A DNA stretch of 64,000 nt, from NCBI RefSeq assembly GCF_947487605.1, contig NZ_CANKXK010000007.1, positions 62,001-126,000 of the forward strand. The letters run 5' to 3'. Made by a program: the position numbers and the translations under genes. This document shows, one piece after another, positions 1-64,000 of this stretch (positions within the stretch are counted from its first letter, which is position 1; each line of letters begins with the position of its first letter). Source of the DNA: an uncultured Algibacter sp. Lineage in GTDB: Bacteria > Bacteroidota > Bacteroidia > Flavobacteriales > Flavobacteriaceae. A model generated the notes under the pieces. It did no database searches. It was given only the letters and a program-made list of their open reading frames with translations, and had not been told where the DNA came from.

Positions 1-1
1 A

Positions 2-634
2 GCATTAATTTTAATATCTGTAATTACTTTTTCAATAGAAACAATACCAAGCTTAAAACCTCAAACGAGATTAATTCTTCAATCGGTAGAATGGTTTAGT
101 GTTGTAGTATTTACTATTGAGTATTTTTTAAGAGTATATGTTGCAGATAGTAAGCCAAGATTTGTTTTTAGCTTTTTCGGTATAATAGATTTACTGGCAA
201 TATTACCATTTTATTTATCCTTTGGAGTAGATTTACGATCACTAAGAGCATTACGTTTTTTAAGACTATTCAGAATTTTAAAATTAGTACGTTATAATAG
301 AGCAATGAGTCATTTTACTCAAGCTATTAAATCTGCAAAGGAAGAGATTTTATTGTTTATATTCATTACCTTGATTCTTATTTATTTCTCAGCAGTTGGT
401 ATTTATTATTTTGAAAATCAAGCACAACCAGAACATTTTTCTTCGATATTTGATAGTTTGTGGTGGGCTATAATTACTTTAACAACAGTAGGCTATGGCG
501 ATGTTTATCCTATTACAGTTGGTGGTAAAGTTTTTACTTTCTTTATATTAATGATTGGCTTAGGTATCGTTGCAATTCCAACTGGGATAATTTCGTCGGC
601 TTTGACAAAGTCGGTTGATAAAAAACAAGAGTAA
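2..634 (+). CDS. Voltage-gated potassium channel, C-terminal part
   Basis: The frame is open from base 2 and the start lies upstream, so about 210 residues are visible. It shows the second half of a six-helix voltage-gated channel. An S4-like helix with arginine at nearly every third residue (LRSLRALRFLRLFRILK) lies at about 233-285. It is followed by an S5 helix (LLFIFITLILIYFSAVGIYYF), a pore loop with the K+ selectivity filter TTVGYGD at 482-502, and an S6 helix. This is the classic inner-membrane Kv architecture and should mediate potassium flux. There is no cyclic-nucleotide or RCK domain after S6, only a short charged tail. Family assignment is firm; physiological role is not visible. 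Confidence 0.93.
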   Translation, partial: ALILISVITFSIETIPSLKPQTRLILQSVEWFSVVVFTIEYFLRVYVADSKPRFVFSFFGIIDLLAILPFYLSFGVDLRSLRALRFLRLFRILKLVRYNRAMSHFTQAIKSAKEEILLFIFITLILIYFSAVGIYYFENQAQPEHFSSIFDSLWWAIITLTTVGYGDVYPITVGGKVFTFFILMIGLGIVAIPTGIISSALTKSVDKKQE

Positions 635-1071
635 TAAAAGAATTATTTAAGTTCGAAATAAGTTTCAAAAAATAAAACTCACATAAATCATTAATAAACA
701 ATTTTTTGTTAAGTTGATAGAGCAAAGCTGTGAGCCTTTCGACTTTACTTAAGATAAACTTCAAGATATCTCATTCAAGCGAGATTTCTCATCACAAGAT
801 CCGCTTGGTATCTTTAAACAAAAAGATTTTGTTTTCGATAGCGTTCGGAATAATACCGTTTCTATATTAAAATAGTTTAAAATTTTGATTGTCAATATTT
901 TAATATATTGAACTCACATTAGCTAGTACTTACCTAGTAAGATGTATTTTGCTAGTATTATATTATTGAAAGAAATATAAAGCCCAATAGAAACCTAACG
1001 CAATTAAGGTATAAGCTATCCTGTATTTTTGGAAATAATTTTACAAACTTGTGTATTCAACTCCTAATTTG
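635..1071. other. Intergenic region with a degraded palindromic repeat
   Basis: No coding potential seen between the channel gene and the convergent epimerase gene. Bases 775-812 contain a small inverted repeat, CAAGCG...CGCTTG, enclosing the palindrome GAGATTTCTC. This looks like the short palindromic intergenic repeats common in Flavobacteriaceae. I see no clear terminator with a T tract. Confidence 0.4.
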
Positions 1072-1947
1072 TTATTCTATTTCAGTTTCAATAGCGATTG
1101 AAAACCTAGAGCCAGTTTCTAAAGTTTTAAAGGTTGATTTTTTGGTTATATCGGTAGATTCATTGTCACTGTCTGGTAACCCTAACCAAGGTTCTATACA
1201 AACATAATCTGCTAATGGTTTCGACCAAAGAGCAAGATGAGGGTAGTCTGTAAACCGAACGATGATTCCTTTTTCTTCATCTTTTTTACGCAGTCGAACC
1301 CAATCACAATCAATATTAGGGAATATTAATGCATCTTCGTTAAATAACGTGTCTGAAAGCGAAAGGCGGTTTTTATTAGTTTTAATTTCACGTTTGTATT
1401 CTGATAATAACCCCGAAGCACCTAATGTACTTGCTTCAAGATTTAATTGCTTGGGGAATTCTATAACATAGTCAGATAATTTAGTATTTTCGTTTAAAGG
1501 ACATGCATATGCTGTGTGTCCTCCGCAAATAAGTTGTATAGGTACAGTATCTTTGTTCTCAACGTTGTATGTCATAACTAAGTGCTTATTAGCAAGTTCA
1601 AACTCTACAGAAAATAAAAATTTGAAAGGGTATTGTTTTAGTGTTTCTTTAGAAGAATTAAGAGTGAAAGAACACTTCGAAACACCATGTTTCTGGAAAA
1701 GAAGTTGCTTGTTATTTCTAATAATACCATGTTTAGGCATATTGTAATCTTTTCCATTGTATACAACCTTATCTTCTTTAATTTTTCCAATTGCTGGAAA
1801 CAATATTGGTGAGCTACTTCCCCAAATAGAGGGCTTTATTTGCCATATATATTCTTCTCCAGTTATCTTATTTTTTAGAGAGCGAATTTCTGCTCCATTT
1901 GATTCGATTGTGCAAATAAGGTTTTCGTTTTCAATAGCGTGTAGCAT
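1072..1947 (-). CDS. Aldose 1-epimerase family protein (LacX-like)
   Basis: This 291-residue protein without a signal peptide matches the LacX/aldose 1-epimerase-like family, a beta-sandwich (galactose mutarotase fold) that interconverts sugar anomers. Landmarks are an N-terminal NGAEIRSLKN segment, WGSSSPILFPAIG, the conserved PKHGIIRN, a histidine in GGHTAYACP and the probable base glutamate in CIEPWLG near the C-terminus. Length is normal for this subgroup, which is shorter than GalM. It stands alone and is convergent with the channel gene. The exact sugar is unknown. It is distinct from the exported GalM-type lipoprotein at 56354. Confidence 0.85.
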   Translation of the reverse strand: MLHAIENENLICTIESNGAEIRSLKNKITGEEYIWQIKPSIWGSSSPILFPAIGKIKEDKVVYNGKDYNMPKHGIIRNNKQLLFQKHGVSKCSFTLNSSKETLKQYPFKFLFSVEFELANKHLVMTYNVENKDTVPIQLICGGHTAYACPLNENTKLSDYVIEFPKQLNLEASTLGASGLLSEYKREIKTNKNRLSLSDTLFNEDALIFPNIDCDWVRLRKKDEEKGIIVRFTDYPHLALWSKPLADYVCIEPWLGLPDSDNESTDITKKSTFKTLETGSRFSIAIETEIE

Positions 1948-2390
1948 ATTTTAATTATTAAAATAAATGAAGAATTAATAGAGCAAATATTGTGAATTTT
2001 ATGTGTTTTTAGTACAAGTATAACAGCTTGCTAAATATTTTAATGGCTAAGATATAAAAAATGAAAAACTATGAGCTTATGTATAAGACATTCAATAATT
2101 CAATTTTGTAGTCAATTTTATTTTGATTTCTGTGATTTGTTGATAAAGAGTTTATGTATTCAAAGGAAATAAAATAATTGCTAAAACTTCTTTTGGTATG
2201 GCTTTTAAAGAGTTAGAATGGTAATTTTAATGTGGAAGTTTTAAGAAAAACGCTAATAAATAATAACCTGTTGTATGTTTTTTGATAAAATATACACAAC
2301 AGGCTATAACTGTTTAACTTTAACTATAATTTTAGAGTAGCTTTTATGTTTGATATACAGTATTATTTTCTAACTCTATTTAAAACCGAG
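1948..2390. other. Intergenic region with inverted repeat
   Basis: AT-rich spacer holding the upstream region of the epimerase gene and the downstream region of the outer-membrane barrel gene, both on the minus strand. A perfect 8-bp inverted repeat, CCTGTTGT (2267-2274) and ACAACAGG (2296-2303), could be a weak terminator for the barrel gene, but no clean T tract follows on either strand. No small gene seen. Confidence 0.4.
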
Positions 2391-3260
2391 TTATTTTATA
2401 TCTAAAAACACCCCGCCAGAATATGCTGGTGCTGCATAGATAAGTTCACCAGAGATAGCACCAGTAAAGTTAAAAGAAATCCCTAGTTTTTTAGTAATAT
2501 AATACGCAACTTCAGCACCTAAACTCACATATTCAATATTATTTGCAAAAATACTTCCCTGTGCAGTTTGTGCACTTAAATCTCCATTTTGAAAGGATTC
2601 TAATAAATCTGCACGCCCTATTAACCATAACTTATTTTTTAAAAGATTGGCACCTAACTCTAAACCACCTCTAAATTCATCAGAGAAATCTTCAGTTCTA
2701 TTATTGAAACCCACATAGGTTTTTGCATAAAATGGAACTGCTCCTAAGTTAAAAGATGTTCCAAGGTTGGTTTGAATTAATTGATTAAATTCTCCGTCAC
2801 CAGTTTGAAAACTACCATCGCTTCCTCCTGCATTATCACCTGTTGGAATACCTAACTTTAAAGAAACAGACAAGGCAAGATAATCTGTTTTAAGTAAGCC
2901 ATATCTAGCACCTATTTCAATATCACCAATACTATTAAATGCTTCACCTTCATCGATAATTTGACCTGTAGTTCCTGAAACATCATCAAATTCGACTGCT
3001 CTTGAAAAAAATGGGATATAGGTTATGACATCTAGTTTGTCTAAAAGACCATATTCTCCATAAAAACTAATATTAAATTGGCTTCTTGTAATATTTGGAT
3101 CTTTTTTACCTGTATCTGTGTAATGTTTATCAGCTTCTAAATACCAAGCAGATAGCTTATAATAGCCATTACCTTTCCCTTTATTCCATTGCGAAAAAAC
3201 AGTATTAGAAGTTAAAAAGGCAAGTGTTACTATTAGTATAATCTTTTTTGAATTCATCAT
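2391..3260 (-). CDS. Outer-membrane beta-barrel protein
   Basis: A 289-residue exported protein. It starts with a cleavable signal peptide (KKIILIVTLAFLTSNTVFSQ) and continues as alternating amphipathic strands rich in glycine and aromatic residues. Examples are GDIEIGARYGLLK, LALSVSLKLGIPTGD and VPFYAKTYVGFNNR, ending in a typical final strand (GGVFLDIK). This is the pattern of a small outer-membrane barrel of the transporter/phenol-degradation-porin-like type. It lies 17 bp downstream of the Big2 lipoprotein gene on the same strand and is probably co-transcribed. Cargo or ligand cannot be deduced. Confidence 0.75.
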   Translation of the reverse strand: MMNSKKIILIVTLAFLTSNTVFSQWNKGKGNGYYKLSAWYLEADKHYTDTGKKDPNITRSQFNISFYGEYGLLDKLDVITYIPFFSRAVEFDDVSGTTGQIIDEGEAFNSIGDIEIGARYGLLKTDYLALSVSLKLGIPTGDNAGGSDGSFQTGDGEFNQLIQTNLGTSFNLGAVPFYAKTYVGFNNRTEDFSDEFRGGLELGANLLKNKLWLIGRADLLESFQNGDLSAQTAQGSIFANNIEYVSLGAEVAYYITKKLGISFNFTGAISGELIYAAPAYSGGVFLDIK

Positions 3261-3277
3261 CTTAAAATCGTAAGTTA

Positions 3278-4237
3278 TTAATCGTTTATTTTTCCTTCTC
3301 CTACTTTAACTCCAAAAGGTTTACACCAATACAAGACATAAGAATAATCATTAATTCCCTTGTTATTTATGGTGTAAGAATGTGCGCCGTTAAAAGTGGT
3401 TACAGCGCCAATTTCAAGAGCACTACCAATAGAATTTGGGTTGTTGCTTAAATAAATATAAAGCCCTGGTAAAGCTGTTGTAGCTTCATAATTACTTTCT
3501 ATAGAAAGTTTTAGGTTGCTAGTGTTTTCTATTTCTGATAGTGTAAAATCACCCTTTAAAGTATAGCTACTTGTTGTTACTATAGTTCCTGATTTTGAAT
3601 TTGGATTTTGTGAGCTTTCGGTTATTGTGATATCTGTAGTATTTTCTATAGTATTCCCATTTACAATCGTTTCTGCTTTTATGGTAGCAGATCCTGCGGA
3701 AACACCTGTAACTAGACCTGAGCTATTCACCGTTGCCACAGATGGGTTGTTACTTGTCCAAGTGATAGCTGCTGCTTCTTGTTCACCTAAATCATTATAA
3801 TAAGCTACATTATATTGATAAGTTTCAGAAACTTGAATACTTCCTGTTGGGTTTAGAAAAACAATTTCTTCCATTTTTGGACCAGAAGTATCTGGAGTAA
3901 TGGTTATAGAAATTGTATCATCTACAGTTTTATTATCTACTATAGCTTTAGCAATTATATTAGTTGTGCCTTCAGAAACACCTGTAACCAATCCAGTTGC
4001 ATTTACAATGGCAATTGAAGGGTCTTCACTAGACCAATCTATATCAACTGTTGCTTCTTCACCAATATTATTGAAGAATTTAACGTTAAGTTGAAAAGAT
4101 TTGTTAGCCTCAATAGTTTCTACAGTACTTAAAATACGTACTTCTTCAGCAATGGCATCGTCTCTGATATCTTCTCCAATACAGTTGTACAAAAGGGCAG
4201 TAGTAATTAAAATAAAAAGTAAATGTATTTTTTTCAT
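3278..4237 (-). CDS. Lipoprotein with two Big2 (Ig-like) domains
   Basis: A 319-residue protein with a lipoprotein signal peptide ending in the lipobox LYNC (Cys about 19). Two tandem bacterial Ig-like group 2 repeats follow, at about residues 30-115 and 120-210. Each has the hallmark pattern of a W-T/S-S segment, then a motif such as PSVATVNSSGLVTGVSAGSATI, written here as PSVATV, SGLVTGVS and GSATI. The C-terminal 100 residues are a less typical beta-rich domain (TIVTTSSYTLKGDFTLSEI). It should be anchored in the outer membrane and may act in adhesion or as a surface partner of the barrel protein encoded 17 bp downstream. No enzymatic motif is visible. Confidence 0.8.
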   Translation of the reverse strand: MKKIHLLFILITTALLYNCIGEDIRDDAIAEEVRILSTVETIEANKSFQLNVKFFNNIGEEATVDIDWSSEDPSIAIVNATGLVTGVSEGTTNIIAKAIVDNKTVDDTISITITPDTSGPKMEEIVFLNPTGSIQVSETYQYNVAYYNDLGEQEAAAITWTSNNPSVATVNSSGLVTGVSAGSATIKAETIVNGNTIENTTDITITESSQNPNSKSGTIVTTSSYTLKGDFTLSEIENTSNLKLSIESNYEATTALPGLYIYLSNNPNSIGSALEIGAVTTFNGAHSYTINNKGINDYSYVLYWCKPFGVKVGEGKIND

Positions 4238-4354
4238 GATATGGTATTTTGAAGATATAGGTCGTCACCATTAGTTTAGCATTACATAAAAAAATTAAAA
4301 AAAAATAAATTATATGAAAACGTATGAATAGTGTCGTCTTTTTAACGAAACACA

Positions 4355-4374
4355 AAAAGTCAAGATGACTTCTT
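4355..4374. repeat. 20-nt element shared with 16130-16149
   Basis: Bases 4355-4374 match 16130-16149 in 19 of 20 positions. Here the core is a perfect inverted repeat, AAGTCA-AGA-TGACTT. Both copies lie upstream of sugar-metabolism genes, 153 bp before the phosphohexomutase here and 34 bp before the beta-mannosidase. This could be a shared operator or 5' UTR hairpin, but two copies are weak evidence. Confidence 0.35.
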
Positions 4375-4526
4375 AGTGAAAATTGAAAGTTTTGTACATA
4401 GAATTGATGATTTAACGTAAAATTTATTTTAAAATAGTTTTTATATTGCAAACCACTATTAACAACTAAATAATAAGCTATTAACCTTGTGTTTATAGCT
4501 TAATAAACAACTAAAACTACATTATT

Positions 4527-6254
4527 ATGACTATTAATCAATCTGAAGTTTCGGATAGAATCAATTCATGGCTAATGCCAACATTTGATGCCGATACGCA
4601 AGCACTAATTAAAGATAGTCTTGCAAACAATCCTGAAGATATTCAAGAAAGCTTTTACAAAGATTTAGAATTTGGTACGGGAGGTATGCGAGGTATTATG
4701 GGTGTAGGAACCAATCGTATTAATAAATACACATTAGGTAAAAGTACCCAAGGCTTAAGTAATTATTTACATAAATCGTTTCCTAATGAAACACCGAAAG
4801 CTGTAATTGCCTATGATTGTAGGCACAATAGTAAATCATTAGCAAAGGTTGTAGCCGATGTGTTTTCGGCTAATGGAATTGAAGTTTATTTATTTGAAGA
4901 TTTACGTCCAACTCCAGAGTTATCATTTGCAGTAAGACACTTAAACTCCCATTGTGGTATTGTATTAACAGCTTCTCACAATCCACCAGAATATAATGGC
5001 TATAAAGTATATTGGCAAGATGGCGGTCAGTTGGTACCACCTCATGATGATTTAGTTATCTCAGAAATAAATAGTTTAGATTATTCAGATATTAAATTTG
5101 AAGCAAATGCAGATTTAATTCATTTAATCGGAAAAGATATAGATGCTGAATTCATTAAAGCATCAGTCAGCAATGTGAGTTTTAATACGTCTCAAGAAGC
5201 AAAAGATAATACAACTATTGTGTTCACATCGCTTCACGGAACGTCAATTACAGCAGTTCCAGACACTCTAAAACAAGCGGGTTATAACAATGTACATATT
5301 GTAAAAGAACAAGAAGTGCCAGATGGAGATTTTCCAACAGTAGTGTCTCCAAACCCAGAAGAGCCAGAAGCATTAAAAATGGCACTTGAACTTGCTGATA
5401 AAGTTAATGCAGATATTGTTATAGGTACAGACCCAGATTGTGACCGTTTAGGAATTGCTATTCGAAATTCAGAAAATGAGTTGCAATTACTCAATGGGAA
5501 TCAAACCATGTTAGTGATGACTAGTTTTTTATTAAAACAATGGGAAAAACAAGGTAAAATAAAGGGTGAAGAATTTATTGCATCAACTATTGTGTCAACA
5601 CCAATGCTTACTAATTTAGCGAATCATTATGGTGTAGATAGTAAAATTGTACTTACTGGCTTTAAGTGGATTGCTAAGTTGATTAAGGATTATCCTGAGC
5701 TAGACTTTATTGGAGGAGGTGAAGAAAGTTTTGGGTATATGGTTGGCGATTTTGTAAGAGATAAAGATGCAGTTACGTCAACACTTTTGGCTATTGAAAT
5801 TGTAGCTCAAGCTAAGGCTAATAACAGTTCTGCTTATGATGAGTTAATTGCATTATATGTAGAACATGGCTATTATAAAGAACGATTAATTTCATTAACT
5901 AAAAAAGGAATAGAAGGCGCACAAGAGATTAAACAAATGATGATTGATGCCCGAGAAAATCCTTTAAGCGAAATTAATAAGTCTAAAGTTGTAAAAATAG
6001 ACGATTATCAATTATCCATTTCTAAAAACCCAATTACTGGAGAAGAAAAGTCAATTGATATTCCAAAATCGAATGTGTTAATCTATACTACTGAAGATGG
6101 AACACAATTAGCTTTAAGACCTAGCGGCACAGAACCAAAAATAAAATTCTACATCAGTGTAAACACTAATTTAGAAAGTGCTTCTGAGTTTAAAGAAACT
6201 GAAGCTGCTATTGAAGCTAAAATTGATGCTATTGTTAAAGATATGAAGCTTTAA
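4527..6254 (+). CDS. Phosphoglucomutase/phosphomannomutase
   Basis: A 575-residue cytoplasmic alpha-D-phosphohexomutase that moves phosphate between C1 and C6 of hexose phosphates. All four signature loops are present. These are the phosphoserine loop TASHNPP (Ser about 150), the Mg2+ loop [12 protein letters not shown], the sugar-binding loop [13 protein letters not shown] and the phosphate-binding loop [12 protein letters not shown] near the C-terminus. Length fits the large PGM/PMM subgroup usual in Bacteroidetes. The sequence does not decide glucose against mannose specificity. It is a single gene preceded by about 290 bp of AT-rich DNA and could feed mannose-1-phosphate or glucose-1-phosphate metabolism. 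Confidence 0.95.
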
Positions 6255-6683
6255 TAATGCTTTATAAGTAATTGAACTTAATCAATAAAGAGTTAGTTTC
6301 AATATTAAATAACTTTTCTTATCTCCCGCACCACTTGCATTAATGTAATTAAACACATTTAAAGTAAGCGGTTAAATAGACACAAAAGGTGTTAAATTGT
6401 TTAGTAATGCGATAGATTCGAAAAAAAATTGTAATTTGATAAAAAAAATGATGTTTCCTATTTCATACTTTTTTATCTAATATTGATGCTTATTTACCAT
6501 TAATTTCTTTTTAAAAGTATTATTAAGGTAAATTTAGATTAGTTCTTTTTTGAATGAACCTTTATATTTTTTTTATATAATAGGTATAGTTGTATTTAGT
6601 TGGCCTTCTATTTAATATTAAATTGATAGAATTAATAGGCTATAATTGTATGTTAATCTCTCTTTAATAATTTAATTAATCTT
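6255..6683. other. Intergenic region, no feature recognised
   Basis: About 430 bp of very AT-rich DNA between the phosphohexomutase and the AraC-type regulator. I found no ORF with a convincing start, no hairpin followed by a T tract and no clear TANNTTTG promoter box. Confidence 0.5.
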
Positions 6684-7565
6684 ATGAGTTTTAAAAACAA
6701 GAAAGTACATCGGGAAATAACGCCTTTAATTGCTCAGGATAGTTTTTTGGTTTTAGATAGAGTAAAGACTTTTTACGAATTCCCAATTCATTTTCATCCA
6801 GAATTTGAACTTAATTTTATTTCAAACGGAAAAGGAATCAAAAGAATAGTAGGGGATAGTGTAGAAGAAATTGAAGATTTAGAACTTGTTTTGGTAGGGC
6901 CAAATTTGTATCACGGTTGGAAACATCACAAATGCACATCCAACGAAATGCATGAAATTACCGTTCAGTTTAGTGAAGATTTATTTCATGATAAATTTTT
7001 GCAAAAAACAATCATGAAACCGCTTAGAGACATGTTTAACAAATCTAATAGAGGTATTTTGTTTTCTAAAGCGGCAAGTGAAGCTATGTATCCAAGACTA
7101 TGCAAAGTAGCAAAACTTGATGGTATAGACCTTTATTTAGAAATGGTTTCTATTTTGTATGATTTGGCGAATTCGAAAAATCAAGAATTATTATCATCCT
7201 TAACACTTCATATTGATAGCTTTCAGAATAGTGAGAGGATTAAAATAATAAATGATTTTATCCATCAAAATTATGATTCTAAAATAACCTTAGAGCAAGT
7301 TTCCGTATTAGTAAATATGAGTTCTGTGTCTTTTAACAGATTTATAAAAAGCAGAACAGGTAAAACCTTTATTGAATACTTAAATGATGTTCGTATTGGG
7401 TACGCGTCTAGGTTTCTTGTAGAAAAAGATTTAAGTATTTCTGAAATTGCATTTACCTGTGGTTTCAATACGCTTACAAATTTTAATAGGCAATTTAAGA
7501 AGCAAAAAGGCTGTACACCTACAGCTTATAAAGAAAACTTTAATGGTTTAAAACGGGTTATTTAA
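6684..7565 (+). CDS. AraC-family transcriptional regulator
   Basis: A 293-residue one-component regulator. The N-terminal half is a cupin-like sensor domain (FPIHFHPEFELNFI, then LVLVGPNLYHGWKHH; about residues 30-90), typically binding a small sugar. The C-terminal 100 residues are the double helix-turn-helix of AraC/XylS (ITLEQVSVLVNMSSVSFNRF, then the second recognition part ISEIAFTCGFNTLTNFNRQF). It converges with a second AraC gene, with only 18 bp between their stops. It likely controls nearby sugar genes; the ligand is unknown. Confidence 0.93.
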   Translation: MSFKNKKVHREITPLIAQDSFLVLDRVKTFYEFPIHFHPEFELNFISNGKGIKRIVGDSVEEIEDLELVLVGPNLYHGWKHHKCTSNEMHEITVQFSEDLFHDKFLQKTIMKPLRDMFNKSNRGILFSKAASEAMYPRLCKVAKLDGIDLYLEMVSILYDLANSKNQELLSSLTLHIDSFQNSERIKIINDFIHQNYDSKITLEQVSVLVNMSSVSFNRFIKSRTGKTFIEYLNDVRIGYASRFLVEKDLSISEIAFTCGFNTLTNFNRQFKKQKGCTPTAYKENFNGLKRVI

Positions 7566-7583
7566 CTTGCTTTTACCAGGAAA

Positions 7584-8483
7584 TTAATTGGTAGAAACAC
7601 TTGCCGATGCATTAAACTGTTTTGCGTAATCTGAAGGCGATTTATGCATAATTTTTTTAAACTGTCTATTAAAATTAGAAATATTATGAAACCCCGAAGC
7701 TTCGGCAACCTCTTGGATGCTCATGGTTTGTAATTCATTTTTTCTAATTAAATCGCTAGCATAATTAATACGCATTTCCGCAAGAACTTCTTTAAAGGTT
7801 TTAAGGGTTCTTTTTTTGAAAAATCGACAAAAAGCAGTTTCAGATAAATTGGCTACTTCGGCAACTTGTTTTAGCTGAATATCGTTTTTGAAATTTTGAA
7901 TCATAAAGTTATACACCTCATTCAATCGGTGGTATCCAACCGTATGGTATTGCTTTGTAAAATGACCAGAACTTAATGTTCTGTACTCATCAGATTCAGA
8001 GAGTATATTTAGTATTTCTAATAATAAAACCAAGCGGTTGGCGTATGTGGCGTCAACCAATTGGATCATTTTTTTCTTGATGCGCTTACTTGTTTCACCA
8101 TAGATAGATAGCCCACGTTTAGAGGCGTGTACCATTGCTCTTATTTTAGAGCATTCGGGCAATTCTAAAAAGGAATCTCCAAATATTTCAAAATTAAATT
8201 GCACTACGGTTAAAGCAATTGGGATGCCATTCTTTTTTACTGTGCTGTCATTTTCCTCTTCAATAAAACAATGGGGCAAATTTTTGCCAATAAATACCAA
8301 ATCGTCTTTTTCCATAAGCTCAACACTATTGCCAACAAAGCGTTTCCCGCTACTATTTTCGGTTAATGTTAATTCAAATTCTGGATGGTAATGATATTGC
8401 ATATGCAAAGAGGCGCAGTAATCCTTTTTAACAAAAAAAGATTGATTTGATAATTTAGGTACTTTTTCAAAAAAAGGTTTCAT
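7584..8483 (-). CDS. AraC-family transcriptional regulator
   Basis: A 299-residue paralogue of its convergent neighbour. It has an N-terminal cupin sensor (HPEFELTLTENSSGKRFVG, then DLVFIGKNLPHCF) and a C-terminal AraC double helix-turn-helix (LKQVAEVANLSETAFCRFF and IQEVAEASGFHNISNFNRQF). It is divergent from the 8591 gene with about 107 bp between starts. That shared region is the obvious place for autoregulation and control of the 8591-12106 genes. The effector is probably a sugar but cannot be named. Confidence 0.93.
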   Translation of the reverse strand: MKPFFEKVPKLSNQSFFVKKDYCASLHMQYHYHPEFELTLTENSSGKRFVGNSVELMEKDDLVFIGKNLPHCFIEEENDSTVKKNGIPIALTVVQFNFEIFGDSFLELPECSKIRAMVHASKRGLSIYGETSKRIKKKMIQLVDATYANRLVLLLEILNILSESDEYRTLSSGHFTKQYHTVGYHRLNEVYNFMIQNFKNDIQLKQVAEVANLSETAFCRFFKKRTLKTFKEVLAEMRINYASDLIRKNELQTMSIQEVAEASGFHNISNFNRQFKKIMHKSPSDYAKQFNASASVSTN

Positions 8484-8590
8484 GAATATACTTTTTTGGC
8501 TAATAATAATACTGGATTACCTAAAATTAATGATTAATTGCGGTAGTTTGCTAATTTTAGACTATAATTTTTAAAAAAAATGATTTTGGC

Positions 8591-9325
8591 ATGGTAGCGA
8601 ATAATGAAAATAAAGTAGCAGTAATGGATTATATGAAGGTTGTAAACAGATTACAAGACCCATATATTGCAGCAGAAAAAGCTTGGAAACCCATCCATCA
8701 AGAACGTATAAATCAAGATATTTTAACAGGTTGGTATTTGTATAAAGTGCATTTTGCTTACGAAGGAAATGACTATAACTATGCCACCATAAATACCTAT
8801 GATGCATTTAGTAAATTAGAAGATCCTTACCCTAGAGAGATTATAGCAAATACCCACCCAGATAAAGGATATGATGGTTTTGAAGATATTACCGAAGAAG
8901 CTAGAAAAAAAGTGAGATCAGAAATGAGTTATTTGGTAAATAATGCCATTAAAACAAATCAAAAAACACCTTCAAAATACTTAAAAGTTGCTTTTATTGA
9001 AGTCCATGAAGCTAAAAAAGATTTGTATAAACAAAACGAGGATAGCCTTTGGAAACCTGTGCAAGAAAAATTAAACGCTGATGGTGTTCAAGATTGGTGG
9101 GCTGTTTATCAATTAGAGTTTCCACATGGTACAAATGCCAATTATCAGTTTATCACAGTTAGTGCGGTTTCAGAGTTTAAAAAACTTGAAGAACTGGACT
9201 ATTTTGGAGCGTTTAAAGAAGTGCATCCAGACAAAGATTTTGATGAAGCTGTGGCAAAAACCTTAGATATACGGTCTGCATATCGCGCAGAATTATGGGA
9301 ACTTGTTGATTTCTTAGAGAAATAG
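8591..9325 (+). CDS. Duplicated-domain protein of unknown function
   Basis: I do not recognise this 244-residue family by name. It is built of two related halves. The first has VAVMDYMKV, WKPIHQERIN, GWYLYKVHF and a tyrosine-rich strand DYNYATINTY. The second has LKVAFIEVHE, WKPVQEKLN, DWWAVYQLEF and NANYQFITVS. Each half also carries an HPDK motif. The strand-helix-strand pattern suggests two ferredoxin-like (dimeric alpha/beta barrel) units fused in one chain. The start at 8591 gives no signal peptide, unlike the paralogue immediately downstream. Genes follow at 27, 26 and 29 bp spacing, suggesting one operon with the reductases. Confidence 0.75.
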   Translation: MVANNENKVAVMDYMKVVNRLQDPYIAAEKAWKPIHQERINQDILTGWYLYKVHFAYEGNDYNYATINTYDAFSKLEDPYPREIIANTHPDKGYDGFEDITEEARKKVRSEMSYLVNNAIKTNQKTPSKYLKVAFIEVHEAKKDLYKQNEDSLWKPVQEKLNADGVQDWWAVYQLEFPHGTNANYQFITVSAVSEFKKLEELDYFGAFKEVHPDKDFDEAVAKTLDIRSAYRAELWELVDFLEK

Positions 9326-9351
9326 AAATAATATAATACGTTCAACTAAAT

Positions 9352-10101
9352 ATGAAACATCTTTTAATAGTATTTGTAGCGTTAATTAGCAATATTGCCA
9401 TGTCACAAGGACTTCCAGACCAGATAGCAGTGATGGACTTTGTGAAAGTGGAGTCAGGTGAAAAAGAATCCTATCTTCAGATGGAGAATACTTGGAAAAA
9501 AGTGCATCAAGAAAGAATTAAACAAGATATTATAACGGGTTGGTATTTATATAAAGTGCGTTTTGCAGGAACAGAGTATAACTATGTAACAATAAATACC
9601 TATTCAAGTTTTAATAAACTTGAAAACCCATATCCAAACGAAATTATTGCAAATGTTTCTTCTGATAAAAATCTAACTGAGAAATCTGGAAGTAAGATAA
9701 AATCAGAAATGTCTAAATTGGTGGCGTTTACAGGTAAAAACAAGCCTTCTAAATATATGTTAATGGCTTTTATTGTTGTAGATGAAAAAGATAAAGGTGC
9801 TTACGTAAAAGGCGAGAATACCATTTGGAAACCTACCCATAAAGAGTAGATAGAAAACAGCTCTCAAGATTGGTGGGCAGTCTATCAATTGCAATTTCCT
9901 CATGGGTTAAATGTAAATTATCAGTTTGTAACAATTAGTGCCGTTTCAGACTTTTCAGATATCGATAAATTAGATTATTTAGGAGCATATAATAAAGCTC
10001 ATAAGAATAGAGATTTCAAAACAGATGTTACCAATACGCTAAATACAAGAACTGCACATAGAGCAGAGCTTTGGGAGTTGGTTGACTATTTAGAGAAATA
10101 A
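9352..10101 (+). pseudogene. Paralogue of the 8591 protein, broken by one in-frame TAG
   Basis: The frame from 9352 codes for a signal peptide (LLIVFVALISNIAMSQ), the first half of the same two-domain family (VAVMDFVKV, WKKVHQERIK, GWYLYKVRF, YNYVTINTY) and the start of the second half (WKPTHKE). It is then stopped by TAG at 9847-9849. The same frame continues without any shift through the rest of the second half (DWWAVYQLQFPHGLNVNYQF) to the family's C-terminus ELVDYLEK and a stop at 10099. Everything else is well conserved, so the lesion is recent, or it is read through, or it is a sequencing error. In the upstream paralogue the matching codon is lysine. Confidence 0.8.
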
Positions 10102-10127
10102 ATATTTAATTCAAAAGATTTTACAAG

Positions 10128-11117
10128 ATGAAATATAAAACGTTTTCAAATTTAGGAGAAGATAAATTACCAGTCATAGGTTTTGGATGTTGGTCTATTG
10201 GTGGCGAATGGAATAATATTGAAGATAAAGAATCTATAAAAGCCATACATACAGCATTAGATTTAGGGGTTAATTTTTTTGATACAGCACCTGTTTACGG
10301 TAAAGGACATTCCGAAACTGTTTTAGGTCAAGCCCTTAAAGGAAAAGACCGAGAGTCCTTTTTTATAGCCTCTAAATGTGGTTTGGTTTGGGATGAAAAC
10401 ATGCATGTAGATGTGAATTTAAGTCGTGAAAGTTTAATTAAAGAAATCGATAGGTCTTTAAAACGTTTAGGTGTAGATTATTTGGATGTTTGGCAATGCC
10501 ATTGGCCAGATGTGAATACCGATTTGAAAGAAACCATTGAAGCTATGGAAGAAATTAAACAAATGGGTAAAATTAGGCATATTGGATTGTCTAACTATTC
10601 TATGGATAATTTAAAATTAGCAAATAGTTATGGAAAAGTAGCCTCATTTCAAGGCTTGTATAATATGTTAGAACACAATCCGTCATCTTATCATAATATA
10701 CCGTTAACCTATAAAGCAAAAGATGAAGTGCTGCCTTATTGCGAAGCACATGGAATGATGTTTTTACCATACAGTCCATTATTTCAAGGTTTGCTAACAG
10801 GAGCATTTAAAGCTACTGGTAATTTTGATGAAAACGATAAACGTTCAGAAAACCCAAAATTATTAGGCGATTCTTTAAAACAATTTCTTGCCATTGTTGA
10901 TGAGCTGAAAGTTTTTGCAAATACTATTGAAAAACCACTATCGCAAATAGCCATTAATTGGCTTGTGAATCAAAAAGCAATCGGCCCCGTAATTGCAGGA
11001 TTAGATAAAGAACTTTACGCTAAAGATACCGTAGCATCGTTAGACTGGGAATTAACTCCGAGCATGCAACAAGAAATAGATAAAATATTGAATAAGTATG
11101 ATTTGGATGCGATTTAA
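10128..11117 (+). CDS. Aldo/keto reductase
   Basis: A 329-residue NAD(P)H-dependent oxidoreductase of the AKR TIM-barrel superfamily. The catalytic tetrad is visible: Asp and Tyr in FFDTAPVYGKGHSE, Lys in ASKCG and His in WQCHWPD. GKIRHIGLSNYS is the usual substrate/cofactor strand. It resembles the group of sugar-related AKRs (D-threo-aldose dehydrogenase or YajO-like). It sits in the same direction and 26-29 bp from its neighbours, so it probably belongs to one operon with the 8591 family and the following dehydrogenase. The substrate is unknown, but the AraC regulators nearby suggest a sugar or sugar acid. Confidence 0.92.
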   Translation: MKYKTFSNLGEDKLPVIGFGCWSIGGEWNNIEDKESIKAIHTALDLGVNFFDTAPVYGKGHSETVLGQALKGKDRESFFIASKCGLVWDENMHVDVNLSRESLIKEIDRSLKRLGVDYLDVWQCHWPDVNTDLKETIEAMEEIKQMGKIRHIGLSNYSMDNLKLANSYGKVASFQGLYNMLEHNPSSYHNIPLTYKAKDEVLPYCEAHGMMFLPYSPLFQGLLTGAFKATGNFDENDKRSENPKLLGDSLKQFLAIVDELKVFANTIEKPLSQIAINWLVNQKAIGPVIAGLDKELYAKDTVASLDWELTPSMQQEIDKILNKYDLDAI

Positions 11118-11146
11118 ATTCTAAATGACTACGATAAATCAGAAGA

Positions 11147-12106
11147 ATGAAAGCATACATTTTAAGAGATAAAAAAATAAAACTTGAAGAGGTTGAAATT
11201 CCTAAAATAGGAGCAAATCAAGTTTTAATAAAAACAAAAGCCTTAAGCTTAAATCCTGTAGATTACAAAGTAACCCAAGGAGCCTTTAATCTTGAAACAC
11301 CCAGAATAGTAGGGCATGACGTAGCGGGAGAAGTTGTTGCTATTGGAGAAAATGTCTCTCATTTAAAAGAAGGTGAGCGTGTGTTTGGTATGGTAAATAT
11401 CTTTAAAACAGGAGCCTTTGCTGAATATGTATGTGTAGATAGTGCCATTGTGAGCCGTATTCCAGAACATTTAAGTTATAAAGAAGTTGCAGGTATCCCC
11501 TGCGCAGGATTAACAGCGTGGCAAGCTATTAATGAGAAAATCAATTTAAGGCCAAACCAAACTATTTTTATTACTGGTGGCGGAGGTGGTGTTGCTGGTT
11601 ATGCTATTCAATTTGCTAAATTAAAAGGCGCATCCGTAATAACTACAGCCAGTAAAGATTTTGATAGAATACGTAGCCTTGGTGCAGATTATATTATCAA
11701 TTACAAAGAAAAAGATGTGGCAAAAGAGGTGATGCGTTTAACTAACGATAGAGGTGTAGATTATATCATCAATAACATTTCATCTAAAGACATAGAACAA
11801 TACACTTCGGTATTACGCTACAACGGTATTATAGTGGGAATTGCGGGCATACCAAAAACTTACCCTTTTCCACCGTTTACTAAAGCCGCAGGAATTATTG
11901 AAGTTGCCTTAGGCGCGGTATATACATCAGGTGATGTGCAACAAATGCAAGAAATAGCTCAAACAGGAGAGCAGATAGCAAGCTTGATTGCTGAAGGAAA
12001 AATCAATCCAAATATTACACAAGAAATTGTCTTCAATGAAATCCCAAAAGGCTTAAATAGATTTGCTGAGGGAAGGTCTGGAGGTAAAATGGTGGTTTCT
12101 TTGTAA
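11147..12106 (+). CDS. NADPH:quinone oxidoreductase-like MDR enzyme
   Basis: A 319-residue medium-chain dehydrogenase/reductase. It has the GroES-like N-terminal part (ALSLNPVDYKVTQGAF, GHDVAGEVVAIGENV) and a Rossmann domain with the nucleotide loop ITGGGGGVAGYAIQFAK. The structural and catalytic zinc ligands of alcohol dehydrogenases are absent, which places it in the zinc-independent quinone oxidoreductase branch. It likely reduces a quinone, enone or carbonyl with NADPH. It is the last gene of the rightward cluster starting at 8591. Confidence 0.9.
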   Translation: MKAYILRDKKIKLEEVEIPKIGANQVLIKTKALSLNPVDYKVTQGAFNLETPRIVGHDVAGEVVAIGENVSHLKEGERVFGMVNIFKTGAFAEYVCVDSAIVSRIPEHLSYKEVAGIPCAGLTAWQAINEKINLRPNQTIFITGGGGGVAGYAIQFAKLKGASVITTASKDFDRIRSLGADYIINYKEKDVAKEVMRLTNDRGVDYIINNISSKDIEQYTSVLRYNGIIVGIAGIPKTYPFPPFTKAAGIIEVALGAVYTSGDVQQMQEIAQTGEQIASLIAEGKINPNITQEIVFNEIPKGLNRFAEGRSGGKMVVSL

Positions 12107-12185
12107 CTTGAATTAGATTTTTTAAGAATTACCATAACTCTACAAGGTCTTTTTCTAATCTTGCAGGAGTCATTGTTGGGTGTAG

Positions 12186-12608
12186 TTATTTTTTACTCAA
12201 AGATTTTAAAAATTCGTCAGCTGTCATAACGGGTAACAAAGATTTTTTAAAGTCCTTTCCGTTTCTTGTTATTATAATTTCGCATTCTGATTCGGTCGCA
12301 CTAAAATATTGTAAAGCATCTTCAAAATCCTTTATAGAAGAATTAAGTCCCTTTTCAATCGTTTGTTCATTCAGAGGGCATATTTCGCTTATTATTTTAA
12401 ATTTTCTTAGTTTTTCCTTCGATATTTTTTCATTCTCAAATTTTGAAAGAAAATAGTTTACTGTGGCGAATGAAATAGGAGAAACAACCATTATCAATTT
12501 TTCTTTTTCTGCTAGAGTTGCTATTTTCGCAATAGATTCATAAAAAGGTTTTCGCGCTCCTAAAAAATCCAACATTACATTGGTGTCTATAAAAATCCTT
12601 TTACTCAT
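12186..12608 (-). CDS. PIN-domain toxin (VapC-like)
   Basis: A 140-residue PIN-domain protein, a Mg2+-dependent ribonuclease of the VapC type. The first acidic residue is Asp8 in FIDTNVMLDFL, a second cluster is DFEDALQYFSA at about residue 95, and the end of the fold is IIITRNGKDF. It overlaps the upstream antitoxin gene by 4 bp (ATGA), the usual sign of translational coupling in toxin-antitoxin pairs. Size and gene order, antitoxin first, fit the type II family. Its RNA target cannot be read from sequence. Confidence 0.9.
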   Translation of the reverse strand: MSKRIFIDTNVMLDFLGARKPFYESIAKIATLAEKEKLIMVVSPISFATVNYFLSKFENEKISKEKLRKFKIISEICPLNEQTIEKGLNSSIKDFEDALQYFSATESECEIIITRNGKDFKKSLLPVMTADEFLKSLSKK

Positions 12609-12853
12609 TTATATTTCTCAATTAAAAAATCAGAATATTCTTTTTTATAGTCCAAGTCTGCTGGAATTTCAGTTCCTGTTGTAATGCTTTTCACGAATGG
12701 TGAAATCTCATATTCAGCAATGTCGTTTTCTGAAGTCAAGGATTGTAAATAAGTCTCAACAATTCTTGATAAACTCATTTTTTTGTTAGAAGCATATTTC
12801 TTGGCTTTTTCAATAACCTTTTGATTAAGCTTTAAAGTCAATTTTGTATCCAT
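12605..12853 (-). CDS. Antitoxin of the PIN-domain pair (DUF6364-like)
   Basis: A small basic protein (82 residues from ATG at 12853; a TTG two codons upstream is the alternative). The N-terminal strand plus two helices (KLTLKLNQKVIEKAKKYA, then KMSLSRIVETYLQSL) form a ribbon-helix-helix-like DNA-binding unit. The C-terminal tail (DLDKKEYSDFL-like) would wrap the toxin. It resembles DUF6364 antitoxins that pair with PIN toxins. It is expected to neutralise the toxin and repress the operon through the palindrome just upstream. Confidence 0.85.
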   Translation of the reverse strand: MDTKLTLKLNQKVIEKAKKYASNKKMSLSRIVETYLQSLTSENDIAEYEISPFVKSITTGTEIPADLDYKKEYSDFLIEKYK

Positions 12854-12863
12854 AATCAATTAT

Positions 12864-12904
12864 TTTATACGTACAAAAATATAAAAAAAACACGTATAAA
12901 TCAA
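12864..12904 (-). promoter_or_regulatory. Promoter and operator of the toxin-antitoxin operon
   Basis: Reading the minus strand, a TTG (12904-12902) is followed after 20 bp by TATTTTTG (12881-12874). This matches the Bacteroidetes housekeeping promoter (-33 TTG, -7 TANNTTTG) with about 20 bases to the antitoxin ATG. Around the -7 box lies a perfect 9-bp inverted repeat, TTTATACGT at 12864-12872 and ACGTATAAA at 12892-12900. That is the right place for an antitoxin operator that shuts off its own promoter. Confidence 0.6.
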
Positions 12905-13194
12905 TTTGTTTCGACTTTTTTCGGTAAAGTCTTATTATGGCTAACATAAAGTTATGTTGGTAAAATTCAGTTGATTAAAAATATTAAAAACTCTCGTGTT
13001 AAGCATATTTTTCATAAGGCTATTCTTCAACAATACTTCAATATAACTATCACCCATAAAGTAATAGTAATATCACTAACTTTTCAATTCAGTTTTTCAA
13101 TTCATACTTTTATTAATCTTCCCGCAACTGTTGTTGGTCGATTAATTTAATCGTATAATTAAGTATTTGAATAAATTTACTTAGTTGCAGAAAT
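12905..13194. other. Non-coding region with echo of the sensor/hydrolase junction
   Basis: Bases 13008-13030 repeat, with one mismatch, the junction at 46053-46075 between the end of the hybrid-sensor gene and the start of the following lipoprotein hydrolase. After an 8-base gap the match resumes for 11 bases (cttcaatataa). A short tandem repeat of ttttcaattca lies at 13081-13104. No gene is readable; this looks like a remnant of a lost polysaccharide locus. Confidence 0.5.
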
Positions 13195-13824
13195 ATGATT
13201 TATATTAAAGAAGCTTGCGTAGAAAGTGTTAATGAGGCGGTAAAGGCTGAAGAATTGGGTGCCGATAGGATTGAACTTTGTAAAGATTTGGATGTTGACG
13301 GCTTAACACCTGATTTTTCTATCATCAGAGAAGTTTCAAAAAAAGTTAAAATTCCTATGAGGGTCATGATTCGTCCAAGGACAGGCAATTTTGTTTATTC
13401 TGAAGATGAAATACATCTAATGATAAAGCAGATTGAACAGTGTAAACAGATTGGAGTAGCAGGTGTTGTGTTTGGAGTTCTAAATGAAGACCGTAAACTT
13501 GATTTGAAAGCTATTAATAGGTTGATTAAAATAACGTTACCAATGGATGTTGTTATTCATAAAGCGATTGATGTAACACCAAATATTTTTGAATCGGTAA
13601 AAGTATTAGAATCCCTAAACCAGAAATTAACCATATTAACTTCTGGAGGAAAGGCAACCGCAGAAGAATCTAAAGAGGATTTAAAACTATTGGTAAATAC
13701 AGTCAATAATAATATAGAAATACTTCCTGCTGGGAGCATTACTAAATATAACGTTGAAGCACTCCATAATTTTATTGGGGCAAAAGCGTATCATGGAAAA
13801 AAAATAGTAGGCGATTTAAATTAG
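13195..13824 (+). CDS. cutC: CutC family protein
   Basis: A 209-residue TIM-barrel protein of the CutC family. Recognisable parts are KEACVESVNEAVKAEELGADRIELC, the segment GLTPDFSIIREV, MIRPRTGNFVYSEDE, GVVFGVLNEDRKLD and HKAIDVTPN, and a C-terminal ILTSGGKATAEE. (The first is split over the N-terminus: EACVES and GADRIELC.) CutC was named for copper homeostasis in E. coli, but that role is disputed and the real substrate is unknown. In Bacteroidetes it often lies near mannosidase and glycan-processing genes. Here it is followed at once by a decayed GH47 alpha-mannosidase gene. Slightly shorter than the E. coli protein. Confidence 0.92.
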   Translation: MIYIKEACVESVNEAVKAEELGADRIELCKDLDVDGLTPDFSIIREVSKKVKIPMRVMIRPRTGNFVYSEDEIHLMIKQIEQCKQIGVAGVVFGVLNEDRKLDLKAINRLIKITLPMDVVIHKAIDVTPNIFESVKVLESLNQKLTILTSGGKATAEESKEDLKLLVNTVNNNIEILPAGSITKYNVEALHNFIGAKAYHGKKIVGDLN

Positions 13825-13829
13825 TAAAT

Positions 13830-14463
13830 ATGAAGAAACCACTTTTATTATTGAGTCTAGTAATAGTGCTGTTGGCATGTTCCAAAGAACAGGCAAATGA
13901 TTTGACAAACTATGTTGACCCAATTCAGAAATTAATGCAGAAACTATAGAATCAACCTATTATTTATATGAAATTACAGGAAAAGAGGAATGTTTAATAT
14001 GGTCTGATGTTAAAAAGTATTAGAAATAATGCTGCGCTTAATTCCATAAAAGATATAAGAACTATGAAGTCAAAAGATTATTTAACGACCAATGTGTTTG
14101 CAGAAACCTTAAAATATTTTTACATTGCTTTCTCGCAAGGTGAATTTGATTTTGATGCACATGTTTTTAATCAAAAAGAATTCCTCGACGCTCTGCGTCG
14201 GGGTTTCCATTAAAATTGTCATTCCCGTGAAATCGAAGATTCATGAATCCAATGATTTAAATATGAATTAATGAATAAAACGGGAATCTAAATATAAAAT
14301 TTCGATTTTTGACCATTAAAGGTCAAAATAAAACGAGTGAAATACCCCCTATGGCTCTGCCTCGGAGATAGTTCGTTTCAAGAAATTTTTTATTACAGAA
14401 GCACATACATTTAAAAAAACAGAGTTTGACCCTGAAGAAGCCAAAAAGCGTTTGGGGTATTAA
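13830..14463 (+). pseudogene. Decayed GH47 alpha-mannosidase lipoprotein gene
   Basis: Pieces in three frames add up to the two ends of one GH47 (class I alpha-1,2-mannosidase) gene. The first piece (13830-13949) codes for a lipoprotein signal (LLLLSLVIVLLACSKE). A shift near 13920 moves to a frame with ETIESTYYLYEITGKEE. Another near 14005 leads to the frame with VFAETLKYFYIAFS and DFDAHVFN, the family's near-terminal motif. The next expected residues, TEAHTFKK, appear only at 14395, after about 220 bp of foreign DNA, and run to the stop at 14461-14463. About 300 central residues are missing. It cannot give an active enzyme. Confidence 0.8.
14172..14391. repeat. Short palindromic element inserted in the GH47 remnant
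   Basis: This about 220-bp block separates two parts of GH47 that are adjacent in the intact family (VFN and TEAH), so its edges are defined to within a few bases. It holds a small hairpin CGACGC-TCT-GCGTCG near the left edge, the pair ATTCCCGT...ACGGGAAT (about 14222-14287) and the pair TTTGACC-ATTAAA-GGTCAAA. A segment like CGCTCTGCGTCGG recurs as GGCTCTGCCTCGG near the right edge. T-rich sequence flanks both sides. It encodes nothing and resembles a non-autonomous miniature or REP-type element. Confidence 0.6.
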
Positions 14464-14490
14464 TTTTAATAATCCGATATAAACTATTTT

Positions 14491-14527
14491 GACCTTATTT
14501 TGAGTTTTTTTTAATAAGGTCTTTTTT
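14491..14527 (+). terminator. Rho-independent terminator
   Basis: A 9-bp stem, GACCTTATT and AATAAGGTC, with a T-rich loop is followed by TTTTTT. It lies 28 bp after the stop of the GH47 remnant and 40 bp before the transporter gene, insulating the latter from upstream transcription. Confidence 0.8.
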
Positions 14528-14567
14528 ATATAAAAACTAAAATAAGCTACCACTTAAAAATTAATTT

Positions 14568-15872
14568 ATGCATAAAGAAAAAACAACTTTAGTTCCTAAA
14601 AATTTAATGCTTCCATTTATTATGGTAACTTCATTATTTGCGCTTTGGGGTTTTGCTAATGCTGTAACAGACCCTATGGTACAGGCGTTTAAGAAGGTGT
14701 TAGAGTTGTCAAATTCGCAAGCAGCTTGGGTGCAAATGGCTTTTTATGGCGGGTATTTTTGTATGGCATTACCAGCCGCTATGTTTATGCGTAAATATTC
14801 ATATAAAGTTGGTATTTTAATTGGGTTGGCTTTATTCGCTACAGGTGCTTTATTATTCTATCCCGCAGCAAGTTCAGAAAGTTTTGTTTTTTTCTGTATT
14901 GGACTTTACATACTTACGTTTGGTTTAGCTTTTTTAGAAACCGCTGCTAACCCTTACGCCTTGTCTATGGGGCCAAAAGAGACGGCAACCCAACGTTTAA
15001 ACTTAGCTCAAGCATTTAATCCAGTCGGACTTATTGCTGGTTTGTTTGTCGCCCAACAGTTTGTGTTAAAAAGACTAGAATCTGATGATATTGAAGATTT
15101 TTCTGCTTTAGATGAAGCATCAAAAATTTTAATAAAAACCTCTGACTTACTTGTTATAAGAAACCCTTATGTGATATTAGGGCTTGTGTTAATTGGTGTT
15201 TTTATAGTGTTTGCCTTAAGCAAAATGCCGCAAGGTAAAGCAGAGGGAGATATGCCTAGTATAGGCAACACGTTTGCCAATTTATTTAAGAAACCTAAAT
15301 ACGCCCTTGGTGTGTTATCACAAATATTATATGTTGGGGCGCAAATTATGTGCTGGACATATATTTATCAATATGCTGAGGCTATCGGAATGGATAGTGT
15401 AACTGCTGGTTATTACCAAATGGCTGCATTTATAATTTTTACCATTGGTAGAGCAGTAGGTACAGCCATGTTAAGAACAATGAGTGGTGGGAAATTATTA
15501 ATGCTATTTGCTATTGGCGCAATGGTGTGTTTATTTGCTACCATCTTTATAACGGGTATGATAGGGCTTTACGCATTGGTTGGTGTCTCGTTTTTTATGT
15601 CCTTAATGTTTCCAACTATTTACGGTATAGCTTTGGGTGATTTAACTGAAGATGAATCTAAAGTAGGTTCTGCGGGGTTAATTATGGCTATTGTTGGTGG
15701 AGCTTTAATGCCTAAATTACAAGCTATGATAATGGATATCGGTGGCGAAAAGGTTAATGATACTATTATTCTTGGTGTTTCAGAAGTTAATTTCTCGTTT
15801 GTTTTACCCTTAGCATGTTTTGTGGTTATAGCATTTTATGGTAAAATGGCAAGTAGAATGGCTGTCGTATAA
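14568..15872 (+). CDS. Sugar MFS transporter, FucP/GluP type
   Basis: A 434-residue inner-membrane major facilitator with about 12 hydrophobic helices, matching the L-fucose/glucose-galactose:H+ symporter branch. Family marks are FALWGFANAVTDPMVQAFKK at the first helix, GGYFCMALPAAMFM, FLETAANPYALSMGP in helix 5 (the diagnostic NPY) and LNLAQAFNPVGLIAG. It should import a free monosaccharide; glucose, galactose, fucose, mannose or fructose are all possible in this family. It is the first gene after a terminator. The next gene, a beta-mannosidase, follows 310 bp later and probably has its own promoter. Confidence 0.92.
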   Translation: MHKEKTTLVPKNLMLPFIMVTSLFALWGFANAVTDPMVQAFKKVLELSNSQAAWVQMAFYGGYFCMALPAAMFMRKYSYKVGILIGLALFATGALLFYPAASSESFVFFCIGLYILTFGLAFLETAANPYALSMGPKETATQRLNLAQAFNPVGLIAGLFVAQQFVLKRLESDDIEDFSALDEASKILIKTSDLLVIRNPYVILGLVLIGVFIVFALSKMPQGKAEGDMPSIGNTFANLFKKPKYALGVLSQILYVGAQIMCWTYIYQYAEAIGMDSVTAGYYQMAAFIIFTIGRAVGTAMLRTMSGGKLLMLFAIGAMVCLFATIFITGMIGLYALVGVSFFMSLMFPTIYGIALGDLTEDESKVGSAGLIMAIVGGALMPKLQAMIMDIGGEKVNDTIILGVSEVNFSFVLPLACFVVIAFYGKMASRMAVV

Positions 15873-16182
15873 ATTTTTAAACTGAGGAATACATATTTAA
15901 AAATTGATACATATTTATCTATCAATCTTTCATGTTTTAAATCCTTCAAGAATAGTTTAGTTGAATAAATTATTAGGGGTTATATCTTAATAAAAATCCC
16001 CTATTGAACTATATTTCTAATAGTTACTTACATAAATACACTTTAATAAATATACTTTTTTAACGCATAGTAATACTTATTTAGCTAAAACTATTAAACA
16101 AAAATGATAATTAGCTAATTTTGGAATAGAAAAGTCAAGATGAGTTCTTCACATTGAGTGCTTTATAAAGCGTATAGAACAA
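15873..16182 (+). promoter_or_regulatory. Upstream region of the beta-mannosidase operon
   Basis: The region contains an inverted repeat ATTGATA...TATCAAT (15903-15926) and a direct repeat atacatattta (15889 and 15907). A -7-like box TAATTTTG lies at 16116-16123, but no TTG lies at the right spacing upstream, so the promoter call is tentative. The second copy of the 20-nt shared element (16130-16149) begins right where transcription would start. Confidence 0.4.
16130..16149. repeat. 20-nt element shared with 4355-4374
   Basis: Matches the element upstream of the phosphohexomutase in 19 of 20 bases. The inverted repeat in the core is slightly imperfect here (AAGTCA-AGA-TGAGTT). It is just downstream of the TAATTTTG box and 34 bp from the GH2 start. 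Confidence 0.35.
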
Positions 16183-18672
16183 ATGATAAAACTTAATTTA
16201 AACCAAAATTGGCAATTTAAACAACTTGAAAAACAAGAATGGTTACCTGCCAATGTACCTGGGTGTGTACACACAGATCTTCTCGAAAACAAAAAAGTAG
16301 ATAATCCTTTTTATGGTACCAATGAAAATGCACAACAATGGGTAGAATATAGAGATTGGGAGTATAAAAGTACATTTAACATAAATGAAGACCTATTTAA
16401 TCAAGAAAACATCAATCTTGTTTTTGAGGGTTTAGATACCTATGCCAAGGTGTTTTTAAATGATGCCGAATTGATTGAAACCGAGAACATGTATCGCACA
16501 TGGACTGTTTCGGCTAAGGAAAACCTAAAGCTTGGTAAAAATACACTACACATCATTTTTAAGTCGGCAATAAATACAGCATTGCCCATTTTAACTGAAA
16601 AGAATTTTAGATATCATGCCTTGATGGATAATGCGGTGGAAGCATCGGCTGTTACAAGAAAAGCACCTTACCATTATGGATGGGATTGGGGGCCACGTTT
16701 TGTAACCGCAGGCATTTGGAAACCTGTATTTATAGAAGCATGGTCTGAAGCAAAAATTGATAATATTTTTATTCAGCAAGGAGCTTATACACCTGAAATA
16801 GCGAAACTATCCTTACAAACAGCATTTGAAACATCAAACCTTAAAAATGGTAGAATACGTATCATTAATATTCAAACTGAAGACATTTTAAAAGAAGCGT
16901 CTATTCAGATTGAAAAAGGATTAACAACGCAAACCGTTGATTTTACTATAACAAACCCACAAAGATGGTTTCCAAACGGATATGGAGATCCTTTCTTATA
17001 TCAATTAAAAGTAGAATTACTAATTGATAATAAGGTAGTAGATACCAAAACAACTTCGGTTGGGTTACGAACCGTTAAACTAAATAAACAGAAAGACCAA
17101 TGGGGAGAAAGTTTTGAGTTTATTGTAAACGATATTCCTGTTTTTATAAAAGGGGCAAACTGGATTCCAGCCGATAATTTTATTTCAAGAATACCCGATA
17201 GTCAATATAAAAACCTAATAAAGTCCAGTAAAGATGCACATTTTAATATGTTGCGTGTTTGGGGTGGTGGTATTTATGAAACCGAAACCTTTTATAAGTA
17301 TTGTGATGAAATGGGAATTTTAGTATGGCAAGATTTTATGTTTGCTTGTTCGTTATTTCCTGGTGATGATACGTTTTTAGAAAATGTAAAACAGGAAGCT
17401 ATACAAAACGTAAAACGTTTAAGAAACCATCCATCTTTAGTGCTTTGGTGTGGTAATAATGAAAACGAATGGATTTACGATTTTGCTGGTGGCGGTATGC
17501 AGAGACGTTTTGGAATTCCAAAAGAAGAGGTAGCGAGTTTCAAAGAAGCTTATGATAAACTATATCATCAGTTATTATCAGATGTTATTAACGAATATAA
17601 TCCCAATTTAACGTACTGGCCAAGTTCCCCGAGTAGTGAAGGAAAGGCTCCTGCAAATGATGAAAATTATGGTGATATTCATCATTGGGATGTATGGCAC
17701 ATGGGCTATCCTATTTCCGATTATAAAAAATTAACACCTCGATTTATTAGCGAATTTGGCTTTCAAGGGATGCCTGCACCAAGCACCATAGATACATACT
17801 TAGAGGAAGAACAACGCTTTTTAGGTTCGCCAGCCATGGCAACACATCAAAAGCATGCCAGAGGTTACGAGCTGATAAAACATTATATGGAGCGTAGCTA
17901 TGCACATCCAAAGGATTTTGATGGATTTGCTTATTTAAGTCAGGTGCAACAAGCCGATTATATGAAAATTGCTGTTGAGCATTTTAGAAGCCTCAAACCT
18001 AAATGTATGGGCATTCTCTACTGGCAATTAAACGATTGTTGGCCAGTATGCTCATGGGCAAGTATAGACTATAATTTACAATGGAAAGCATTTCATTATT
18101 ACGCAAAAAAGTTTTATGCCCCTACTTTGGTGTATCCAGAATTGGTAGATGATAATGTAAGGGTGATGATTATTTCAGATAATGTAAACCCACAAGAAGC
18201 AATACTATCATGGCAACTAATTCATTTTAATGGAAATGTTTTAGAGAATGGAAACGAGCAGTATATTGAAATAGACGCATTGTCTTGTTTAGCGTTAGAA
18301 ACAATTTCAGCGAAAGCGTTTATTGAAAATTATGATACTTCAAAAATGTATTTCCGTTTTGAACTTAAAGTTGATGATGAAGTAGTATCAAGTAATCGAT
18401 TGTTTTTTGAAGAACCAAAAAGATTGCAGTTAGAGAACGCCCTTATTAATGCTGAGGTTGAAGTAGCTTCAGAAGCTATTTTCGTTCACCTGTCAACAAA
18501 TACATTAGCAAAAAATGTGTTTTTAGATTTTGAAGGTGATAATGGTTTCTTTGAAGATAATTACTTCGATATGGATGGAAATCAAGAGCTTACCATAAAG
18601 TACATTCCAGAGAACAAGAATTTTAAAGGTGATTTGAAAGTGGTTTCGATGAAAGACATGATAGAATCATAA
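16183..18672 (+). CDS. GH2 beta-mannosidase
   Basis: An 829-residue glycoside hydrolase family 2 enzyme of the beta-mannosidase subgroup, which releases mannose from the non-reducing end of beta-mannosides. The N-terminal sugar-binding domain begins with WQFKQ and PGCVHTDLLENK, typical of mannosidases rather than galactosidases. The catalytic acid/base is Glu427 in WCGNNENEW and the nucleophile is Glu524 in FISEFGFQGMP. No signal peptide is present, so it probably acts in the cytosol on imported oligosaccharides. It is first in a tight rightward run with a sugar symporter (29 bp) and fructokinase. Length is normal and all landmarks are intact. Confidence 0.95.
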   Translation: MIKLNLNQNWQFKQLEKQEWLPANVPGCVHTDLLENKKVDNPFYGTNENAQQWVEYRDWEYKSTFNINEDLFNQENINLVFEGLDTYAKVFLNDAELIETENMYRTWTVSAKENLKLGKNTLHIIFKSAINTALPILTEKNFRYHALMDNAVEASAVTRKAPYHYGWDWGPRFVTAGIWKPVFIEAWSEAKIDNIFIQQGAYTPEIAKLSLQTAFETSNLKNGRIRIINIQTEDILKEASIQIEKGLTTQTVDFTITNPQRWFPNGYGDPFLYQLKVELLIDNKVVDTKTTSVGLRTVKLNKQKDQWGESFEFIVNDIPVFIKGANWIPADNFISRIPDSQYKNLIKSSKDAHFNMLRVWGGGIYETETFYKYCDEMGILVWQDFMFACSLFPGDDTFLENVKQEAIQNVKRLRNHPSLVLWCGNNENEWIYDFAGGGMQRRFGIPKEEVASFKEAYDKLYHQLLSDVINEYNPNLTYWPSSPSSEGKAPANDENYGDIHHWDVWHMGYPISDYKKLTPRFISEFGFQGMPAPSTIDTYLEEEQRFLGSPAMATHQKHARGYELIKHYMERSYAHPKDFDGFAYLSQVQQADYMKIAVEHFRSLKPKCMGILYWQLNDCWPVCSWASIDYNLQWKAFHYYAKKFYAPTLVYPELVDDNVRVMIISDNVNPQEAILSWQLIHFNGNVLENGNEQYIEIDALSCLALETISAKAFIENYDTSKMYFRFELKVDDEVVSSNRLFFEEPKRLQLENALINAEVEVASEAIFVHLSTNTLAKNVFLDFEGDNGFFEDNYFDMDGNQELTIKYIPENKNFKGDLKVVSMKDMIES

Positions 18673-18701
18673 GCAGAATAAACTAAACTAAAACTAAATA
18701 C

Positions 18702-20282
18702 ATGGAAAATTTGAGTGCATCTTTAGGCTGGGTAGATTTATTAGTCATGGGCGTTTACGTCATTGGTATTATTTGGTGGGGCTTAAAAAAAGGAAAAAGT
18801 AAATCAAGCGAAGACTATTTTTTAGCAGGTAAGTCTATGACGTGGCCTATAATTGGTATTTCACTTTTTGCCGCCAATGTGTCAAGTTCATCATTATTGA
18901 GTTGGTCAGGAGATGCGTATAGCAGTGGTATTGCGGTGTTTAATTATGGTTGGGCTGCGGTAATTCCTTTGTTGTTTTTCTTGGTTTTTATTCTTCCGGT
19001 ATATCTTAAAAAGAATGTATTTACCATGCCAGAATGGTTGGGTAAACGCTTTGATAACCGATCTCGATACTATTTAGCAACCATGAACATGATTGGTTAT
19101 GTTTTTTTAGATATCGCCCAAGCCCTATATGCTGGGTCATTAGTAGTGCGTCTTATTTTTCCAGAATTAGAAATCTGGCAAATCGTGTGGATTTTAGCCA
19201 TAGTAGTAGCGGCATATACCATTCCTGGTGGATTATCATCAGTAATTCATACTGAAGTTTTGCAGGCTATTATTTTACTTTTAGGCTCAACATTAGTAAC
19301 TATTTTTGCTTTAAATGAAGCTGGAGGTTGGGCAGAAGTTGTAAAACAGACGGATCCTGATATGTTGAAGTTAATTCGCCCCATGGATGATGAATCCGTC
19401 CCTTGGTTAGGTCTTGTTTTAGGAATTCCATTGTTAGGGTTCTATTACTGGTGTACCAATCAGTCTATTGTACAAAGAACCTTAAGTGCAAAATCCATTA
19501 ACGAAGGAAGAAAAGGTGCTATACTAGCCTCCTTTTTAAATTTCCCCATTCTATTTATTATGGTGCTTCCGGGAGTTTTCGGATTAATCATTTATCCAGA
19601 AATTGAAAGACCAGATCTTATACTGCCACATTTAATATTTGGCTTGTTACCTATTGGTATAAAAGGGTTGATGGTAACTGCTTTATTGGCGGCAATGGCA
19701 TCTACACTAAGTGCGGTTTTAAATTCGGCTTCAACAGTGTTTTCGTATGATTTTATGCCGTTGTTCAAATCAAATATGAGCAATAAAATGATGGTAAGAA
19801 GCGGAAAAATATCAGCATTGGTGATGATTGTTATTGCTTCATTATGGGCGCCAGCAATAGGCGAGTTTGATTCTATTGTAAAATATTTTCAAAGTGTATT
19901 ATCCTATATGGCACCACCAATTGTAGCGGTATTTTTGTTTGGTATGTTTTGGAAACGCGTTAACGGAACAGCCGCTTTTTCTGGTTTAATGGCAGGATTG
20001 TTAGGAAGTATATTTTTAGTGTTTTTTAAAGATGATACCATTTTAGCAAATTGGCACTTTTTATTGGTAGCACCAGTCATATTTGTGTTGTCATCATCAA
20101 CTATTATAGCTGTAACATTAGCAAGTGCATTTAAAGTTAATCCAGAAACTGATGCGTGGATGTGGAATACATCGTATCTGGTTGAAGATGATTTACAAGG
20201 TGTTGTATGGTATAAAAATTACCGTATTATTTCGGTAATATTATTGGTATTCACATTATTCTTTGTGTATATATGGAGATAA
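18702..20282 (+). CDS. Sodium:solute (sugar) symporter
   Basis: A 526-residue inner-membrane SSS/SGLT-family transporter with about 13-14 hydrophobic helices. It has the family's early GLKKGKSKSSEDYFLAG loop (from GLKKGK to FLAG), SLFAANVSSSSLLSWSGDAY and the Na+-site helix LLAAMASTLSAVLNSASTVF. It should couple Na+ entry to uptake of a sugar or short oligosaccharide. It lies between beta-mannosidase and fructokinase, suggesting import of a mannoside or mannose/fructose. Both gaps are under 30 bp, so one operon is likely. Confidence 0.94.
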   Translation: MENLSASLGWVDLLVMGVYVIGIIWWGLKKGKSKSSEDYFLAGKSMTWPIIGISLFAANVSSSSLLSWSGDAYSSGIAVFNYGWAAVIPLLFFLVFILPVYLKKNVFTMPEWLGKRFDNRSRYYLATMNMIGYVFLDIAQALYAGSLVVRLIFPELEIWQIVWILAIVVAAYTIPGGLSSVIHTEVLQAIILLLGSTLVTIFALNEAGGWAEVVKQTDPDMLKLIRPMDDESVPWLGLVLGIPLLGFYYWCTNQSIVQRTLSAKSINEGRKGAILASFLNFPILFIMVLPGVFGLIIYPEIERPDLILPHLIFGLLPIGIKGLMVTALLAAMASTLSAVLNSASTVFSYDFMPLFKSNMSNKMMVRSGKISALVMIVIASLWAPAIGEFDSIVKYFQSVLSYMAPPIVAVFLFGMFWKRVNGTAAFSGLMAGLLGSIFLVFFKDDTILANWHFLLVAPVIFVLSSSTIIAVTLASAFKVNPETDAWMWNTSYLVEDDLQGVVWYKNYRIISVILLVFTLFFVYIWR

Positions 20283-20303
20283 AGTAATTTGTAATAAATA
20301 AAA

Positions 20304-21188
20304 ATGTCTAAAATAGTTTGTTTTGGAGAGGTGCTTTGGGATGTATTTCCAACCTATAAAAAAATAGGAGGAGCACCTTTAAATGTAGCTTTGAGATTGC
20401 AATCATTAGAGAACGAGGTTTCCATGATTAGTAGCATTGGACATGATGATTTAGGAAAGGAAGTTTTAAAATATTTAGAGGCACATCATGTAGCTGTTGA
20501 AGCTGTTCAAGAAGCCCCAAACCTTCCAACTGGAAAAGTTAATGTGACTTTAGATGATAATGGTGTAGCATCTTATGAGATTGCTTATCCCTGTGCATGG
20601 GATGCTATTCAGTTGGATGATGCATCTATCAATATAGTAAAGCAATCAGACGCTTTTGTATTTGGAAGTCTCGTTGCCAGAGATGCCCGTTCTAAAAACG
20701 CCTTGTATGCATTATTAGAGCATGCTAATTATAAAATTTTCGATTTAAACTTAAGACCGCCTCATTATTCAAAAGACACCTTATTGCATCTTATGAATCA
20801 GGCTGATTTCATTAAGTTTAACGATGAAGAATTAGTAGAAGTCTGTACCTATTTAGGAGATGAAAAAAAGTCTATAGAAGAACATCTTTTATTCATTTCA
20901 AAAAAAACCAATACCAAACATGTTTGTGTTACCAAAGGTGCTCATGGCGCAGTATTATTTTATGAAGGCTTCTTTTATGCTAATAGCGGTTACCCAGTAA
21001 AAGTGGTAGATACGGTTGGGGCTGGCGATTCGTTTTTAGCGTCGTTAGTAAGTCAGTTACTTCATAGAAATTATCCACAAGATGCTATAAATTTTGCATG
21101 TGCAGTAGGGGCTATAGTGGCACAAAGTGAAGGTGCAAATCCTAAAATTTCTAATGCTGAAATTGATAGATTCATCAATCAGTACTAA
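20304..21188 (+). CDS. PfkB-family fructokinase-like sugar kinase
   Basis: A 294-residue ribokinase-fold kinase. It has the N-terminal sugar-binding signature GGAPLNVALRLQSL and the C-terminal ATP/anion-hole signature DTVGAGDSFLASL, with catalytic Asp242. Overall it is closest to bacterial fructokinases, which make fructose 6-phosphate. With the AGE-family epimerase/isomerase at 23414 it would complete a route mannose -> fructose -> fructose 6-phosphate without mannokinase. That pathway is inferred from context. 21 bp separate it from the symporter gene. Confidence 0.88.
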   Translation: MSKIVCFGEVLWDVFPTYKKIGGAPLNVALRLQSLENEVSMISSIGHDDLGKEVLKYLEAHHVAVEAVQEAPNLPTGKVNVTLDDNGVASYEIAYPCAWDAIQLDDASINIVKQSDAFVFGSLVARDARSKNALYALLEHANYKIFDLNLRPPHYSKDTLLHLMNQADFIKFNDEELVEVCTYLGDEKKSIEEHLLFISKKTNTKHVCVTKGAHGAVLFYEGFFYANSGYPVKVVDTVGAGDSFLASLVSQLLHRNYPQDAINFACAVGAIVAQSEGANPKISNAEIDRFINQY

Positions 21189-21221
21189 GTATAATTATTG
21201 AAAACAATGACATTTATATAC

Positions 21222-22289
21222 ATGAAAAAGCAAATGCTAATTTTAGGACTATCTGTTTTATTTCTAATGAATTGTGCAGAAAAACAGAACCAGAAAGAAC
21301 ACATTGCACCAAAGGTTGAAACAAGCACAGGTTTACCATTGTTGCATCAAGCCATTGTTGATGGTGATGAAGCTCAAGTAATCAAACTAATTGAAGATGG
21401 CGCAGACATCAACCAACTGGATCGTCTTATGGGAAACAGTCCTTTGCATATTGCTTGTGAGCAGGAAAACGTAAGAATTGTGGAGTTACTTATAGAAAAA
21501 GGGGCTTTTGTAAACCTGATTACACCAAGGTCTGGGTTTACACCACTTATGGTAGCTGTTTGGCACAATCAACTCGAAAATGTAAAAGCACTCTTAAAGG
21601 CCAGAGATATTAATATTTATATAAAATCACCAAGTGGAGGGTCATCTGTAAGACGTATTATTGGAGGCTGGCACCAAACACCGAATGAGACTGATACCAA
21701 ACGCTATAAAGAACTGTCTGATATTCTTGATGCTTACGAAACAGACTTAAAAGAGCAAGTTGCCAACCAAAAGATTTTTCAGGTGATAGCTGATCGAAGT
21801 TTATCGGAAATTGAAAAAGAAGACCAAATAAAAGCACTCATTGAAGCAAACGAACCAGTTAATACCGAATCTTTTGTGATGAGTAAGGGGTATCCACGAC
21901 ATTCACCATTACTATTAGCCGCAAGAGATAACTATATGGGCATCGTAAAATTGCTTTTAGATGCTGGTGCCGATATCGGACAAAGAGGTTATCAGATGAA
22001 TGCTATTGCGTTTCATAAAAGCGCTTATAGCGGAAACACAGAGATAGTAAAACTGTTGTTAAATCATAAAGATGCATCAAAATATATTAATGACCAAGGG
22101 CCAAACAACGGTTATACACCATTACATGATGCTATTTGGCATGGACATACCGAAGCTGCAAAATTACTTATTGATGCTGGCGCGCGTTTAGATTTAAAGG
22201 CTTACGATGGTGATACCCCATTAGATTTTGCAAAGCGTTATCAGTATAATGATATTATAGCCTTAATTGAAAATAGGTTAAACCGTTAA
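21222..22289 (+). CDS. Ankyrin-repeat lipoprotein
   Basis: The start at 21222 gives a clean lipoprotein signal (KKQMLILGLSVLFLMNCAEK). A TTG at 21198 and an ATG at 21207 would only add a polar leader. The 355-residue protein contains two groups of ankyrin repeats: TGLPLLHQAIVDGDEAQVIK through SGFTPLMVAVWHNQLEN in the first half, and HSPLLLAARDNYMGIVKLLL through GYTPLHDAIWHGHTEAAKLL in the second. A helical linker lies between them. Ankyrin repeats bind proteins; the partner is unknown. It is 4 bp upstream of the peroxiredoxin-like gene, so the two are probably translated together. Confidence 0.85.
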   Translation: MKKQMLILGLSVLFLMNCAEKQNQKEHIAPKVETSTGLPLLHQAIVDGDEAQVIKLIEDGADINQLDRLMGNSPLHIACEQENVRIVELLIEKGAFVNLITPRSGFTPLMVAVWHNQLENVKALLKARDINIYIKSPSGGSSVRRIIGGWHQTPNETDTKRYKELSDILDAYETDLKEQVANQKIFQVIADRSLSEIEKEDQIKALIEANEPVNTESFVMSKGYPRHSPLLLAARDNYMGIVKLLLDAGADIGQRGYQMNAIAFHKSAYSGNTEIVKLLLNHKDASKYINDQGPNNGYTPLHDAIWHGHTEAAKLLIDAGARLDLKAYDGDTPLDFAKRYQYNDIIALIENRLNR

Positions 22290-22293
22290 GTTT

Positions 22294-22860
22294 ATGAGTG
22301 AATTACAAGATTTTCAAAAGTTAGTAATAGCCAATGCTATTCATATAAAAGGGCTAAAAGTAGGTGATAAAGCACCCGATTTTATTTTGCCTAATGCCTT
22401 AGGGTATTCTATTTCGCTTTCCGAGAGTTTGAAATCGGGTCCTGTTATTTTAAAATTTTACAGAGGCGAATGGTGTCCTATATGTAATCTTGATTTGCGA
22501 GAGATTCAGCAATACATAAATCAGTTTAAAGAATTGAATACGGAAGTATTAGCAATAAGTCCGCAAAAACCAGATGATGCCTTAAGTATTACTCAAAAAA
22601 ACGAACTTAAATTTGAGGTGTTGAGTGACAGTAATCAAGAAGTGATTAAGGCTTATAATTTACAATTTGACCCTGGAGACGATTACCATCAAAGACGAGA
22701 CCTTTCAGTTCTAAACGGTGATGGTTCTGTGACGCTTCCCGTGCCAGCAACGTTTGTTATAGACACCGATTTTACGATACTGGCTGCTCATGTTGAGGCT
22801 AATTATACGGAGCGCATGTCTCCATTAGAGATTCTAAAAGTTTTAAAAAATAGAGCATAA
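22294..22860 (+). CDS. Peroxiredoxin-like (AhpC/TSA family) protein
   Basis: A 188-residue thioredoxin-fold protein. VGDKAPDFILPNALG is the family's N-terminal strand, and RGEWCPICNLDLREI carries the catalytic cysteine as part of a CxxC. This suggests reduction of peroxides by a cysteine thiol, with the second Cys as resolving partner. No signal peptide, so cytosolic. It lies 4 bp after the ankyrin gene and 22 bp before a glyoxalase-like gene. Its place in a sugar operon suggests protection from oxidative or carbonyl stress but has no direct proof. Confidence 0.88.
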   Translation: MSELQDFQKLVIANAIHIKGLKVGDKAPDFILPNALGYSISLSESLKSGPVILKFYRGEWCPICNLDLREIQQYINQFKELNTEVLAISPQKPDDALSITQKNELKFEVLSDSNQEVIKAYNLQFDPGDDYHQRRDLSVLNGDGSVTLPVPATFVIDTDFTILAAHVEANYTERMSPLEILKVLKNRA

Positions 22861-22882
22861 ACCCAAAAACAAAAAAAATATT

Positions 22883-23398
22883 ATGAAAGAAACAAAATAT
22901 CCACGAACATTTTCGCACATAGGAATAACAGTGCCAGATATCAATAAAGCATTAGAGTTTTATACCGAAGTTATGGGTTGGTATCACATCATGGGGCCCG
23001 CTAAAGTAGCTAAAGAAAAAGGGACTGCCATCGGGCAAATGTGTATCGATGTCTTAGGAGAAGATTGGGAAGAATTTGAAATCGTGCACCTATCAACTTC
23101 AGACGGTATAGGAGTAGAGTTGTTCTCCTTTCCTCACGGAAAAAAAGAAGCTCCAGAGTTCAATCCTTTTAATACGGGTTTATTTCACTTTTGTGTGCAA
23201 GACCCAGATATAGAGGGGTTAACTAATAAGATTGTGGAATATGGTGGCAAACAGCGCATGCCAATTAGGGAATATTATCCTGGTGAAAAACCATATAAAA
23301 TGGTATATGTTGAAGACCCGTTCGGTATTGTTTTTGAAATTTATACGCATAGTTATGAGTTAACCTATTCTTCTGGAGCTTATCAAAATGAAGACTAA
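22883..23398 (+). CDS. Glyoxalase/VOC superfamily protein
   Basis: A 171-residue protein of the vicinal-oxygen-chelate fold, with the two paired beta-alpha-beta units. The first starts with FSHIGITVPDINKALEFYTE, providing one metal ligand (His). FNTGLFHFCVQDPDIE opens the second unit with another His. MVYVEDPFGIVFEIYTHSYE ends it with the terminal Glu ligand. Such proteins are metal-dependent lyases, isomerases or dioxygenases. The substrate is not evident. It is co-directional with the peroxiredoxin and epimerase genes at gaps of 22 and 15 bp. Confidence 0.87.
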   Translation: MKETKYPRTFSHIGITVPDINKALEFYTEVMGWYHIMGPAKVAKEKGTAIGQMCIDVLGEDWEEFEIVHLSTSDGIGVELFSFPHGKKEAPEFNPFNTGLFHFCVQDPDIEGLTNKIVEYGGKQRMPIREYYPGEKPYKMVYVEDPFGIVFEIYTHSYELTYSSGAYQNED

Positions 23399-23413
23399 TT
23401 TGAAAACATAAAA

Positions 23414-24682
23414 ATGAAAAAAATATCAATTATAATACTTGCAATACCATTTTTAATGGCATCGTGCCATAATTCAAAAAAAGAACAACCTGAACAATCA
23501 AAAGTAATGGATGACACCCATGAAGCAGTAGCTAAAAACTTGATTGGGTTTTTCAATAAAAATGCTTATCAAAATGAATTAGAAACGTATCTGTCTGAAG
23601 TTGACAACACAGGAAAAGTAATGTCTAATAAAGTGTATAATGTAGCATTAAGTCGCTTGATTTATGGACTTTCTTATGCTTCAGTTATAGATACATCCTA
23701 TTTAGATAAAGCAAAAAATGCCATGAAATTTCAAATGGATAAACTTGTAGCCCAAGATTCAATAGGCGGGTATTTCAATTCATTTGTTGATGCTCAAACT
23801 AACGAAACAGATGGTGGGACTTCTATGGATGTTTGGCAACAAAGTTATGGATTATGTGGTTTATCTGAATTATATAGAAATCAACCTAATGAAGCGTTAT
23901 TATCCCAAATCCACAAATTACATGATGGTTTTACAAAACGATTTCATGATGAAAACCACGGTGGTTTTTATGGGAATTATGATAGCGAAAACGGCAAAGT
24001 TTCAGGGAGTAAATCACTACAATCCTTAATGTATCCCATTACGGCTTATATGGAAAATTTATGGCTGGCGGATACAGCAAACAGACAAAAATACGAACCT
24101 TTTCTAAAAGAAAACTTAGAGCTTGTTTATAAAAATGCTTGGAATAGTAATTTAGGTTGGGTGAATATTAAGTTTGATGATGAGTGGAATGCCTGCAAGC
24201 ATGAATCTGCCGAAAACCCTTGTTTTAAGGTTACACCAGGACACAATTTTCAATTAGCATCTTTGCTTTTAAGAACCAAAAATTGGGGTTTCCTAACACT
24301 TGAAGAACGAGAAAAATATCAAAAATTAGGGATAGAGATTTTGACTGCTACATTAAAAAAACAAGTCTTCCCAAATGCTGATTTATCGCAAGGATTTTAT
24401 AGTGAAGTAAACCCTGTATCTAACGAAGTGACTGACAAAAGAAAAACGTGGTGGCAACATTGCGAAGCATTAATTGCACTGTCTTTAGCTGATGGTCAAT
24501 TTGAAAAAGAATTAGAAGCATTAGAGTCATTTTATTTTAGTGTTTTTCCAGATAAAACAAATGGTGGCGAATATTTTTTCTTAGATGAAAACAACACACC
24601 TCAAACAGACGAATTGAAAGGTGGTATAGGGAAATCCACCTATCATACCATAGAAATGATACGGTTTCTAAATGGTAAATAA
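23414..24682 (+). CDS. AGE-family sugar 2-epimerase/isomerase lipoprotein
   Basis: A 422-residue protein with a lipoprotein signal (lipobox MASC, Cys18) and an (alpha/alpha)6 barrel of the N-acylglucosamine 2-epimerase family. Relevant segments are GGTSMDVWQQSYGLCGLSEL, a His in TPGHNFQLASLLL, TWWQHCEALIALSL and GKSTYHTIEMIRFL with the last His. Members epimerise cellobiose or mannobiose at the reducing end, or isomerise mannose to fructose. With a beta-mannosidase and fructokinase in the same run, action on mannose or mannobiose is most likely. The export signal is unusual, since well-studied members are cytosolic. Which reaction it catalyses is open. Confidence 0.85.
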   Translation: MKKISIIILAIPFLMASCHNSKKEQPEQSKVMDDTHEAVAKNLIGFFNKNAYQNELETYLSEVDNTGKVMSNKVYNVALSRLIYGLSYASVIDTSYLDKAKNAMKFQMDKLVAQDSIGGYFNSFVDAQTNETDGGTSMDVWQQSYGLCGLSELYRNQPNEALLSQIHKLHDGFTKRFHDENHGGFYGNYDSENGKVSGSKSLQSLMYPITAYMENLWLADTANRQKYEPFLKENLELVYKNAWNSNLGWVNIKFDDEWNACKHESAENPCFKVTPGHNFQLASLLLRTKNWGFLTLEEREKYQKLGIEILTATLKKQVFPNADLSQGFYSEVNPVSNEVTDKRKTWWQHCEALIALSLADGQFEKELEALESFYFSVFPDKTNGGEYFFLDENNTPQTDELKGGIGKSTYHTIEMIRFLNGK

Positions 24683-24725
24683 GTCCTGTAAGGATTTTAG
24701 AATTTCTTAGGTTAGTTTTTGTTTT

Positions 24726-24764
24726 AGACCTGTCAGGTTTCAAAAACCTGACAGGTCTTTTTTC
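24726..24764 (+). terminator. Rho-independent terminator with CCTGACAGG stem
   Basis: A perfect 15-bp stem (AGACCTGTCAGGTTT at 24726-24740 and its complement at 24744-24758) with a 3-base loop, followed by a T tract. It ends the 16183-24682 operon. The CCTGTCAGG core is a widespread intergenic palindrome in Flavobacteriaceae. Confidence 0.9.
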
Positions 24765-24934
24765 TTACCTCTATAAATGATTGCTCAAATATTGTCATTT
24801 ATACAAACTATTTTTTCAATAATTCATATTTATTTCTAAACTAATTTTAAATGAATTAACTTGTATAGCTGTTTGCTATTTTGTCAGATGATGAAAGATA
24901 GAATGCTTCAAGAACAAACTTAAAATCTATAATT

Positions 24935-27247
24935 ATGAATAAATTAAAGTATAGTATCCGTGAATTTAAAAGCATACTAATCTTATTCCTGTTAGTTGTA
25001 GTTACAGTTTTTAGTTGTAAAAATGAGAATAATATGAAACCAGATTCCAAAAAAGACCTTATTTCACATAAAGTTGATTCCCTTTTAAAACTGATGACTG
25101 TTGAGGAGAAAGTTGGACAAATGAACCAGTATAACGGTTTTTGGGATGTTACAGGGCCTGCCCCAGAAGGGGGGAATGCTGAAACCAAATACAAACATTT
25201 ACGTAACGGTTGGGTGGGATCTATGCTAAACGTAAGGGGTGTTAAAGAAGTGAGAGCTGTACAAAAAATAGCGGTTGAAGAAACCCGTCTTGGTATTCCT
25301 TTGATTATTGGTTTTGATGTGATTCACGGTTACAAAACATTAAGTCCTATTCCCTTGGCAGAAGCTGCCAGTTGGGATTTAGAAGCCATAAAAAAATCAT
25401 CACAAGTTGCTGCTGCCGAGGCTTCAGCGGTTGGGATTAATTGGACGTTTGCACCCATGGTGGATGTTTCTCGCGATGCCCGCTGGGGTCGCGTAATGGA
25501 GGGTGCAGGTGAAGACCCATTTTATGGAAGTAAAGTAGCTGAAGCTCGTGTGAAGGGCTTTCAAGGCGACGATTTATCGGCTGTAAATACTATTGCCGCT
25601 TGTGCGAAACACTTTGCTGCTTATGGGTTTATAGAAGCGGGTAGAGATTATAACACCGTTGATATTGGTACATCCACACTTCACAACGTCGTATTACCTC
25701 CATTTAAATCGGCTACTGATGCGGGCGTTAGAACTTTCATGAATTCATTCAACGAGATTAACGGTATTCCAGTAACGGGCAGCTCGTTTTTACAGCGCGA
25801 TATACTAAAGGGTAAATGGGAATTTGATGGTTTTGTGGTATCAGATTGGGCGTCCATTAATGAGATGATTTCTTGGGGACATGCCAAAGATAAACGTGAA
25901 GCGGCAAAAATAGCAGCCACAGCGGGATCTGATATGGATATGGAAGGGCTTGTTTACATTGAAGAATTAGCAAAATTAGTAAAAGAAGGTGTTTTAAATG
26001 AATCGATTTTAGATGATGCTGTTCGAAGAATATTAACCGTAAAATTTGAATTGGGTTTATTTGATGATCCCTATAAATATTGTGATGAAGCGCGAGAAAA
26101 GGAAGTGATAGGAAACCCAAAACATCATGAAGCGGTTTTAGATATGGCGAAAAAGTCTATTGTGCTTTTAAAGAATGAAAATAACTTATTGCCTTTAAAA
26201 AAAGAAGGTCAAAATATCGCATTGATAGGCGCATTAGCAGCCGATAAAAATAGCCCATTAGGAAGTTGGCGAATTGCCGCAGATGATAATACCGCAGTAT
26301 CTGTTTTAGAAGGGATGCAGCAATACAAGGGCAATATGTTAACCTATGAAAAGGGTGCCGATTTCTTCACCAATACACCTACTTTTTTAACAGAGGTAGT
26401 TCATAACACAAATACAGATGTTGATTTTAAAAAAGCCATTTCAGCGGCTAAAAAAGCAGATGTGGTGGTTATGGTTTTAGGAGAATACGGTTTTGAAAGT
26501 GGCGAGGCACGAAGCAAAACAAATATAGATTTACCAGCTATTCAGCAAGCCTTATTAGAAGCGGTTTATAAAGCAAATCCCAATATTGTTTTAGTGCTAA
26601 ATAATGGGCGTCCATTGGCTATTACTTGGGCAGACAAACACATTCCTGCTATTGTAGAAGCGTGGCAATTGGGTACACAAACAGGAAATGCAGTCGCTCA
26701 AGTTTTGTATGGCGATTACAACCCGAGTGGCAAATTGCCCATGAGCTTCCCAAGAAATGTCGGGCAAGTGCCTATATATTACAACTACAAAAATACAGGG
26801 CGTCCTGTAAATAAAGAAGGTAATGTGTTTTGGTCACATTATAGCGATTCTGAAAAAACACCATTGTATCCTTTTGGTTACGGACTGAGTTATACCACTT
26901 TTGAATATTCCAATCTAAAGTTAAATGGAAATACCTTTAAAATAGTCGATGATGTCAATGTTTCGATAGATATAAAAAACACAGGAACTGTTGGTGGTAA
27001 AGAAGTCGTGCAACTCTACATAAGAGATTTAGTGGGAAGCATTACCAGACCTGTTAGAGAATTAAAAGGCTTTGAGTTGGTTGAATTAGGAGCAGGAGAA
27101 ACCAAAACCATCCAATTTACATTGAACAACGAAACCCTCGGATTTTACAATAATGATGGCGATTATATTATTGAAGCAGGCGATTTTAAAGTGTTTGTTG
27201 GCGGCAGTTCCATGGCAACATTGGAAGCAAATTTTGAACTTAATTAA
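24935..27247 (+). CDS. GH3 beta-glycosidase lipoprotein (BglX-like)
   Basis: A 770-residue glycoside hydrolase family 3 enzyme. A lipoprotein signal with lipobox VFSC precedes the (beta/alpha)8 domain (KVGQMNQ, GIPLIIGFDVIHG). The nucleophile is Asp304 in GFVVSDWAS. The alpha/beta sandwich domain follows (SIVLLKNENNLLPLKK) and then a C-terminal fibronectin-like domain (NTGTVGGKEVVQLYIRD). The whole matches BglX-type beta-glucosidases, which remove terminal beta-linked glucose (some take xylose or mannose-linked glucose). Being lipid-anchored it acts outside the cytosol. It starts after a terminator, so has its own promoter in 24765-24934. Confidence 0.94.
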   Translation: MNKLKYSIREFKSILILFLLVVVTVFSCKNENNMKPDSKKDLISHKVDSLLKLMTVEEKVGQMNQYNGFWDVTGPAPEGGNAETKYKHLRNGWVGSMLNVRGVKEVRAVQKIAVEETRLGIPLIIGFDVIHGYKTLSPIPLAEAASWDLEAIKKSSQVAAAEASAVGINWTFAPMVDVSRDARWGRVMEGAGEDPFYGSKVAEARVKGFQGDDLSAVNTIAACAKHFAAYGFIEAGRDYNTVDIGTSTLHNVVLPPFKSATDAGVRTFMNSFNEINGIPVTGSSFLQRDILKGKWEFDGFVVSDWASINEMISWGHAKDKREAAKIAATAGSDMDMEGLVYIEELAKLVKEGVLNESILDDAVRRILTVKFELGLFDDPYKYCDEAREKEVIGNPKHHEAVLDMAKKSIVLLKNENNLLPLKKEGQNIALIGALAADKNSPLGSWRIAADDNTAVSVLEGMQQYKGNMLTYEKGADFFTNTPTFLTEVVHNTNTDVDFKKAISAAKKADVVVMVLGEYGFESGEARSKTNIDLPAIQQALLEAVYKANPNIVLVLNNGRPLAITWADKHIPAIVEAWQLGTQTGNAVAQVLYGDYNPSGKLPMSFPRNVGQVPIYYNYKNTGRPVNKEGNVFWSHYSDSEKTPLYPFGYGLSYTTFEYSNLKLNGNTFKIVDDVNVSIDIKNTGTVGGKEVVQLYIRDLVGSITRPVRELKGFELVELGAGETKTIQFTLNNETLGFYNNDGDYIIEAGDFKVFVGGSSMATLEANFELN

Positions 27248-27312
27248 TATCAATCATTTATTATCTAGCTGTATGGTAATACTGGTCGTTAGTTTTTAAT
27301 TGTTATAGTAAG

Positions 27313-28827
27313 ATGAAAAAAGTAAGTAGCTTTTTTACTTTAATGATATGTAGCTGTATTTGTGTCTTAGCACAAAACAATTCCATATCAGGTGTGGTGT
27401 TTTTAGATGAGAATAAAGACGGTATTTATAATGAAGGTGAACAAAAACTGGAAGGTGTTTCTGTTTCCAATCAAAAAGATATTGTACAGACCAATAAGGA
27501 AGGTCGATATACAATTGATTTGAGGGATGGCGCATTTTTATATGTTCTAAAACCATCGGGGTATCAGGTGTCTTTGAACGCTCAAAAATTTCAACAGAAC
27601 TATTATTTCCATCATACCAAAGGTTCGCCAAAACATTTAAAATATCCTGGGGTTTCAGCTACTGGAGATGTACCAAAACAGATTAATTTTCCACTTTATA
27701 AAGTAAAAGAAGAAAAACCTTTTAAAGCATTGGTTATTGGAGATCCACAAGCTGCTGATAAAGAACGAATTGATTTTTTTAGAGATGGTGGTGTTACCGA
27801 TATGCTAAGGCAAAAGGCCGATTTTTACATTGTTTTGGGCGATATCGCTGATGATTACTTGGACATTTACCCACGTGAAAAAGCCATTATAAGCATGCTG
27901 AATATCCCAGGGTATCATGTGGTAGGAAACCATGATATTAATTACAAATCTAATGATGAGGTCAATCATTTTGAAACTTTCAGAAAGGAATTTGGTCCAG
28001 ATTATTATGCATTCAATTATGGTAAAACACACTTTGTAGTATTGAATAATATCAATTATTTTGGATGGAATGCGGAAGAAGATAAAAGAGGAAGCTATTT
28101 TGGAGGTTTGGATGAAGCCCAATTGGAATGGTTGAAAAAAGATTTGAGCTTAGTGCCAGAAGATTATTTAATTGTTCTAAATACCCACATTCCTTTTCTT
28201 GAAGATTTTACAGAAGCAACTATTTTAGAAGACCTAAAATCACTACTAAAAAACAGAAAGTCATTGTTGCTAAGTGGTCATACACATGCTGTAAAAACCT
28301 ATTGGGATCATAATGAGTTAAGCGAAGGTGTTATAGCAGGGGCAAGCTGTGGTAGTTGGTGGACAGGGCCTTATGATGAAGAAGGTATTCCCGTTGCAAC
28401 CAGTATGGATGGTGCACCAAAAGGGTATTTTGTATTTGAATTTTCGGGAGCCAATTACACCTATGAATTTATTCCAGAAAAGCACCCTCAAGATTATCAG
28501 ATTAGAATTAATTTGACTTCAAAAGAAGATACGAAATATATTGTCGCCAATTGGTTTATAGGGAAACCACACGAAGAAGTAATGATTTCCATCGATAATG
28601 AAGAACCAATCATTATGGAAAACTATACGGGCTTTGACCCATTTATGGAGCTTACCTTAAAGGATAGAAAAAATAAAGACGATTGGTCGCCAGGGCTATC
28701 AGAAACCAATCATTTATGGAAGATACCAGTACCAAAAGATATATCAAAAGGCATGCACAAAATTGAAGTTACGGCTGAAACAGATTCAGGTAAAATCTAT
28801 AAAGGCTATAAAATATTCGAAATTTAA
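27313..28827 (+). CDS. Exported calcineurin-like phosphoesterase
   Basis: A 504-residue protein with signal peptide (to LAQ). Three parts follow: an N-terminal SdrD-B/carboxypeptidase-regulatory-like beta domain (GVVFLDENKDGIYNEGE, about 26-130), the metallophosphatase core, and a C-terminal beta domain. The metal-binding set is complete: Asp144 in VIGDPQ, Asp177 in VLGDIADD, Asn206-His207 in VGNHD, His in LNTHIPF and GHTHA. It hydrolyses some phosphate ester or phosphodiester in the periplasm. Such three-domain phosphoesterases are common in Bacteroidetes glycan loci, but the substrate is unknown. It lies between GH3 and GH5 genes, 65 and 33 bp away. Confidence 0.9.
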   Translation: MKKVSSFFTLMICSCICVLAQNNSISGVVFLDENKDGIYNEGEQKLEGVSVSNQKDIVQTNKEGRYTIDLRDGAFLYVLKPSGYQVSLNAQKFQQNYYFHHTKGSPKHLKYPGVSATGDVPKQINFPLYKVKEEKPFKALVIGDPQAADKERIDFFRDGGVTDMLRQKADFYIVLGDIADDYLDIYPREKAIISMLNIPGYHVVGNHDINYKSNDEVNHFETFRKEFGPDYYAFNYGKTHFVVLNNINYFGWNAEEDKRGSYFGGLDEAQLEWLKKDLSLVPEDYLIVLNTHIPFLEDFTEATILEDLKSLLKNRKSLLLSGHTHAVKTYWDHNELSEGVIAGASCGSWWTGPYDEEGIPVATSMDGAPKGYFVFEFSGANYTYEFIPEKHPQDYQIRINLTSKEDTKYIVANWFIGKPHEEVMISIDNEEPIIMENYTGFDPFMELTLKDRKNKDDWSPGLSETNHLWKIPVPKDISKGMHKIEVTAETDSGKIYKGYKIFEI

Positions 28828-28860
28828 TAACAACAATATACTACTAAACATACTACTAAA

Positions 28861-30696
28861 ATGAGACGAGCAAACATGCTTTTTACGCTAACACTATTTT
28901 TCATTGTAAATTTGATGAATGCGCAGGGTTTTAAAAACTTTGTAAGTGTTGATGGCAACAAATTGATGGACGGCGATAAGGAATACCGTTTTATCTCTTT
29001 TAACGTGCCAACCCTTAATTTTCAGGAAGATGAAATGAATTTCAAGGAAACCAATCCTTATGGGTTACCAACTGAATTTGAAATGCGCGATGTGTTTGCT
29101 ACCGTAAAAGAAATGGGCGGACAAGCCATTCGTATTTATACCATTCCAGTAAAGCATACAGGGTTTCCTAAAAATGCACCAACGTATGTAGAAGCGCCTG
29201 GGCAGTTCAATGAAGCAGCCTTTAAAATAACCGATAAAATGTTGCAATTGGCAAACGAATATAACGTGCGTATCATTTTTTCGCTTTTGAATAATAGACA
29301 ATGGATGGGTGGTCGTCCAAACTATGCGGCTTTTAGAGGAAAAACAGCTGATGAGTTTTGGACAGACCCACAGCTTATCGAAGATTTTAAGGCGACTTTA
29401 AACTTCGTCATCAACAGAAAAAATAGCTATACAGGTGTTAAATATAAAGATGATAAATCCATTCTGTGTTGGGAAACTGGGAATGAGTTAACCAGCCCTA
29501 TAGATTGGACCATCAACATTACTCGATACATAAAAAGCTTGGACAAAAACCACTTGATAATGGATGGGTGGTATAGTGATGATTTAGATTTTCCGTTTGT
29601 GCGAGAAGCGTCGTTAAACGAATGGTCTATCGATATGGTATCATCACATCATTATGAACGTAATGCTATTGATGTTCCAAAAAACATCAAAAAGAACATC
29701 GAATTAATCAATAAAAGAAAACCTTATTTGGTGGGTGAATTTGGGTTTATAAGTACCTCGGGTATCGAATCGGTGTTGGATTTTGTAATCGATAATAAAG
29801 ATGTTTCTGGAGCACTAATTTGGAGCTTAAGGCACCATAGAAAAGACGGTGGTTTCTATTGGCATTCCGAACCTTTGGGTGCCGGATTGTTTAAAGCCTA
29901 TCATTGGCCGGGGTTTGTTTCTGGAGAAAAATACGACGAGAGTAACTTAATGACCATGTACAGAAACAAAGCTTTTGAAATTCAAGGCATGGAAACCCCT
30001 GCTGTTTCTGCGCCATTAGCACCAGAATTATTACCTATTGAAAAAGCACACGCCATCAGTTGGCGAGGGGCTATGGGGGCAACGGGCTATAATGTGTATC
30101 GTTCGGAATCCAAAGGTGATCCATGGAAGATTGTGGGATATAATATTTCTGATGCCGATGTACCCTATTTTCCATTGTTTCATGATAAAACTGCCCAATT
30201 AGGAAAATCATATTACTATAGTGTTGCAGCTATAAATGCTTCAGGAACTTCAGAAAGGTCTAATATTGTTGGTCCTGTTAAGGTAAATGAATTGGCTAAA
30301 ATTGACACCATGAAAAATTTGGGCTTTGTTGAAGATAGTAAAGCCGTAATACCAGTTGTTGGTAGTGATAGAAATTTTAAGGAAATCCGTAACCGTTTGT
30401 ATGGTGATTATGGTTCAGAATTAACGTATAGCATTCCCGGTAAGTTAGAGGAATTTAAGCTATTTGCTTTTGAGAAAAAACGTTTTAGATATATCGCTAT
30501 TCATGGTTCAAACGATGGTGAAACTTGGGTAGATTTAGATATATTTCCAGAGAGTTTTACAAATAGAGATTCCAGCTACGGCTATTGGAAACCAAAAATT
30601 TATAGCTATTCAGGTGATAAAGATTATAAATACATAAAAGTGTTATTTAAAGGCGGTATTGCGCAATTGGCAAGAGTAGAAATTACATATAAATAA
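28861..30696 (+). CDS. GH5 mannanase-like glycoside hydrolase
   Basis: A 611-residue exported enzyme with signal peptide (ending LMNAQG). The TIM barrel (about 25-370) has the clan GH-A catalytic pair: acid/base Glu209 in CWETGNEL and nucleophile Glu293 in LVGEFGF. The WETGNE form and the GGQAIRIYTIP strand fit the GH5_7-type beta-mannanases best. A fibronectin-III-like segment follows (SAPLAPELLPIEKAHAISW split region, about 385-470) and then a C-terminal domain that resembles a galactose-binding-like fold. It probably cuts a beta-mannan-type backbone inside the chain. It closes the run that began at 24935. Confidence 0.85.
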   Translation: MRRANMLFTLTLFFIVNLMNAQGFKNFVSVDGNKLMDGDKEYRFISFNVPTLNFQEDEMNFKETNPYGLPTEFEMRDVFATVKEMGGQAIRIYTIPVKHTGFPKNAPTYVEAPGQFNEAAFKITDKMLQLANEYNVRIIFSLLNNRQWMGGRPNYAAFRGKTADEFWTDPQLIEDFKATLNFVINRKNSYTGVKYKDDKSILCWETGNELTSPIDWTINITRYIKSLDKNHLIMDGWYSDDLDFPFVREASLNEWSIDMVSSHHYERNAIDVPKNIKKNIELINKRKPYLVGEFGFISTSGIESVLDFVIDNKDVSGALIWSLRHHRKDGGFYWHSEPLGAGLFKAYHWPGFVSGEKYDESNLMTMYRNKAFEIQGMETPAVSAPLAPELLPIEKAHAISWRGAMGATGYNVYRSESKGDPWKIVGYNISDADVPYFPLFHDKTAQLGKSYYYSVAAINASGTSERSNIVGPVKVNELAKIDTMKNLGFVEDSKAVIPVVGSDRNFKEIRNRLYGDYGSELTYSIPGKLEEFKLFAFEKKRFRYIAIHGSNDGETWVDLDIFPESFTNRDSSYGYWKPKIYSYSGDKDYKYIKVLFKGGIAQLARVEITYK

Positions 30697-31018
30697 GCTT
30701 AACTTTTCACAATGAGTTTTATTACAAAGTTAATATAGGGTATTAATTTTCTTTTTATTTCGGTTATTTTTAAATGAGAAATGGTATTAATACTTGTTCT
30801 ACTCATTTGATAATTATTTCACAAAATCTATAGGTATTTTTACGTATTTACTAATAAATCGTGCTCTTAAATATGAATCCTGATTTCAATTAATCAATTT
30901 TACCACTTTTTTAAATAAAATTACTGGTATGATGCTTGTATCATTATTAATATTGAATATTCAATAAAATATAAATGATATATTTTCAGAAACAACGAAA
31001 GCAACGATAGGTAATTTT
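30697..31018 (+). promoter_or_regulatory. Regulatory gap before the sulfatase operon
   Basis: A 322-bp AT-rich gap separates the GH5 gene from the first sulfatase. It holds a perfect 16-bp palindrome TATTGAATATTCAATA at 30951-30966, 53 bp before the sulfatase ATG. That is a plausible operator for the genes 31019-42555. No T-tract hairpin and no clear TANNTTTG box seen. Confidence 0.4.
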
Positions 31019-32419
31019 ATGATAAAGCATCAATATGCAATCTTAATAATAGCAATATTTTGGTTTAGTGGTCTTTCAGCACAAACCAGAAACCTTCCTA
31101 ATATTGTATTTTATATCACAGACGACCAAAGTCAGTTGGATTGTTCGGTGTATGGCAATGATATTATAAAAACGCCCAATACAGCGCAATTAGCAAAAGA
31201 TGGATTAGTGTTTGAAAATGCTTTCATCGCTTCACCTGCTTGTGCACCAAGTAGAGCAGCTTTGCTTACTGGATTGATGCCTTCAAGAAATGGTGCAGAA
31301 TCAAATCATAGTTATCCCAAAAAAGGCACTCAAATTTTAATTAAAAATTTACAAGAAAGTGGGTATGATGTTCTAAGCTTTGGGAAAATAGCCCATGAAA
31401 AAATGGGGGAATATATAGGCTTTGATTATTATAGTGAAGATCCAACAAATTTGGCAAATCATGTGACTGAGTATTTTCAAAATAACACAACAAAAAAACC
31501 GATTTGCTTATTGGTTGGAGATCGTCGTCCGCATGTACCATGGACTACTGAAAAAACCTATAATTCTGAAGCATTAGACTTGCCTCCTTATTTTATAGAT
31601 ACCAAAGAAACACGAAGACTTTGGAACCAGTATTATTCTGATATTACTGGAGCAGATGCCGAAATGGGCAAAATATACCAATTGGCAAAAGAAAAGTTTG
31701 GCGATAATTTTATATTCATTTATTCTGCTGACCATGGCGGGCAATGGCCTTTTGGGAAATGGAATTTATACGATGCAGGAACCAAAGTGCCTATGCTTAT
31801 GGTTTGGCCAAAGCACATAAAACCAAATACGAGAACTGATGCTATGGTAAGTTGGATAGATATATTTCCAACTTTGTTAGATATTGTGGATGCAGAATTA
31901 CCAGTCAATATTGATGGTAAATCTTTTAAAAAGAGCTTGCAAAAACCGAATACTTCACATCGAAAATACATTTACACAACCCATAGTGGTGATAAAAAAA
32001 TGAATGTATATCCTATTAGAAGTGTAAGGAATAAAAAGTACAAGTTCATCTTAAATCTATATCCAGAGAACTATCATTCTAATCATTCCGATATTTTAAG
32101 AAAAATACATGCAGGCGCTTATTGGGATTCTTGGGATGAAACGGCTAAAACAGATAAGCGTGCTGCCGATATTGTGCATAAATACTATGTGCGTCCTGCG
32201 GAAGAATTCTACGATATAGAAAACGATCCCTATGAACAAGTGAATTTAATTGATTCACCAAAAGGTGAAAAAGCATTAAACAAGATGCGTCTGCTGTTAA
32301 AAGATTGGATGATAGTGCAAAATGACAGTAAGGCTTTATTTGAAAAGCCATATCCCATTACAGGCAAGACGCCGCATGAAATTGTAGTAAAAAATAAAAA
32401 CAAACAGACTAAATATTAA
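31019..32419 (+). CDS. Sulfatase, S1 family
   Basis: A 466-residue exported sulfatase (signal peptide ending LSAQT). Cys75 in ACAPSRAALLTG is the residue converted to formylglycine by the maturation enzyme. The metal-binding aspartates are in FYITDDQSQLD, and FIYSADHGGQWPF supplies the later Asp-His pair. It should remove sulfate esters from a polysaccharide, in the periplasm or at the surface. It is the first gene after a 322-bp regulatory gap, followed by a GH43-like gene at 45 bp. Exact S1 subfamily and substrate are not decidable by eye. Confidence 0.93.
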   Translation: MIKHQYAILIIAIFWFSGLSAQTRNLPNIVFYITDDQSQLDCSVYGNDIIKTPNTAQLAKDGLVFENAFIASPACAPSRAALLTGLMPSRNGAESNHSYPKKGTQILIKNLQESGYDVLSFGKIAHEKMGEYIGFDYYSEDPTNLANHVTEYFQNNTTKKPICLLVGDRRPHVPWTTEKTYNSEALDLPPYFIDTKETRRLWNQYYSDITGADAEMGKIYQLAKEKFGDNFIFIYSADHGGQWPFGKWNLYDAGTKVPMLMVWPKHIKPNTRTDAMVSWIDIFPTLLDIVDAELPVNIDGKSFKKSLQKPNTSHRKYIYTTHSGDKKMNVYPIRSVRNKKYKFILNLYPENYHSNHSDILRKIHAGAYWDSWDETAKTDKRAADIVHKYYVRPAEEFYDIENDPYEQVNLIDSPKGEKALNKMRLLLKDWMIVQNDSKALFEKPYPITGKTPHEIVVKNKNKQTKY

Positions 32420-32464
32420 GGAAACACCTTAAGTTTTCCTTTTCAACCAAGAAAATTTTATGAG

Positions 32465-33598
32465 ATGAAGCAATATAACTATAACGATCTAAAACGTGTG
32501 ATAAAAAAAATAGCAATACCCTTATTTTCTGTTTTTATTATTAGCAGCTGCAAGGGGCAGTCTAGTCAGTCAAATTTTTCGGAAACAAATGTTTCTGCAA
32601 CACCTTCACTACAAAAAAAGGTGGATCCTAAAACCATTATTACAGACTATCATCGTATTTCTTACGATTGGATGCGGGATACCTATGTAACCTATATAAA
32701 AGAAGATGGGTATTATTATTTAACAGGAACCACCAGAATACCTCATAAAGCGGCCTGTTGGGATTATAACGATGGCTTGTATTTATGGCGCTCTAAAGAC
32801 CTTAAAAAATGGGATTCCTTAGGGTTGGTATGGAGTTTTAAAAAAGATGCCACATGGCAAAATGAATTTAGGCCATTACCAAAAGGTAGAAGTGGTGATC
32901 TAAGTGAAGAAAAAGGCGTAGGACGACGCGCTGTTTGGGCGCCAGAGTTTCATTATATTAATGGCGATTATTATTTCACAACGTGCATGAACTGGCACGA
33001 ATACCTTGACAAAGAAAAAAACGGAAGAGTGTTTTTGCTAAAAAGTAAATCGGGTAAGCCTGAAGGGCCTTATATAGACCCCATAGGAAAACCACTTGCA
33101 AATCGTATTGATTCCTCCTTATTTCAAGATGATGATGGTACGGTGTATTTTGTATGGCAGGATGGAAAGATAGCCAAAATGAAAGACGATATGTCTGGTT
33201 TTGCAGAAGAACCAAGGGATGTGCTACAATCAAAGTATTCAGATAATCCCTATATTGAAGGTGCTTTTATTACAAAAAAAGAGGATAAATATTATTTAAT
33301 TCAAGCTGCTTGGATTAAAGAGAAACCCAATGGTAAACGCGGGTATTTTTCAAAAGGGAAGAAGATATCCTATGATTGCGTAGTGTCTATTTCAGATAAT
33401 ATTTATGGACCTTACGGTCAAAAATTCACCTCTGCACAACATGCAGGTCATAATAATATTTTTGAAGATAAAGATGGAAACTGGTGGGGCACGATGTTTG
33501 GTAATCCAAGGTCAGGGATTACACCTACCGTATATGCTAACCCAACTATTTATCCTTTAGAATGGACAGAAGACGGGAAATGTTTTCCTAAAAAGTAA
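32465..33598 (+). CDS. GH43-like glycosidase lipoprotein
   Basis: A 377-residue lipoprotein (lipobox ISSC, Cys29) with the five-bladed propeller pattern of clan GH-F/GH43. Likely catalytic residues are the base Asp72 in WMRDTYVTY, a middle Asp in FQDDDGTVYFVWQD and the acid Glu265 in PYIEGAF. GYYYLTGTT and GHNNIFEDKDGNWWGT are blade signatures. GH43 enzymes usually remove arabinose, xylose or galactose side chains. Neighbouring sulfatases at 45 and 24 bp suggest a sulfated substrate with side groups. GH117 or a related clan member is an alternative. Confidence 0.8.
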   Translation: MKQYNYNDLKRVIKKIAIPLFSVFIISSCKGQSSQSNFSETNVSATPSLQKKVDPKTIITDYHRISYDWMRDTYVTYIKEDGYYYLTGTTRIPHKAACWDYNDGLYLWRSKDLKKWDSLGLVWSFKKDATWQNEFRPLPKGRSGDLSEEKGVGRRAVWAPEFHYINGDYYFTTCMNWHEYLDKEKNGRVFLLKSKSGKPEGPYIDPIGKPLANRIDSSLFQDDDGTVYFVWQDGKIAKMKDDMSGFAEEPRDVLQSKYSDNPYIEGAFITKKEDKYYLIQAAWIKEKPNGKRGYFSKGKKISYDCVVSISDNIYGPYGQKFTSAQHAGHNNIFEDKDGNWWGTMFGNPRSGITPTVYANPTIYPLEWTEDGKCFPKK

Positions 33599-33622
33599 TT
33601 GTAATTAATTTAAAAATTCAAA

Positions 33623-35095
33623 ATGAATAAATCACTTTATATACTTGCCTTGTTTTTAACGACTATATCGTGCAAGGCGCAACAGCAAGATTCTAAATCA
33701 AATAATACGGATAAACCCAATATTGTTTTTATACTGGCAGATGATTGTACGCATTGGGATATAGGTGCTTATGGAAGTAAAGATGCCATTACCCCAAATA
33801 TTGATAAATTGGCAAACGAGGGTGTTAAATTTAACCGTTGTTATCAGGCGGCACCTATGTGTTCACCTACAAGGCATAATATCTATACGGGGCTTTATCC
33901 TGTAAAGTCAGGAGCTTATCCTAATCATGCGTTTGCTAAAGAGGGCACAAAGAGTGTCGTACATTATTTAGAACCTTTGGGGTATCGCGTTGCCTTATCA
34001 GGTAAAAGACATATAAATCCTAAAGAAAGCTTTCCGTTTGAATATTTAGATGAGGAAAAAAACATAAACTTTAATAATGTTGAAAAATTCTTAGGAGAAG
34101 TAAAGTCTTCTAAAGAGCCTTTTGCTCTGATGCTTTGTTCTAACGAACCTCATGGACCTTGGAATAAAGGGGATGCTTCTAAATATAATCCAAACAAGAT
34201 TACTTTACCGCCACATTATGTAGATAATATAGAAACAAGGAAAGCGTATTGTAGTTATTTAGCAGAAATCAATTATTTGGATGATCAGGTTGGTAAAACC
34301 ATGGATTTATTAAAAAAGTACAACTTTGATGATAATACCCTTGTGGTTTTTGCAAGTGAACAAGGAAACAGTTTCCCGTTTGCTAAGTGGACCACTTATG
34401 AAGCTGGTGTAAAATCGGCATTAATTGCGCACATGCCAAGTAAGATTAAAGGTGGTAAGGAATCTGATGCTATTGTTGAATATACAGATTTAGTACCCAC
34501 ATTTATTGAAATGGCAGGAGGAGAACCTATAGCAACTTTAGATGGAAAAAGCTTAGTTCCCATTTTTAAAAATCCTAAAAAGGATAATAAAGATTACGCC
34601 TATAGTTTACAAACCACAAGAGGTATTATTGCTGGGGCAGACTATTACGCAATAAGATCAGTTGTTGGTAAGGATTATAGATATATTTGGAATATAACTC
34701 CTGAAGCCGAGTTTTTAAATGTAGTAAACAATGCAGATACTAATGGAAAAAAATGGTTCAGGTCTTGGGAAGAAGCTGCTAAAACAGATAAAAGAGCAGA
34801 AGAGTTACTTTACAAATACAAAAAGCGTCCCAAAGAAGAATTATATCATGTTAAAAATGACAAATGGTGTATAGCTAATCTTGCTGAAGACCCTAAATAT
34901 GCTGAAGTTAAAAATGAATTACGAACCGAGTTATTGGCTTGGATGGAAGCCTGTGGCGATGAAGGGCAAGCTACAGAAATGGATGCTTTGAATCATAAAT
35001 CTTCAACATTAAAAAAAGGAAAAGGAAAGAAAAATAAAGGAGATAAAAAATCCAAGAAAAAAGGAAAGAAAGGGAAAAAGAAAAAATCAGAATAA
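33623..35095 (+). CDS. Sulfatase, S1 family, with lysine-rich tail
   Basis: A 490-residue lipoprotein sulfatase (ISCKAQ lipobox). Cys80 in PMCSPTRHNIYTG is the formylglycine site, with Thr where Ser or Ala is usual. FILADDCTHWDIGAYGS holds the metal ligands. VVFASEQGNSFPFAKWTTYEAG is a variant of the usual DHG segment, with SEQG in place of the usual DHG (split: VVFASEQG, KWTTYEAG). The last 27 residues (464-490) are almost only lysine, glycine and serine, a strongly basic tail after the folded domain. The next sulfatase gene begins 5 bp after the stop. Confidence 0.9.
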   Translation: MNKSLYILALFLTTISCKAQQQDSKSNNTDKPNIVFILADDCTHWDIGAYGSKDAITPNIDKLANEGVKFNRCYQAAPMCSPTRHNIYTGLYPVKSGAYPNHAFAKEGTKSVVHYLEPLGYRVALSGKRHINPKESFPFEYLDEEKNINFNNVEKFLGEVKSSKEPFALMLCSNEPHGPWNKGDASKYNPNKITLPPHYVDNIETRKAYCSYLAEINYLDDQVGKTMDLLKKYNFDDNTLVVFASEQGNSFPFAKWTTYEAGVKSALIAHMPSKIKGGKESDAIVEYTDLVPTFIEMAGGEPIATLDGKSLVPIFKNPKKDNKDYAYSLQTTRGIIAGADYYAIRSVVGKDYRYIWNITPEAEFLNVVNNADTNGKKWFRSWEEAAKTDKRAEELLYKYKKRPKEELYHVKNDKWCIANLAEDPKYAEVKNELRTELLAWMEACGDEGQATEMDALNHKSSTLKKGKGKKNKGDKKSKKKGKKGKKKKSE

Positions 35096-35100
35096 GTTAT

Positions 35101-36747
35101 ATGAAGTTATCCTTTAAATCTGTTTTAGTCATATTCTTAGTAACATTAATAAGCTCTTGTGGCGTTTCGCAAAATGAAAAAAAGTCAGTTGCAGAACGAC
35201 CTAATATCATTTTAATCATGTCTGATGATATGGGCTATTCTGATTTGGGTTGCTATGGTGGCGATATCAATACACCAAACCTTGACGCATTGGCTAACAA
35301 CGGACTTCGGTTTACACAATTTTATAATGCTGCCCGTTGTTGTCCAAGTCGCGCCTCATTAATTACAGGCTTGTATCCGCATCAAACGGGGATTGGTTAT
35401 ATGACCAATTCTCCAAAAAAGCTTACCGATCAGGATTTAGGTCTGCCAGCGTATCAGGGGCGTTTACATAAAAACAATGTTACCATTGCGGAAGTATTAC
35501 AAAAAAGTGGTTATAGTACTTTAATGACAGGTAAATGGCATTTGGGTTTTACTAAAGATAATGCGCCCTTAGAAAGAGGATTCGATAAATTTTATGGTTT
35601 AATAGCTGGAGCGAGCAACTTTTTTAAACCAGAAGTTCCAAGAGGTATTACGTATATGAATGAAGCTGTTACTATTACAGATGAAGATTATTACACCACA
35701 GATGCTTTTACAAATTATGCTATCGATTTTATTGATGAATCTCAAAATGAAGATTCTAAAAAACCATTTTTTCTCTATTTAGCATATACTGCACCTCATT
35801 GGCCATTACATGCACCACAAGAAGATGTAGAAAAATATAAAGGAAAATACATGAAAGGTTGGGAGCAAATGCGAGAAGAACGCTTTGCAAAAATGAAAAC
35901 CATGGGATTAATAGATGAAGATTGGAAACTGTCTCCGGATGATTTTAAACCTTGGGATGCTCTTAGTAATGAAAAGAAAATCGAAATGGATTTACGCAGA
36001 GCTATTTATTCTGCTATGGTAGATAGAATGGATCAAAATATAGGGAAACTGATAAAAAATTTAGAAAAAAAGAAGATCCTCGATAATACCATTATTATCT
36101 TTTTAAACGATAATGGCGCCTGTGCAGAAGGTGGGGATTTTGGTGCAGGACCTTCAGAACAATTGGAAACTAAAGAAGGCTATTTTTTATCCTACGGAAA
36201 ATATTGGGCAAATGCCTCAAACACTCCATATAGAGAATACAAACATTGGGTACACGAAGGGGGTATTAGTACACCATTTATTGTGCATTGGCCTAAAGGA
36301 ATAGCAAAAGAAGATCAAGGTAAAATTATTAACGAACATGCTTTTTTACCAGATGTAATGAGCACACTTGTTGATTTAGGACAAGCCGAATACCCGAAAC
36401 AATTTAAAGGTAATGACATTCCGCCTATGGTTGGGAAAAGCTTAAAGCCTTTATTTTCTGATGCAGATGCATCCATACATAATGAGCCTATTTTTTGGGA
36501 ACACGAAGGGAATAAGGCTGTTCGATTAGGAGATTACAAATTAGTCTCTAAATGGTCTAAAGCACACGAAGTACAATGGGAATTGTATGATATAAAAGCA
36601 GACAGAACAGAAACTAATAATTTGGCGTCTCAAATGCCTGAAAAAGTAGAGACGATGCATGAATTGTATGCAGATTGGGCAAAAAGTAATAAGGTAATGC
36701 CTTGGGCAGATATCAAAAAACGAATTAAAGAAAAAAGAAAATCATAA
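35101..36747 (+). CDS. Arylsulfatase-type sulfatase, S1 family
   Basis: A 548-residue lipoprotein (lipobox ISSC) closest to arylsulfatase A-like enzymes. Cys80 of ARCCPSRASLITG is the formylglycine precursor. LIMSDDMGYSDLGCYGG supplies the metal aspartates, TGKWHLGF the lysine/histidine of the active site and IIFLNDNGACAEGG the late Asp-Asn. THWP-like segment YTAPHWPLHAP is also present. It cleaves sulfate esters, probably endo- or exo- on a polysaccharide. The C-terminus is short and basic (KKRIKEKRKS). It lies 5 bp after the preceding sulfatase, so translational coupling is likely. Confidence 0.94.
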   Translation: MKLSFKSVLVIFLVTLISSCGVSQNEKKSVAERPNIILIMSDDMGYSDLGCYGGDINTPNLDALANNGLRFTQFYNAARCCPSRASLITGLYPHQTGIGYMTNSPKKLTDQDLGLPAYQGRLHKNNVTIAEVLQKSGYSTLMTGKWHLGFTKDNAPLERGFDKFYGLIAGASNFFKPEVPRGITYMNEAVTITDEDYYTTDAFTNYAIDFIDESQNEDSKKPFFLYLAYTAPHWPLHAPQEDVEKYKGKYMKGWEQMREERFAKMKTMGLIDEDWKLSPDDFKPWDALSNEKKIEMDLRRAIYSAMVDRMDQNIGKLIKNLEKKKILDNTIIIFLNDNGACAEGGDFGAGPSEQLETKEGYFLSYGKYWANASNTPYREYKHWVHEGGISTPFIVHWPKGIAKEDQGKIINEHAFLPDVMSTLVDLGQAEYPKQFKGNDIPPMVGKSLKPLFSDADASIHNEPIFWEHEGNKAVRLGDYKLVSKWSKAHEVQWELYDIKADRTETNNLASQMPEKVETMHELYADWAKSNKVMPWADIKKRIKEKRKS

Positions 36748-36775
36748 ACACCATCATATTAAACTAAATAAAATC

Positions 36776-37999
36776 ATGAAAATAAGAACTCAATATATAG
36801 TAGCACTTCTTTGTCTTGTTTTGTTTTCACAAAGCTGTACTTCGCAAAAAAAACGTGATTATGCAACACCGATAAAAGGGCAATGGTCTGTTGAAAAGAT
36901 TAATGAATGGTATAGTGCGCAACCTTGGCTGGTTGGGGCTAATTATTACCCAGCAACTGCCATTAACCAAATAGATATGTGGCAAGCCTCTACTTGGGAT
37001 CCAGAGCGTATCGATTTAGAATTATCTTGGGCAGCAGATATGGGGATGAATACTATGAGAGTGTATTTACACGATTTGGTTTGGGGTGATGATGAGCAGG
37101 GGCTATATCAGAGAATGGATGAATTTTTAAGCATTTGTCAAAAATATCATATTCGCCCTTGGTTTGTATTTTTTGATGACTGCCACTATCCAAATCCTAA
37201 ATTAGGAAAACAACCTTTACCTGTAAAAGGGTTTCATAATTCAGGTTGGTTAAACTCTCCTGCAAGACCTTTAGCGGTTAAATATGCGAATGGAAAAGCA
37301 ACTGCCGAAGAAGTAGCACACTTGAAAGGGTATGTACAAAAAACCATTGCCCATTTTAAAGATGATAAGCGTGTATTAATGTGGGAGCTATACAACGAAC
37401 CTGGGAGAGGCAATGGCGATGGCGGTACTATGGAAGGTGAAGTAGTGAAAGCAAAAATTGGAGATAAGTCGAAAAAATTGGTATATGATTCTTGGGTATG
37501 GGCAAGAGAAATCAATCCCTCTCAACCAATAACATCCACCAGTGCGGGCAGCGTAGGAAAAACGAATATTCAAATCAATCAAGTAAACTCAGATTTGCAT
37601 TCAATCCATTCTTATCAAAACGCAGAAGAACTTGAAGTTGCTATCAAAAATTATCAGGCAGATGGTCGTCCAGTAGTAGTCAGCGAGTGGTTGGGAAGAG
37701 ATCAGGGGAGCATTGTAAGCGAGTGCTTGCCAGTTATGAAAAAACTTCAATCAGGTGCTATAAACTGGGGGTTTGTGTCTGGTAAGAGTGGTACTATTTG
37801 GAATTGGAAAAGCCGATTGGAACCAAATTCAAAAAAGAAAAGAAACTTAAAGCAAGAACGTTTAGATGGCAATGTGGTGAAGCCTGGAGAAGCTTTTCCT
37901 GAACCAGAAGTTTGGTTTCATGATTTGTTAAGAATGGATGGCACACCTTATAATGCAGAAGAGATTGAAGTTTTTAAGAAACTAACAAATACAAAATAA
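36776..37999 (+). CDS. Clan GH-A glycoside hydrolase lipoprotein (GH5-like)
   Basis: A 407-residue lipoprotein (lipobox QSC, Cys21) folded as a TIM barrel. The probable acid/base is Glu208 in LMWELYNEPGRG and the nucleophile Glu304 in VVVSEWLGR, the expected strand-4 and strand-7 positions of clan GH-A. MGMNTMRVYLHDLVW and RPWFVFFDD are barrel strands. It resembles GH5-like cellulase/xylanase-annotated proteins of Bacteroidetes; I cannot place it in a subfamily. Co-transcription with sulfatases suggests action on the same polymer. Confidence 0.8.
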   Translation: MKIRTQYIVALLCLVLFSQSCTSQKKRDYATPIKGQWSVEKINEWYSAQPWLVGANYYPATAINQIDMWQASTWDPERIDLELSWAADMGMNTMRVYLHDLVWGDDEQGLYQRMDEFLSICQKYHIRPWFVFFDDCHYPNPKLGKQPLPVKGFHNSGWLNSPARPLAVKYANGKATAEEVAHLKGYVQKTIAHFKDDKRVLMWELYNEPGRGNGDGGTMEGEVVKAKIGDKSKKLVYDSWVWAREINPSQPITSTSAGSVGKTNIQINQVNSDLHSIHSYQNAEELEVAIKNYQADGRPVVVSEWLGRDQGSIVSECLPVMKKLQSGAINWGFVSGKSGTIWNWKSRLEPNSKKKRNLKQERLDGNVVKPGEAFPEPEVWFHDLLRMDGTPYNAEEIEVFKKLTNTK

Positions 38000-38046
38000 T
38001 TTAGTATTGATGTTGCTTTATTCGAACTAAGAAAAAAACTAAAAAA

Positions 38047-39534
38047 TTGAAGAAAACAATAAAATATATAAATGTAATTCTAAGTGCATTGCTAATTAAT
38101 GTCATCTTTATTTCATGTTCTTCAGAAACTGGATTAACCGAATCTTCTGAAACTGAAAAGCCTTCTGAGTCTAAAGATGTTATTTCTAATTCGCAAGAGG
38201 CAAAGGTATTTACAGATGTTACTATAAATTCTTATCCAGAAAATTCAGCCATTACTAATGTTGACTATAGAAGAGGTTTGGCTGCCCAAGATATTGACGA
38301 ACCAAGAATTGCAAGAACTATGGCTGTTGGTGGTAATATTGTAATGATTCCTATTGGTCTTCAAAAGAACTCAATGTCACCTGACTTTCCTACTAAAACA
38401 ACAAATAGCCCTAGTCAAAGTATTATAGATGCATTAAATGTCATAGCAACACAAAGCGAAGGTAAGGTTGATTTGTATGTGCAGATATCAGGAACTCCTA
38501 AAATATATGATACTGAAGATGTTGAAAAACCAAATAATGGCAACTTTTATCCTTTGCCAACATCATCAGATAGGGATGCATGTGTTGAAAACATAGCTAG
38601 TTGGATGTACGCCATTGAACAGCAAGTCAACATGCCAATAACGTGGTTAGGTACACAAGAACCAGGGCATACTTTAGGTGAAGACTCTAATGCACCAGGT
38701 AATAAAAAGGAGTATAATTTGGATAAGTTTATCAGTTATTGGAATCAAATTGAAGATGAGCTAAAAACTTTAAATGCAAATGCCAAATTAGGAGGCATTC
38801 AATTAAACTCTGGAAATGATGGGTTATATGACTATACCATTAATAAAATAGAATCTGAAAATTTACAATTAGATGTCATTTGTTACCAATTATACGGCGT
38901 AGGAGGATTAACTGATGGTAGTATTGGTGATGCCGTAGCTGCCACAAATAGTTACAGTGGAAATGTTAAAATGGTAGCACATAGAACACTTTGGTTAAAG
39001 GAAATGCGAAGAGCTTTAGGTATTGACCCACAAGATGTTGATGCCTTAACTGAAGAAGGGTTTAATACCTCAGAGGGGATGATTTATTTTCTTCGAACAG
39101 AAAAGCAATACCAAGCTCATGCAAGTGGTGTAGAGGGCTATTGTGTTGGTAAACCTTCAGAAGATTTAGGAAGTATGGTTTACGATGTATTGGGCTGGTT
39201 ACAGAATACACCTAAAAAATTACGCGAACTTACAGATTTACCCAATGGTGTAGATGGTTTTGTTTTAGCTATAGATAAAAAATACATGGCAGCATTGTAC
39301 AATACTAGCGATGTTGATTATAATATTACATTAAATCTAAATACAGATCAATATGGAGAAGCCCCTGAACTTAACTCAACTTTATTTAGTGGTACTTCAA
39401 AAATTGAAAACGGATCTGGCATACTATATGATTATGCATCACAAGCTATTAAAGAGATTGAATTAGAGAAAAACGATGTCATTCTAATAGAGTTACTAAA
39501 AGACGGTACCAGTTTATCAATAACAAAATTTTAG
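38047..39534 (+). CDS. Lipoprotein, putative TIM-barrel hydrolase of unrecognised family
   Basis: It starts at TTG, supported by the lipoprotein signal that follows at once (INVILSALLINVIFISCSS, Cys24); no ATG comes before residue 92. I do not recognise the family. From about residue 70 the pattern looks like an eight-stranded barrel: NIVMIPIGLQ, KVDLYVQISGTP, then ITWLGTQEPGHTLGED with Glu205 placed like a clan GH-A acid/base, AKLGGIQLN and LDVICYQLYG. A C-terminal beta domain follows (MAALYNTSDVDYNITLNLN to ILIELL), as in GH30/39/79/86. A second catalytic Glu is not certain. It sits between a GH5-like gene and a sulfatase, 5 bp from the latter. Confidence 0.65.
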   Translation: MKKTIKYINVILSALLINVIFISCSSETGLTESSETEKPSESKDVISNSQEAKVFTDVTINSYPENSAITNVDYRRGLAAQDIDEPRIARTMAVGGNIVMIPIGLQKNSMSPDFPTKTTNSPSQSIIDALNVIATQSEGKVDLYVQISGTPKIYDTEDVEKPNNGNFYPLPTSSDRDACVENIASWMYAIEQQVNMPITWLGTQEPGHTLGEDSNAPGNKKEYNLDKFISYWNQIEDELKTLNANAKLGGIQLNSGNDGLYDYTINKIESENLQLDVICYQLYGVGGLTDGSIGDAVAATNSYSGNVKMVAHRTLWLKEMRRALGIDPQDVDALTEEGFNTSEGMIYFLRTEKQYQAHASGVEGYCVGKPSEDLGSMVYDVLGWLQNTPKKLRELTDLPNGVDGFVLAIDKKYMAALYNTSDVDYNITLNLNTDQYGEAPELNSTLFSGTSKIENGSGILYDYASQAIKEIELEKNDVILIELLKDGTSLSITKF

Positions 39535-39539
39535 ACAAA

Positions 39540-40997
39540 ATGATTAAAATAAAACCCTTCTTACTTTTTTTAATAGTGACATTATTTGCGCTCAAAGTAC
39601 AGGCTCAAAAAAAAGAAAATGTGCTAATGATAGTTATAGACGATTTAAATGACTATCCGCTTGCGCCAAAGTTTAATAAGGTAATCACGCCTAATTTAGA
39701 TAAGTTTACATCAGAATCATTAAACTTTTCTCAAGCCTATTGTCCAGCCCCCATATGTAACCCATCTCGGGCAGCTGTACTTAGTGGTGTAGCACCAAAT
39801 AGAAGTGGTGTCTACAATAATAAAGATGCTTGGGAAACCAGTGCGCCAGTAAATAATAGTTTGCCCATGCCAATGGCTTTCAAACAAAATGGCTATACAA
39901 CATTGTGGTCTGGTAAATTATGGCACGGACATACTACGCCTAAAAAAGCGATGCTGGATATTTGGTTTGATGAATATATAAAACATGAAAACTTTGCACC
40001 TTACCCTGTAAATCCAGGGATTCCTGTAGATATTCTTAGAAAAAAAGATGGAAATACCAATTTTGAAGCTATGGATTTGCCTGATGAAGAGTGGCAAGAT
40101 ACTCGAACGGCAAACGAAACGATTGAACGGTTAAATACAGATTATGATAAGCCTTTCTTTATGGTTTGTGGTTTTGTAAGACCTCATAATCCATGGACTG
40201 CTCCTGAGCGTTTTTTCGATATGTATAATTTGGATGATATCATTCGTCCAAACATGAAAGCTGATGATTGGGACGATATCCCAGCAATTGCTGAAAAAAT
40301 AAGATCACACGGTTTAGATTTTGATAAATTGGTAGCCTCAGGGAAATGGGAAGAATTGATTCGGTCTTATCTGGCATGCATATCGTTTGTAGATTGGAAT
40401 TTGGGTAGAGTTTTAGATGCTTTAGAAGATAGCAAATATGCCGAAAACACAACCGTTATTATATGGTCAGATCATGGTTTTAATGTTGGAGAAAAAACAC
40501 ACGTTGGTAAACAAGCACTTTGGGAACAAACTACCCGAACATTGTTAAAAATAAAAACATCTAAATTAAAGCATCAAGGAGAAACAAGTGATAAGACTGT
40601 AAGTTTGTTAGACCTTTATCCTACCATGGTCGATTTGTTTAAGTTAAAAGGTGTGCCAGAAAATCAGTTGGATGGAAAAAGTATTGCGCCTCTAATTAAA
40701 TGTCCAGATAAAAAATGGTCTCAGCCCGTGGTGACTACTTATTTAAAGGGGAATCATGCGGTTAGAGATAATCAATTCAGGTACATCAAATACCGTGATG
40801 AAAGTGAAGAGTTGTATGACTTAAATAATGATCCTGATGAGTTTAATAATCTGGCTAACGATGCTAAGTATGCTTCCATTAAGGCGGCATTAAAAAAGCA
40901 TATTCCAACAACCAATGCCGAACCTTCAGGACAAAATGCGAAACCAAAAGGTAAAAAAAAGAAAGGTGAAAAGCGAGGTGTTAAAAAGAAGAATTAA
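39540..40997 (+). CDS. Sulfatase, S1 family (iduronate-2-sulfatase-like), basic tail
   Basis: A 485-residue exported sulfatase with signal peptide ending KVQAQ. Cys73 in PICNPSRAAVLSG is the formylglycine site. MIVIDDLNDYPLAP and VIIWSDHGFNVGEKTHVGK are typical of the iduronate-2-sulfatase-like branch, and CGFVRPHNPWTAPE holds another conserved His. The C-terminal 18 residues (468-485) are a lysine-rich tail. It follows the unrecognised lipoprotein gene by 5 bp. Its substrate is unknown, but this branch often removes 2-O-sulfate. Confidence 0.93.
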   Translation: MIKIKPFLLFLIVTLFALKVQAQKKENVLMIVIDDLNDYPLAPKFNKVITPNLDKFTSESLNFSQAYCPAPICNPSRAAVLSGVAPNRSGVYNNKDAWETSAPVNNSLPMPMAFKQNGYTTLWSGKLWHGHTTPKKAMLDIWFDEYIKHENFAPYPVNPGIPVDILRKKDGNTNFEAMDLPDEEWQDTRTANETIERLNTDYDKPFFMVCGFVRPHNPWTAPERFFDMYNLDDIIRPNMKADDWDDIPAIAEKIRSHGLDFDKLVASGKWEELIRSYLACISFVDWNLGRVLDALEDSKYAENTTVIIWSDHGFNVGEKTHVGKQALWEQTTRTLLKIKTSKLKHQGETSDKTVSLLDLYPTMVDLFKLKGVPENQLDGKSIAPLIKCPDKKWSQPVVTTYLKGNHAVRDNQFRYIKYRDESEELYDLNNDPDEFNNLANDAKYASIKAALKKHIPTTNAEPSGQNAKPKGKKKKGEKRGVKKKN

Positions 40998-41043
40998 TAG
41001 TAGAATAGCCTTTGTAAAAGGTTTAAAAATGAATTATACAATT

Positions 41044-42555
41044 ATGAAAAATTATCTTTTAATGTTATGTATGGTGTTGCCTTTGTTGGGCTGTAAGGCT
41101 CAAGTTGATACACCAAATGCAAAACCTAATGTTCTGCTTATTATGGTAGATGATTTAAAACCTGCTATCAATGCTTTTGGAGATAAACATGCCTTAACCC
41201 CAAACTTAGATAAGTTAACAAAAAAAGGAATGCGTTTTGACAATGCTTATGCAAATCAAGCCGTTTGTGCGCCTTCTCGTTTCACACTTATGTTAGGGTC
41301 TCATGGTACCAATACAGGACTGTATAGTTTAGGAAATAAGTTAAGAGAAAAGATTCCTAATGCAGTAACTATGCCTCAATATTTTGCGAAGCATGGTTAT
41401 AGAACCGAATCTTTAGGGAAAATATTTCATATCGGTCATGGAAATCCTGGGGATGATCAATCGTTTAGTGTGCCACATTTTAAAGATAAAGTGGTTGAAT
41501 ATGTGTTGCCTGAAAGTACAGATGGCGGACAGCTTACTATAGAAGAAGCTTATTTTCAAAATAAAGCAATATTAGATGATAATGGCGCTAAATTACCTAA
41601 GGGAGCTGCTTATGAAGCTCCTGAGGTTGAAGATGAAGCCTATGCCGATGGTAGAGTAGCGAATGAAACGATTAAAAGATTAAGAGAAGCAAAAGAAAGA
41701 GGAACGCCTTTTTTCATAGCATCTGGTTATGCCAGACCACATTTGCCTTTTTGTGCGCCAAAAAAGTATTGGGATATGTACGACCCGAATATGCTTCCTG
41801 TTACCAATATTAACCAAATGCCTAAAGGCGCCCCAGAAGGTGCAGGTAAGAATATTTTAAGTGAAATTGGGAATTACAAACCAACAACCGAAGCATTGTT
41901 GCATACCGAGGAATACAAAAGAAAATTAGTACATGGTTATTATGCTTCTACCAGTTATGTTGATGCTCAAATAGGTAAGGTAATTGATGAACTGGATCGT
42001 TTAGATTTAACCAAAAACACCATTATTGTACTTTGGGGAGATCATGGTTTTCATTTAGGCGAATTAGGCATTTGGACCAAACATGTCAATTATGAAATTG
42101 CAACCCACATACCAATTGTTGTTGTTGCAGAAGGGGTTACAAAACCAAATTCATCAACCCAACAATTTGCTGAAACTGTTGATGTTTTTCCAACGCTTTG
42201 TGAATTAGCAGGATTGCCCCAACCTAAAGAAAATGTAGTACAGCCTATTGATGGTGTTAGTTTAGTACCGGTGCTAAAAGATTCTGAAGCACGTGTTAGA
42301 GATTACGCGTATCACTATTATCCTAAAAAACAATTAGGGATTGGTAGAGCGATTAGAACAAACCAATACCGAATGGTAGAGTGGACAAAGAAAGGAAAAG
42401 AACCTGTATATGAGCTTTATGATTATACAGATGGTGATTTAGAAACGGTTAACATCGCTGAACAAAATCCTGAGATAATAGAAAAACTAAGCAGTATTTT
42501 GGCGCAATACCCAAAGCCTAAGCCTAAGTTTGGTAAGAAAAAAAATAATAAATAA
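41044..42555 (+). CDS. Sulfatase, S1 family (iduronate-2-sulfatase-like)
   Basis: Start chosen at 41044 because it gives a lipoprotein signal (KNYLLMLCMVLPLLGCKAQ). The ATG at 41029 is a close alternative. The open frame back to 40915 overlaps the previous gene's tail and codes for a lysine-rich leader that would hide the signal. Cys75 in VCAPSRFTLMLG is the formylglycine site. LLIMVDDLKPAINAFGD, SGYARPHLPFCAPKKYWDMY and VLWGDHGFHLGELGIWTKH are the metal- and substrate-binding segments of the iduronate-2-sulfatase-like branch. The tail KPKPKFGKKKNNK is basic. Last gene of the rightward sulfatase run. Confidence 0.92.
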   Translation: MKNYLLMLCMVLPLLGCKAQVDTPNAKPNVLLIMVDDLKPAINAFGDKHALTPNLDKLTKKGMRFDNAYANQAVCAPSRFTLMLGSHGTNTGLYSLGNKLREKIPNAVTMPQYFAKHGYRTESLGKIFHIGHGNPGDDQSFSVPHFKDKVVEYVLPESTDGGQLTIEEAYFQNKAILDDNGAKLPKGAAYEAPEVEDEAYADGRVANETIKRLREAKERGTPFFIASGYARPHLPFCAPKKYWDMYDPNMLPVTNINQMPKGAPEGAGKNILSEIGNYKPTTEALLHTEEYKRKLVHGYYASTSYVDAQIGKVIDELDRLDLTKNTIIVLWGDHGFHLGELGIWTKHVNYEIATHIPIVVVAEGVTKPNSSTQQFAETVDVFPTLCELAGLPQPKENVVQPIDGVSLVPVLKDSEARVRDYAYHYYPKKQLGIGRAIRTNQYRMVEWTKKGKEPVYELYDYTDGDLETVNIAEQNPEIIEKLSSILAQYPKPKPKFGKKKNNK

Positions 42556-42572
42556 TATAAAATATTATTGAT

Positions 42573-42612
42573 AAAAATAAGTCCAGTTAATTAATTAACT
42601 GGACTTATTTTT
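42573..42612. terminator. Bidirectional terminator, perfect 40-bp palindrome
   Basis: A perfect palindrome centred at 42592/42593, with core AAGTCCAGTTAA and its complement, lies between two convergent sulfatase genes. It has A tracts on one side and T tracts on the other, so it can stop transcription both ways. It includes the stop codon of the leftward sulfatase (42591-42593). Confidence 0.88.
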
Positions 42613-44018
42613 TGATACCATTTCTGTAACTGTTCAGTATATGTTTTTACCTTACTAGGGTGTTTTTTCGCGACATTATTATTTTCGCCTACATCCTTTT
42701 TTAGGTTGTATAATTGTGGGTTTGTGCCATCATAATCGCAGTAAAATTTCCATGCTTTATCTCTAATAGCTAAATCAGGTAGGTTGCTATGACCTTGATA
42801 TGATTTTCTGTCAGGTGGTCTGCTAAAATAAATTGGTTTACAATTTTTTGAGTTTGATTTACCTAATAATACCTTACTAAAATCTTGTCCGTCAATGCTG
42901 TTTTGTTGCCATTTTTTACCAGCAAAAGCATTTGCCAAAGCAAGTAGTGAAGGTTTAATGTCGATAGCCGAAAACACTGTTTTTGTGTTTCGGGTTCCTT
43001 GTTTTGTTTCATCTATTAATGTTGGTGCCCAAACAATTAATGGAGAACGCACACCGCCCTCATAAAGCATTGCTTTTCCGCCTTTGAGGCCTCCTGTAGA
43101 GCCTCCTAGGCCATTTTCTTTTTCAGCAGGACAACCATTATCTGAAGCTATTAAAATAATGGTATTGCCTTTTAAATATGATGAATTCTGAATATAGTCA
43201 AATAGGGGTTTGAATTGTAAATCCATTTCTTCTAAAACGGTATTGTATCTGTTTGCTCTTTTATTCCAGTTTTTAATGGATGAAAACCAAGGCCTATGAA
43301 TATCGTCGGGCCAGATGTTAACAAAAAATGGCGTTTCGGATTTTTCAGAAGTTTTGATAAAATCGATGGCGGCATTTGTAAAGCCTCCTGTAATTTTAGA
43401 ACGTTGCATCCAAGTTATTGGACCTCCTAAAATTTCTGCGCTTTCCCAAAGTTTACCATCAATAATTTTATCAGGATTTTGAGAATCTGGGTGTTGCGTT
43501 AAAGGGAGTAATTTTGGCCCCAAACCTTCAAAGTTTGTTAAAGACTTATCAAAGCCATAGGTAGTAATTTCTGGTGCTTCTGTTACGTCTCGTTGACCGC
43601 CCATGTGCCATTTTCCAAAGTGTCCTGTCGCATATCCTAATTTTTTTAATTCACTCGCTATGGTCGAAACATTGGGGTCTAACCAATCTGACATACCTCG
43701 TTTTTTGTTGCTTTTCTTATTGTTTAAAAACGAAGTTATTCGATGTCTTTGCGGGTAATTCCCAGTAGTTAAAGCGACTCGTGATGGCGAACAAATAGGC
43801 GAGTTTACATAAAATTGGTCAAAACAAATGCCTTGAGAAGCTAAGGCATCTATATGAGGTGTTTTTGCGTCGTTATTTCCGTAGCAAGATAAATCTCCCC
43901 AACCCATATCATCAATAAAAATGACAACAATATTAGGTGGTTTCGCTTGCTGAGCATATGCACTTGCACTGATGAAAAAAATAAATATAAAATGTTTAAT
44001 GGCGTTCCAGAGGTTCAT
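42591..44018 (-). CDS. Sulfatase, S1 family
   Basis: A 475-residue exported sulfatase with signal peptide ending SAYAQQ. Cys76 in PICSPSRVALTTG is the formylglycine site. IFIDDMGWGDLSCYGN carries metal aspartates, GHFGKWHMGGQ the active-site Lys and His, and LIASDNGCPAEKENG the Asp-Asn pair. It differs from the five rightward sulfatases in being part of the leftward unit sensor - hydrolase - sulfatase, 8 bp after the hydrolase gene. Its expression should therefore follow that of the sensor itself. Substrate unknown. Confidence 0.94.
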   Translation of the reverse strand: MNLWNAIKHFIFIFFISASAYAQQAKPPNIVVIFIDDMGWGDLSCYGNNDAKTPHIDALASQGICFDQFYVNSPICSPSRVALTTGNYPQRHRITSFLNNKKSNKKRGMSDWLDPNVSTIASELKKLGYATGHFGKWHMGGQRDVTEAPEITTYGFDKSLTNFEGLGPKLLPLTQHPDSQNPDKIIDGKLWESAEILGGPITWMQRSKITGGFTNAAIDFIKTSEKSETPFFVNIWPDDIHRPWFSSIKNWNKRANRYNTVLEEMDLQFKPLFDYIQNSSYLKGNTIILIASDNGCPAEKENGLGGSTGGLKGGKAMLYEGGVRSPLIVWAPTLIDETKQGTRNTKTVFSAIDIKPSLLALANAFAGKKWQQNSIDGQDFSKVLLGKSNSKNCKPIYFSRPPDRKSYQGHSNLPDLAIRDKAWKFYCDYDGTNPQLYNLKKDVGENNNVAKKHPSKVKTYTEQLQKWYQKISPVN

Positions 44019-44026
44019 AGTTGTTA

Positions 44027-46060
44027 TTATTTATCAGCAAAAAGTTTTACTACTGCTTGAGATTCTTTTCCTGTGTCTTGCATACAAAATGATAGCATAA
44101 CTCTTCTTGTTTTGTTAGATTGCCATTTTAATGGCGCATAGGTATTGATTGGTAAAGACCAAAGTTGATTGTTGCCTATTTTTGAACCCATATTAATAGA
44201 CTCGTCTGCTATTGGGTTTTTATCACCCCAAGGAAATGCTGTAGCACGATTTTTATTAAAAGTGCCATTATGTAAGATTATAGATTTAATTGATTTTCCG
44301 TCAATCATATAATCAATTTTCATTCCTAATAGGGCGTCTTTGGTTTTTTGAATATCTAAGTTGTAAGCATTGTATTTTACTTGAATAGTATTAGGAACAT
44401 TGTCTAAGGTAACTCCACAAAGCCCTTTTCCTAAATCTTCTTTTATGCCCATTCTTGCTGTCCAAGTACGCCAATCAAAATCGCCATAATCCCCTGAAAT
44501 ATCGCCTTCTTCTGTGCGACCTGTCCATTGCCAAGAACGAATGTAATCCGCATTAAAAGGCGTTGTTAAGTCTGTCTGCTCAGTTTTTGGTTTAAACTCC
44601 AAATACAAAATTCCTGGACTTGGAATGTCTAATTCTAAAATAGTTGATGTTGCCGTTAGTTTCTCTTTTACCAAAGCATCTGTGGATGATTTTTCTTGAT
44701 AACTGGAATGATTGGCATCAATTCTGTACAAATACAAATCACCTTGTTTTAGGCTCAGTCCTTCTAAAGAAAGTGTAATGGGTGTACTTTTCTTTTTATT
44801 GGTATCATTCCATAGCAACACTCCAGTACCGTGTTCATCTGATGAAGCAAAACCATGGAGTCCATTCGGTTTGTTTTTTATGACCAGCGATTTTCTTTCG
44901 GTAGGCATTTTTCCGTACAAATAAAAGGCATGATAAATAGGACGCTTTTTTAATTTAGTGTCAATTAAACCGCCATAAATCATGTGTTCGTGGTGGAGGT
45001 AGCGATTCCAAGTTACAAAGGGTATGTCAGTCTGTTCTATAAAATAGTTGAGGTCTGATAAAAACTTAACAGCTCCTGTAGTTTCTTCTCTATTATAATG
45101 AAACGAATCTGATTTTCCCACCTCCTTTCCTGTAGCATAATGCTCATATTCAGTAAAAACAAGAGGTACCGTTTGAAAATCATCACTCAGATTACGTCTC
45201 GTAGTTTCAACAATCCACTTTACTCTGTCTGCAGGTCTTTGCTTGTTAGGCTGTTTTTTATTGCGTTTCACATTACTAAACCTTCCATAAGAATGGATGG
45301 AAAAATAATCAAGAGGTAAGTTTTTTGTCTTTACATTTTGAATAAACTCACTGCTGAATTCTTGGATATACTTTTCTGAATTTGCCATAGCAGGTCCAAC
45401 AATTAAAGCGTCTGGGTCTGCTAATCTAATACTTGGTGCAACATGCTCGTAAATCGTATTATATGTTTCTATTTGGTTGCCATTATTGGTGTTTAAAAAC
45501 TTGTTATTTTGGGGTTCGTTCCATACTTCCCAAAGTAATGGATGCATATTTTTATGCAATTTTACGTATTTACCAATACTTTTGCTGTACGCTTTGATGT
45601 TGTTAGGAATTTCTCTTTTTGATTCTGGAAATTTATTTGTTTTATCATTTCTGAAAACCAAAGGGGTTTGATATAAAGTTAGTATTGGTAAAGTGTTGTT
45701 TTTGTGTAACTCGTTGATATAATTTATGTTATCTTTATTTTTTTGGATTTCATTTTTAGAAATGATATCTCCATTTTGATTGACTAAGGCTCGAAAACTT
45801 CTGATTTTTAAATCTGAAAGCGGTTTCATCGCTTTTTTTACACCTAACTTTTTTAATCCTTTTATTTTTGGTACACCTTCTTGAAAAAGGCTGGCTTTTC
45901 CTTTTAATAAGGGGTAATAAGCAGGTTGAGACACATCAACATTTATGGTGGCAACCGCATTTGGTGTTGCGTTATTATTGACTACAGGGGTAACCGTTTT
46001 TTGTGCGCAAGAAGTGGCGAAAATCAATAAAATAATGATGTAAAAAGTGATGTTTTTCAT
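44027..46060 (-). CDS. GH39-like clan GH-A glycosidase lipoprotein
   Basis: Start chosen at 46060, which gives the lipoprotein signal ITFYIIILLIFATSCAQ (Cys18). The longer frame from 46156 would overlap the sensor gene and bury the signal. The 677-residue protein has a TIM barrel with acid/base Glu182 in LLWEVWNEPQN and nucleophile Glu304 in PLVFTEYEHY, plus DYFSIHSYGRF. The arrangement resembles GH39 and relatives (xylosidases, iduronidases). A beta domain follows (about 400-500), then an extra C-terminal beta-rich module of about 150 residues beginning near WQWTGRTEEG. Sits 4 bp after the sensor gene's stop, so co-expressed with it. Confidence 0.82.
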   Translation of the reverse strand: MKNITFYIIILLIFATSCAQKTVTPVVNNNATPNAVATINVDVSQPAYYPLLKGKASLFQEGVPKIKGLKKLGVKKAMKPLSDLKIRSFRALVNQNGDIISKNEIQKNKDNINYINELHKNNTLPILTLYQTPLVFRNDKTNKFPESKREIPNNIKAYSKSIGKYVKLHKNMHPLLWEVWNEPQNNKFLNTNNGNQIETYNTIYEHVAPSIRLADPDALIVGPAMANSEKYIQEFSSEFIQNVKTKNLPLDYFSIHSYGRFSNVKRNKKQPNKQRPADRVKWIVETTRRNLSDDFQTVPLVFTEYEHYATGKEVGKSDSFHYNREETTGAVKFLSDLNYFIEQTDIPFVTWNRYLHHEHMIYGGLIDTKLKKRPIYHAFYLYGKMPTERKSLVIKNKPNGLHGFASSDEHGTGVLLWNDTNKKKSTPITLSLEGLSLKQGDLYLYRIDANHSSYQEKSSTDALVKEKLTATSTILELDIPSPGILYLEFKPKTEQTDLTTPFNADYIRSWQWTGRTEEGDISGDYGDFDWRTWTARMGIKEDLGKGLCGVTLDNVPNTIQVKYNAYNLDIQKTKDALLGMKIDYMIDGKSIKSIILHNGTFNKNRATAFPWGDKNPIADESINMGSKIGNNQLWSLPINTYAPLKWQSNKTRRVMLSFCMQDTGKESQAVVKLFADK

Positions 46061-46064
46061 AAGG

Positions 46065-49000
46065 CTATTTTTCAACAGATTTAGATTCTTCAATATAATT
46101 ACTGGGTGATATATTAAACTCTTTTTTAAAGACTTTACTAAAATAATTAGGGTCACTATACCCCACCATATAGCTTACTTCTGAAACTGATTTACCGCTT
46201 TTTAGTAAAACAGATGCTTCTTGTAAACGTATGCGTTTTAAAAACTCAGAAGCGTTGGTTTTTGCTATTTTTTTAATTTTTAAATGCAACAACGCTCTAC
46301 TAATCCCCATTTCTTTAGAAAGTTTTTCTATAGAAAAAGAAGCATTCATAAAATTATCTTTTACAATTTCGCTAAGCTTACGCATAAATTCTTTGTCATG
46401 GTTGTTTTCAGGTATAATAATCTCTTCATTTTTATAGATACTCAAAAAGCGTTCCTCAAAATTCTTTCTCGCTCGTATTAAGTTTCGTATAATTAAATCG
46501 AGCTCGTTTAAGTTAAAGGGTTTTTCTAAATAGGCATTGGCACCTAGTTTTAAACTTTGTACTTTATACAACTCCTTACTATTAGCCGTTAAAAGTAATA
46601 ATGGAATGTGTTTGAATTCAGCACTAGATTTTAGTTGTTTACACAGTTCTAAGCCATTCATTTTTGGCATTTTTATGTCTGATATGATAATGTCTGGATA
46701 TCTTCTGTTTATCTTTTCTAGGGCATCAAGACCATTTATTGCTTTGGTAACATTAAATTTTGAACTAAAATGCGAGCTTAAAAAACTCATGAGCTCTTTA
46801 TTATCTTCTACAATAAGCATATTTGGATTTGTGGTTTTGCTAATAGAGGGTTCAATATGATTATCTTCCGTTTCTAATATCAAGTTGGGTTTAAATGATA
46901 GGGTTTTATTACCGTCTATAGTTTTAACACTTTTATCATTCATTTTTAAAACCAATGGTAGTTTTAAGGTAAACTGGCTGCCTTCATCTTCTTTGGATGT
47001 TACAGAAATTTGGCCTTCTAAAAAATTAACCAAACTTTTTACTAATGCTAAACCAATACCACTATTTTCAGAACTTTTTTCCTTGGCTTCATTATAAAAA
47101 GGCATGAATATTTTGCTAGCTTTTTCTTGAGACATACCAACACCTGTGTCAGTTAAAATAAATGTAATGGTGCTTCTTTTTTTACTATCTAATTTCGATT
47201 CAATTTGGCTTTCAAATCCTATGGTTCCTCCGTTTGGTGTGTTTTTAATAGCATTAGAAATTAGGTTGGTAATTATCATTTCTATTTTTTCAGCATCAAA
47301 ATAACACAAGTATTCTTTGATGTTTGATTGAAATTTATGATGGATGTTTTTCTTTTCAAATAATGGATTAAAAGCTTCAAAAGTTTCTTTTATAAACAGG
47401 ATGATGTCACCGCGTCTAAATTCAATATCGGCATGATGGGTTTCTATTTTTCTGAAGTGCATCAATTGAGACACCAAATGGTGCAGTTTGTTAGCACTTT
47501 TTTTAATACTAAACAGCTCTTTGGCAGTTTCTTGGTTGTAATTTCTGTACTTAACAAATTCTTCAACAGAGGCTATAATAAGCGTAAGTGGGGTTTTGAA
47601 CTCGTGGGAAATGTATGTAAAAAAATCTATTTTGTTTCTGTTTATTTCTTCAATATTGGCTTTTTCTAAATTGGCTATTTCTACCTTGTGTTTTTGTTGG
47701 TGTATAAAACGTAAAAATCTAGAATACATAAATACGGACAATATAATTAAGAGTGTATATAACAAATAGGCGGTTTTGGTTTGCCAAAAGGGTGGTAAAA
47801 TGGTTAAAGATATAGCACGTTCTGCACCATCATCTAAATTTTTAACCCTAAAAACATAATCGCCTGAGCCTATATTGGTATATGTGGCACTAGTTTTGTG
47901 CCCCACGTTATTATAGTTGGTTTCAAATCCCTCTAAAAAATAGGCGTAGTTGTTTTTGTCTAAGGTGTTGTAATTAATGGTATTGTAATCAAAAGTAATG
48001 ACATTTTGATTGTGTTTCAAGGTGATGTGGGATGTTTGGTTGATTTGTTTTGAGAGGGTAGCCGAACTTGACTGGCTAGGAATAATTTCTGAATTAAACA
48101 ATTTGAAGCTAGATATGATTAAAGGAGATTGTCCAGTTTTGGGCTTTATATTGTCAGGATGAAAATGTGTTAATCCTTTAACAGAACCAAAATAAATACC
48201 TCCGTTTTTGTCTTTAAATGATGATTTAAAGTTGAATTGATTGGCTACTAATCCATCACTTGTGGTAAAATTTGTGAAGTTGTTGTTGGTTATGTCTAAT
48301 TTAGAAAGCCCTTTATTGGTAGAACACCAAATATTACCGTTATTGTCTTCTACAATACTGTAAACTGTTTCGTTAGGTAATCCATCTTTGCTGGTCCAGT
48401 TTTTAAATTTATCGGTCGTCTTATTCCATTTAAGTAGCCCGCCTTCTAAAGTTCCAAACCAAATATTGCCATTGCTATCTAAGTGTCCATCAATAATTTT
48501 ATTGTTATTCATGCCTCCAAAAGTAGTTTCGATGGTGTAGTTTATTAAGGTGTCGTTTGCTGGATTGTAAACAAAGATTCCTGATGTTATAGTACAAAAC
48601 CATAACCTCTTTTGGGTGTCTTCTAAAATATCGTACACAAATTTTCTACTCAGTTCACTTTTATGGAATAAGTCAAATGTGTTTCTGCTGTAATCAAAAA
48701 CATTTAAACCCAAGTGTGTTCCAGCCCATAATTTTCCTGAGGAATCTTTAAATAAGGCATATACGTTATTATTGCTAATATGATGCTTTTTTCCTTTTGT
48801 GAATACTTCATTTTTTCCTGTTTTGGGGTTGTACCTGTTGAGTCCACCCTGAAAAGTGCCTATCCAAAACTGACCATCAGTGTCTTGTAGTAATGAATGT
48901 ATGTTGGTGCTACTTAGCTTTCCAAGTGTTTTATTTAAGTAACTAAATGTATTTGTTTTGGGATGGTATATAGATACGCCTCTATCTTCGGTAGCTACCC

Positions 49001-50078
49001 AAAGATTACCTTGGTTGTCCTCTATGATTTGAGAAATGGCTTTTCCTGATAAGGAGTTTTTGTAATCATCAGGGAGTATTTTTTCAAAAGGTTTTGGGTG
49101 TAAATTAGTAAAATTCACACCTCCAAAATAAGTGCCAATCCATAAAAAACCATCGGGAGTTATATGGATAGCATGGATAGATTTATCGGATAAACTGTTT
49201 TTTGAGTTATTAAATGATTGTTTGAAGTGCTTTTTTGTTTTTTTAAAGCTATCGATAATGTACAAACCGTCTTCAGTACCAATTAAAAGTTCGTGGTTTT
49301 TAGTGCTGTTGATGCTTCTTACATTTGACCTTTCTAAGTTGATTTTTGGGTTAAAATATTTGAAAACATCTTGCTTAGAATCCAAATAATAAAGCCCTTT
49401 AGAAGTACCTGCCCAAATGGTATTGTCATTATCTTTATACAGAATATTTACGTTTAAGGTTTTTAAAAAAGAATTTGAAGCATCATCTTTTTCGAAGACA
49501 TAATTTTTTACAGATGTTCCTAATGAGTCTAGTAAAATAATACCTCTAGCTGTGGCTAATAACAATGCATTGTTTTTATAAGGTAGGCAACTTTTAGCTA
49601 TTTTTCGTTTTACCAAATGTTCTAGATGCTCTTGAGTGTTCATCTTAAACACGCCATTTTTTGAAGATATGTATAAAGTGCTGTCTGTATCTTTATAAAA
49701 ATGATTGATTCTTCCTAAAGAATAACCATTTATTTTAATAGCCTTAAAGTTGTCTAGTTTTTTTATGTATTTAGCTAAACCACTATCAGTACCAATAAAA
49801 AGGTCGTTATTGCTAAATTCAATTTGAGTAATAACATTGCTTGGTAAACCAATTGTGTCTCCTTTTTTACGTTGGTAATAGGTTTTAATATGATACCCAT
49901 CAAAACGGTTCAACCCTTCTCTTGTAGCAAACCACATATAGGTGTTATTGTCTTGGGTAATGTCGTAAACTGTGTTATGACTTAACCCGTTTTCAGAAGT
50001 AATTTTGTTGAATTCTATATCCTGAGAAAACCCTATTGTACTGAGGAGAATTAAAATTATCAATTGTAAAATTTTCAT
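46065..50078 (-). CDS. Hybrid two-component sensor/regulator (HTCS)
   Basis: A 1337-residue single-chain sensor (start at 50078 gives signal KILQLIILILLSTIGFSQ; 50096 is possible). The periplasmic part is a two-propeller module with 14 repeats of the LWIGT..GL type, ended by a Y_Y_Y domain (about 690-770). One transmembrane helix follows (AYLLYTLLIILSVFMYSRFL). The kinase core has His825 in TYISHEFKTPLTL and the ATP site NAIKNTPNGG and DTGVGMS. A receiver domain has Asp1134 in IIISDIKMPKMNG, and an AraC HTH ends the chain. It senses an oligosaccharide and switches on the locus. Divergent from susC. Confidence 0.97.
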   Translation of the reverse strand: MKILQLIILILLSTIGFSQDIEFNKITSENGLSHNTVYDITQDNNTYMWFATREGLNRFDGYHIKTYYQRKKGDTIGLPSNVITQIEFSNNDLFIGTDSGLAKYIKKLDNFKAIKINGYSLGRINHFYKDTDSTLYISSKNGVFKMNTQEHLEHLVKRKIAKSCLPYKNNALLLATARGIILLDSLGTSVKNYVFEKDDASNSFLKTLNVNILYKDNDNTIWAGTSKGLYYLDSKQDVFKYFNPKINLERSNVRSINSTKNHELLIGTEDGLYIIDSFKKTKKHFKQSFNNSKNSLSDKSIHAIHITPDGFLWIGTYFGGVNFTNLHPKPFEKILPDDYKNSLSGKAISQIIEDNQGNLWVATEDRGVSIYHPKTNTFSYLNKTLGKLSSTNIHSLLQDTDGQFWIGTFQGGLNRYNPKTGKNEVFTKGKKHHISNNNVYALFKDSSGKLWAGTHLGLNVFDYSRNTFDLFHKSELSRKFVYDILEDTQKRLWFCTITSGIFVYNPANDTLINYTIETTFGGMNNNKIIDGHLDSNGNIWFGTLEGGLLKWNKTTDKFKNWTSKDGLPNETVYSIVEDNNGNIWCSTNKGLSKLDITNNNFTNFTTSDGLVANQFNFKSSFKDKNGGIYFGSVKGLTHFHPDNIKPKTGQSPLIISSFKLFNSEIIPSQSSSATLSKQINQTSHITLKHNQNVITFDYNTINYNTLDKNNYAYFLEGFETNYNNVGHKTSATYTNIGSGDYVFRVKNLDDGAERAISLTILPPFWQTKTAYLLYTLLIILSVFMYSRFLRFIHQQKHKVEIANLEKANIEEINRNKIDFFTYISHEFKTPLTLIIASVEEFVKYRNYNQETAKELFSIKKSANKLHHLVSQLMHFRKIETHHADIEFRRGDIILFIKETFEAFNPLFEKKNIHHKFQSNIKEYLCYFDAEKIEMIITNLISNAIKNTPNGGTIGFESQIESKLDSKKRSTITFILTDTGVGMSQEKASKIFMPFYNEAKEKSSENSGIGLALVKSLVNFLEGQISVTSKEDEGSQFTLKLPLVLKMNDKSVKTIDGNKTLSFKPNLILETEDNHIEPSISKTTNPNMLIVEDNKELMSFLSSHFSSKFNVTKAINGLDALEKINRRYPDIIISDIKMPKMNGLELCKQLKSSAEFKHIPLLLLTANSKELYKVQSLKLGANAYLEKPFNLNELDLIIRNLIRARKNFEERFLSIYKNEEIIIPENNHDKEFMRKLSEIVKDNFMNASFSIEKLSKEMGISRALLHLKIKKIAKTNASEFLKRIRLQEASVLLKSGKSVSEVSYMVGYSDPNYFSKVFKKEFNISPSNYIEESKSVEK

Positions 50079-50230
50079 ATTATTACTTTTATGCATATAA
50101 AAATCCGTAATATGTAATCATTAAACAAAATTACAGATACTTTGGACAAAAATAGAGATTGTAATTTGATTATTAAATTATTTTAGCTCAATAACTAAAT
50201 CAATTCTAAACTAAATACAGGAAAATAATT
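50079..50230. promoter_or_regulatory. Divergent regulatory region, sensor and susC
   Basis: This 152-bp gap should hold the promoters of both the sensor operon and the SusC/SusD operon and the sensor's binding site. On the minus strand TAATTTTG (50133-50126) fits a -7 box for the sensor gene, but the nearest TTTG is 13 bp upstream rather than about 20. No convincing box is seen for susC, as expected for an activator-dependent promoter. Confidence 0.45.
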
Positions 50231-53200
50231 ATGGTTTTCAAAAAAAATCGACCGCTAAGAAATAGTTTGTTTTTATTTCTAGCCATGGCATTAAGTTTTT
50301 CAAATGCCTCTTTTGCCCAAAATCTTACTGTAACTGGTAATATAACATCTCAAGAAGATGGTTTGCCTCTAGCGGGAGTTAACATACTTATTGCTAATAC
50401 TAATAAAGGTGCGCTATCCGATTTTGATGGTAATTATTCTATAAGCAATGTGCCTACTGATGCAGTATTTGAAGTGAGTTACTTAGGGTTTGAAACGCAA
50501 ACCATTATTGTGGGAGATAGGAATACTATTAATATTGTGATGAAGGAAAGCACCGAATCATTAGATGAGGTTGTGGTAATTGGTTACGGAACATCAAAAA
50601 AATCTGAGCTTACCGAGGCTGTTAGTAGCGTAAAGAGCGATGAAATAATTCGATCTACAGGAACCTCTATAGAGTCAGCTTTACAAGGTAGGCTAAGTGG
50701 CGTTAGAGTTATTAGTAATGAAGGAACTCCGGGAGGTGGTTTAAATATTAATGTTAGAGGAACAACCAGTATTAATGGAAGCAATGACCCTTTATATGTA
50801 ATAGATGGTGTGCCTATACTTAAAGAAAATGTTGTATCTGATCCAGATAATGACCCCATAGGGTATAATACATTACCTGCAGATCCACTTTCAGGATTAA
50901 ATCCTGGAGATATTGCGTCTATTGAAGTATTAAAAGATGCCTCTGCAACAGCAATTTATGGATCGCGTGGTGCTAATGGTGTTGTTATAATAACTACAAA
51001 AAAGGGTAAATCTGGAAAGCTAAAGGTTGATTATGATGGTGCTTTCGGAATTTCAACGTTGTCCAATAAATTAGATCTTTTAGATGCTCCAGAGTACTAT
51101 GAGTATCGGTTTTTAAAAGATCCAAATGATGGTGTATTTACCAATGAAGATAATAGGAACTATATAGGAGATAATCCTTTTGATAGTAATGGTTTAGGTA
51201 TAGACTGGCAGGACGTAGTGTATAGAGAAGCCTATATGCAAAATCATAAATTTGGTTTTAGTGGCGGTAATGAAACGGTGCGGTTTTATACAAGTTTAGG
51301 GTATATGGACCAAGAAGGTATTATAGTAGGGAGTGAATTTAAACGATATTCGGGGTTAGCTAATATAAATGTTAATACCGAAAAATTTAGAATGGACGCT
51401 AATGTCAATTTTTCTCAAAGCATTAGAAATGGTGCGGTTTACGCTTCTGGTGGTCCAGCAAATGCATTTGTAGGAACTGTTAATAAAGTATTTTATGCGA
51501 GTCCATTAGGGGATGAAAATACTATTAATGATGTGTTTTTTGATGAAGATGATGATGAAGACGAGTTTTTTACAAACCCGTTTCTTTTTGCTACTGAAGC
51601 AAAAAATGATAATGTACAGACACGACTTACTGGTAATGTAACAGCATATTATGATATTGCAAAAAACCTCGAAGTACAGGCACGTATTGGAGGTAATATA
51701 AGTTTTAATTCACAGGAACAGTATTTTCCAAGAGAAACTACTTCAGCAGGAAGAAGGCTTAATGGCTTTGCGCAAATAAATAAAACAGATGCTACTCGAT
51801 TTATATTTGAAAACTTATTGCGTTATAAGCTTGAAAAAGATAAACATAGCTTCAAAGCTATGGTTGGTTATACTCTTGAAAAGGGTACACGTAAAATTTT
51901 AAGGGTTGCTAATCAAGGGTTTGAAATTGATAATACGGGTGTGTTTAATATAGGTCTTGGTACAGATTTAATACCTCCAAGAAGTAATTACATAGAGCAA
52001 TCTTTAAATTCATATCTGTCCAGAATTAATTACAACTACAAGAAAAAATATTTTTTAACCTTAACGGGTCGTATTGATGGCTCTTCAAAGTTTCCATCGG
52101 CTAATAAATACGCGTTTTTTCCGTCAGGATCGGTTGCATGGAATGTACACAGAGAAAACTTTCTTAAAAAATCAAACATTGTTAATAATTTAAAGTTGAG
52201 ATATTCTATTGGTTCTACAGGAAATCAAGCGATACCAGCCTATTCATCGTTGGCATTATTGGATGATGTTACTTATAGTTTTGGAGGAGGTATTCAAACA
52301 GGATTAGTTTTTAGTCAATTGGCAAACGAAGATCTTAAATGGGAAACTGTGTATCAAAACAACGTAGGTATTGATATGAGTTTATTTAATAACCGTGTGG
52401 GTATATCAATTGATGCTTTTAATAAGAAAACTAAAGATGCGCTATTAGCAGTACCTGTTTCATCAGTTATTGGTTTGACAGATAGTAGCCCATTTCAAAA
52501 TATTGGAGAGATAGAAAATAAAGGTATCGAGTTTAGTGTAAACACTACAAATATTCAAAAAGAGAAGTTTAGTTGGAATACTAATTTTAATATCTCTTTC
52601 ACTGAAAACAAAATTGTATCATTAGGAGAAATATCAGAATTCTTTGCAGGTTTTGGAGATGACGCTTTTACTAATATTATTGCTTACAGAGAAGGAGGGG
52701 AAATAGGGGAGTTTTACGGTTTTAAAACAGATGGTATTATTTTAAGTCAAGACGAATTAGATAATGCGCCAACGTACACAAGCCATAGTATTGGTAGTTG
52801 GAGGTTAAAAGATATTAGTGGGCCAGAAGGTACGCCAGATGGTGTTATAGATGAAAATGACCGCACAATAATAGGCTCTAGTCAACCTGATTTTTTTGGA
52901 GGTATTACCAATAACTTCAATATAGGGAATTTAGATTTTAGTTTCTTTTTCGAATTTTCTGTGGGTCAAGAGTTATATAATGCTAACAATGCTAATCTAG
53001 AAAATCAATTAGGGAATAGAAACAAATTAAGCACAGTGTTAACCGATGCAACCAAATTTGATGAAACAGGGAATCTAATAAATGAAGGAAGGCTTCCAGC
53101 AATTGGCTCAAACGATATTCCTACACCTTTTGATGCTTTTGTAGAAGATGCTTCCTATTTACGATTACAAAATGTAACTTTAGGCTATACCGTGCCAGTT

Positions 53201-53389
53201 GCTGAAAAATTGAATATTACAAAACTACGATTCTATATAAGTGCTAATAATTTATGGTTATTAACAGACTATTCTGGATACGATCCAGATGTTAATACTA
53301 CTAGAAATAGTGGTCTAGTGAGAGGTGTGGATTTTGGATCTTATCCAAAAAACAAAAACATCATTTGGGGCGTTAACTTAACCTTTTAA
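50231..53389 (+). CDS. SusC-like TonB-dependent outer-membrane transporter
   Basis: A 1052-residue outer-membrane importer for oligosaccharides. A signal peptide (ending SNASFAQ) is followed by a carboxypeptidase-regulatory-like domain (TVTGNITSQEDGLPLAGVNI, split as GNITSQEDGLPLAGV), the TonB-box region SLDEVVVIGYG, the plug (SALQGRLSGVRV, LYVIDGVP, IEVLKDASATAIYGSRGANG) and the 22-strand barrel. There is no STN domain, consistent with control by the hybrid sensor rather than a sigma/anti-sigma pair. An acidic loop DEDDDEDEF lies near residue 440. SusD follows by 11 bp. Confidence 0.97.
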   Translation: MVFKKNRPLRNSLFLFLAMALSFSNASFAQNLTVTGNITSQEDGLPLAGVNILIANTNKGALSDFDGNYSISNVPTDAVFEVSYLGFETQTIIVGDRNTINIVMKESTESLDEVVVIGYGTSKKSELTEAVSSVKSDEIIRSTGTSIESALQGRLSGVRVISNEGTPGGGLNINVRGTTSINGSNDPLYVIDGVPILKENVVSDPDNDPIGYNTLPADPLSGLNPGDIASIEVLKDASATAIYGSRGANGVVIITTKKGKSGKLKVDYDGAFGISTLSNKLDLLDAPEYYEYRFLKDPNDGVFTNEDNRNYIGDNPFDSNGLGIDWQDVVYREAYMQNHKFGFSGGNETVRFYTSLGYMDQEGIIVGSEFKRYSGLANINVNTEKFRMDANVNFSQSIRNGAVYASGGPANAFVGTVNKVFYASPLGDENTINDVFFDEDDDEDEFFTNPFLFATEAKNDNVQTRLTGNVTAYYDIAKNLEVQARIGGNISFNSQEQYFPRETTSAGRRLNGFAQINKTDATRFIFENLLRYKLEKDKHSFKAMVGYTLEKGTRKILRVANQGFEIDNTGVFNIGLGTDLIPPRSNYIEQSLNSYLSRINYNYKKKYFLTLTGRIDGSSKFPSANKYAFFPSGSVAWNVHRENFLKKSNIVNNLKLRYSIGSTGNQAIPAYSSLALLDDVTYSFGGGIQTGLVFSQLANEDLKWETVYQNNVGIDMSLFNNRVGISIDAFNKKTKDALLAVPVSSVIGLTDSSPFQNIGEIENKGIEFSVNTTNIQKEKFSWNTNFNISFTENKIVSLGEISEFFAGFGDDAFTNIIAYREGGEIGEFYGFKTDGIILSQDELDNAPTYTSHSIGSWRLKDISGPEGTPDGVIDENDRTIIGSSQPDFFGGITNNFNIGNLDFSFFFEFSVGQELYNANNANLENQLGNRNKLSTVLTDATKFDETGNLINEGRLPAIGSNDIPTPFDAFVEDASYLRLQNVTLGYTVPVAEKLNITKLRFYISANNLWLLTDYSGYDPDVNTTRNSGLVRGVDFGSYPKNKNIIWGVNLTF

Positions 53390-53400
53390 AACATTAAAAA

Positions 53401-55008
53401 ATGAAAATATTTAATAAGATATATGTTGTTCTTTTTGCTTTTTCAATAATCGTTTCTTGTGATGATTTTTTAGAAGAAGATCCAAAAAGTGAAATTTCTG
53501 AATTTAAAACAGAAAAAGAATTAGAGCTTGGAGCAATTGGGCTCTATGAAGTGTTAAATGATAATTTTATGTACGGATTTAACCTAGGTATTCTAGGTGA
53601 GCTGGGTACAGATACATTTACAACTGAAAGTGCGAATCTAGATTTTGAAGCTTTGGATAGGTACGAAATATCAGATACTTATGGGGAGCTTTTGGAGACT
53701 TGGAGGTCGTCTTATAGAGGAATTGCAAGAGCTAACTTTTATATAGACCAATTAGAAGGTGTCAACTTCTCAGAAACTGTTAAAAATGCTTTTGTAGCAG
53801 AAGCTCGAGGTCTTAGGGCTTTGTACTATTTTCATTTGGTGCGTATGTTTGGAGAAATACCTTTAGAGACTGAACCAGCAAAAAACTTATCAAAAATATA
53901 TACGCGCGCGCCAGTAGAAGATATTTATACTCAAATTGTAGCAGATTTACAATTTGCGAAAAGTAATTTACCCATTACGGCAGAATCAGCTGGAAGAATT
54001 ACCTCTGGTGCAGCCCATGGTTTGTTGGTAAAAGTATATTTAACCATGGCAGGACAACCACTTAATAAAGGAGTAGAATATTATAACCTTGCTTTACAAG
54101 AAGCTAACGAATTTATAGCATTGGCTGATGGAGGTACTTACCCTTATGGTTTATTAGATCAATATGAAGAAGTTTTTAGGGAAACTAAGGAAAATAATAA
54201 AGAAATCATTTTTGATGCACAAACCATAGCAGGTGAGTTAGAAGGTAATCGTTGGGGTAAATGGGGTGGTTATGCAGGAAATAACGCTGGAGTAGTAAAT
54301 GCTATTGATAACGCAGGATTTAAACAACCAAAAGTTATGCCTAGTTTTTATGAAAGTTATGCCAATGAAGATATTATCAGACAACGAAGAAATGCAACAG
54401 ATTCTAGCTATAAAACAAATGGTACATTTAAAACAAGTAAAAAGGTAGAAACATTTACCATTGCTAAGTTTAGATTAGAGCCTGATAGTTTTGATATTAA
54501 TGGTGAGTTTGTTGGGTTTCAGGCACCCTTAAATATACCAATTTTGCGTTTTGATGATGTGTTGCTTATGGCTGCAGAAGCTGAAAATGAAGTAAATGGA
54601 CCAGCTAACGCTTATGCAAACCTTAATAGAGTTAGATCTAGAGTAAATTTAACAGCTTTTGATGGTTCTAATTTTTCAAGTTTGTATCCTGATTGGCAAG
54701 CTGAAGATGCTGGTATAAACTTAACCGACCCTCAAGATGCATTTAGAGAAGCTATTTTTTGGGAGCGAGCATGGGAATTGTGTTATGAAGGACATCGTAG
54801 ATTCGATTTGGTACGTTGGGGAAGACTGGTAAGTACTGTAAAGAATGTGGTCAGGCCAGATTTTGTTACTAAGAATAACGGTTTTAGTGATAACCTAAAA
54901 GTAGTTTCACCAGAAAACATACAAGATTTTCATGTGTTATTTCCAATACCAGCTATAGAAATGAATATTAGTAACAATAATTTTGGGCAGAACAACCCTG
55001 GCTATTAA
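53401..55008 (+). CDS. SusD/RagB-family surface glycan-binding lipoprotein
   Basis: A 535-residue lipoprotein (lipobox IVSC, Cys20) made of the helical TPR-like SusD fold. Typical segments are FLEEDPKSE after the lipid anchor, AEARGLRALYYFHLVRMFGEIPL, APVEDIYTQIVADLQFAKSN near 180, LRFDDVLLMAAEAENEVNG and the C-terminal FWERAWELCYEGHRRFDLVRWG. It forms the lid of the SusC barrel and binds the oligosaccharide. Gene order and the 11-bp gap after susC are canonical. Confidence 0.97.
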   Translation: MKIFNKIYVVLFAFSIIVSCDDFLEEDPKSEISEFKTEKELELGAIGLYEVLNDNFMYGFNLGILGELGTDTFTTESANLDFEALDRYEISDTYGELLETWRSSYRGIARANFYIDQLEGVNFSETVKNAFVAEARGLRALYYFHLVRMFGEIPLETEPAKNLSKIYTRAPVEDIYTQIVADLQFAKSNLPITAESAGRITSGAAHGLLVKVYLTMAGQPLNKGVEYYNLALQEANEFIALADGGTYPYGLLDQYEEVFRETKENNKEIIFDAQTIAGELEGNRWGKWGGYAGNNAGVVNAIDNAGFKQPKVMPSFYESYANEDIIRQRRNATDSSYKTNGTFKTSKKVETFTIAKFRLEPDSFDINGEFVGFQAPLNIPILRFDDVLLMAAEAENEVNGPANAYANLNRVRSRVNLTAFDGSNFSSLYPDWQAEDAGINLTDPQDAFREAIFWERAWELCYEGHRRFDLVRWGRLVSTVKNVVRPDFVTKNNGFSDNLKVVSPENIQDFHVLFPIPAIEMNISNNNFGQNNPGY

Positions 55009-55189
55009 TATTTTAAGGGTAATATGTAACTTAAGTAAATGTCTAAAGAAAAAAGTGTTGGTTACAATTAGTTTCGGTGTAATTCTTATAAGTTAAACAT
55101 AATTACCCTATAAGTATGATATTTTACCATTAATAATTGGTCTAGTATCTTAATTTTAATAAATTATAACTAAATAATAATTAAAAATT

Positions 55190-56164
55190 ATGAAAAAAAC
55201 TTTACTTATTTTAGGATTGGCTTTTTTTGCTGTCCAATTAAATGCACAAACAATATCGGCGAGTGATGTGTTAATGTATCTAGATTTTGAAGATGATTTT
55301 GTTGACAGTGCAGGTAATTTTGCTTTTAGTATTAGAGATGGAGCGGCTACTGATGTAACTTATAATGTGTCAGGTAAGTTTGGTAAATCTGTAGCGTTTC
55401 CTGGTGCAGGAGGTTCTGCCTATACTTCTACATCTGCGAGTAATGGAACATTTGAGAATTCAAATTCTCACACTATTGCTTTTTGGATAAAGGTTCCTGC
55501 TTTACCAACTTCTAATAATGATTTTCTTCATCAGTTTGCTGGGGATGGAACAAACTCTAGAGTTCATTTTAGATACGGTAGTGCTAAATTCTCTTCATTT
55601 GGTAATGGTAGTGCTTCACTAGTTGAAAATAACCCAGCGGTTACAGCTAATACTTGGCATCATATTGTTATTAGATTAGATGTTGAAGGAGAAGCAAAAC
55701 GTAAATTGTTTTTAGATGGTACACAAATAGCAACTAACCCACTTAATGATCCTTATGATAAAACAGGAAGCGGTATAATAACTGTAGGTTCAAATAATGC
55801 GGATAGCAATGTTGTAAATGGAGAAATAGATGATTTACTAATCACATCAGAGGTTTTATCCGATGCCCAAATAACACAGATTATGACAAATGGTGTACAG
55901 GCCTCTTTAGATGGTGCATTAAGTGTTTCAAGTGTGAAAAACGACAGTTCAGTTAAGGTATTTGTTAATAACGATATTTTAACATACCAAACACCATCAA
56001 AAGTTAACTCATCAGAAATATACAGTATTACTGGGCAAAAATTAATAGACATTAAAAATGCTAGTAATAATCAAATTGATGTGAAGCAATTAAGTACAGG
56101 CATTTATATTTTACGCTTAAGCTCTGAAGATAAAGTTTCGACTAAAAAGTTTGTAGTCAACTAA
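55190..56164 (+). CDS. LamG-domain protein with type IX secretion tail
   Basis: A 324-residue secreted protein. After the signal peptide (LGLAFFAVQLNAQ) comes a LamG/concanavalin-like jelly-roll (about 25-235) with HTIAFWIKVPALPTS, WHHIVIRLDVEG and FLDGTQIATNP, and GEIDDLLITSEVLSDAQI, the standard end of this domain. The C-terminal 70 residues are a type A sorting domain of the type IX secretion system (SEIYSITGQKLIDIKN, LSTGIYILRLSSED, KKFVVN). It should be exported to the cell surface and bind glycan. It follows SusD in the place of a surface glycan-binding protein, though with its own 181-bp gap. Confidence 0.85.
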   Translation: MKKTLLILGLAFFAVQLNAQTISASDVLMYLDFEDDFVDSAGNFAFSIRDGAATDVTYNVSGKFGKSVAFPGAGGSAYTSTSASNGTFENSNSHTIAFWIKVPALPTSNNDFLHQFAGDGTNSRVHFRYGSAKFSSFGNGSASLVENNPAVTANTWHHIVIRLDVEGEAKRKLFLDGTQIATNPLNDPYDKTGSGIITVGSNNADSNVVNGEIDDLLITSEVLSDAQITQIMTNGVQASLDGALSVSSVKNDSSVKVFVNNDILTYQTPSKVNSSEIYSITGQKLIDIKNASNNQIDVKQLSTGIYILRLSSEDKVSTKKFVVN

Positions 56165-56193
56165 TCTTATTAAAATAAATTTAGTAGTTTTAA

Positions 56194-56233
56194 AAAACAG
56201 GTAGAGCATAAATAAATGCTGCCTGTTTTTTTT
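56194..56233 (+). terminator. Rho-independent terminator
   Basis: A stem AACAGGTAGAGCAT against ATGCTGCCTGTT (one bulge, one wobble) with an A/T loop, followed by eight Ts. It closes the susC-susD-LamG transcription unit. Confidence 0.82.
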
Positions 56234-56353
56234 ATTAAAAGAACTTTTTATCATAAGAAAACTTTAAATTGAATGATTTTGAGTAAAAGTTGAAATAAAA
56301 CAATATATTAATGAGCGTATTAAATTTTAATTTTAGCATAAACTAAATAAACC

Positions 56354-57535
56354 ATGAAGATTAATAAAACTTTTTTTACCATTTTAACCATAGCAAGCTT
56401 GTCAATTGTATCATGTAAGCAAAAGCAAAAAGAAGAGAATGCGGTTAAAAATACTGATGCTGTAGAAAGCAATATTGCAGGAAGCAAGGTATTGAATTCT
56501 AAAGATTTTGATACTGTTATAAACAACAAAACCATAAAATTATACTGGCTTAAAAATAAAGATTTAGAATTGGCCATTACAAACTATGGCGGACGTTTTG
56601 TAGGGCTTTGGACGCCAGATAAAGATGGAAAAATGACCGATGTTGTTGTGGGTATGGGTAATATCAAAGATTTTGTAACTTCTTCTGAGCCGTATTTTGG
56701 AGCAACCATTGGTAGAGTAGGCAACCGTATTGCAAAAGGTAAGTTTTCAATTGATGGTGTGGAGTATAGCGTACCAACAAATAATGGAGAAAATGCTTTA
56801 CATGGCGGTTATAAAGGATATCAAGATGTAGTTTGGGATGCAGAACAAACAAATCCTTATACATTGGTGTTAACCTATAATTCTCCAGATATGGAAGAAG
56901 GGTTTCCGGGGAATTTAAATGTTAAAGTAACATACACTTTAACAGATGCAAATACTGTGAATATGGAATATGAAGCCACCACAGATAAACCAACGGTGGT
57001 GAATTTAACCAATCATGCCTTTTTTAATTTGAATGGAGAGGGTAGTGGTACTATTTTAAATCACAAAGTTCAATTTAATGCTGATGCTTTTACACCAGTT
57101 GATGAGGGGCTTATACCAACTGGAGAACTAAGACCTGTTGCAGGCACACCTTTTGATTTTACAACACCACATACCATTGGAGAGCGAATTGGTGTTGAAA
57201 ATGAACAGTTAACCTTTGGTGCTGGCTACGACCACAATTATGTATTAAGAGAACAAGGAGGAGAAAACATGATACATGCCGCAACAGCTATTGGAGACCT
57301 ATCGGGTATTATTTTAGAGGTTTATACCCAAGAACCAGGACTTCAATTTTACTGTGGAAACTTTATGAAAAGTAACAATACGTTTAAAGGAGGTAGTAAA
57401 GATGATTATAGAACAGCCTTTTGTTTGGAGACGCAACATTATCCAGATGCACCAAACCAACCTGAATTTCCTTCTATACGTTTAAACCCTGGAGAAACAT
57501 ATCATACAGTGTCTGAATATAGATTTTCTAAATAA
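56354..57535 (+). CDS. galM: Aldose 1-epimerase (galactose mutarotase) lipoprotein
   Basis: A 393-residue GalM-type mutarotase carrying a lipoprotein signal (lipobox IVSC). The active site is recognisable. ATIGRVGNRIAKGKF gives the conserved Arg, NNGENALHGG a His, TVVNLTNHAFFNL the catalytic His, AGYDHNYVL substrate contact and EVYTQEPGLQFYCGNF the base Glu. It speeds the alpha/beta interconversion of free aldoses, here in the periplasm, before transport. It has its own 189-bp upstream region and is bounded by terminators on both sides. Confidence 0.93.
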   Translation: MKINKTFFTILTIASLSIVSCKQKQKEENAVKNTDAVESNIAGSKVLNSKDFDTVINNKTIKLYWLKNKDLELAITNYGGRFVGLWTPDKDGKMTDVVVGMGNIKDFVTSSEPYFGATIGRVGNRIAKGKFSIDGVEYSVPTNNGENALHGGYKGYQDVVWDAEQTNPYTLVLTYNSPDMEEGFPGNLNVKVTYTLTDANTVNMEYEATTDKPTVVNLTNHAFFNLNGEGSGTILNHKVQFNADAFTPVDEGLIPTGELRPVAGTPFDFTTPHTIGERIGVENEQLTFGAGYDHNYVLREQGGENMIHAATAIGDLSGIILEVYTQEPGLQFYCGNFMKSNNTFKGGSKDDYRTAFCLETQHYPDAPNQPEFPSIRLNPGETYHTVSEYRFSK

Positions 57536-57601
57536 ATCAAAATTTGAAAATATGTGAGTTGTCTTAAAAAACAGCCTACATTTAAGAATAAAATTTAGAT
57601 G

Positions 57602-57632
57602 AAACCGTTGAAGCTTGCTTCAGCGGTTTTTT
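57602..57632 (+). terminator. Rho-independent terminator of galM
   Basis: An 11-bp stem (AACCGTTGAAG against CTTCAGCGGTT, one G-T wobble) with a CTTG loop and a run of six Ts, 67 bp after the galM stop. Confidence 0.85.
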
Positions 57633-57877
57633 GTTGAGTCCTTAGTTGTTTTATCCAGAAAGGTTTTAAAAACTTTGTAGGTCTATTTTGCTAAATTCTA
57701 TACATCCAAAATCAAGACAAGATCTTTCTGGATACAAATAGTTTTGTTTTTAAATAGATTTTAGGCTATAACATTTATTGAGTCCAAATTAATAAGATTT
57801 AACTTAAAGATACTTAACTTTGATGTTATAGCAATAACCCGTTATGTGCTTTGAGTTAAAATATCTTTCGAGATGTC

Positions 57878-57918
57878 AGTTCGAGTGATTATTTGATAAA
57901 ATAATCGTATCGAGAACT
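57878..57918. repeat. REP-like palindromic repeat
   Basis: An imperfect hairpin, from AGTTCGAGTGATTATTT to AAATAATCGTATCGAGAACT, with a GATA loop. The TCGATACGATTATTT type of sequence is a common dispersed palindrome in Flavobacteriaceae intergenic DNA. Confidence 0.55.
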
Positions 57919-58095
57919 CATTTTAATTGTGAAATTTATTCGAATTGATAAAATTTCAGTAAAATGCACAACAGATAGGCTAGTATATTTTAAGAGGAAA
58001 TAGAAAAAGTCGAAATGCGTTGAATATTCATAAAAGGGTTTCACTTATAATCATGTTCATTCGCAAGCGTAGAAATAACTTATAAATAGAATAAT

Positions 58096-59067
58096 TTGCA
58101 GTATTTTGATTTAACATCATCATTATCTGAGGTAGAAACCTATCTAAAAGAAAAGGGTTTGCTTCAATTAGATGAAGGGGTGATAACTATTGAAAAACCG
58201 GGTGAGGGTAATATGAATGTGGTGTTACGTATTAAAACAAACAGGCAGTCCTTCATATTAAAACAATCGCGTCCCTATGTTGAAAAATACCAGCAAATTG
58301 AGGCGCCTATAGATCGCATTGCTGTTGAAAATGAATTCTACAGAGCTATTCAAAATACAGCTTTAAATGCCCACACACCTAAAATTTTACATTTTGATGA
58401 AGTCAAACATATCCTGCTTTTAGAAGATTTAGGCACTTGTGAAGACATGGTTACTATCTATCAAAAAACAGCCATCTCAGAAAAAGAATTAGAGAAACTC
58501 ATTTCTATTGCAGCTCTTATCCATAGAGCAGTAATACCTAAGAGTTTTCCTGATAATATGGAGATGCGTCAACTCAATCATCAGCATATTTTTGTGTTGC
58601 CATTTATGAAAGACAATGGGTTCTCTTTGGATACTGTTCAAAACGGACTTCAAAAAATAGCCGAACCTTATAAAAAAGATGAAGCTTTAAAGGCGATAAT
58701 TCATAATATAGGAGAAAAATATCTAGAGGTAGGAGACACCCTTTTGCATGGTGATTATTACCCTGGTAGTTGGATGAAATCAGATGATAATCTATATATC
58801 ATTGACCCAGAATTCGGCTTTGTAGGTTTTGCAGAATTCGATTTGGGTGTTATGGCAGCTCACTTAATTTTAGCCACTTCAAAAAAGAAGTATTTGAAAA
58901 AAATACAATCGAAATATGAAGGTGAAATAGATGAGAAATTAATGACTCAAGTGGCTGGTATCGAGATAATGCGTCGATTAATAGGTCTTGCGCAATTACC
59001 CTTAGAACGTACCATTGAAGAAAAAACGAAGCTTTTGAAAAAAGCATATAAAATGATAATGCTATGA
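58096..59067 (+). CDS. Phosphotransferase-family (methylthioribose-kinase-like) protein
   Basis: A 323-residue kinase of the aminoglycoside/choline phosphotransferase fold, starting at TTG. It has the nucleotide-loop region VITIEKPGEGNMNVVLRI, a Lys in RQSFILKQSRPYV, the catalytic loop LLHGDYYPGSWM with Asp, and the metal-binding IIDPEFGFVGFAEFDLG. The IDPEF...FD pattern is that of 5-methylthioribose kinase rather than antibiotic kinases. A sugar or nucleoside-derived sugar is therefore the likely substrate. It overlaps the next gene by 4 bp, so the two products should work in one pathway. Confidence 0.82.
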   Translation: MQYFDLTSSLSEVETYLKEKGLLQLDEGVITIEKPGEGNMNVVLRIKTNRQSFILKQSRPYVEKYQQIEAPIDRIAVENEFYRAIQNTALNAHTPKILHFDEVKHILLLEDLGTCEDMVTIYQKTAISEKELEKLISIAALIHRAVIPKSFPDNMEMRQLNHQHIFVLPFMKDNGFSLDTVQNGLQKIAEPYKKDEALKAIIHNIGEKYLEVGDTLLHGDYYPGSWMKSDDNLYIIDPEFGFVGFAEFDLGVMAAHLILATSKKKYLKKIQSKYEGEIDEKLMTQVAGIEIMRRLIGLAQLPLERTIEEKTKLLKKAYKMIML

Positions 59068-60359
59068 AAAAGCAATTCGTACTAATAGTTTGTATTTTGA
59101 TGCTAATTATTGCTTGCAAAAAAAAGGAATCAATAATTAATTTGAAATCGCCACTAAAAGTGGGGTATTTTAGTGATACCCTAAAGTTATCGGATGCTGA
59201 ACGTTATGATAAAATTTTAGGAGCCTTGGTAGGGTCTGCTATAGGAGATGCCATGGGGGCGTCCACAGAAATGTGGCACAGATATGATATTCAACTTAAA
59301 TATGGTTACATTAATGGATTAACACCCGCAATTCGTAATCAATCACCCGAAGGGACTTGGGCACACAATCTGATGGCAGGAGCAACCACCGATGATACCC
59401 GTTGGAAATACCTTATGGTGAAATATTTTTCGACTTATAAATCAGAATTAAATGCTACTAATTTTGCCAAATTTATTTCAGAGTATTACGAGCATTTGGT
59501 GAAGAATATAAGTTCTAAGGAAACTCAAAAAAATCCAGATGCATTAGATAATGAAGTTGAAAAATTAGATTGGATTAAAGAATGGGCGCGTGTTGCAATA
59601 GCTTATCAAAAAGGTTTTGAAACCTATCAAAAAGCGCAAAACAGGTTTTATGGTGGAGAAATGTCTTGTGCGGGGCAACTCTATACCCCTATGTTTGGTT
59701 TGTTGGCAAATACCCCTGAAGCAGCATATCATTTGGGTTATGAGCACACGCTTTTCGATTTAGGATATGCTAAAGACATATCAGCATTGGTAGCAGCAAT
59801 AACCCATACTGCAATGCGAACTCAAAATATAGATTCTATCATAAATACCGTTGCTTTTGTAGATCCACACGATTATCAGAATAGCAGGTTAATAGGTAGA
59901 ATTACCTATTCAATAACAGATGCATCCGTTAAAAATGTATTGAATGTAAAACAATCGCTTTCCACAGGCTCTTTAGAAGTTATAGATTCACTTATACCCA
60001 GCATGCCAAAAGGTTTTAAAGGCACTGAAAATGATTGGGTGTTTCAAGAACTAATTTACCAATCTTTAGAAGAAGATGAAAAAGCAATTGCTTTTCACAC
60101 AGGTGAAATATGGCAAATCCTAATAACATCTTTACAATTTGGAGCAGGCGATTTTACAAAAACCATGCAATTCATAATTAATTATGGACGTGATAATGAT
60201 ACCGTTGCAGCAATTGCAGGCATGATTTTAGGCGCAAAAACGGGGTATTCAAATTTGCCTAAAGATTTAAAAGAAGAAGTTGTTAAAGTAAGTAAAGTAT
60301 ATATGGGCATTGATTTGGAAGCATTGGCAAAGGAAATGGCTAGTGTGAGTTATAACTAA
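59064..60359 (+). CDS. ADP-ribosylglycohydrolase-family lipoprotein
   Basis: A 431-residue protein with a lipoprotein signal (LIVCILMLIIACKKKE) and an ADP-ribosylglycohydrolase domain. The two Mg2+-binding motifs are complete: ATTDDTRW after GALVGSAIGDAMGASTE, and NYGRDNDTVAAIAGMILGA near the C-terminus. The family removes ADP-ribose from proteins or cleaves related N- and O-glycosides. The export signal argues against ordinary protein de-ADP-ribosylation and for a ribosyl-nucleoside or glycan substrate outside the cytosol. The ATGA overlap with the kinase gene suggests the released sugar may be phosphorylated next. This is inference. Confidence 0.85.
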   Translation: MKKQFVLIVCILMLIIACKKKESIINLKSPLKVGYFSDTLKLSDAERYDKILGALVGSAIGDAMGASTEMWHRYDIQLKYGYINGLTPAIRNQSPEGTWAHNLMAGATTDDTRWKYLMVKYFSTYKSELNATNFAKFISEYYEHLVKNISSKETQKNPDALDNEVEKLDWIKEWARVAIAYQKGFETYQKAQNRFYGGEMSCAGQLYTPMFGLLANTPEAAYHLGYEHTLFDLGYAKDISALVAAITHTAMRTQNIDSIINTVAFVDPHDYQNSRLIGRITYSITDASVKNVLNVKQSLSTGSLEVIDSLIPSMPKGFKGTENDWVFQELIYQSLEEDEKAIAFHTGEIWQILITSLQFGAGDFTKTMQFIINYGRDNDTVAAIAGMILGAKTGYSNLPKDLKEEVVKVSKVYMGIDLEALAKEMASVSYN

Positions 60360-60368
60360 ATAACGAAT

Positions 60369-60959
60369 TCAATTTATAATACAAAAATCGGTTTTAGTTA
60401 TAAAAACCAAAAACAAATCATCATCCTTAAATGCTTCCCGTATTTTTTGATAAGCAATACGCATTTGCGATTCTACCGTTTTTATAGAAATTTTTAATTG
60501 ATCAGCAATTTCTCGGTATTTAAGCCCTTCAATTTTATTCATTTGTAAAACCTCTTTACAGCGTTCAGGAAGTAATTCAATAACAGATTTTAACTTTAAT
60601 ATGCGCTGCTCGATAATTTCAGAATCGTCATTTATTCTACTGTTTAAAGCACGTTCCTTAATCTCGTCAAAAAAAGATTCTCTACGTTTTTGTTTTCTGT
60701 AAGTATCTATGTAAGTGTTGCGTGTAATACTGTATAAATAGCTTTTAAGAGATTTTTCAGCATTTATTTTTTGTCTATTGGTCCATAGAATTATAAAAGT
60801 TTGTTGCACAATATCTTCAGCTTCTTGCATGTCGCCAGTAAAGGTCATAGCATAATCTAGAAGCATTTTATAATAGCGTTTAAATAATGCCTTGAATGAC
60901 TTCCTATCGCCCTTTTTTATGTTTTTAGCTAAAACCGAATCGTCTAAAGGTAGCTTCAA
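60369..60959 (-). CDS. ECF-type RNA polymerase sigma factor
   Basis: A 196-residue sigma-70 factor of the ECF group with region 2 (FKALFKRYYKMLLDYAMTF, EAEDIVQQTFIILW) and region 4 (LKSVIELLPERCKEVLQMNK, LKYREIADQLKISIKTVESQM). It matches the Bacteroidetes group that works with FecR anti-sigma factors and STN-containing SusC proteins. It would direct transcription of the uptake genes at 62316. Here it is divergent from fecR instead of upstream in the same direction. Confidence 0.95.
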   Translation of the reverse strand: MKLPLDDSVLAKNIKKGDRKSFKALFKRYYKMLLDYAMTFTGDMQEAEDIVQQTFIILWTNRQKINAEKSLKSYLYSITRNTYIDTYRKQKRRESFFDEIKERALNSRINDDSEIIEQRILKLKSVIELLPERCKEVLQMNKIEGLKYREIADQLKISIKTVESQMRIAYQKIREAFKDDDLFLVFITKTDFCIIN

Positions 60960-61079
60960 AATTTTGGATTAATTCTTTGGATGAAACAAAGGTGAAAAAA
61001 AAAAATTGAATTTTTATTAAGGGTTTAACAATAAATTAACGTATCGTTAGTATATAGTTTAAAGAAAAGCGAGTTCCCC
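60960..61079. promoter_or_regulatory. Divergent sigma/FecR regulatory region
   Basis: A 120-bp gap between the start of the sigma gene (leftward) and the TTG start of fecR (rightward). It should hold both promoters. I could not identify either box with confidence. Confidence 0.4.
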
Positions 61080-62213
61080 TTGAAAAAAATAATTGTAAAA
61101 TTTATAACCAATACCATAACAGATCAAGAGTTAAAGACCCTTAGAGATTGGTTGAAAAAGGAAAAAAATCAAAATACATTTGAGCATTATATTAAAGATT
61201 ATTATGATGTTAATGTACTAATGACCAAACCAGATATTGATAAAGCCTATAAAAAATTATGGGAAACTATCAATAATGAAAAGAAAGTAAGAAAGATAGC
61301 TCCAGTTTGGTTTAGGTATGCAGCAGCGGCGGCTGTTGTATTAATGTTTTCTATAACATATACCTTTTTAAGTAAAAATGAACCTGTAATTGAGGTTACA
61401 GATACCATACAAGAATCTATTGCTCCAGGTACAGATAAAGCAACTCTAACGCTAGCAGATGGTAAAGATGTAGCTTTAGAAAAAGGACAGTTATATCAAG
61501 CCAATAGTGTTACCAGTAATGGTGAAGAAATAGTTTATAATAAAACAGCAACTGAAGTTATTGCATATAATTACTTGACTACCCCACGAGGCGGGCAATT
61601 TCAAATTACTTTGGCAGATGGGACACAGGTATGGTTAAATTCTGCCTCTAAACTAAAATACCCTGTAGCCTTTAAAAAAGGAGCACCTCGTGAAGTAGAA
61701 TTGGTTTATGGTGAAGCTTATTTTGATGTTTCAACAAGCGAAAACCACAATGGGGCAACGTTTAAAGTACGATCTAATTTACAAGAGGTAGAAGTTTTAG
61801 GAACCGAGTTTAATATAAAAGCCTACCAAGATGAAACCGAGGTTTATACCACTTTGGCCGAAGGTAAAGTTGCTGTAAGCAATAATAAATTTAAAGAAAA
61901 TTTAAGTGTAGGTCAGCAATCTGTTTTAAACAGTACAACAGAAAATATAGAGATTAAAGTTGTTAACGTTTACAACGAAACATCTTGGAGAAAAGGCATT
62001 TTTGCTTTTAGAGACAAACCTTTAAAAGACATTATGAAGGTTATATCCAGATGGTATGATGTAGATATTGTTTTTGAAGATAAAACATTAGAAACGATAA
62101 CCTTTAACGGTGTTTTAAGTAAAAAAATGCCACTTGAGGATATATTAACACCCATAAAAAAGCACACGGATTTAAATTATAAAGTATATGACAAAAAAAT
62201 AGTTCTAGACTAA
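61080..62213 (+). CDS. FecR-family anti-sigma factor
   Basis: A 377-residue inner-membrane protein starting at TTG. The N-terminal 75 residues are the cytosolic sigma-binding part (KFITNTITDQELKTLRDWLK). A transmembrane helix follows (AAAAAVVLMFSITYTFL). The periplasmic part holds the FecR domain (LTTPRGGQFQITLADGTQVW, VELVYGEAYFDVS, VEVLGTEFNIKAY, LAEGKVAV) and a C-terminal secretin-like STN fold (GIFAFRDKPLKDIMKVISRW). It relays occupancy of the downstream SusC to the sigma factor. Confidence 0.95.
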   Translation: MKKIIVKFITNTITDQELKTLRDWLKKEKNQNTFEHYIKDYYDVNVLMTKPDIDKAYKKLWETINNEKKVRKIAPVWFRYAAAAAVVLMFSITYTFLSKNEPVIEVTDTIQESIAPGTDKATLTLADGKDVALEKGQLYQANSVTSNGEEIVYNKTATEVIAYNYLTTPRGGQFQITLADGTQVWLNSASKLKYPVAFKKGAPREVELVYGEAYFDVSTSENHNGATFKVRSNLQEVEVLGTEFNIKAYQDETEVYTTLAEGKVAVSNNKFKENLSVGQQSVLNSTTENIEIKVVNVYNETSWRKGIFAFRDKPLKDIMKVISRWYDVDIVFEDKTLETITFNGVLSKKMPLEDILTPIKKHTDLNYKVYDKKIVLD

Positions 62214-62315
62214 AAAAATATAAAAGCAAAGGGACAAAGGTTATACCGCTCAAAGTACTCTACTTCATCCCTGATTATGTATTAATTAAATGTTTAACTA
62301 ACACCTTACAAATTT

Positions 62316-64000
62316 ATGAAAATTAACATTACTAAAGGGGTTTTCTTTTTAAGAAAGCAAACTCAAACTTTTATTATGAGAACAGCACTACTATTGTTTT
62401 GTTCCACAGTTTTTAGTTTTTCCCCAATAGACATTCTTTCACAAAACACCAAGATTGTGATAGATGAGGATAAAACGGTAACTGTCGATCAAATTTTTGA
62501 TATGATTCAAGTACAAACGGACTACACATTTATTTACCGGTCCAATATGTTTAAAGATTACCCTAAGGTACATCTTAAAAAAAGTGTTATAGAAGCTAAC
62601 GCTTTGTTGGAATATGCTATTTCTGATAACGATTACAGTTTTGAATTACTAAAAAACAACACCATTGTTATAGAGAAGAAGTCTGAAGATTTAAAAGTAG
62701 TCCAGCAAATAATAACAGGACGTGTTACAAATGAAAACAATACTCCATTAGCGGGTGCCACTATTATTATAAAAGGTACAACTAAAGGAGTTAGTTCAGA
62801 TTTTGATGGTAATTATAATATTTCTGTATCCAATAGCAGTGCCGTTTTGGTGTTTTCAAGCTTAGGTTTTCATACACAAGAAATAACTGTGGGCAGTCAA
62901 ACAGTTATAAATGTTATAATGAAAGAATCCGCAAGCGAATTAGATGAAGTTGTACTAATAGGTTATGGCAAGCAAAAAAAGAGGGATGTTATTGGTTCTA
63001 CAGCAAGAGCTACAGCCAAAGATATTGCGTTACAGCCAACCAATAATGTATTATCAGCACTACAAGGGGCAGTACCAGGCTTAGAAATCTTTAGCGATGC
63101 AGGAGGGCAACCTGGATCACCAATAAGTGTACGTATAAGGGGTATCAATACTACCGACAATAGTGTTCAACCACTTATTTTAATAGATAACGTTCAGGGT
63201 GATTTATCATTGGTAGCACCAGAAGATATTGAGTCTGTTGACGTTTTAAAAGATGCAGCAGCAACCTCAATTTATGGTTCTAGAGGTACACATGGGGTTA
63301 TATTAGTAACAACAAAACGTGGTAAAGACCAAAAAGGGAAACTTTCTTTCCAGGCCTATACTAGTTTTACGCAAGCTACAAAATTTATTGATGTATTAAA
63401 TAGAGAGCAATATATAGAACTAAGAGAAGAAGCCTTTGCAAATGAGGGAGAAATCCTAGATGAATTTAGCGCACCAGATTTGTTTTTACCCTATGATGCT
63501 AATGTAAATACCAATTGGGCAGAAAACATATTCAAAGATGCTGTTGTAAAAAATTATAACCTTAGTTTTTCGGGTGGCTCTAATGGTATTAATTACTTCA
63601 TCAGTGGTGGTTACCGAGATGAAGAATCTCATGCCATAGGTGATTTTGGGCTTGAACGATTCAATATGCGCGCCAATATAGATGCTAAAGTGTCTCAAAA
63701 ATTATCAGTTGGTGCAAGTTTAGCTTATACCTCTACCAACAACAGAATGTTTGACCAATTTTTAACACCGTCAGTATTTCAAGCCTTACCTATGATTCCA
63801 TTTAACGATGAATTTGGAAATACAAACTTAGATATCATACCAGATCGTATAGGCAATCCAAACCGTATAGCTACCCAATATACAGACATTAAAAGCACCC
63901 AGTTTTTAGGGAGTGTTTATATAGATTACAGTATTTTGGACAATCTTAACTTTCATACCGATATTAGTTTTAGTACAGGAAATACAAAGTCTGATAATAT
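62316..64000 (+). CDS. SusC-like TonB-dependent transporter with STN domain, 5' part
   Basis: The frame from ATG at 62316 stays open to the end of the window (about 561 residues; the 3' part lies beyond). After a signal peptide (TALLLFCSTVFSF) comes an STN domain (about 45-120, with FDMIQVQTDYTFIYR). Then follow the carboxypeptidase-like domain (GRVTNENNTPLAGATI), SELDEVVLIGYGKQKK, the plug (LSALQGAVPGLEI, LILIDNVQGD, VDVLKDAAATSIYGSRGTHG) and the first barrel strands. The STN domain is what contacts FecR, so this importer is controlled by the sigma/anti-sigma pair beside it. Its substrate is unknown; SusD is expected just outside. Confidence 0.95.
   Translation, partial: MKINITKGVFFLRKQTQTFIMRTALLLFCSTVFSFSPIDILSQNTKIVIDEDKTVTVDQIFDMIQVQTDYTFIYRSNMFKDYPKVHLKKSVIEANALLEYAISDNDYSFELLKNNTIVIEKKSEDLKVVQQIITGRVTNENNTPLAGATIIIKGTTKGVSSDFDGNYNISVSNSSAVLVFSSLGFHTQEITVGSQTVINVIMKESASELDEVVLIGYGKQKKRDVIGSTARATAKDIALQPTNNVLSALQGAVPGLEIFSDAGGQPGSPISVRIRGINTTDNSVQPLILIDNVQGDLSLVAPEDIESVDVLKDAAATSIYGSRGTHGVILVTTKRGKDQKGKLSFQAYTSFTQATKFIDVLNREQYIELREEAFANEGEILDEFSAPDLFLPYDANVNTNWAENIFKDAVVKNYNLSFSGGSNGINYFISGGYRDEESHAIGDFGLERFNMRANIDAKVSQKLSVGASLAYTSTNNRMFDQFLTPSVFQALPMIPFNDEFGNTNLDIIPDRIGNPNRIATQYTDIKSTQFLGSVYIDYSILDNLNFHTDISFSTGNTKSDN

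Follow-up and report, generated by a model that had tools for sequence, protein, structure and literature searches.

The window, by which we mean the whole 64,000-nucleotide stretch of DNA that was analysed, contains a sulfatase-rich Sus locus in which we find an orphan exported lipoprotein, P0001, with weak but controlled sequence similarity to glycoside hydrolase family GH39. Our leading reading, to which we give about an even chance, is that P0001 is a divergent, GH39-like barrel of clan GH-A followed by a beta domain, and most likely a retaining glycoside hydrolase that acts on a sulfated polymer of mannose and xylose. According to this reading the lipoprotein would consist of a (beta/alpha)8 barrel and then a beta domain, with Glu205 on strand 4 serving as acid/base and the nucleophile being Glu336 (or Glu337), where strand 7 ends. 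It would cut the polymer, or its oligosaccharides, alongside the neighbouring sulfatases and the GH5, GH43 and GH39 proteins. P0001 may thus represent a novel type of cleaving enzyme, or else a barrel that has lost cutting and only binds. The gene and its neighbours are as follows:

28861-30696, + strand: GH5 protein, 13 of whose 15 PDB matches are endo-beta-mannanases or exo-beta-mannosidases
31019-36747, + strand: sulfatase, GH43 protein, sulfatase and sulfatase (Pfam scan, PDB sequences, motif check)
36776-37999, + strand: GH5-like exported protein, the upstream neighbour of P0001 (PF00150 at E 2.9e-4, below the Pfam cut-off)
38047-39534, + strand: P0001 (ORF with a TTG start, 495 amino acids)
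38047-38118, + strand: lipoprotein signal of P0001 with lipobox FISC and Cys24 (sequence, regular-expression check)
39540-40997, + strand: sulfatase with a CNPSR motif, 5 bp downstream of P0001 (Pfam scan, motif check)
40915-42555, + strand: sulfatase with a CAPSR motif, its true start probably inside the ORF (Pfam scan, motif check)
42591-46156, - strand: sulfatase and GH39 protein P0002 (Pfam scan, PDB sequences, motif check)
46065-50096, - strand: hybrid two-component regulator (Pfam scan)
50231-55008, + strand: SusC and SusD pair (Pfam scan)

We take P0001 to be a real gene because its codon usage fits its frame, its close neighbours are co-directional and its N-terminus carries a lipobox. 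Codon usage correlated with that of nine other locus genes at 0.88 in frame, compared with 0.31 and 0.28 in the other forward frames, confirming as coding the ORF that an earlier note on this DNA had described; GC at the three codon positions was 0.44/0.36/0.21. The GH5-like gene ends 47 bp upstream and the next sulfatase ORF begins 5 bp downstream, all on one strand, so the placement of P0001 in a sulfatase cluster also stands. The N-terminus, LKKTIKYINVILSALLINVIFISC, combines a hydrophobic stretch with the lipobox, the Cys of which is residue 24, in agreement with the lipoprotein anchor proposed earlier. P0001 would presumably sit on the outer face of the cell.

The locus (24935-55008) runs from a GH3 protein and a calcineurin-like phosphoesterase through the GH5 protein, a sulfatase, the GH43 protein, two sulfatases, the GH5-like protein and P0001 to two further sulfatases, and continues on the opposite strand with a sulfatase, P0002 and the hybrid regulator, before SusC and SusD. 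All six sulfatases carry the C-x-P-S/T-R motif. Upstream of the locus lie genes for a GH2 protein with mannosidase-type domains, a sodium:solute symporter, a PfkB kinase and an N-acylglucosamine-2-epimerase-type protein. The GH43 protein matched xylosidases, xylanases and other GH43 enzymes in the PDB, while P0002 (ORF 44027-46156, - strand) scored 52.8 bits against a Pfam GH39 cut-off of 26 and matched GH39 beta-xylosidases. Taken with the mannanase and mannosidase matches of the GH5 protein, these xylosidase-type matches make a sulfated polymer of mannose and xylose the likely substrate of the locus. The earlier note had suggested that P0001 might be a new backbone-cleaving enzyme for that substrate; the locus already has the GH5 protein, which may cut the backbone, so P0001 need not fill this role and is at most a candidate for it.

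In the parts of the two sources available to us, marine beta-mannan loci are built around GH26 and GH130 and count as non-sulfated (PMC6298971), and the beta-mannan locus of Muricauda sp. MAR_2010_75 has GH26 and GH5 (PMC9860051). Compared with the loci as portrayed there, the P0001 locus is similar in its SusC/SusD pair and its mannan-directed enzymes, including a GH5 protein like that of Muricauda. In contrast, it has six sulfatases, a GH43 and a GH39 protein, and no match to GH26 or GH130 among the proteins scanned.

Some details of the neighbouring genes were also noted. The 83 bp by which the sulfatase ORF 40915-42555 overlaps the previous gene are due only to the use of the first ATG, and a start approximately 38-43 codons further in would yield a lipoprotein-like signal. 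The coding sequence of P0002 is probably 44027-46060, with a start just after the regulator stop that gives the lipoprotein-like signal MKNITFYIIILLIFATSC; P0002 is also rare, with matches at E<=1e-5 in only 3 of 198 other genomes, all of them partial. The GH5-like protein had no match among PDB sequences at E 0.001, and its own genome encodes two more homologues with 41-43% identity. Among ORFs of 150 amino acids or more, the first after SusD encodes a laminin-G-like protein (55190-56164) with a Por secretion tail, likely a type 9-secreted glycan binder. Further on, at 58096-60359, genes of the APH-type phosphotransferase and ADP-ribosylglycohydrolase types overlap.

The earlier note had been unable to place P0001 in a named family, and our searches agree with it. 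Against Pfam the protein gave only two sub-threshold matches, to unrelated families (E 0.12 and 0.17), and neither NCBIfam, PHROGs and PDB sequences for the whole protein nor PDB sequences and Pfam for pieces of it gave a meaningful match. PF01229 (GH39) was not matched by the whole protein with E allowed up to 1, nor by four pieces with the limit raised to 10, and PF00150 (GH5) was not matched in the Pfam scan. Assignment as a plain GH5 or plain GH39 enzyme was dropped, as the family match is absent; assignment as a sulfatase was dropped as well, as P0001 lacks the C-x-P/A-x-R formylglycine motif of S1 sulfatases.

Searches for homologues gave a similar picture. Overlapping draws of 299, 395, 2, 395, 80 and 167 genomes from its own phylum, Bacteroidota, searched at E 0.001 (the 299- and 167-genome sets) or E 0.01 (the others), returned the gene itself and seven partial matches. 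One of these (L059) covers residues 4-65 in a 75-amino-acid frame. The other six were judged from their translations to be chance matches: two look like FG-GAP/VCBS-repeat proteins (L002 and L061), and the rest we take to be a LytTR-type regulator (L003), an OsmC-like protein (L039), a TolC-like efflux protein (L040) and a transglutaminase-like protein (L060). Pattern scans, which are sensitive to close relatives only, gave 129 matches in genome contigs and 22 in viral contigs for P0001, and 58 and 35, respectively, for the artificial alignment A1, with no relative among any of them; tblastn against plasmids gave no match. In the genome that holds a 63% relative of the neighbouring GH5-like protein (G155), no P0001-like gene was found by tblastn in stretches of 20 kb and 19 kb, nor among the inspected ORFs of the 20 kb stretch; near that GH5 relative, at 2907-13703 of L034, several proteins that we take from their translations to be amidohydrolase-like are encoded in tandem. 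At the cut-offs applied, none of P0001, the GH5-like protein and P0002 was matched in the one other species of the genus that was searched (G034), and the locus may therefore be accessory.

With no homologues available, the fold of P0001 was tested by controlled profile comparison. The parts of the protein that bear on its fold and active site are these:

38641-38667, + strand: TWLGTQEPG (residues 199-207), with the Glu205 codon at 38659-38661 as the likely GH39 acid/base place and Gln204 at the clan GH-A Asn (alignments; other register in some)
38716-38913, + strand: residues 224-289, the top match to the GH39 profile, with predicted strands 5 and 6 and Gln281 replacing the His of H-x-Y (HMMER 10.5 bits; HHalign 34.9)
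38962-38997, + strand: NVKMVAHRTLWL (residues 306-317), which belongs to helix 6 in the preferred alignment and forms an acid-less strand 7 in the other (model, HHalign, stretch test)
39052-39057, + strand: Glu336-Glu337, candidate nucleophile (multiple alignments, model, direct stretch test)
39217-39531, + strand: predicted C-terminal beta domain (weak model)

With a GH39 profile built from 11 proteins (P0001 excluded, P0002 included), HMMER gave P0001 10.5 bits. Of 1000 shuffles, 698 were reported at all and the strongest reached 5.5, while the highest-scoring other protein not used to build the profile, a GH5, reached 6.9. An earlier and looser profile of 15 sequences gave 9.1 bits against 3.9 for the top of 300 shuffles; of the window decoys, GH3 (9.7) and GH5 (8.3) scored about as well as P0001 with this profile, and a sulfatase scored 5.7. 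For HHalign, 241 queries were assembled from window and neighbour-locus ORFs, reversals and 60 shuffles, and 237 were scored after omission of four longer than 1200 amino acids. Behind P0002 came GH5 proteins at 39.98 and 36.89, two overlapping versions of P0001 at 35.18 and 34.87, and GH5 proteins at 34.62, 33.78 and 30.72; the first entry after these that was neither P0001 nor GH5 was a GH3 protein at 28.4. Four of the five high-ranking GH5 proteins belong to one GH5 group and are thus not independent, and a further GH5 (L036_-0_2653) was absent from the best 20 of the 237. Judged by these profiles, P0001 ranks with clan GH-A-type proteins, above all else among the best 20 HHalign entries.

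GH39 and GH5 could also be compared as the nearer family. Against a GH5 control profile of 29 rows, a few of which are ORFs of other families, P0001 ranked 100 of 149. In Smith-Waterman comparisons with 60 shuffles each, z exceeded 3 for 5 of 18 GH39-like proteins and for 1 of 13 GH5 proteins, the latter out of register; the top pairwise score (84, z 8.1, with L073) placed the TQE of P0001 in a shifted register. Of the two profiles tested, the main domain of P0001 therefore appears nearest to GH39, by a similarity that is weak but controlled and that lies around predicted strands 4 to 6. The GH5-like neighbour is like P0001 in its clan GH-A signal in HHalign, its export, its strand and its locus, but it has an intact NEP and matches in 37 of 397 genomes (its own included), whereas P0001 has no GH5 profile match.

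The controlled ranking lends support to the clan GH-A-like barrel that the earlier note had suspected, and the weak model described below is compatible with it. We consider it improbable that P0001 adopts some other secreted fold and that its likeness to GH39 is accidental. The absolute HHalign figures are low (probability 18.65% and E 0.0013 for one comparison, over residues 226-323) and so leave room for this view, as do the unusable model made without GH39 rows, the strands 1 and 2 left unformed in the model made with them, and the large rmsd to PDB chains. However, P0001 stood apart from shuffled and reversed sequences as well as from real decoy proteins, and it sits in a sulfated-glycan locus.

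From the single sequence, AlphaFold gave an unusable model (pLDDT 31.9). When supplied with a 16-row GH39 alignment, with identities of 11-19% and rows picked for keeping Glu205 on NEP, it produced a weak model (pLDDT 50.1, pTM 0.52), the numbers of which were raised by 44 to give the residue positions cited here. This model has helix 3 at 173-193, strand 4 at 198-200, helix 4 at 225-242, strand 5 at 247-249, helix 5 at 258-271, strand 6 at 277-282, helix 6 at 303-323, strand 7 at 332-337 with Glu336 inside it, helix 7 at 342-355 and strand 8 at 363-367, followed by beta strands. The strand/helix repeat and C-terminal beta domain read earlier from the sequence thus reappear as an alternation followed by beta strands from about residue 391, although as a prediction from a weak model. 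When the alignment rows were split to free residues 285-345 of bias, the C-terminal pieces were misplaced.

The structure prediction and fold search suggested in the earlier note returned mostly clan GH-A barrels (GH39, GH79, GH86, GH30, GH51, GH44 and GH5) and some of GH13 type, from a weak, alignment-biased model and with large rmsd. The top Foldseek entries were a bacterial heparanase (GH79), GH86, a GH39-like enzyme, GH51 and GH30, with GH13-type amylases and a GH2-type glucuronidase lower among the best 50 (TM-scores 0.19-0.44, rmsd 9.4-20 A). VIA-align 2 placed GH39 beta-xylosidases at ranks 2-7 and 9; its best 50 entries had Z from 14.9 to 12.7 and rmsd of 3.7-7.2 A, and Z 8 was reached by 680 of 1000 chains. 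Because the input alignment was itself GH39, this result is partly circular and indicates compatibility only. Several of the clan GH-A families in the fold search have C-terminal beta domains, as would be expected if P0001 belonged to an existing CAZy family or subfamily that lies outside the searched libraries or is modelled there only through closer members. We think this unlikely, since neither the protein nor its pieces gave a meaningful match in those libraries; such membership would in any case overlap with both the hydrolase reading and the non-cutting one considered below.

Clan GH-A active sites usually have an Asn before the acid/base Glu and a His on strand 6. The earlier note had pointed to the Glu of TWLGTQEPG (Glu205) as lying at the acid/base place, and PITWLGTQEPG of P0001 does resemble PLLWEVWNEPQ of P0002. 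Local alignments put Glu205 on the NEP Glu with P0002 and L041 (2 of 18 GH39-like proteins), and with 4 of 13 GH5 proteins at noise scores, and in multiple alignments with P0002, L058, L075 and L041 it falls on the acid/base. In contrast, the register moves in larger sets, as a GTQE-like motif directly follows NEP in many GH39 proteins: when P0001 was aligned by MAFFT with ten GH39-like proteins, TQE moved onto that motif in several, and MAFFT alignments with single GH39-like sequences gave inconsistent registers. Glu205 is therefore a plausible acid/base on the strength of several of these alignments, and we accept the register in which it pairs with NEP.

In that register NEP becomes QEP and H-x-Y-G becomes Q-L-Y-G: Gln204 replaces the Asn, and Gln281 (in ICYQLYG) replaces the strand-6 His, both of which are seen in the aligned GH39-like rows. 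Across its 495 residues P0001 contains no Asn-Glu pair at all. If this register is accepted, P0001 shares with GH39 (PF01229; beta-xylosidases, P0002) a Glu at the acid/base place, besides a predicted C-terminal beta domain, but lacks the PF01229 match, the Asn and the His, and offers only a candidate nucleophile. We have accordingly not filed it under GH39, although it may work like a GH39 enzyme.

The GH39 acid/base and nucleophile Glu are numbered 162 and 279, 117 residues apart, in the part of the source consulted (PMC7242879); in P0001, Glu205 is 131 residues from Glu336 and 110 from Leu315. Several multiple alignments put Glu336 or Glu337 on the GH39 nucleophile, and HHalign pairs residues 302-323 with the stretch of P0002 that precedes the nucleophile strand. 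When the stretch that separates strands 6 and 8 was tested directly against 10 GH39-like sequences, with 500 shuffles, P0002 pointed to Glu337 (p=0.014 uncorrected, the only 1 of 10 at p<0.05) and L058 to Glu336 (p=0.052). Five xylosidase-type sequences pointed to Leu315, with TLW on TEW, and three to nothing, all at noise level (p >= 0.39). As between Glu336/337 and no nucleophile at all, these alignments lead us to lean towards Glu336/337.

The main alternative is a pseudoenzyme with the same barrel, in which Glu205 is kept and the nucleophile is lost, strand 7 being NVKMVAHRTLWL with Leu315 or Arg313 in its place; instead of cutting, such a protein would bind the sulfated glycan and keep it at the cell surface, or would help one of the enzymes encoded nearby. 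We regard this as somewhat unlikely, but there are several points in its favour. There is no Asp or Glu between residues 296 and 318, half of the GH39-like sequences in the stretch test pair the nucleophile with Leu315 (at noise level, as noted), and Gln204 and Gln281 are two further changes in the active site. On the other hand, HHalign, the alignment with P0002 and the weak, biased model all make the NVKMVAHRTLWL stretch helix 6, before the nucleophile strand. Moreover, surface glycan-binding proteins are usually encoded next to SusC/SusD. P0001 shares a lipoprotein signal with such proteins of Sus loci, but it ends 10.7 kb before SusC and its gene is thus not directly after SusD, which argues against a role as surface binder.

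Heparanase-2 is a heparan sulfate-binding protein of the GH79/clan GH-A fold. It provides a precedent for the loss of cutting: in the portion of the source available, the human protein keeps the acid-base Glu262, has Gly381 for the nucleophile and is termed a pseudoenzyme (PMC12406646). GH79 heparanases (5bwi, 9s8w and 5e8m) were among the top fold-search entries for the P0001 model; no sequence similarity of P0001 to GH79 heparanases or heparanase-2 was found, and heparanase-2 is an animal protein whereas P0001 is bacterial.

Coming back to P0001 as a GH39-like barrel, we tentatively suggest, with a little less than even confidence, that it founds a new clan GH-A family, marked by a QEP acid/base and the lack of a strand-6 His, that evolved in a locus for a sulfated xylomannan-like polymer. 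It would then be a hydrolase whose active site has changed or, as a bacterial equivalent of heparanase-2, a barrel that now serves to bind sulfated glycan. Those portions of the literature that our search covered held no uptake-locus study for a sulfated mannose/xylose polymer. If P0001 proves to be an enzyme, clan GH-A would gain a family, and a tool against such a polymer would become available. If it is instead a pseudoenzyme, the heparanase-2 pattern, with the acid/base kept and the nucleophile lost, would occur in a bacterial glycan-uptake locus.
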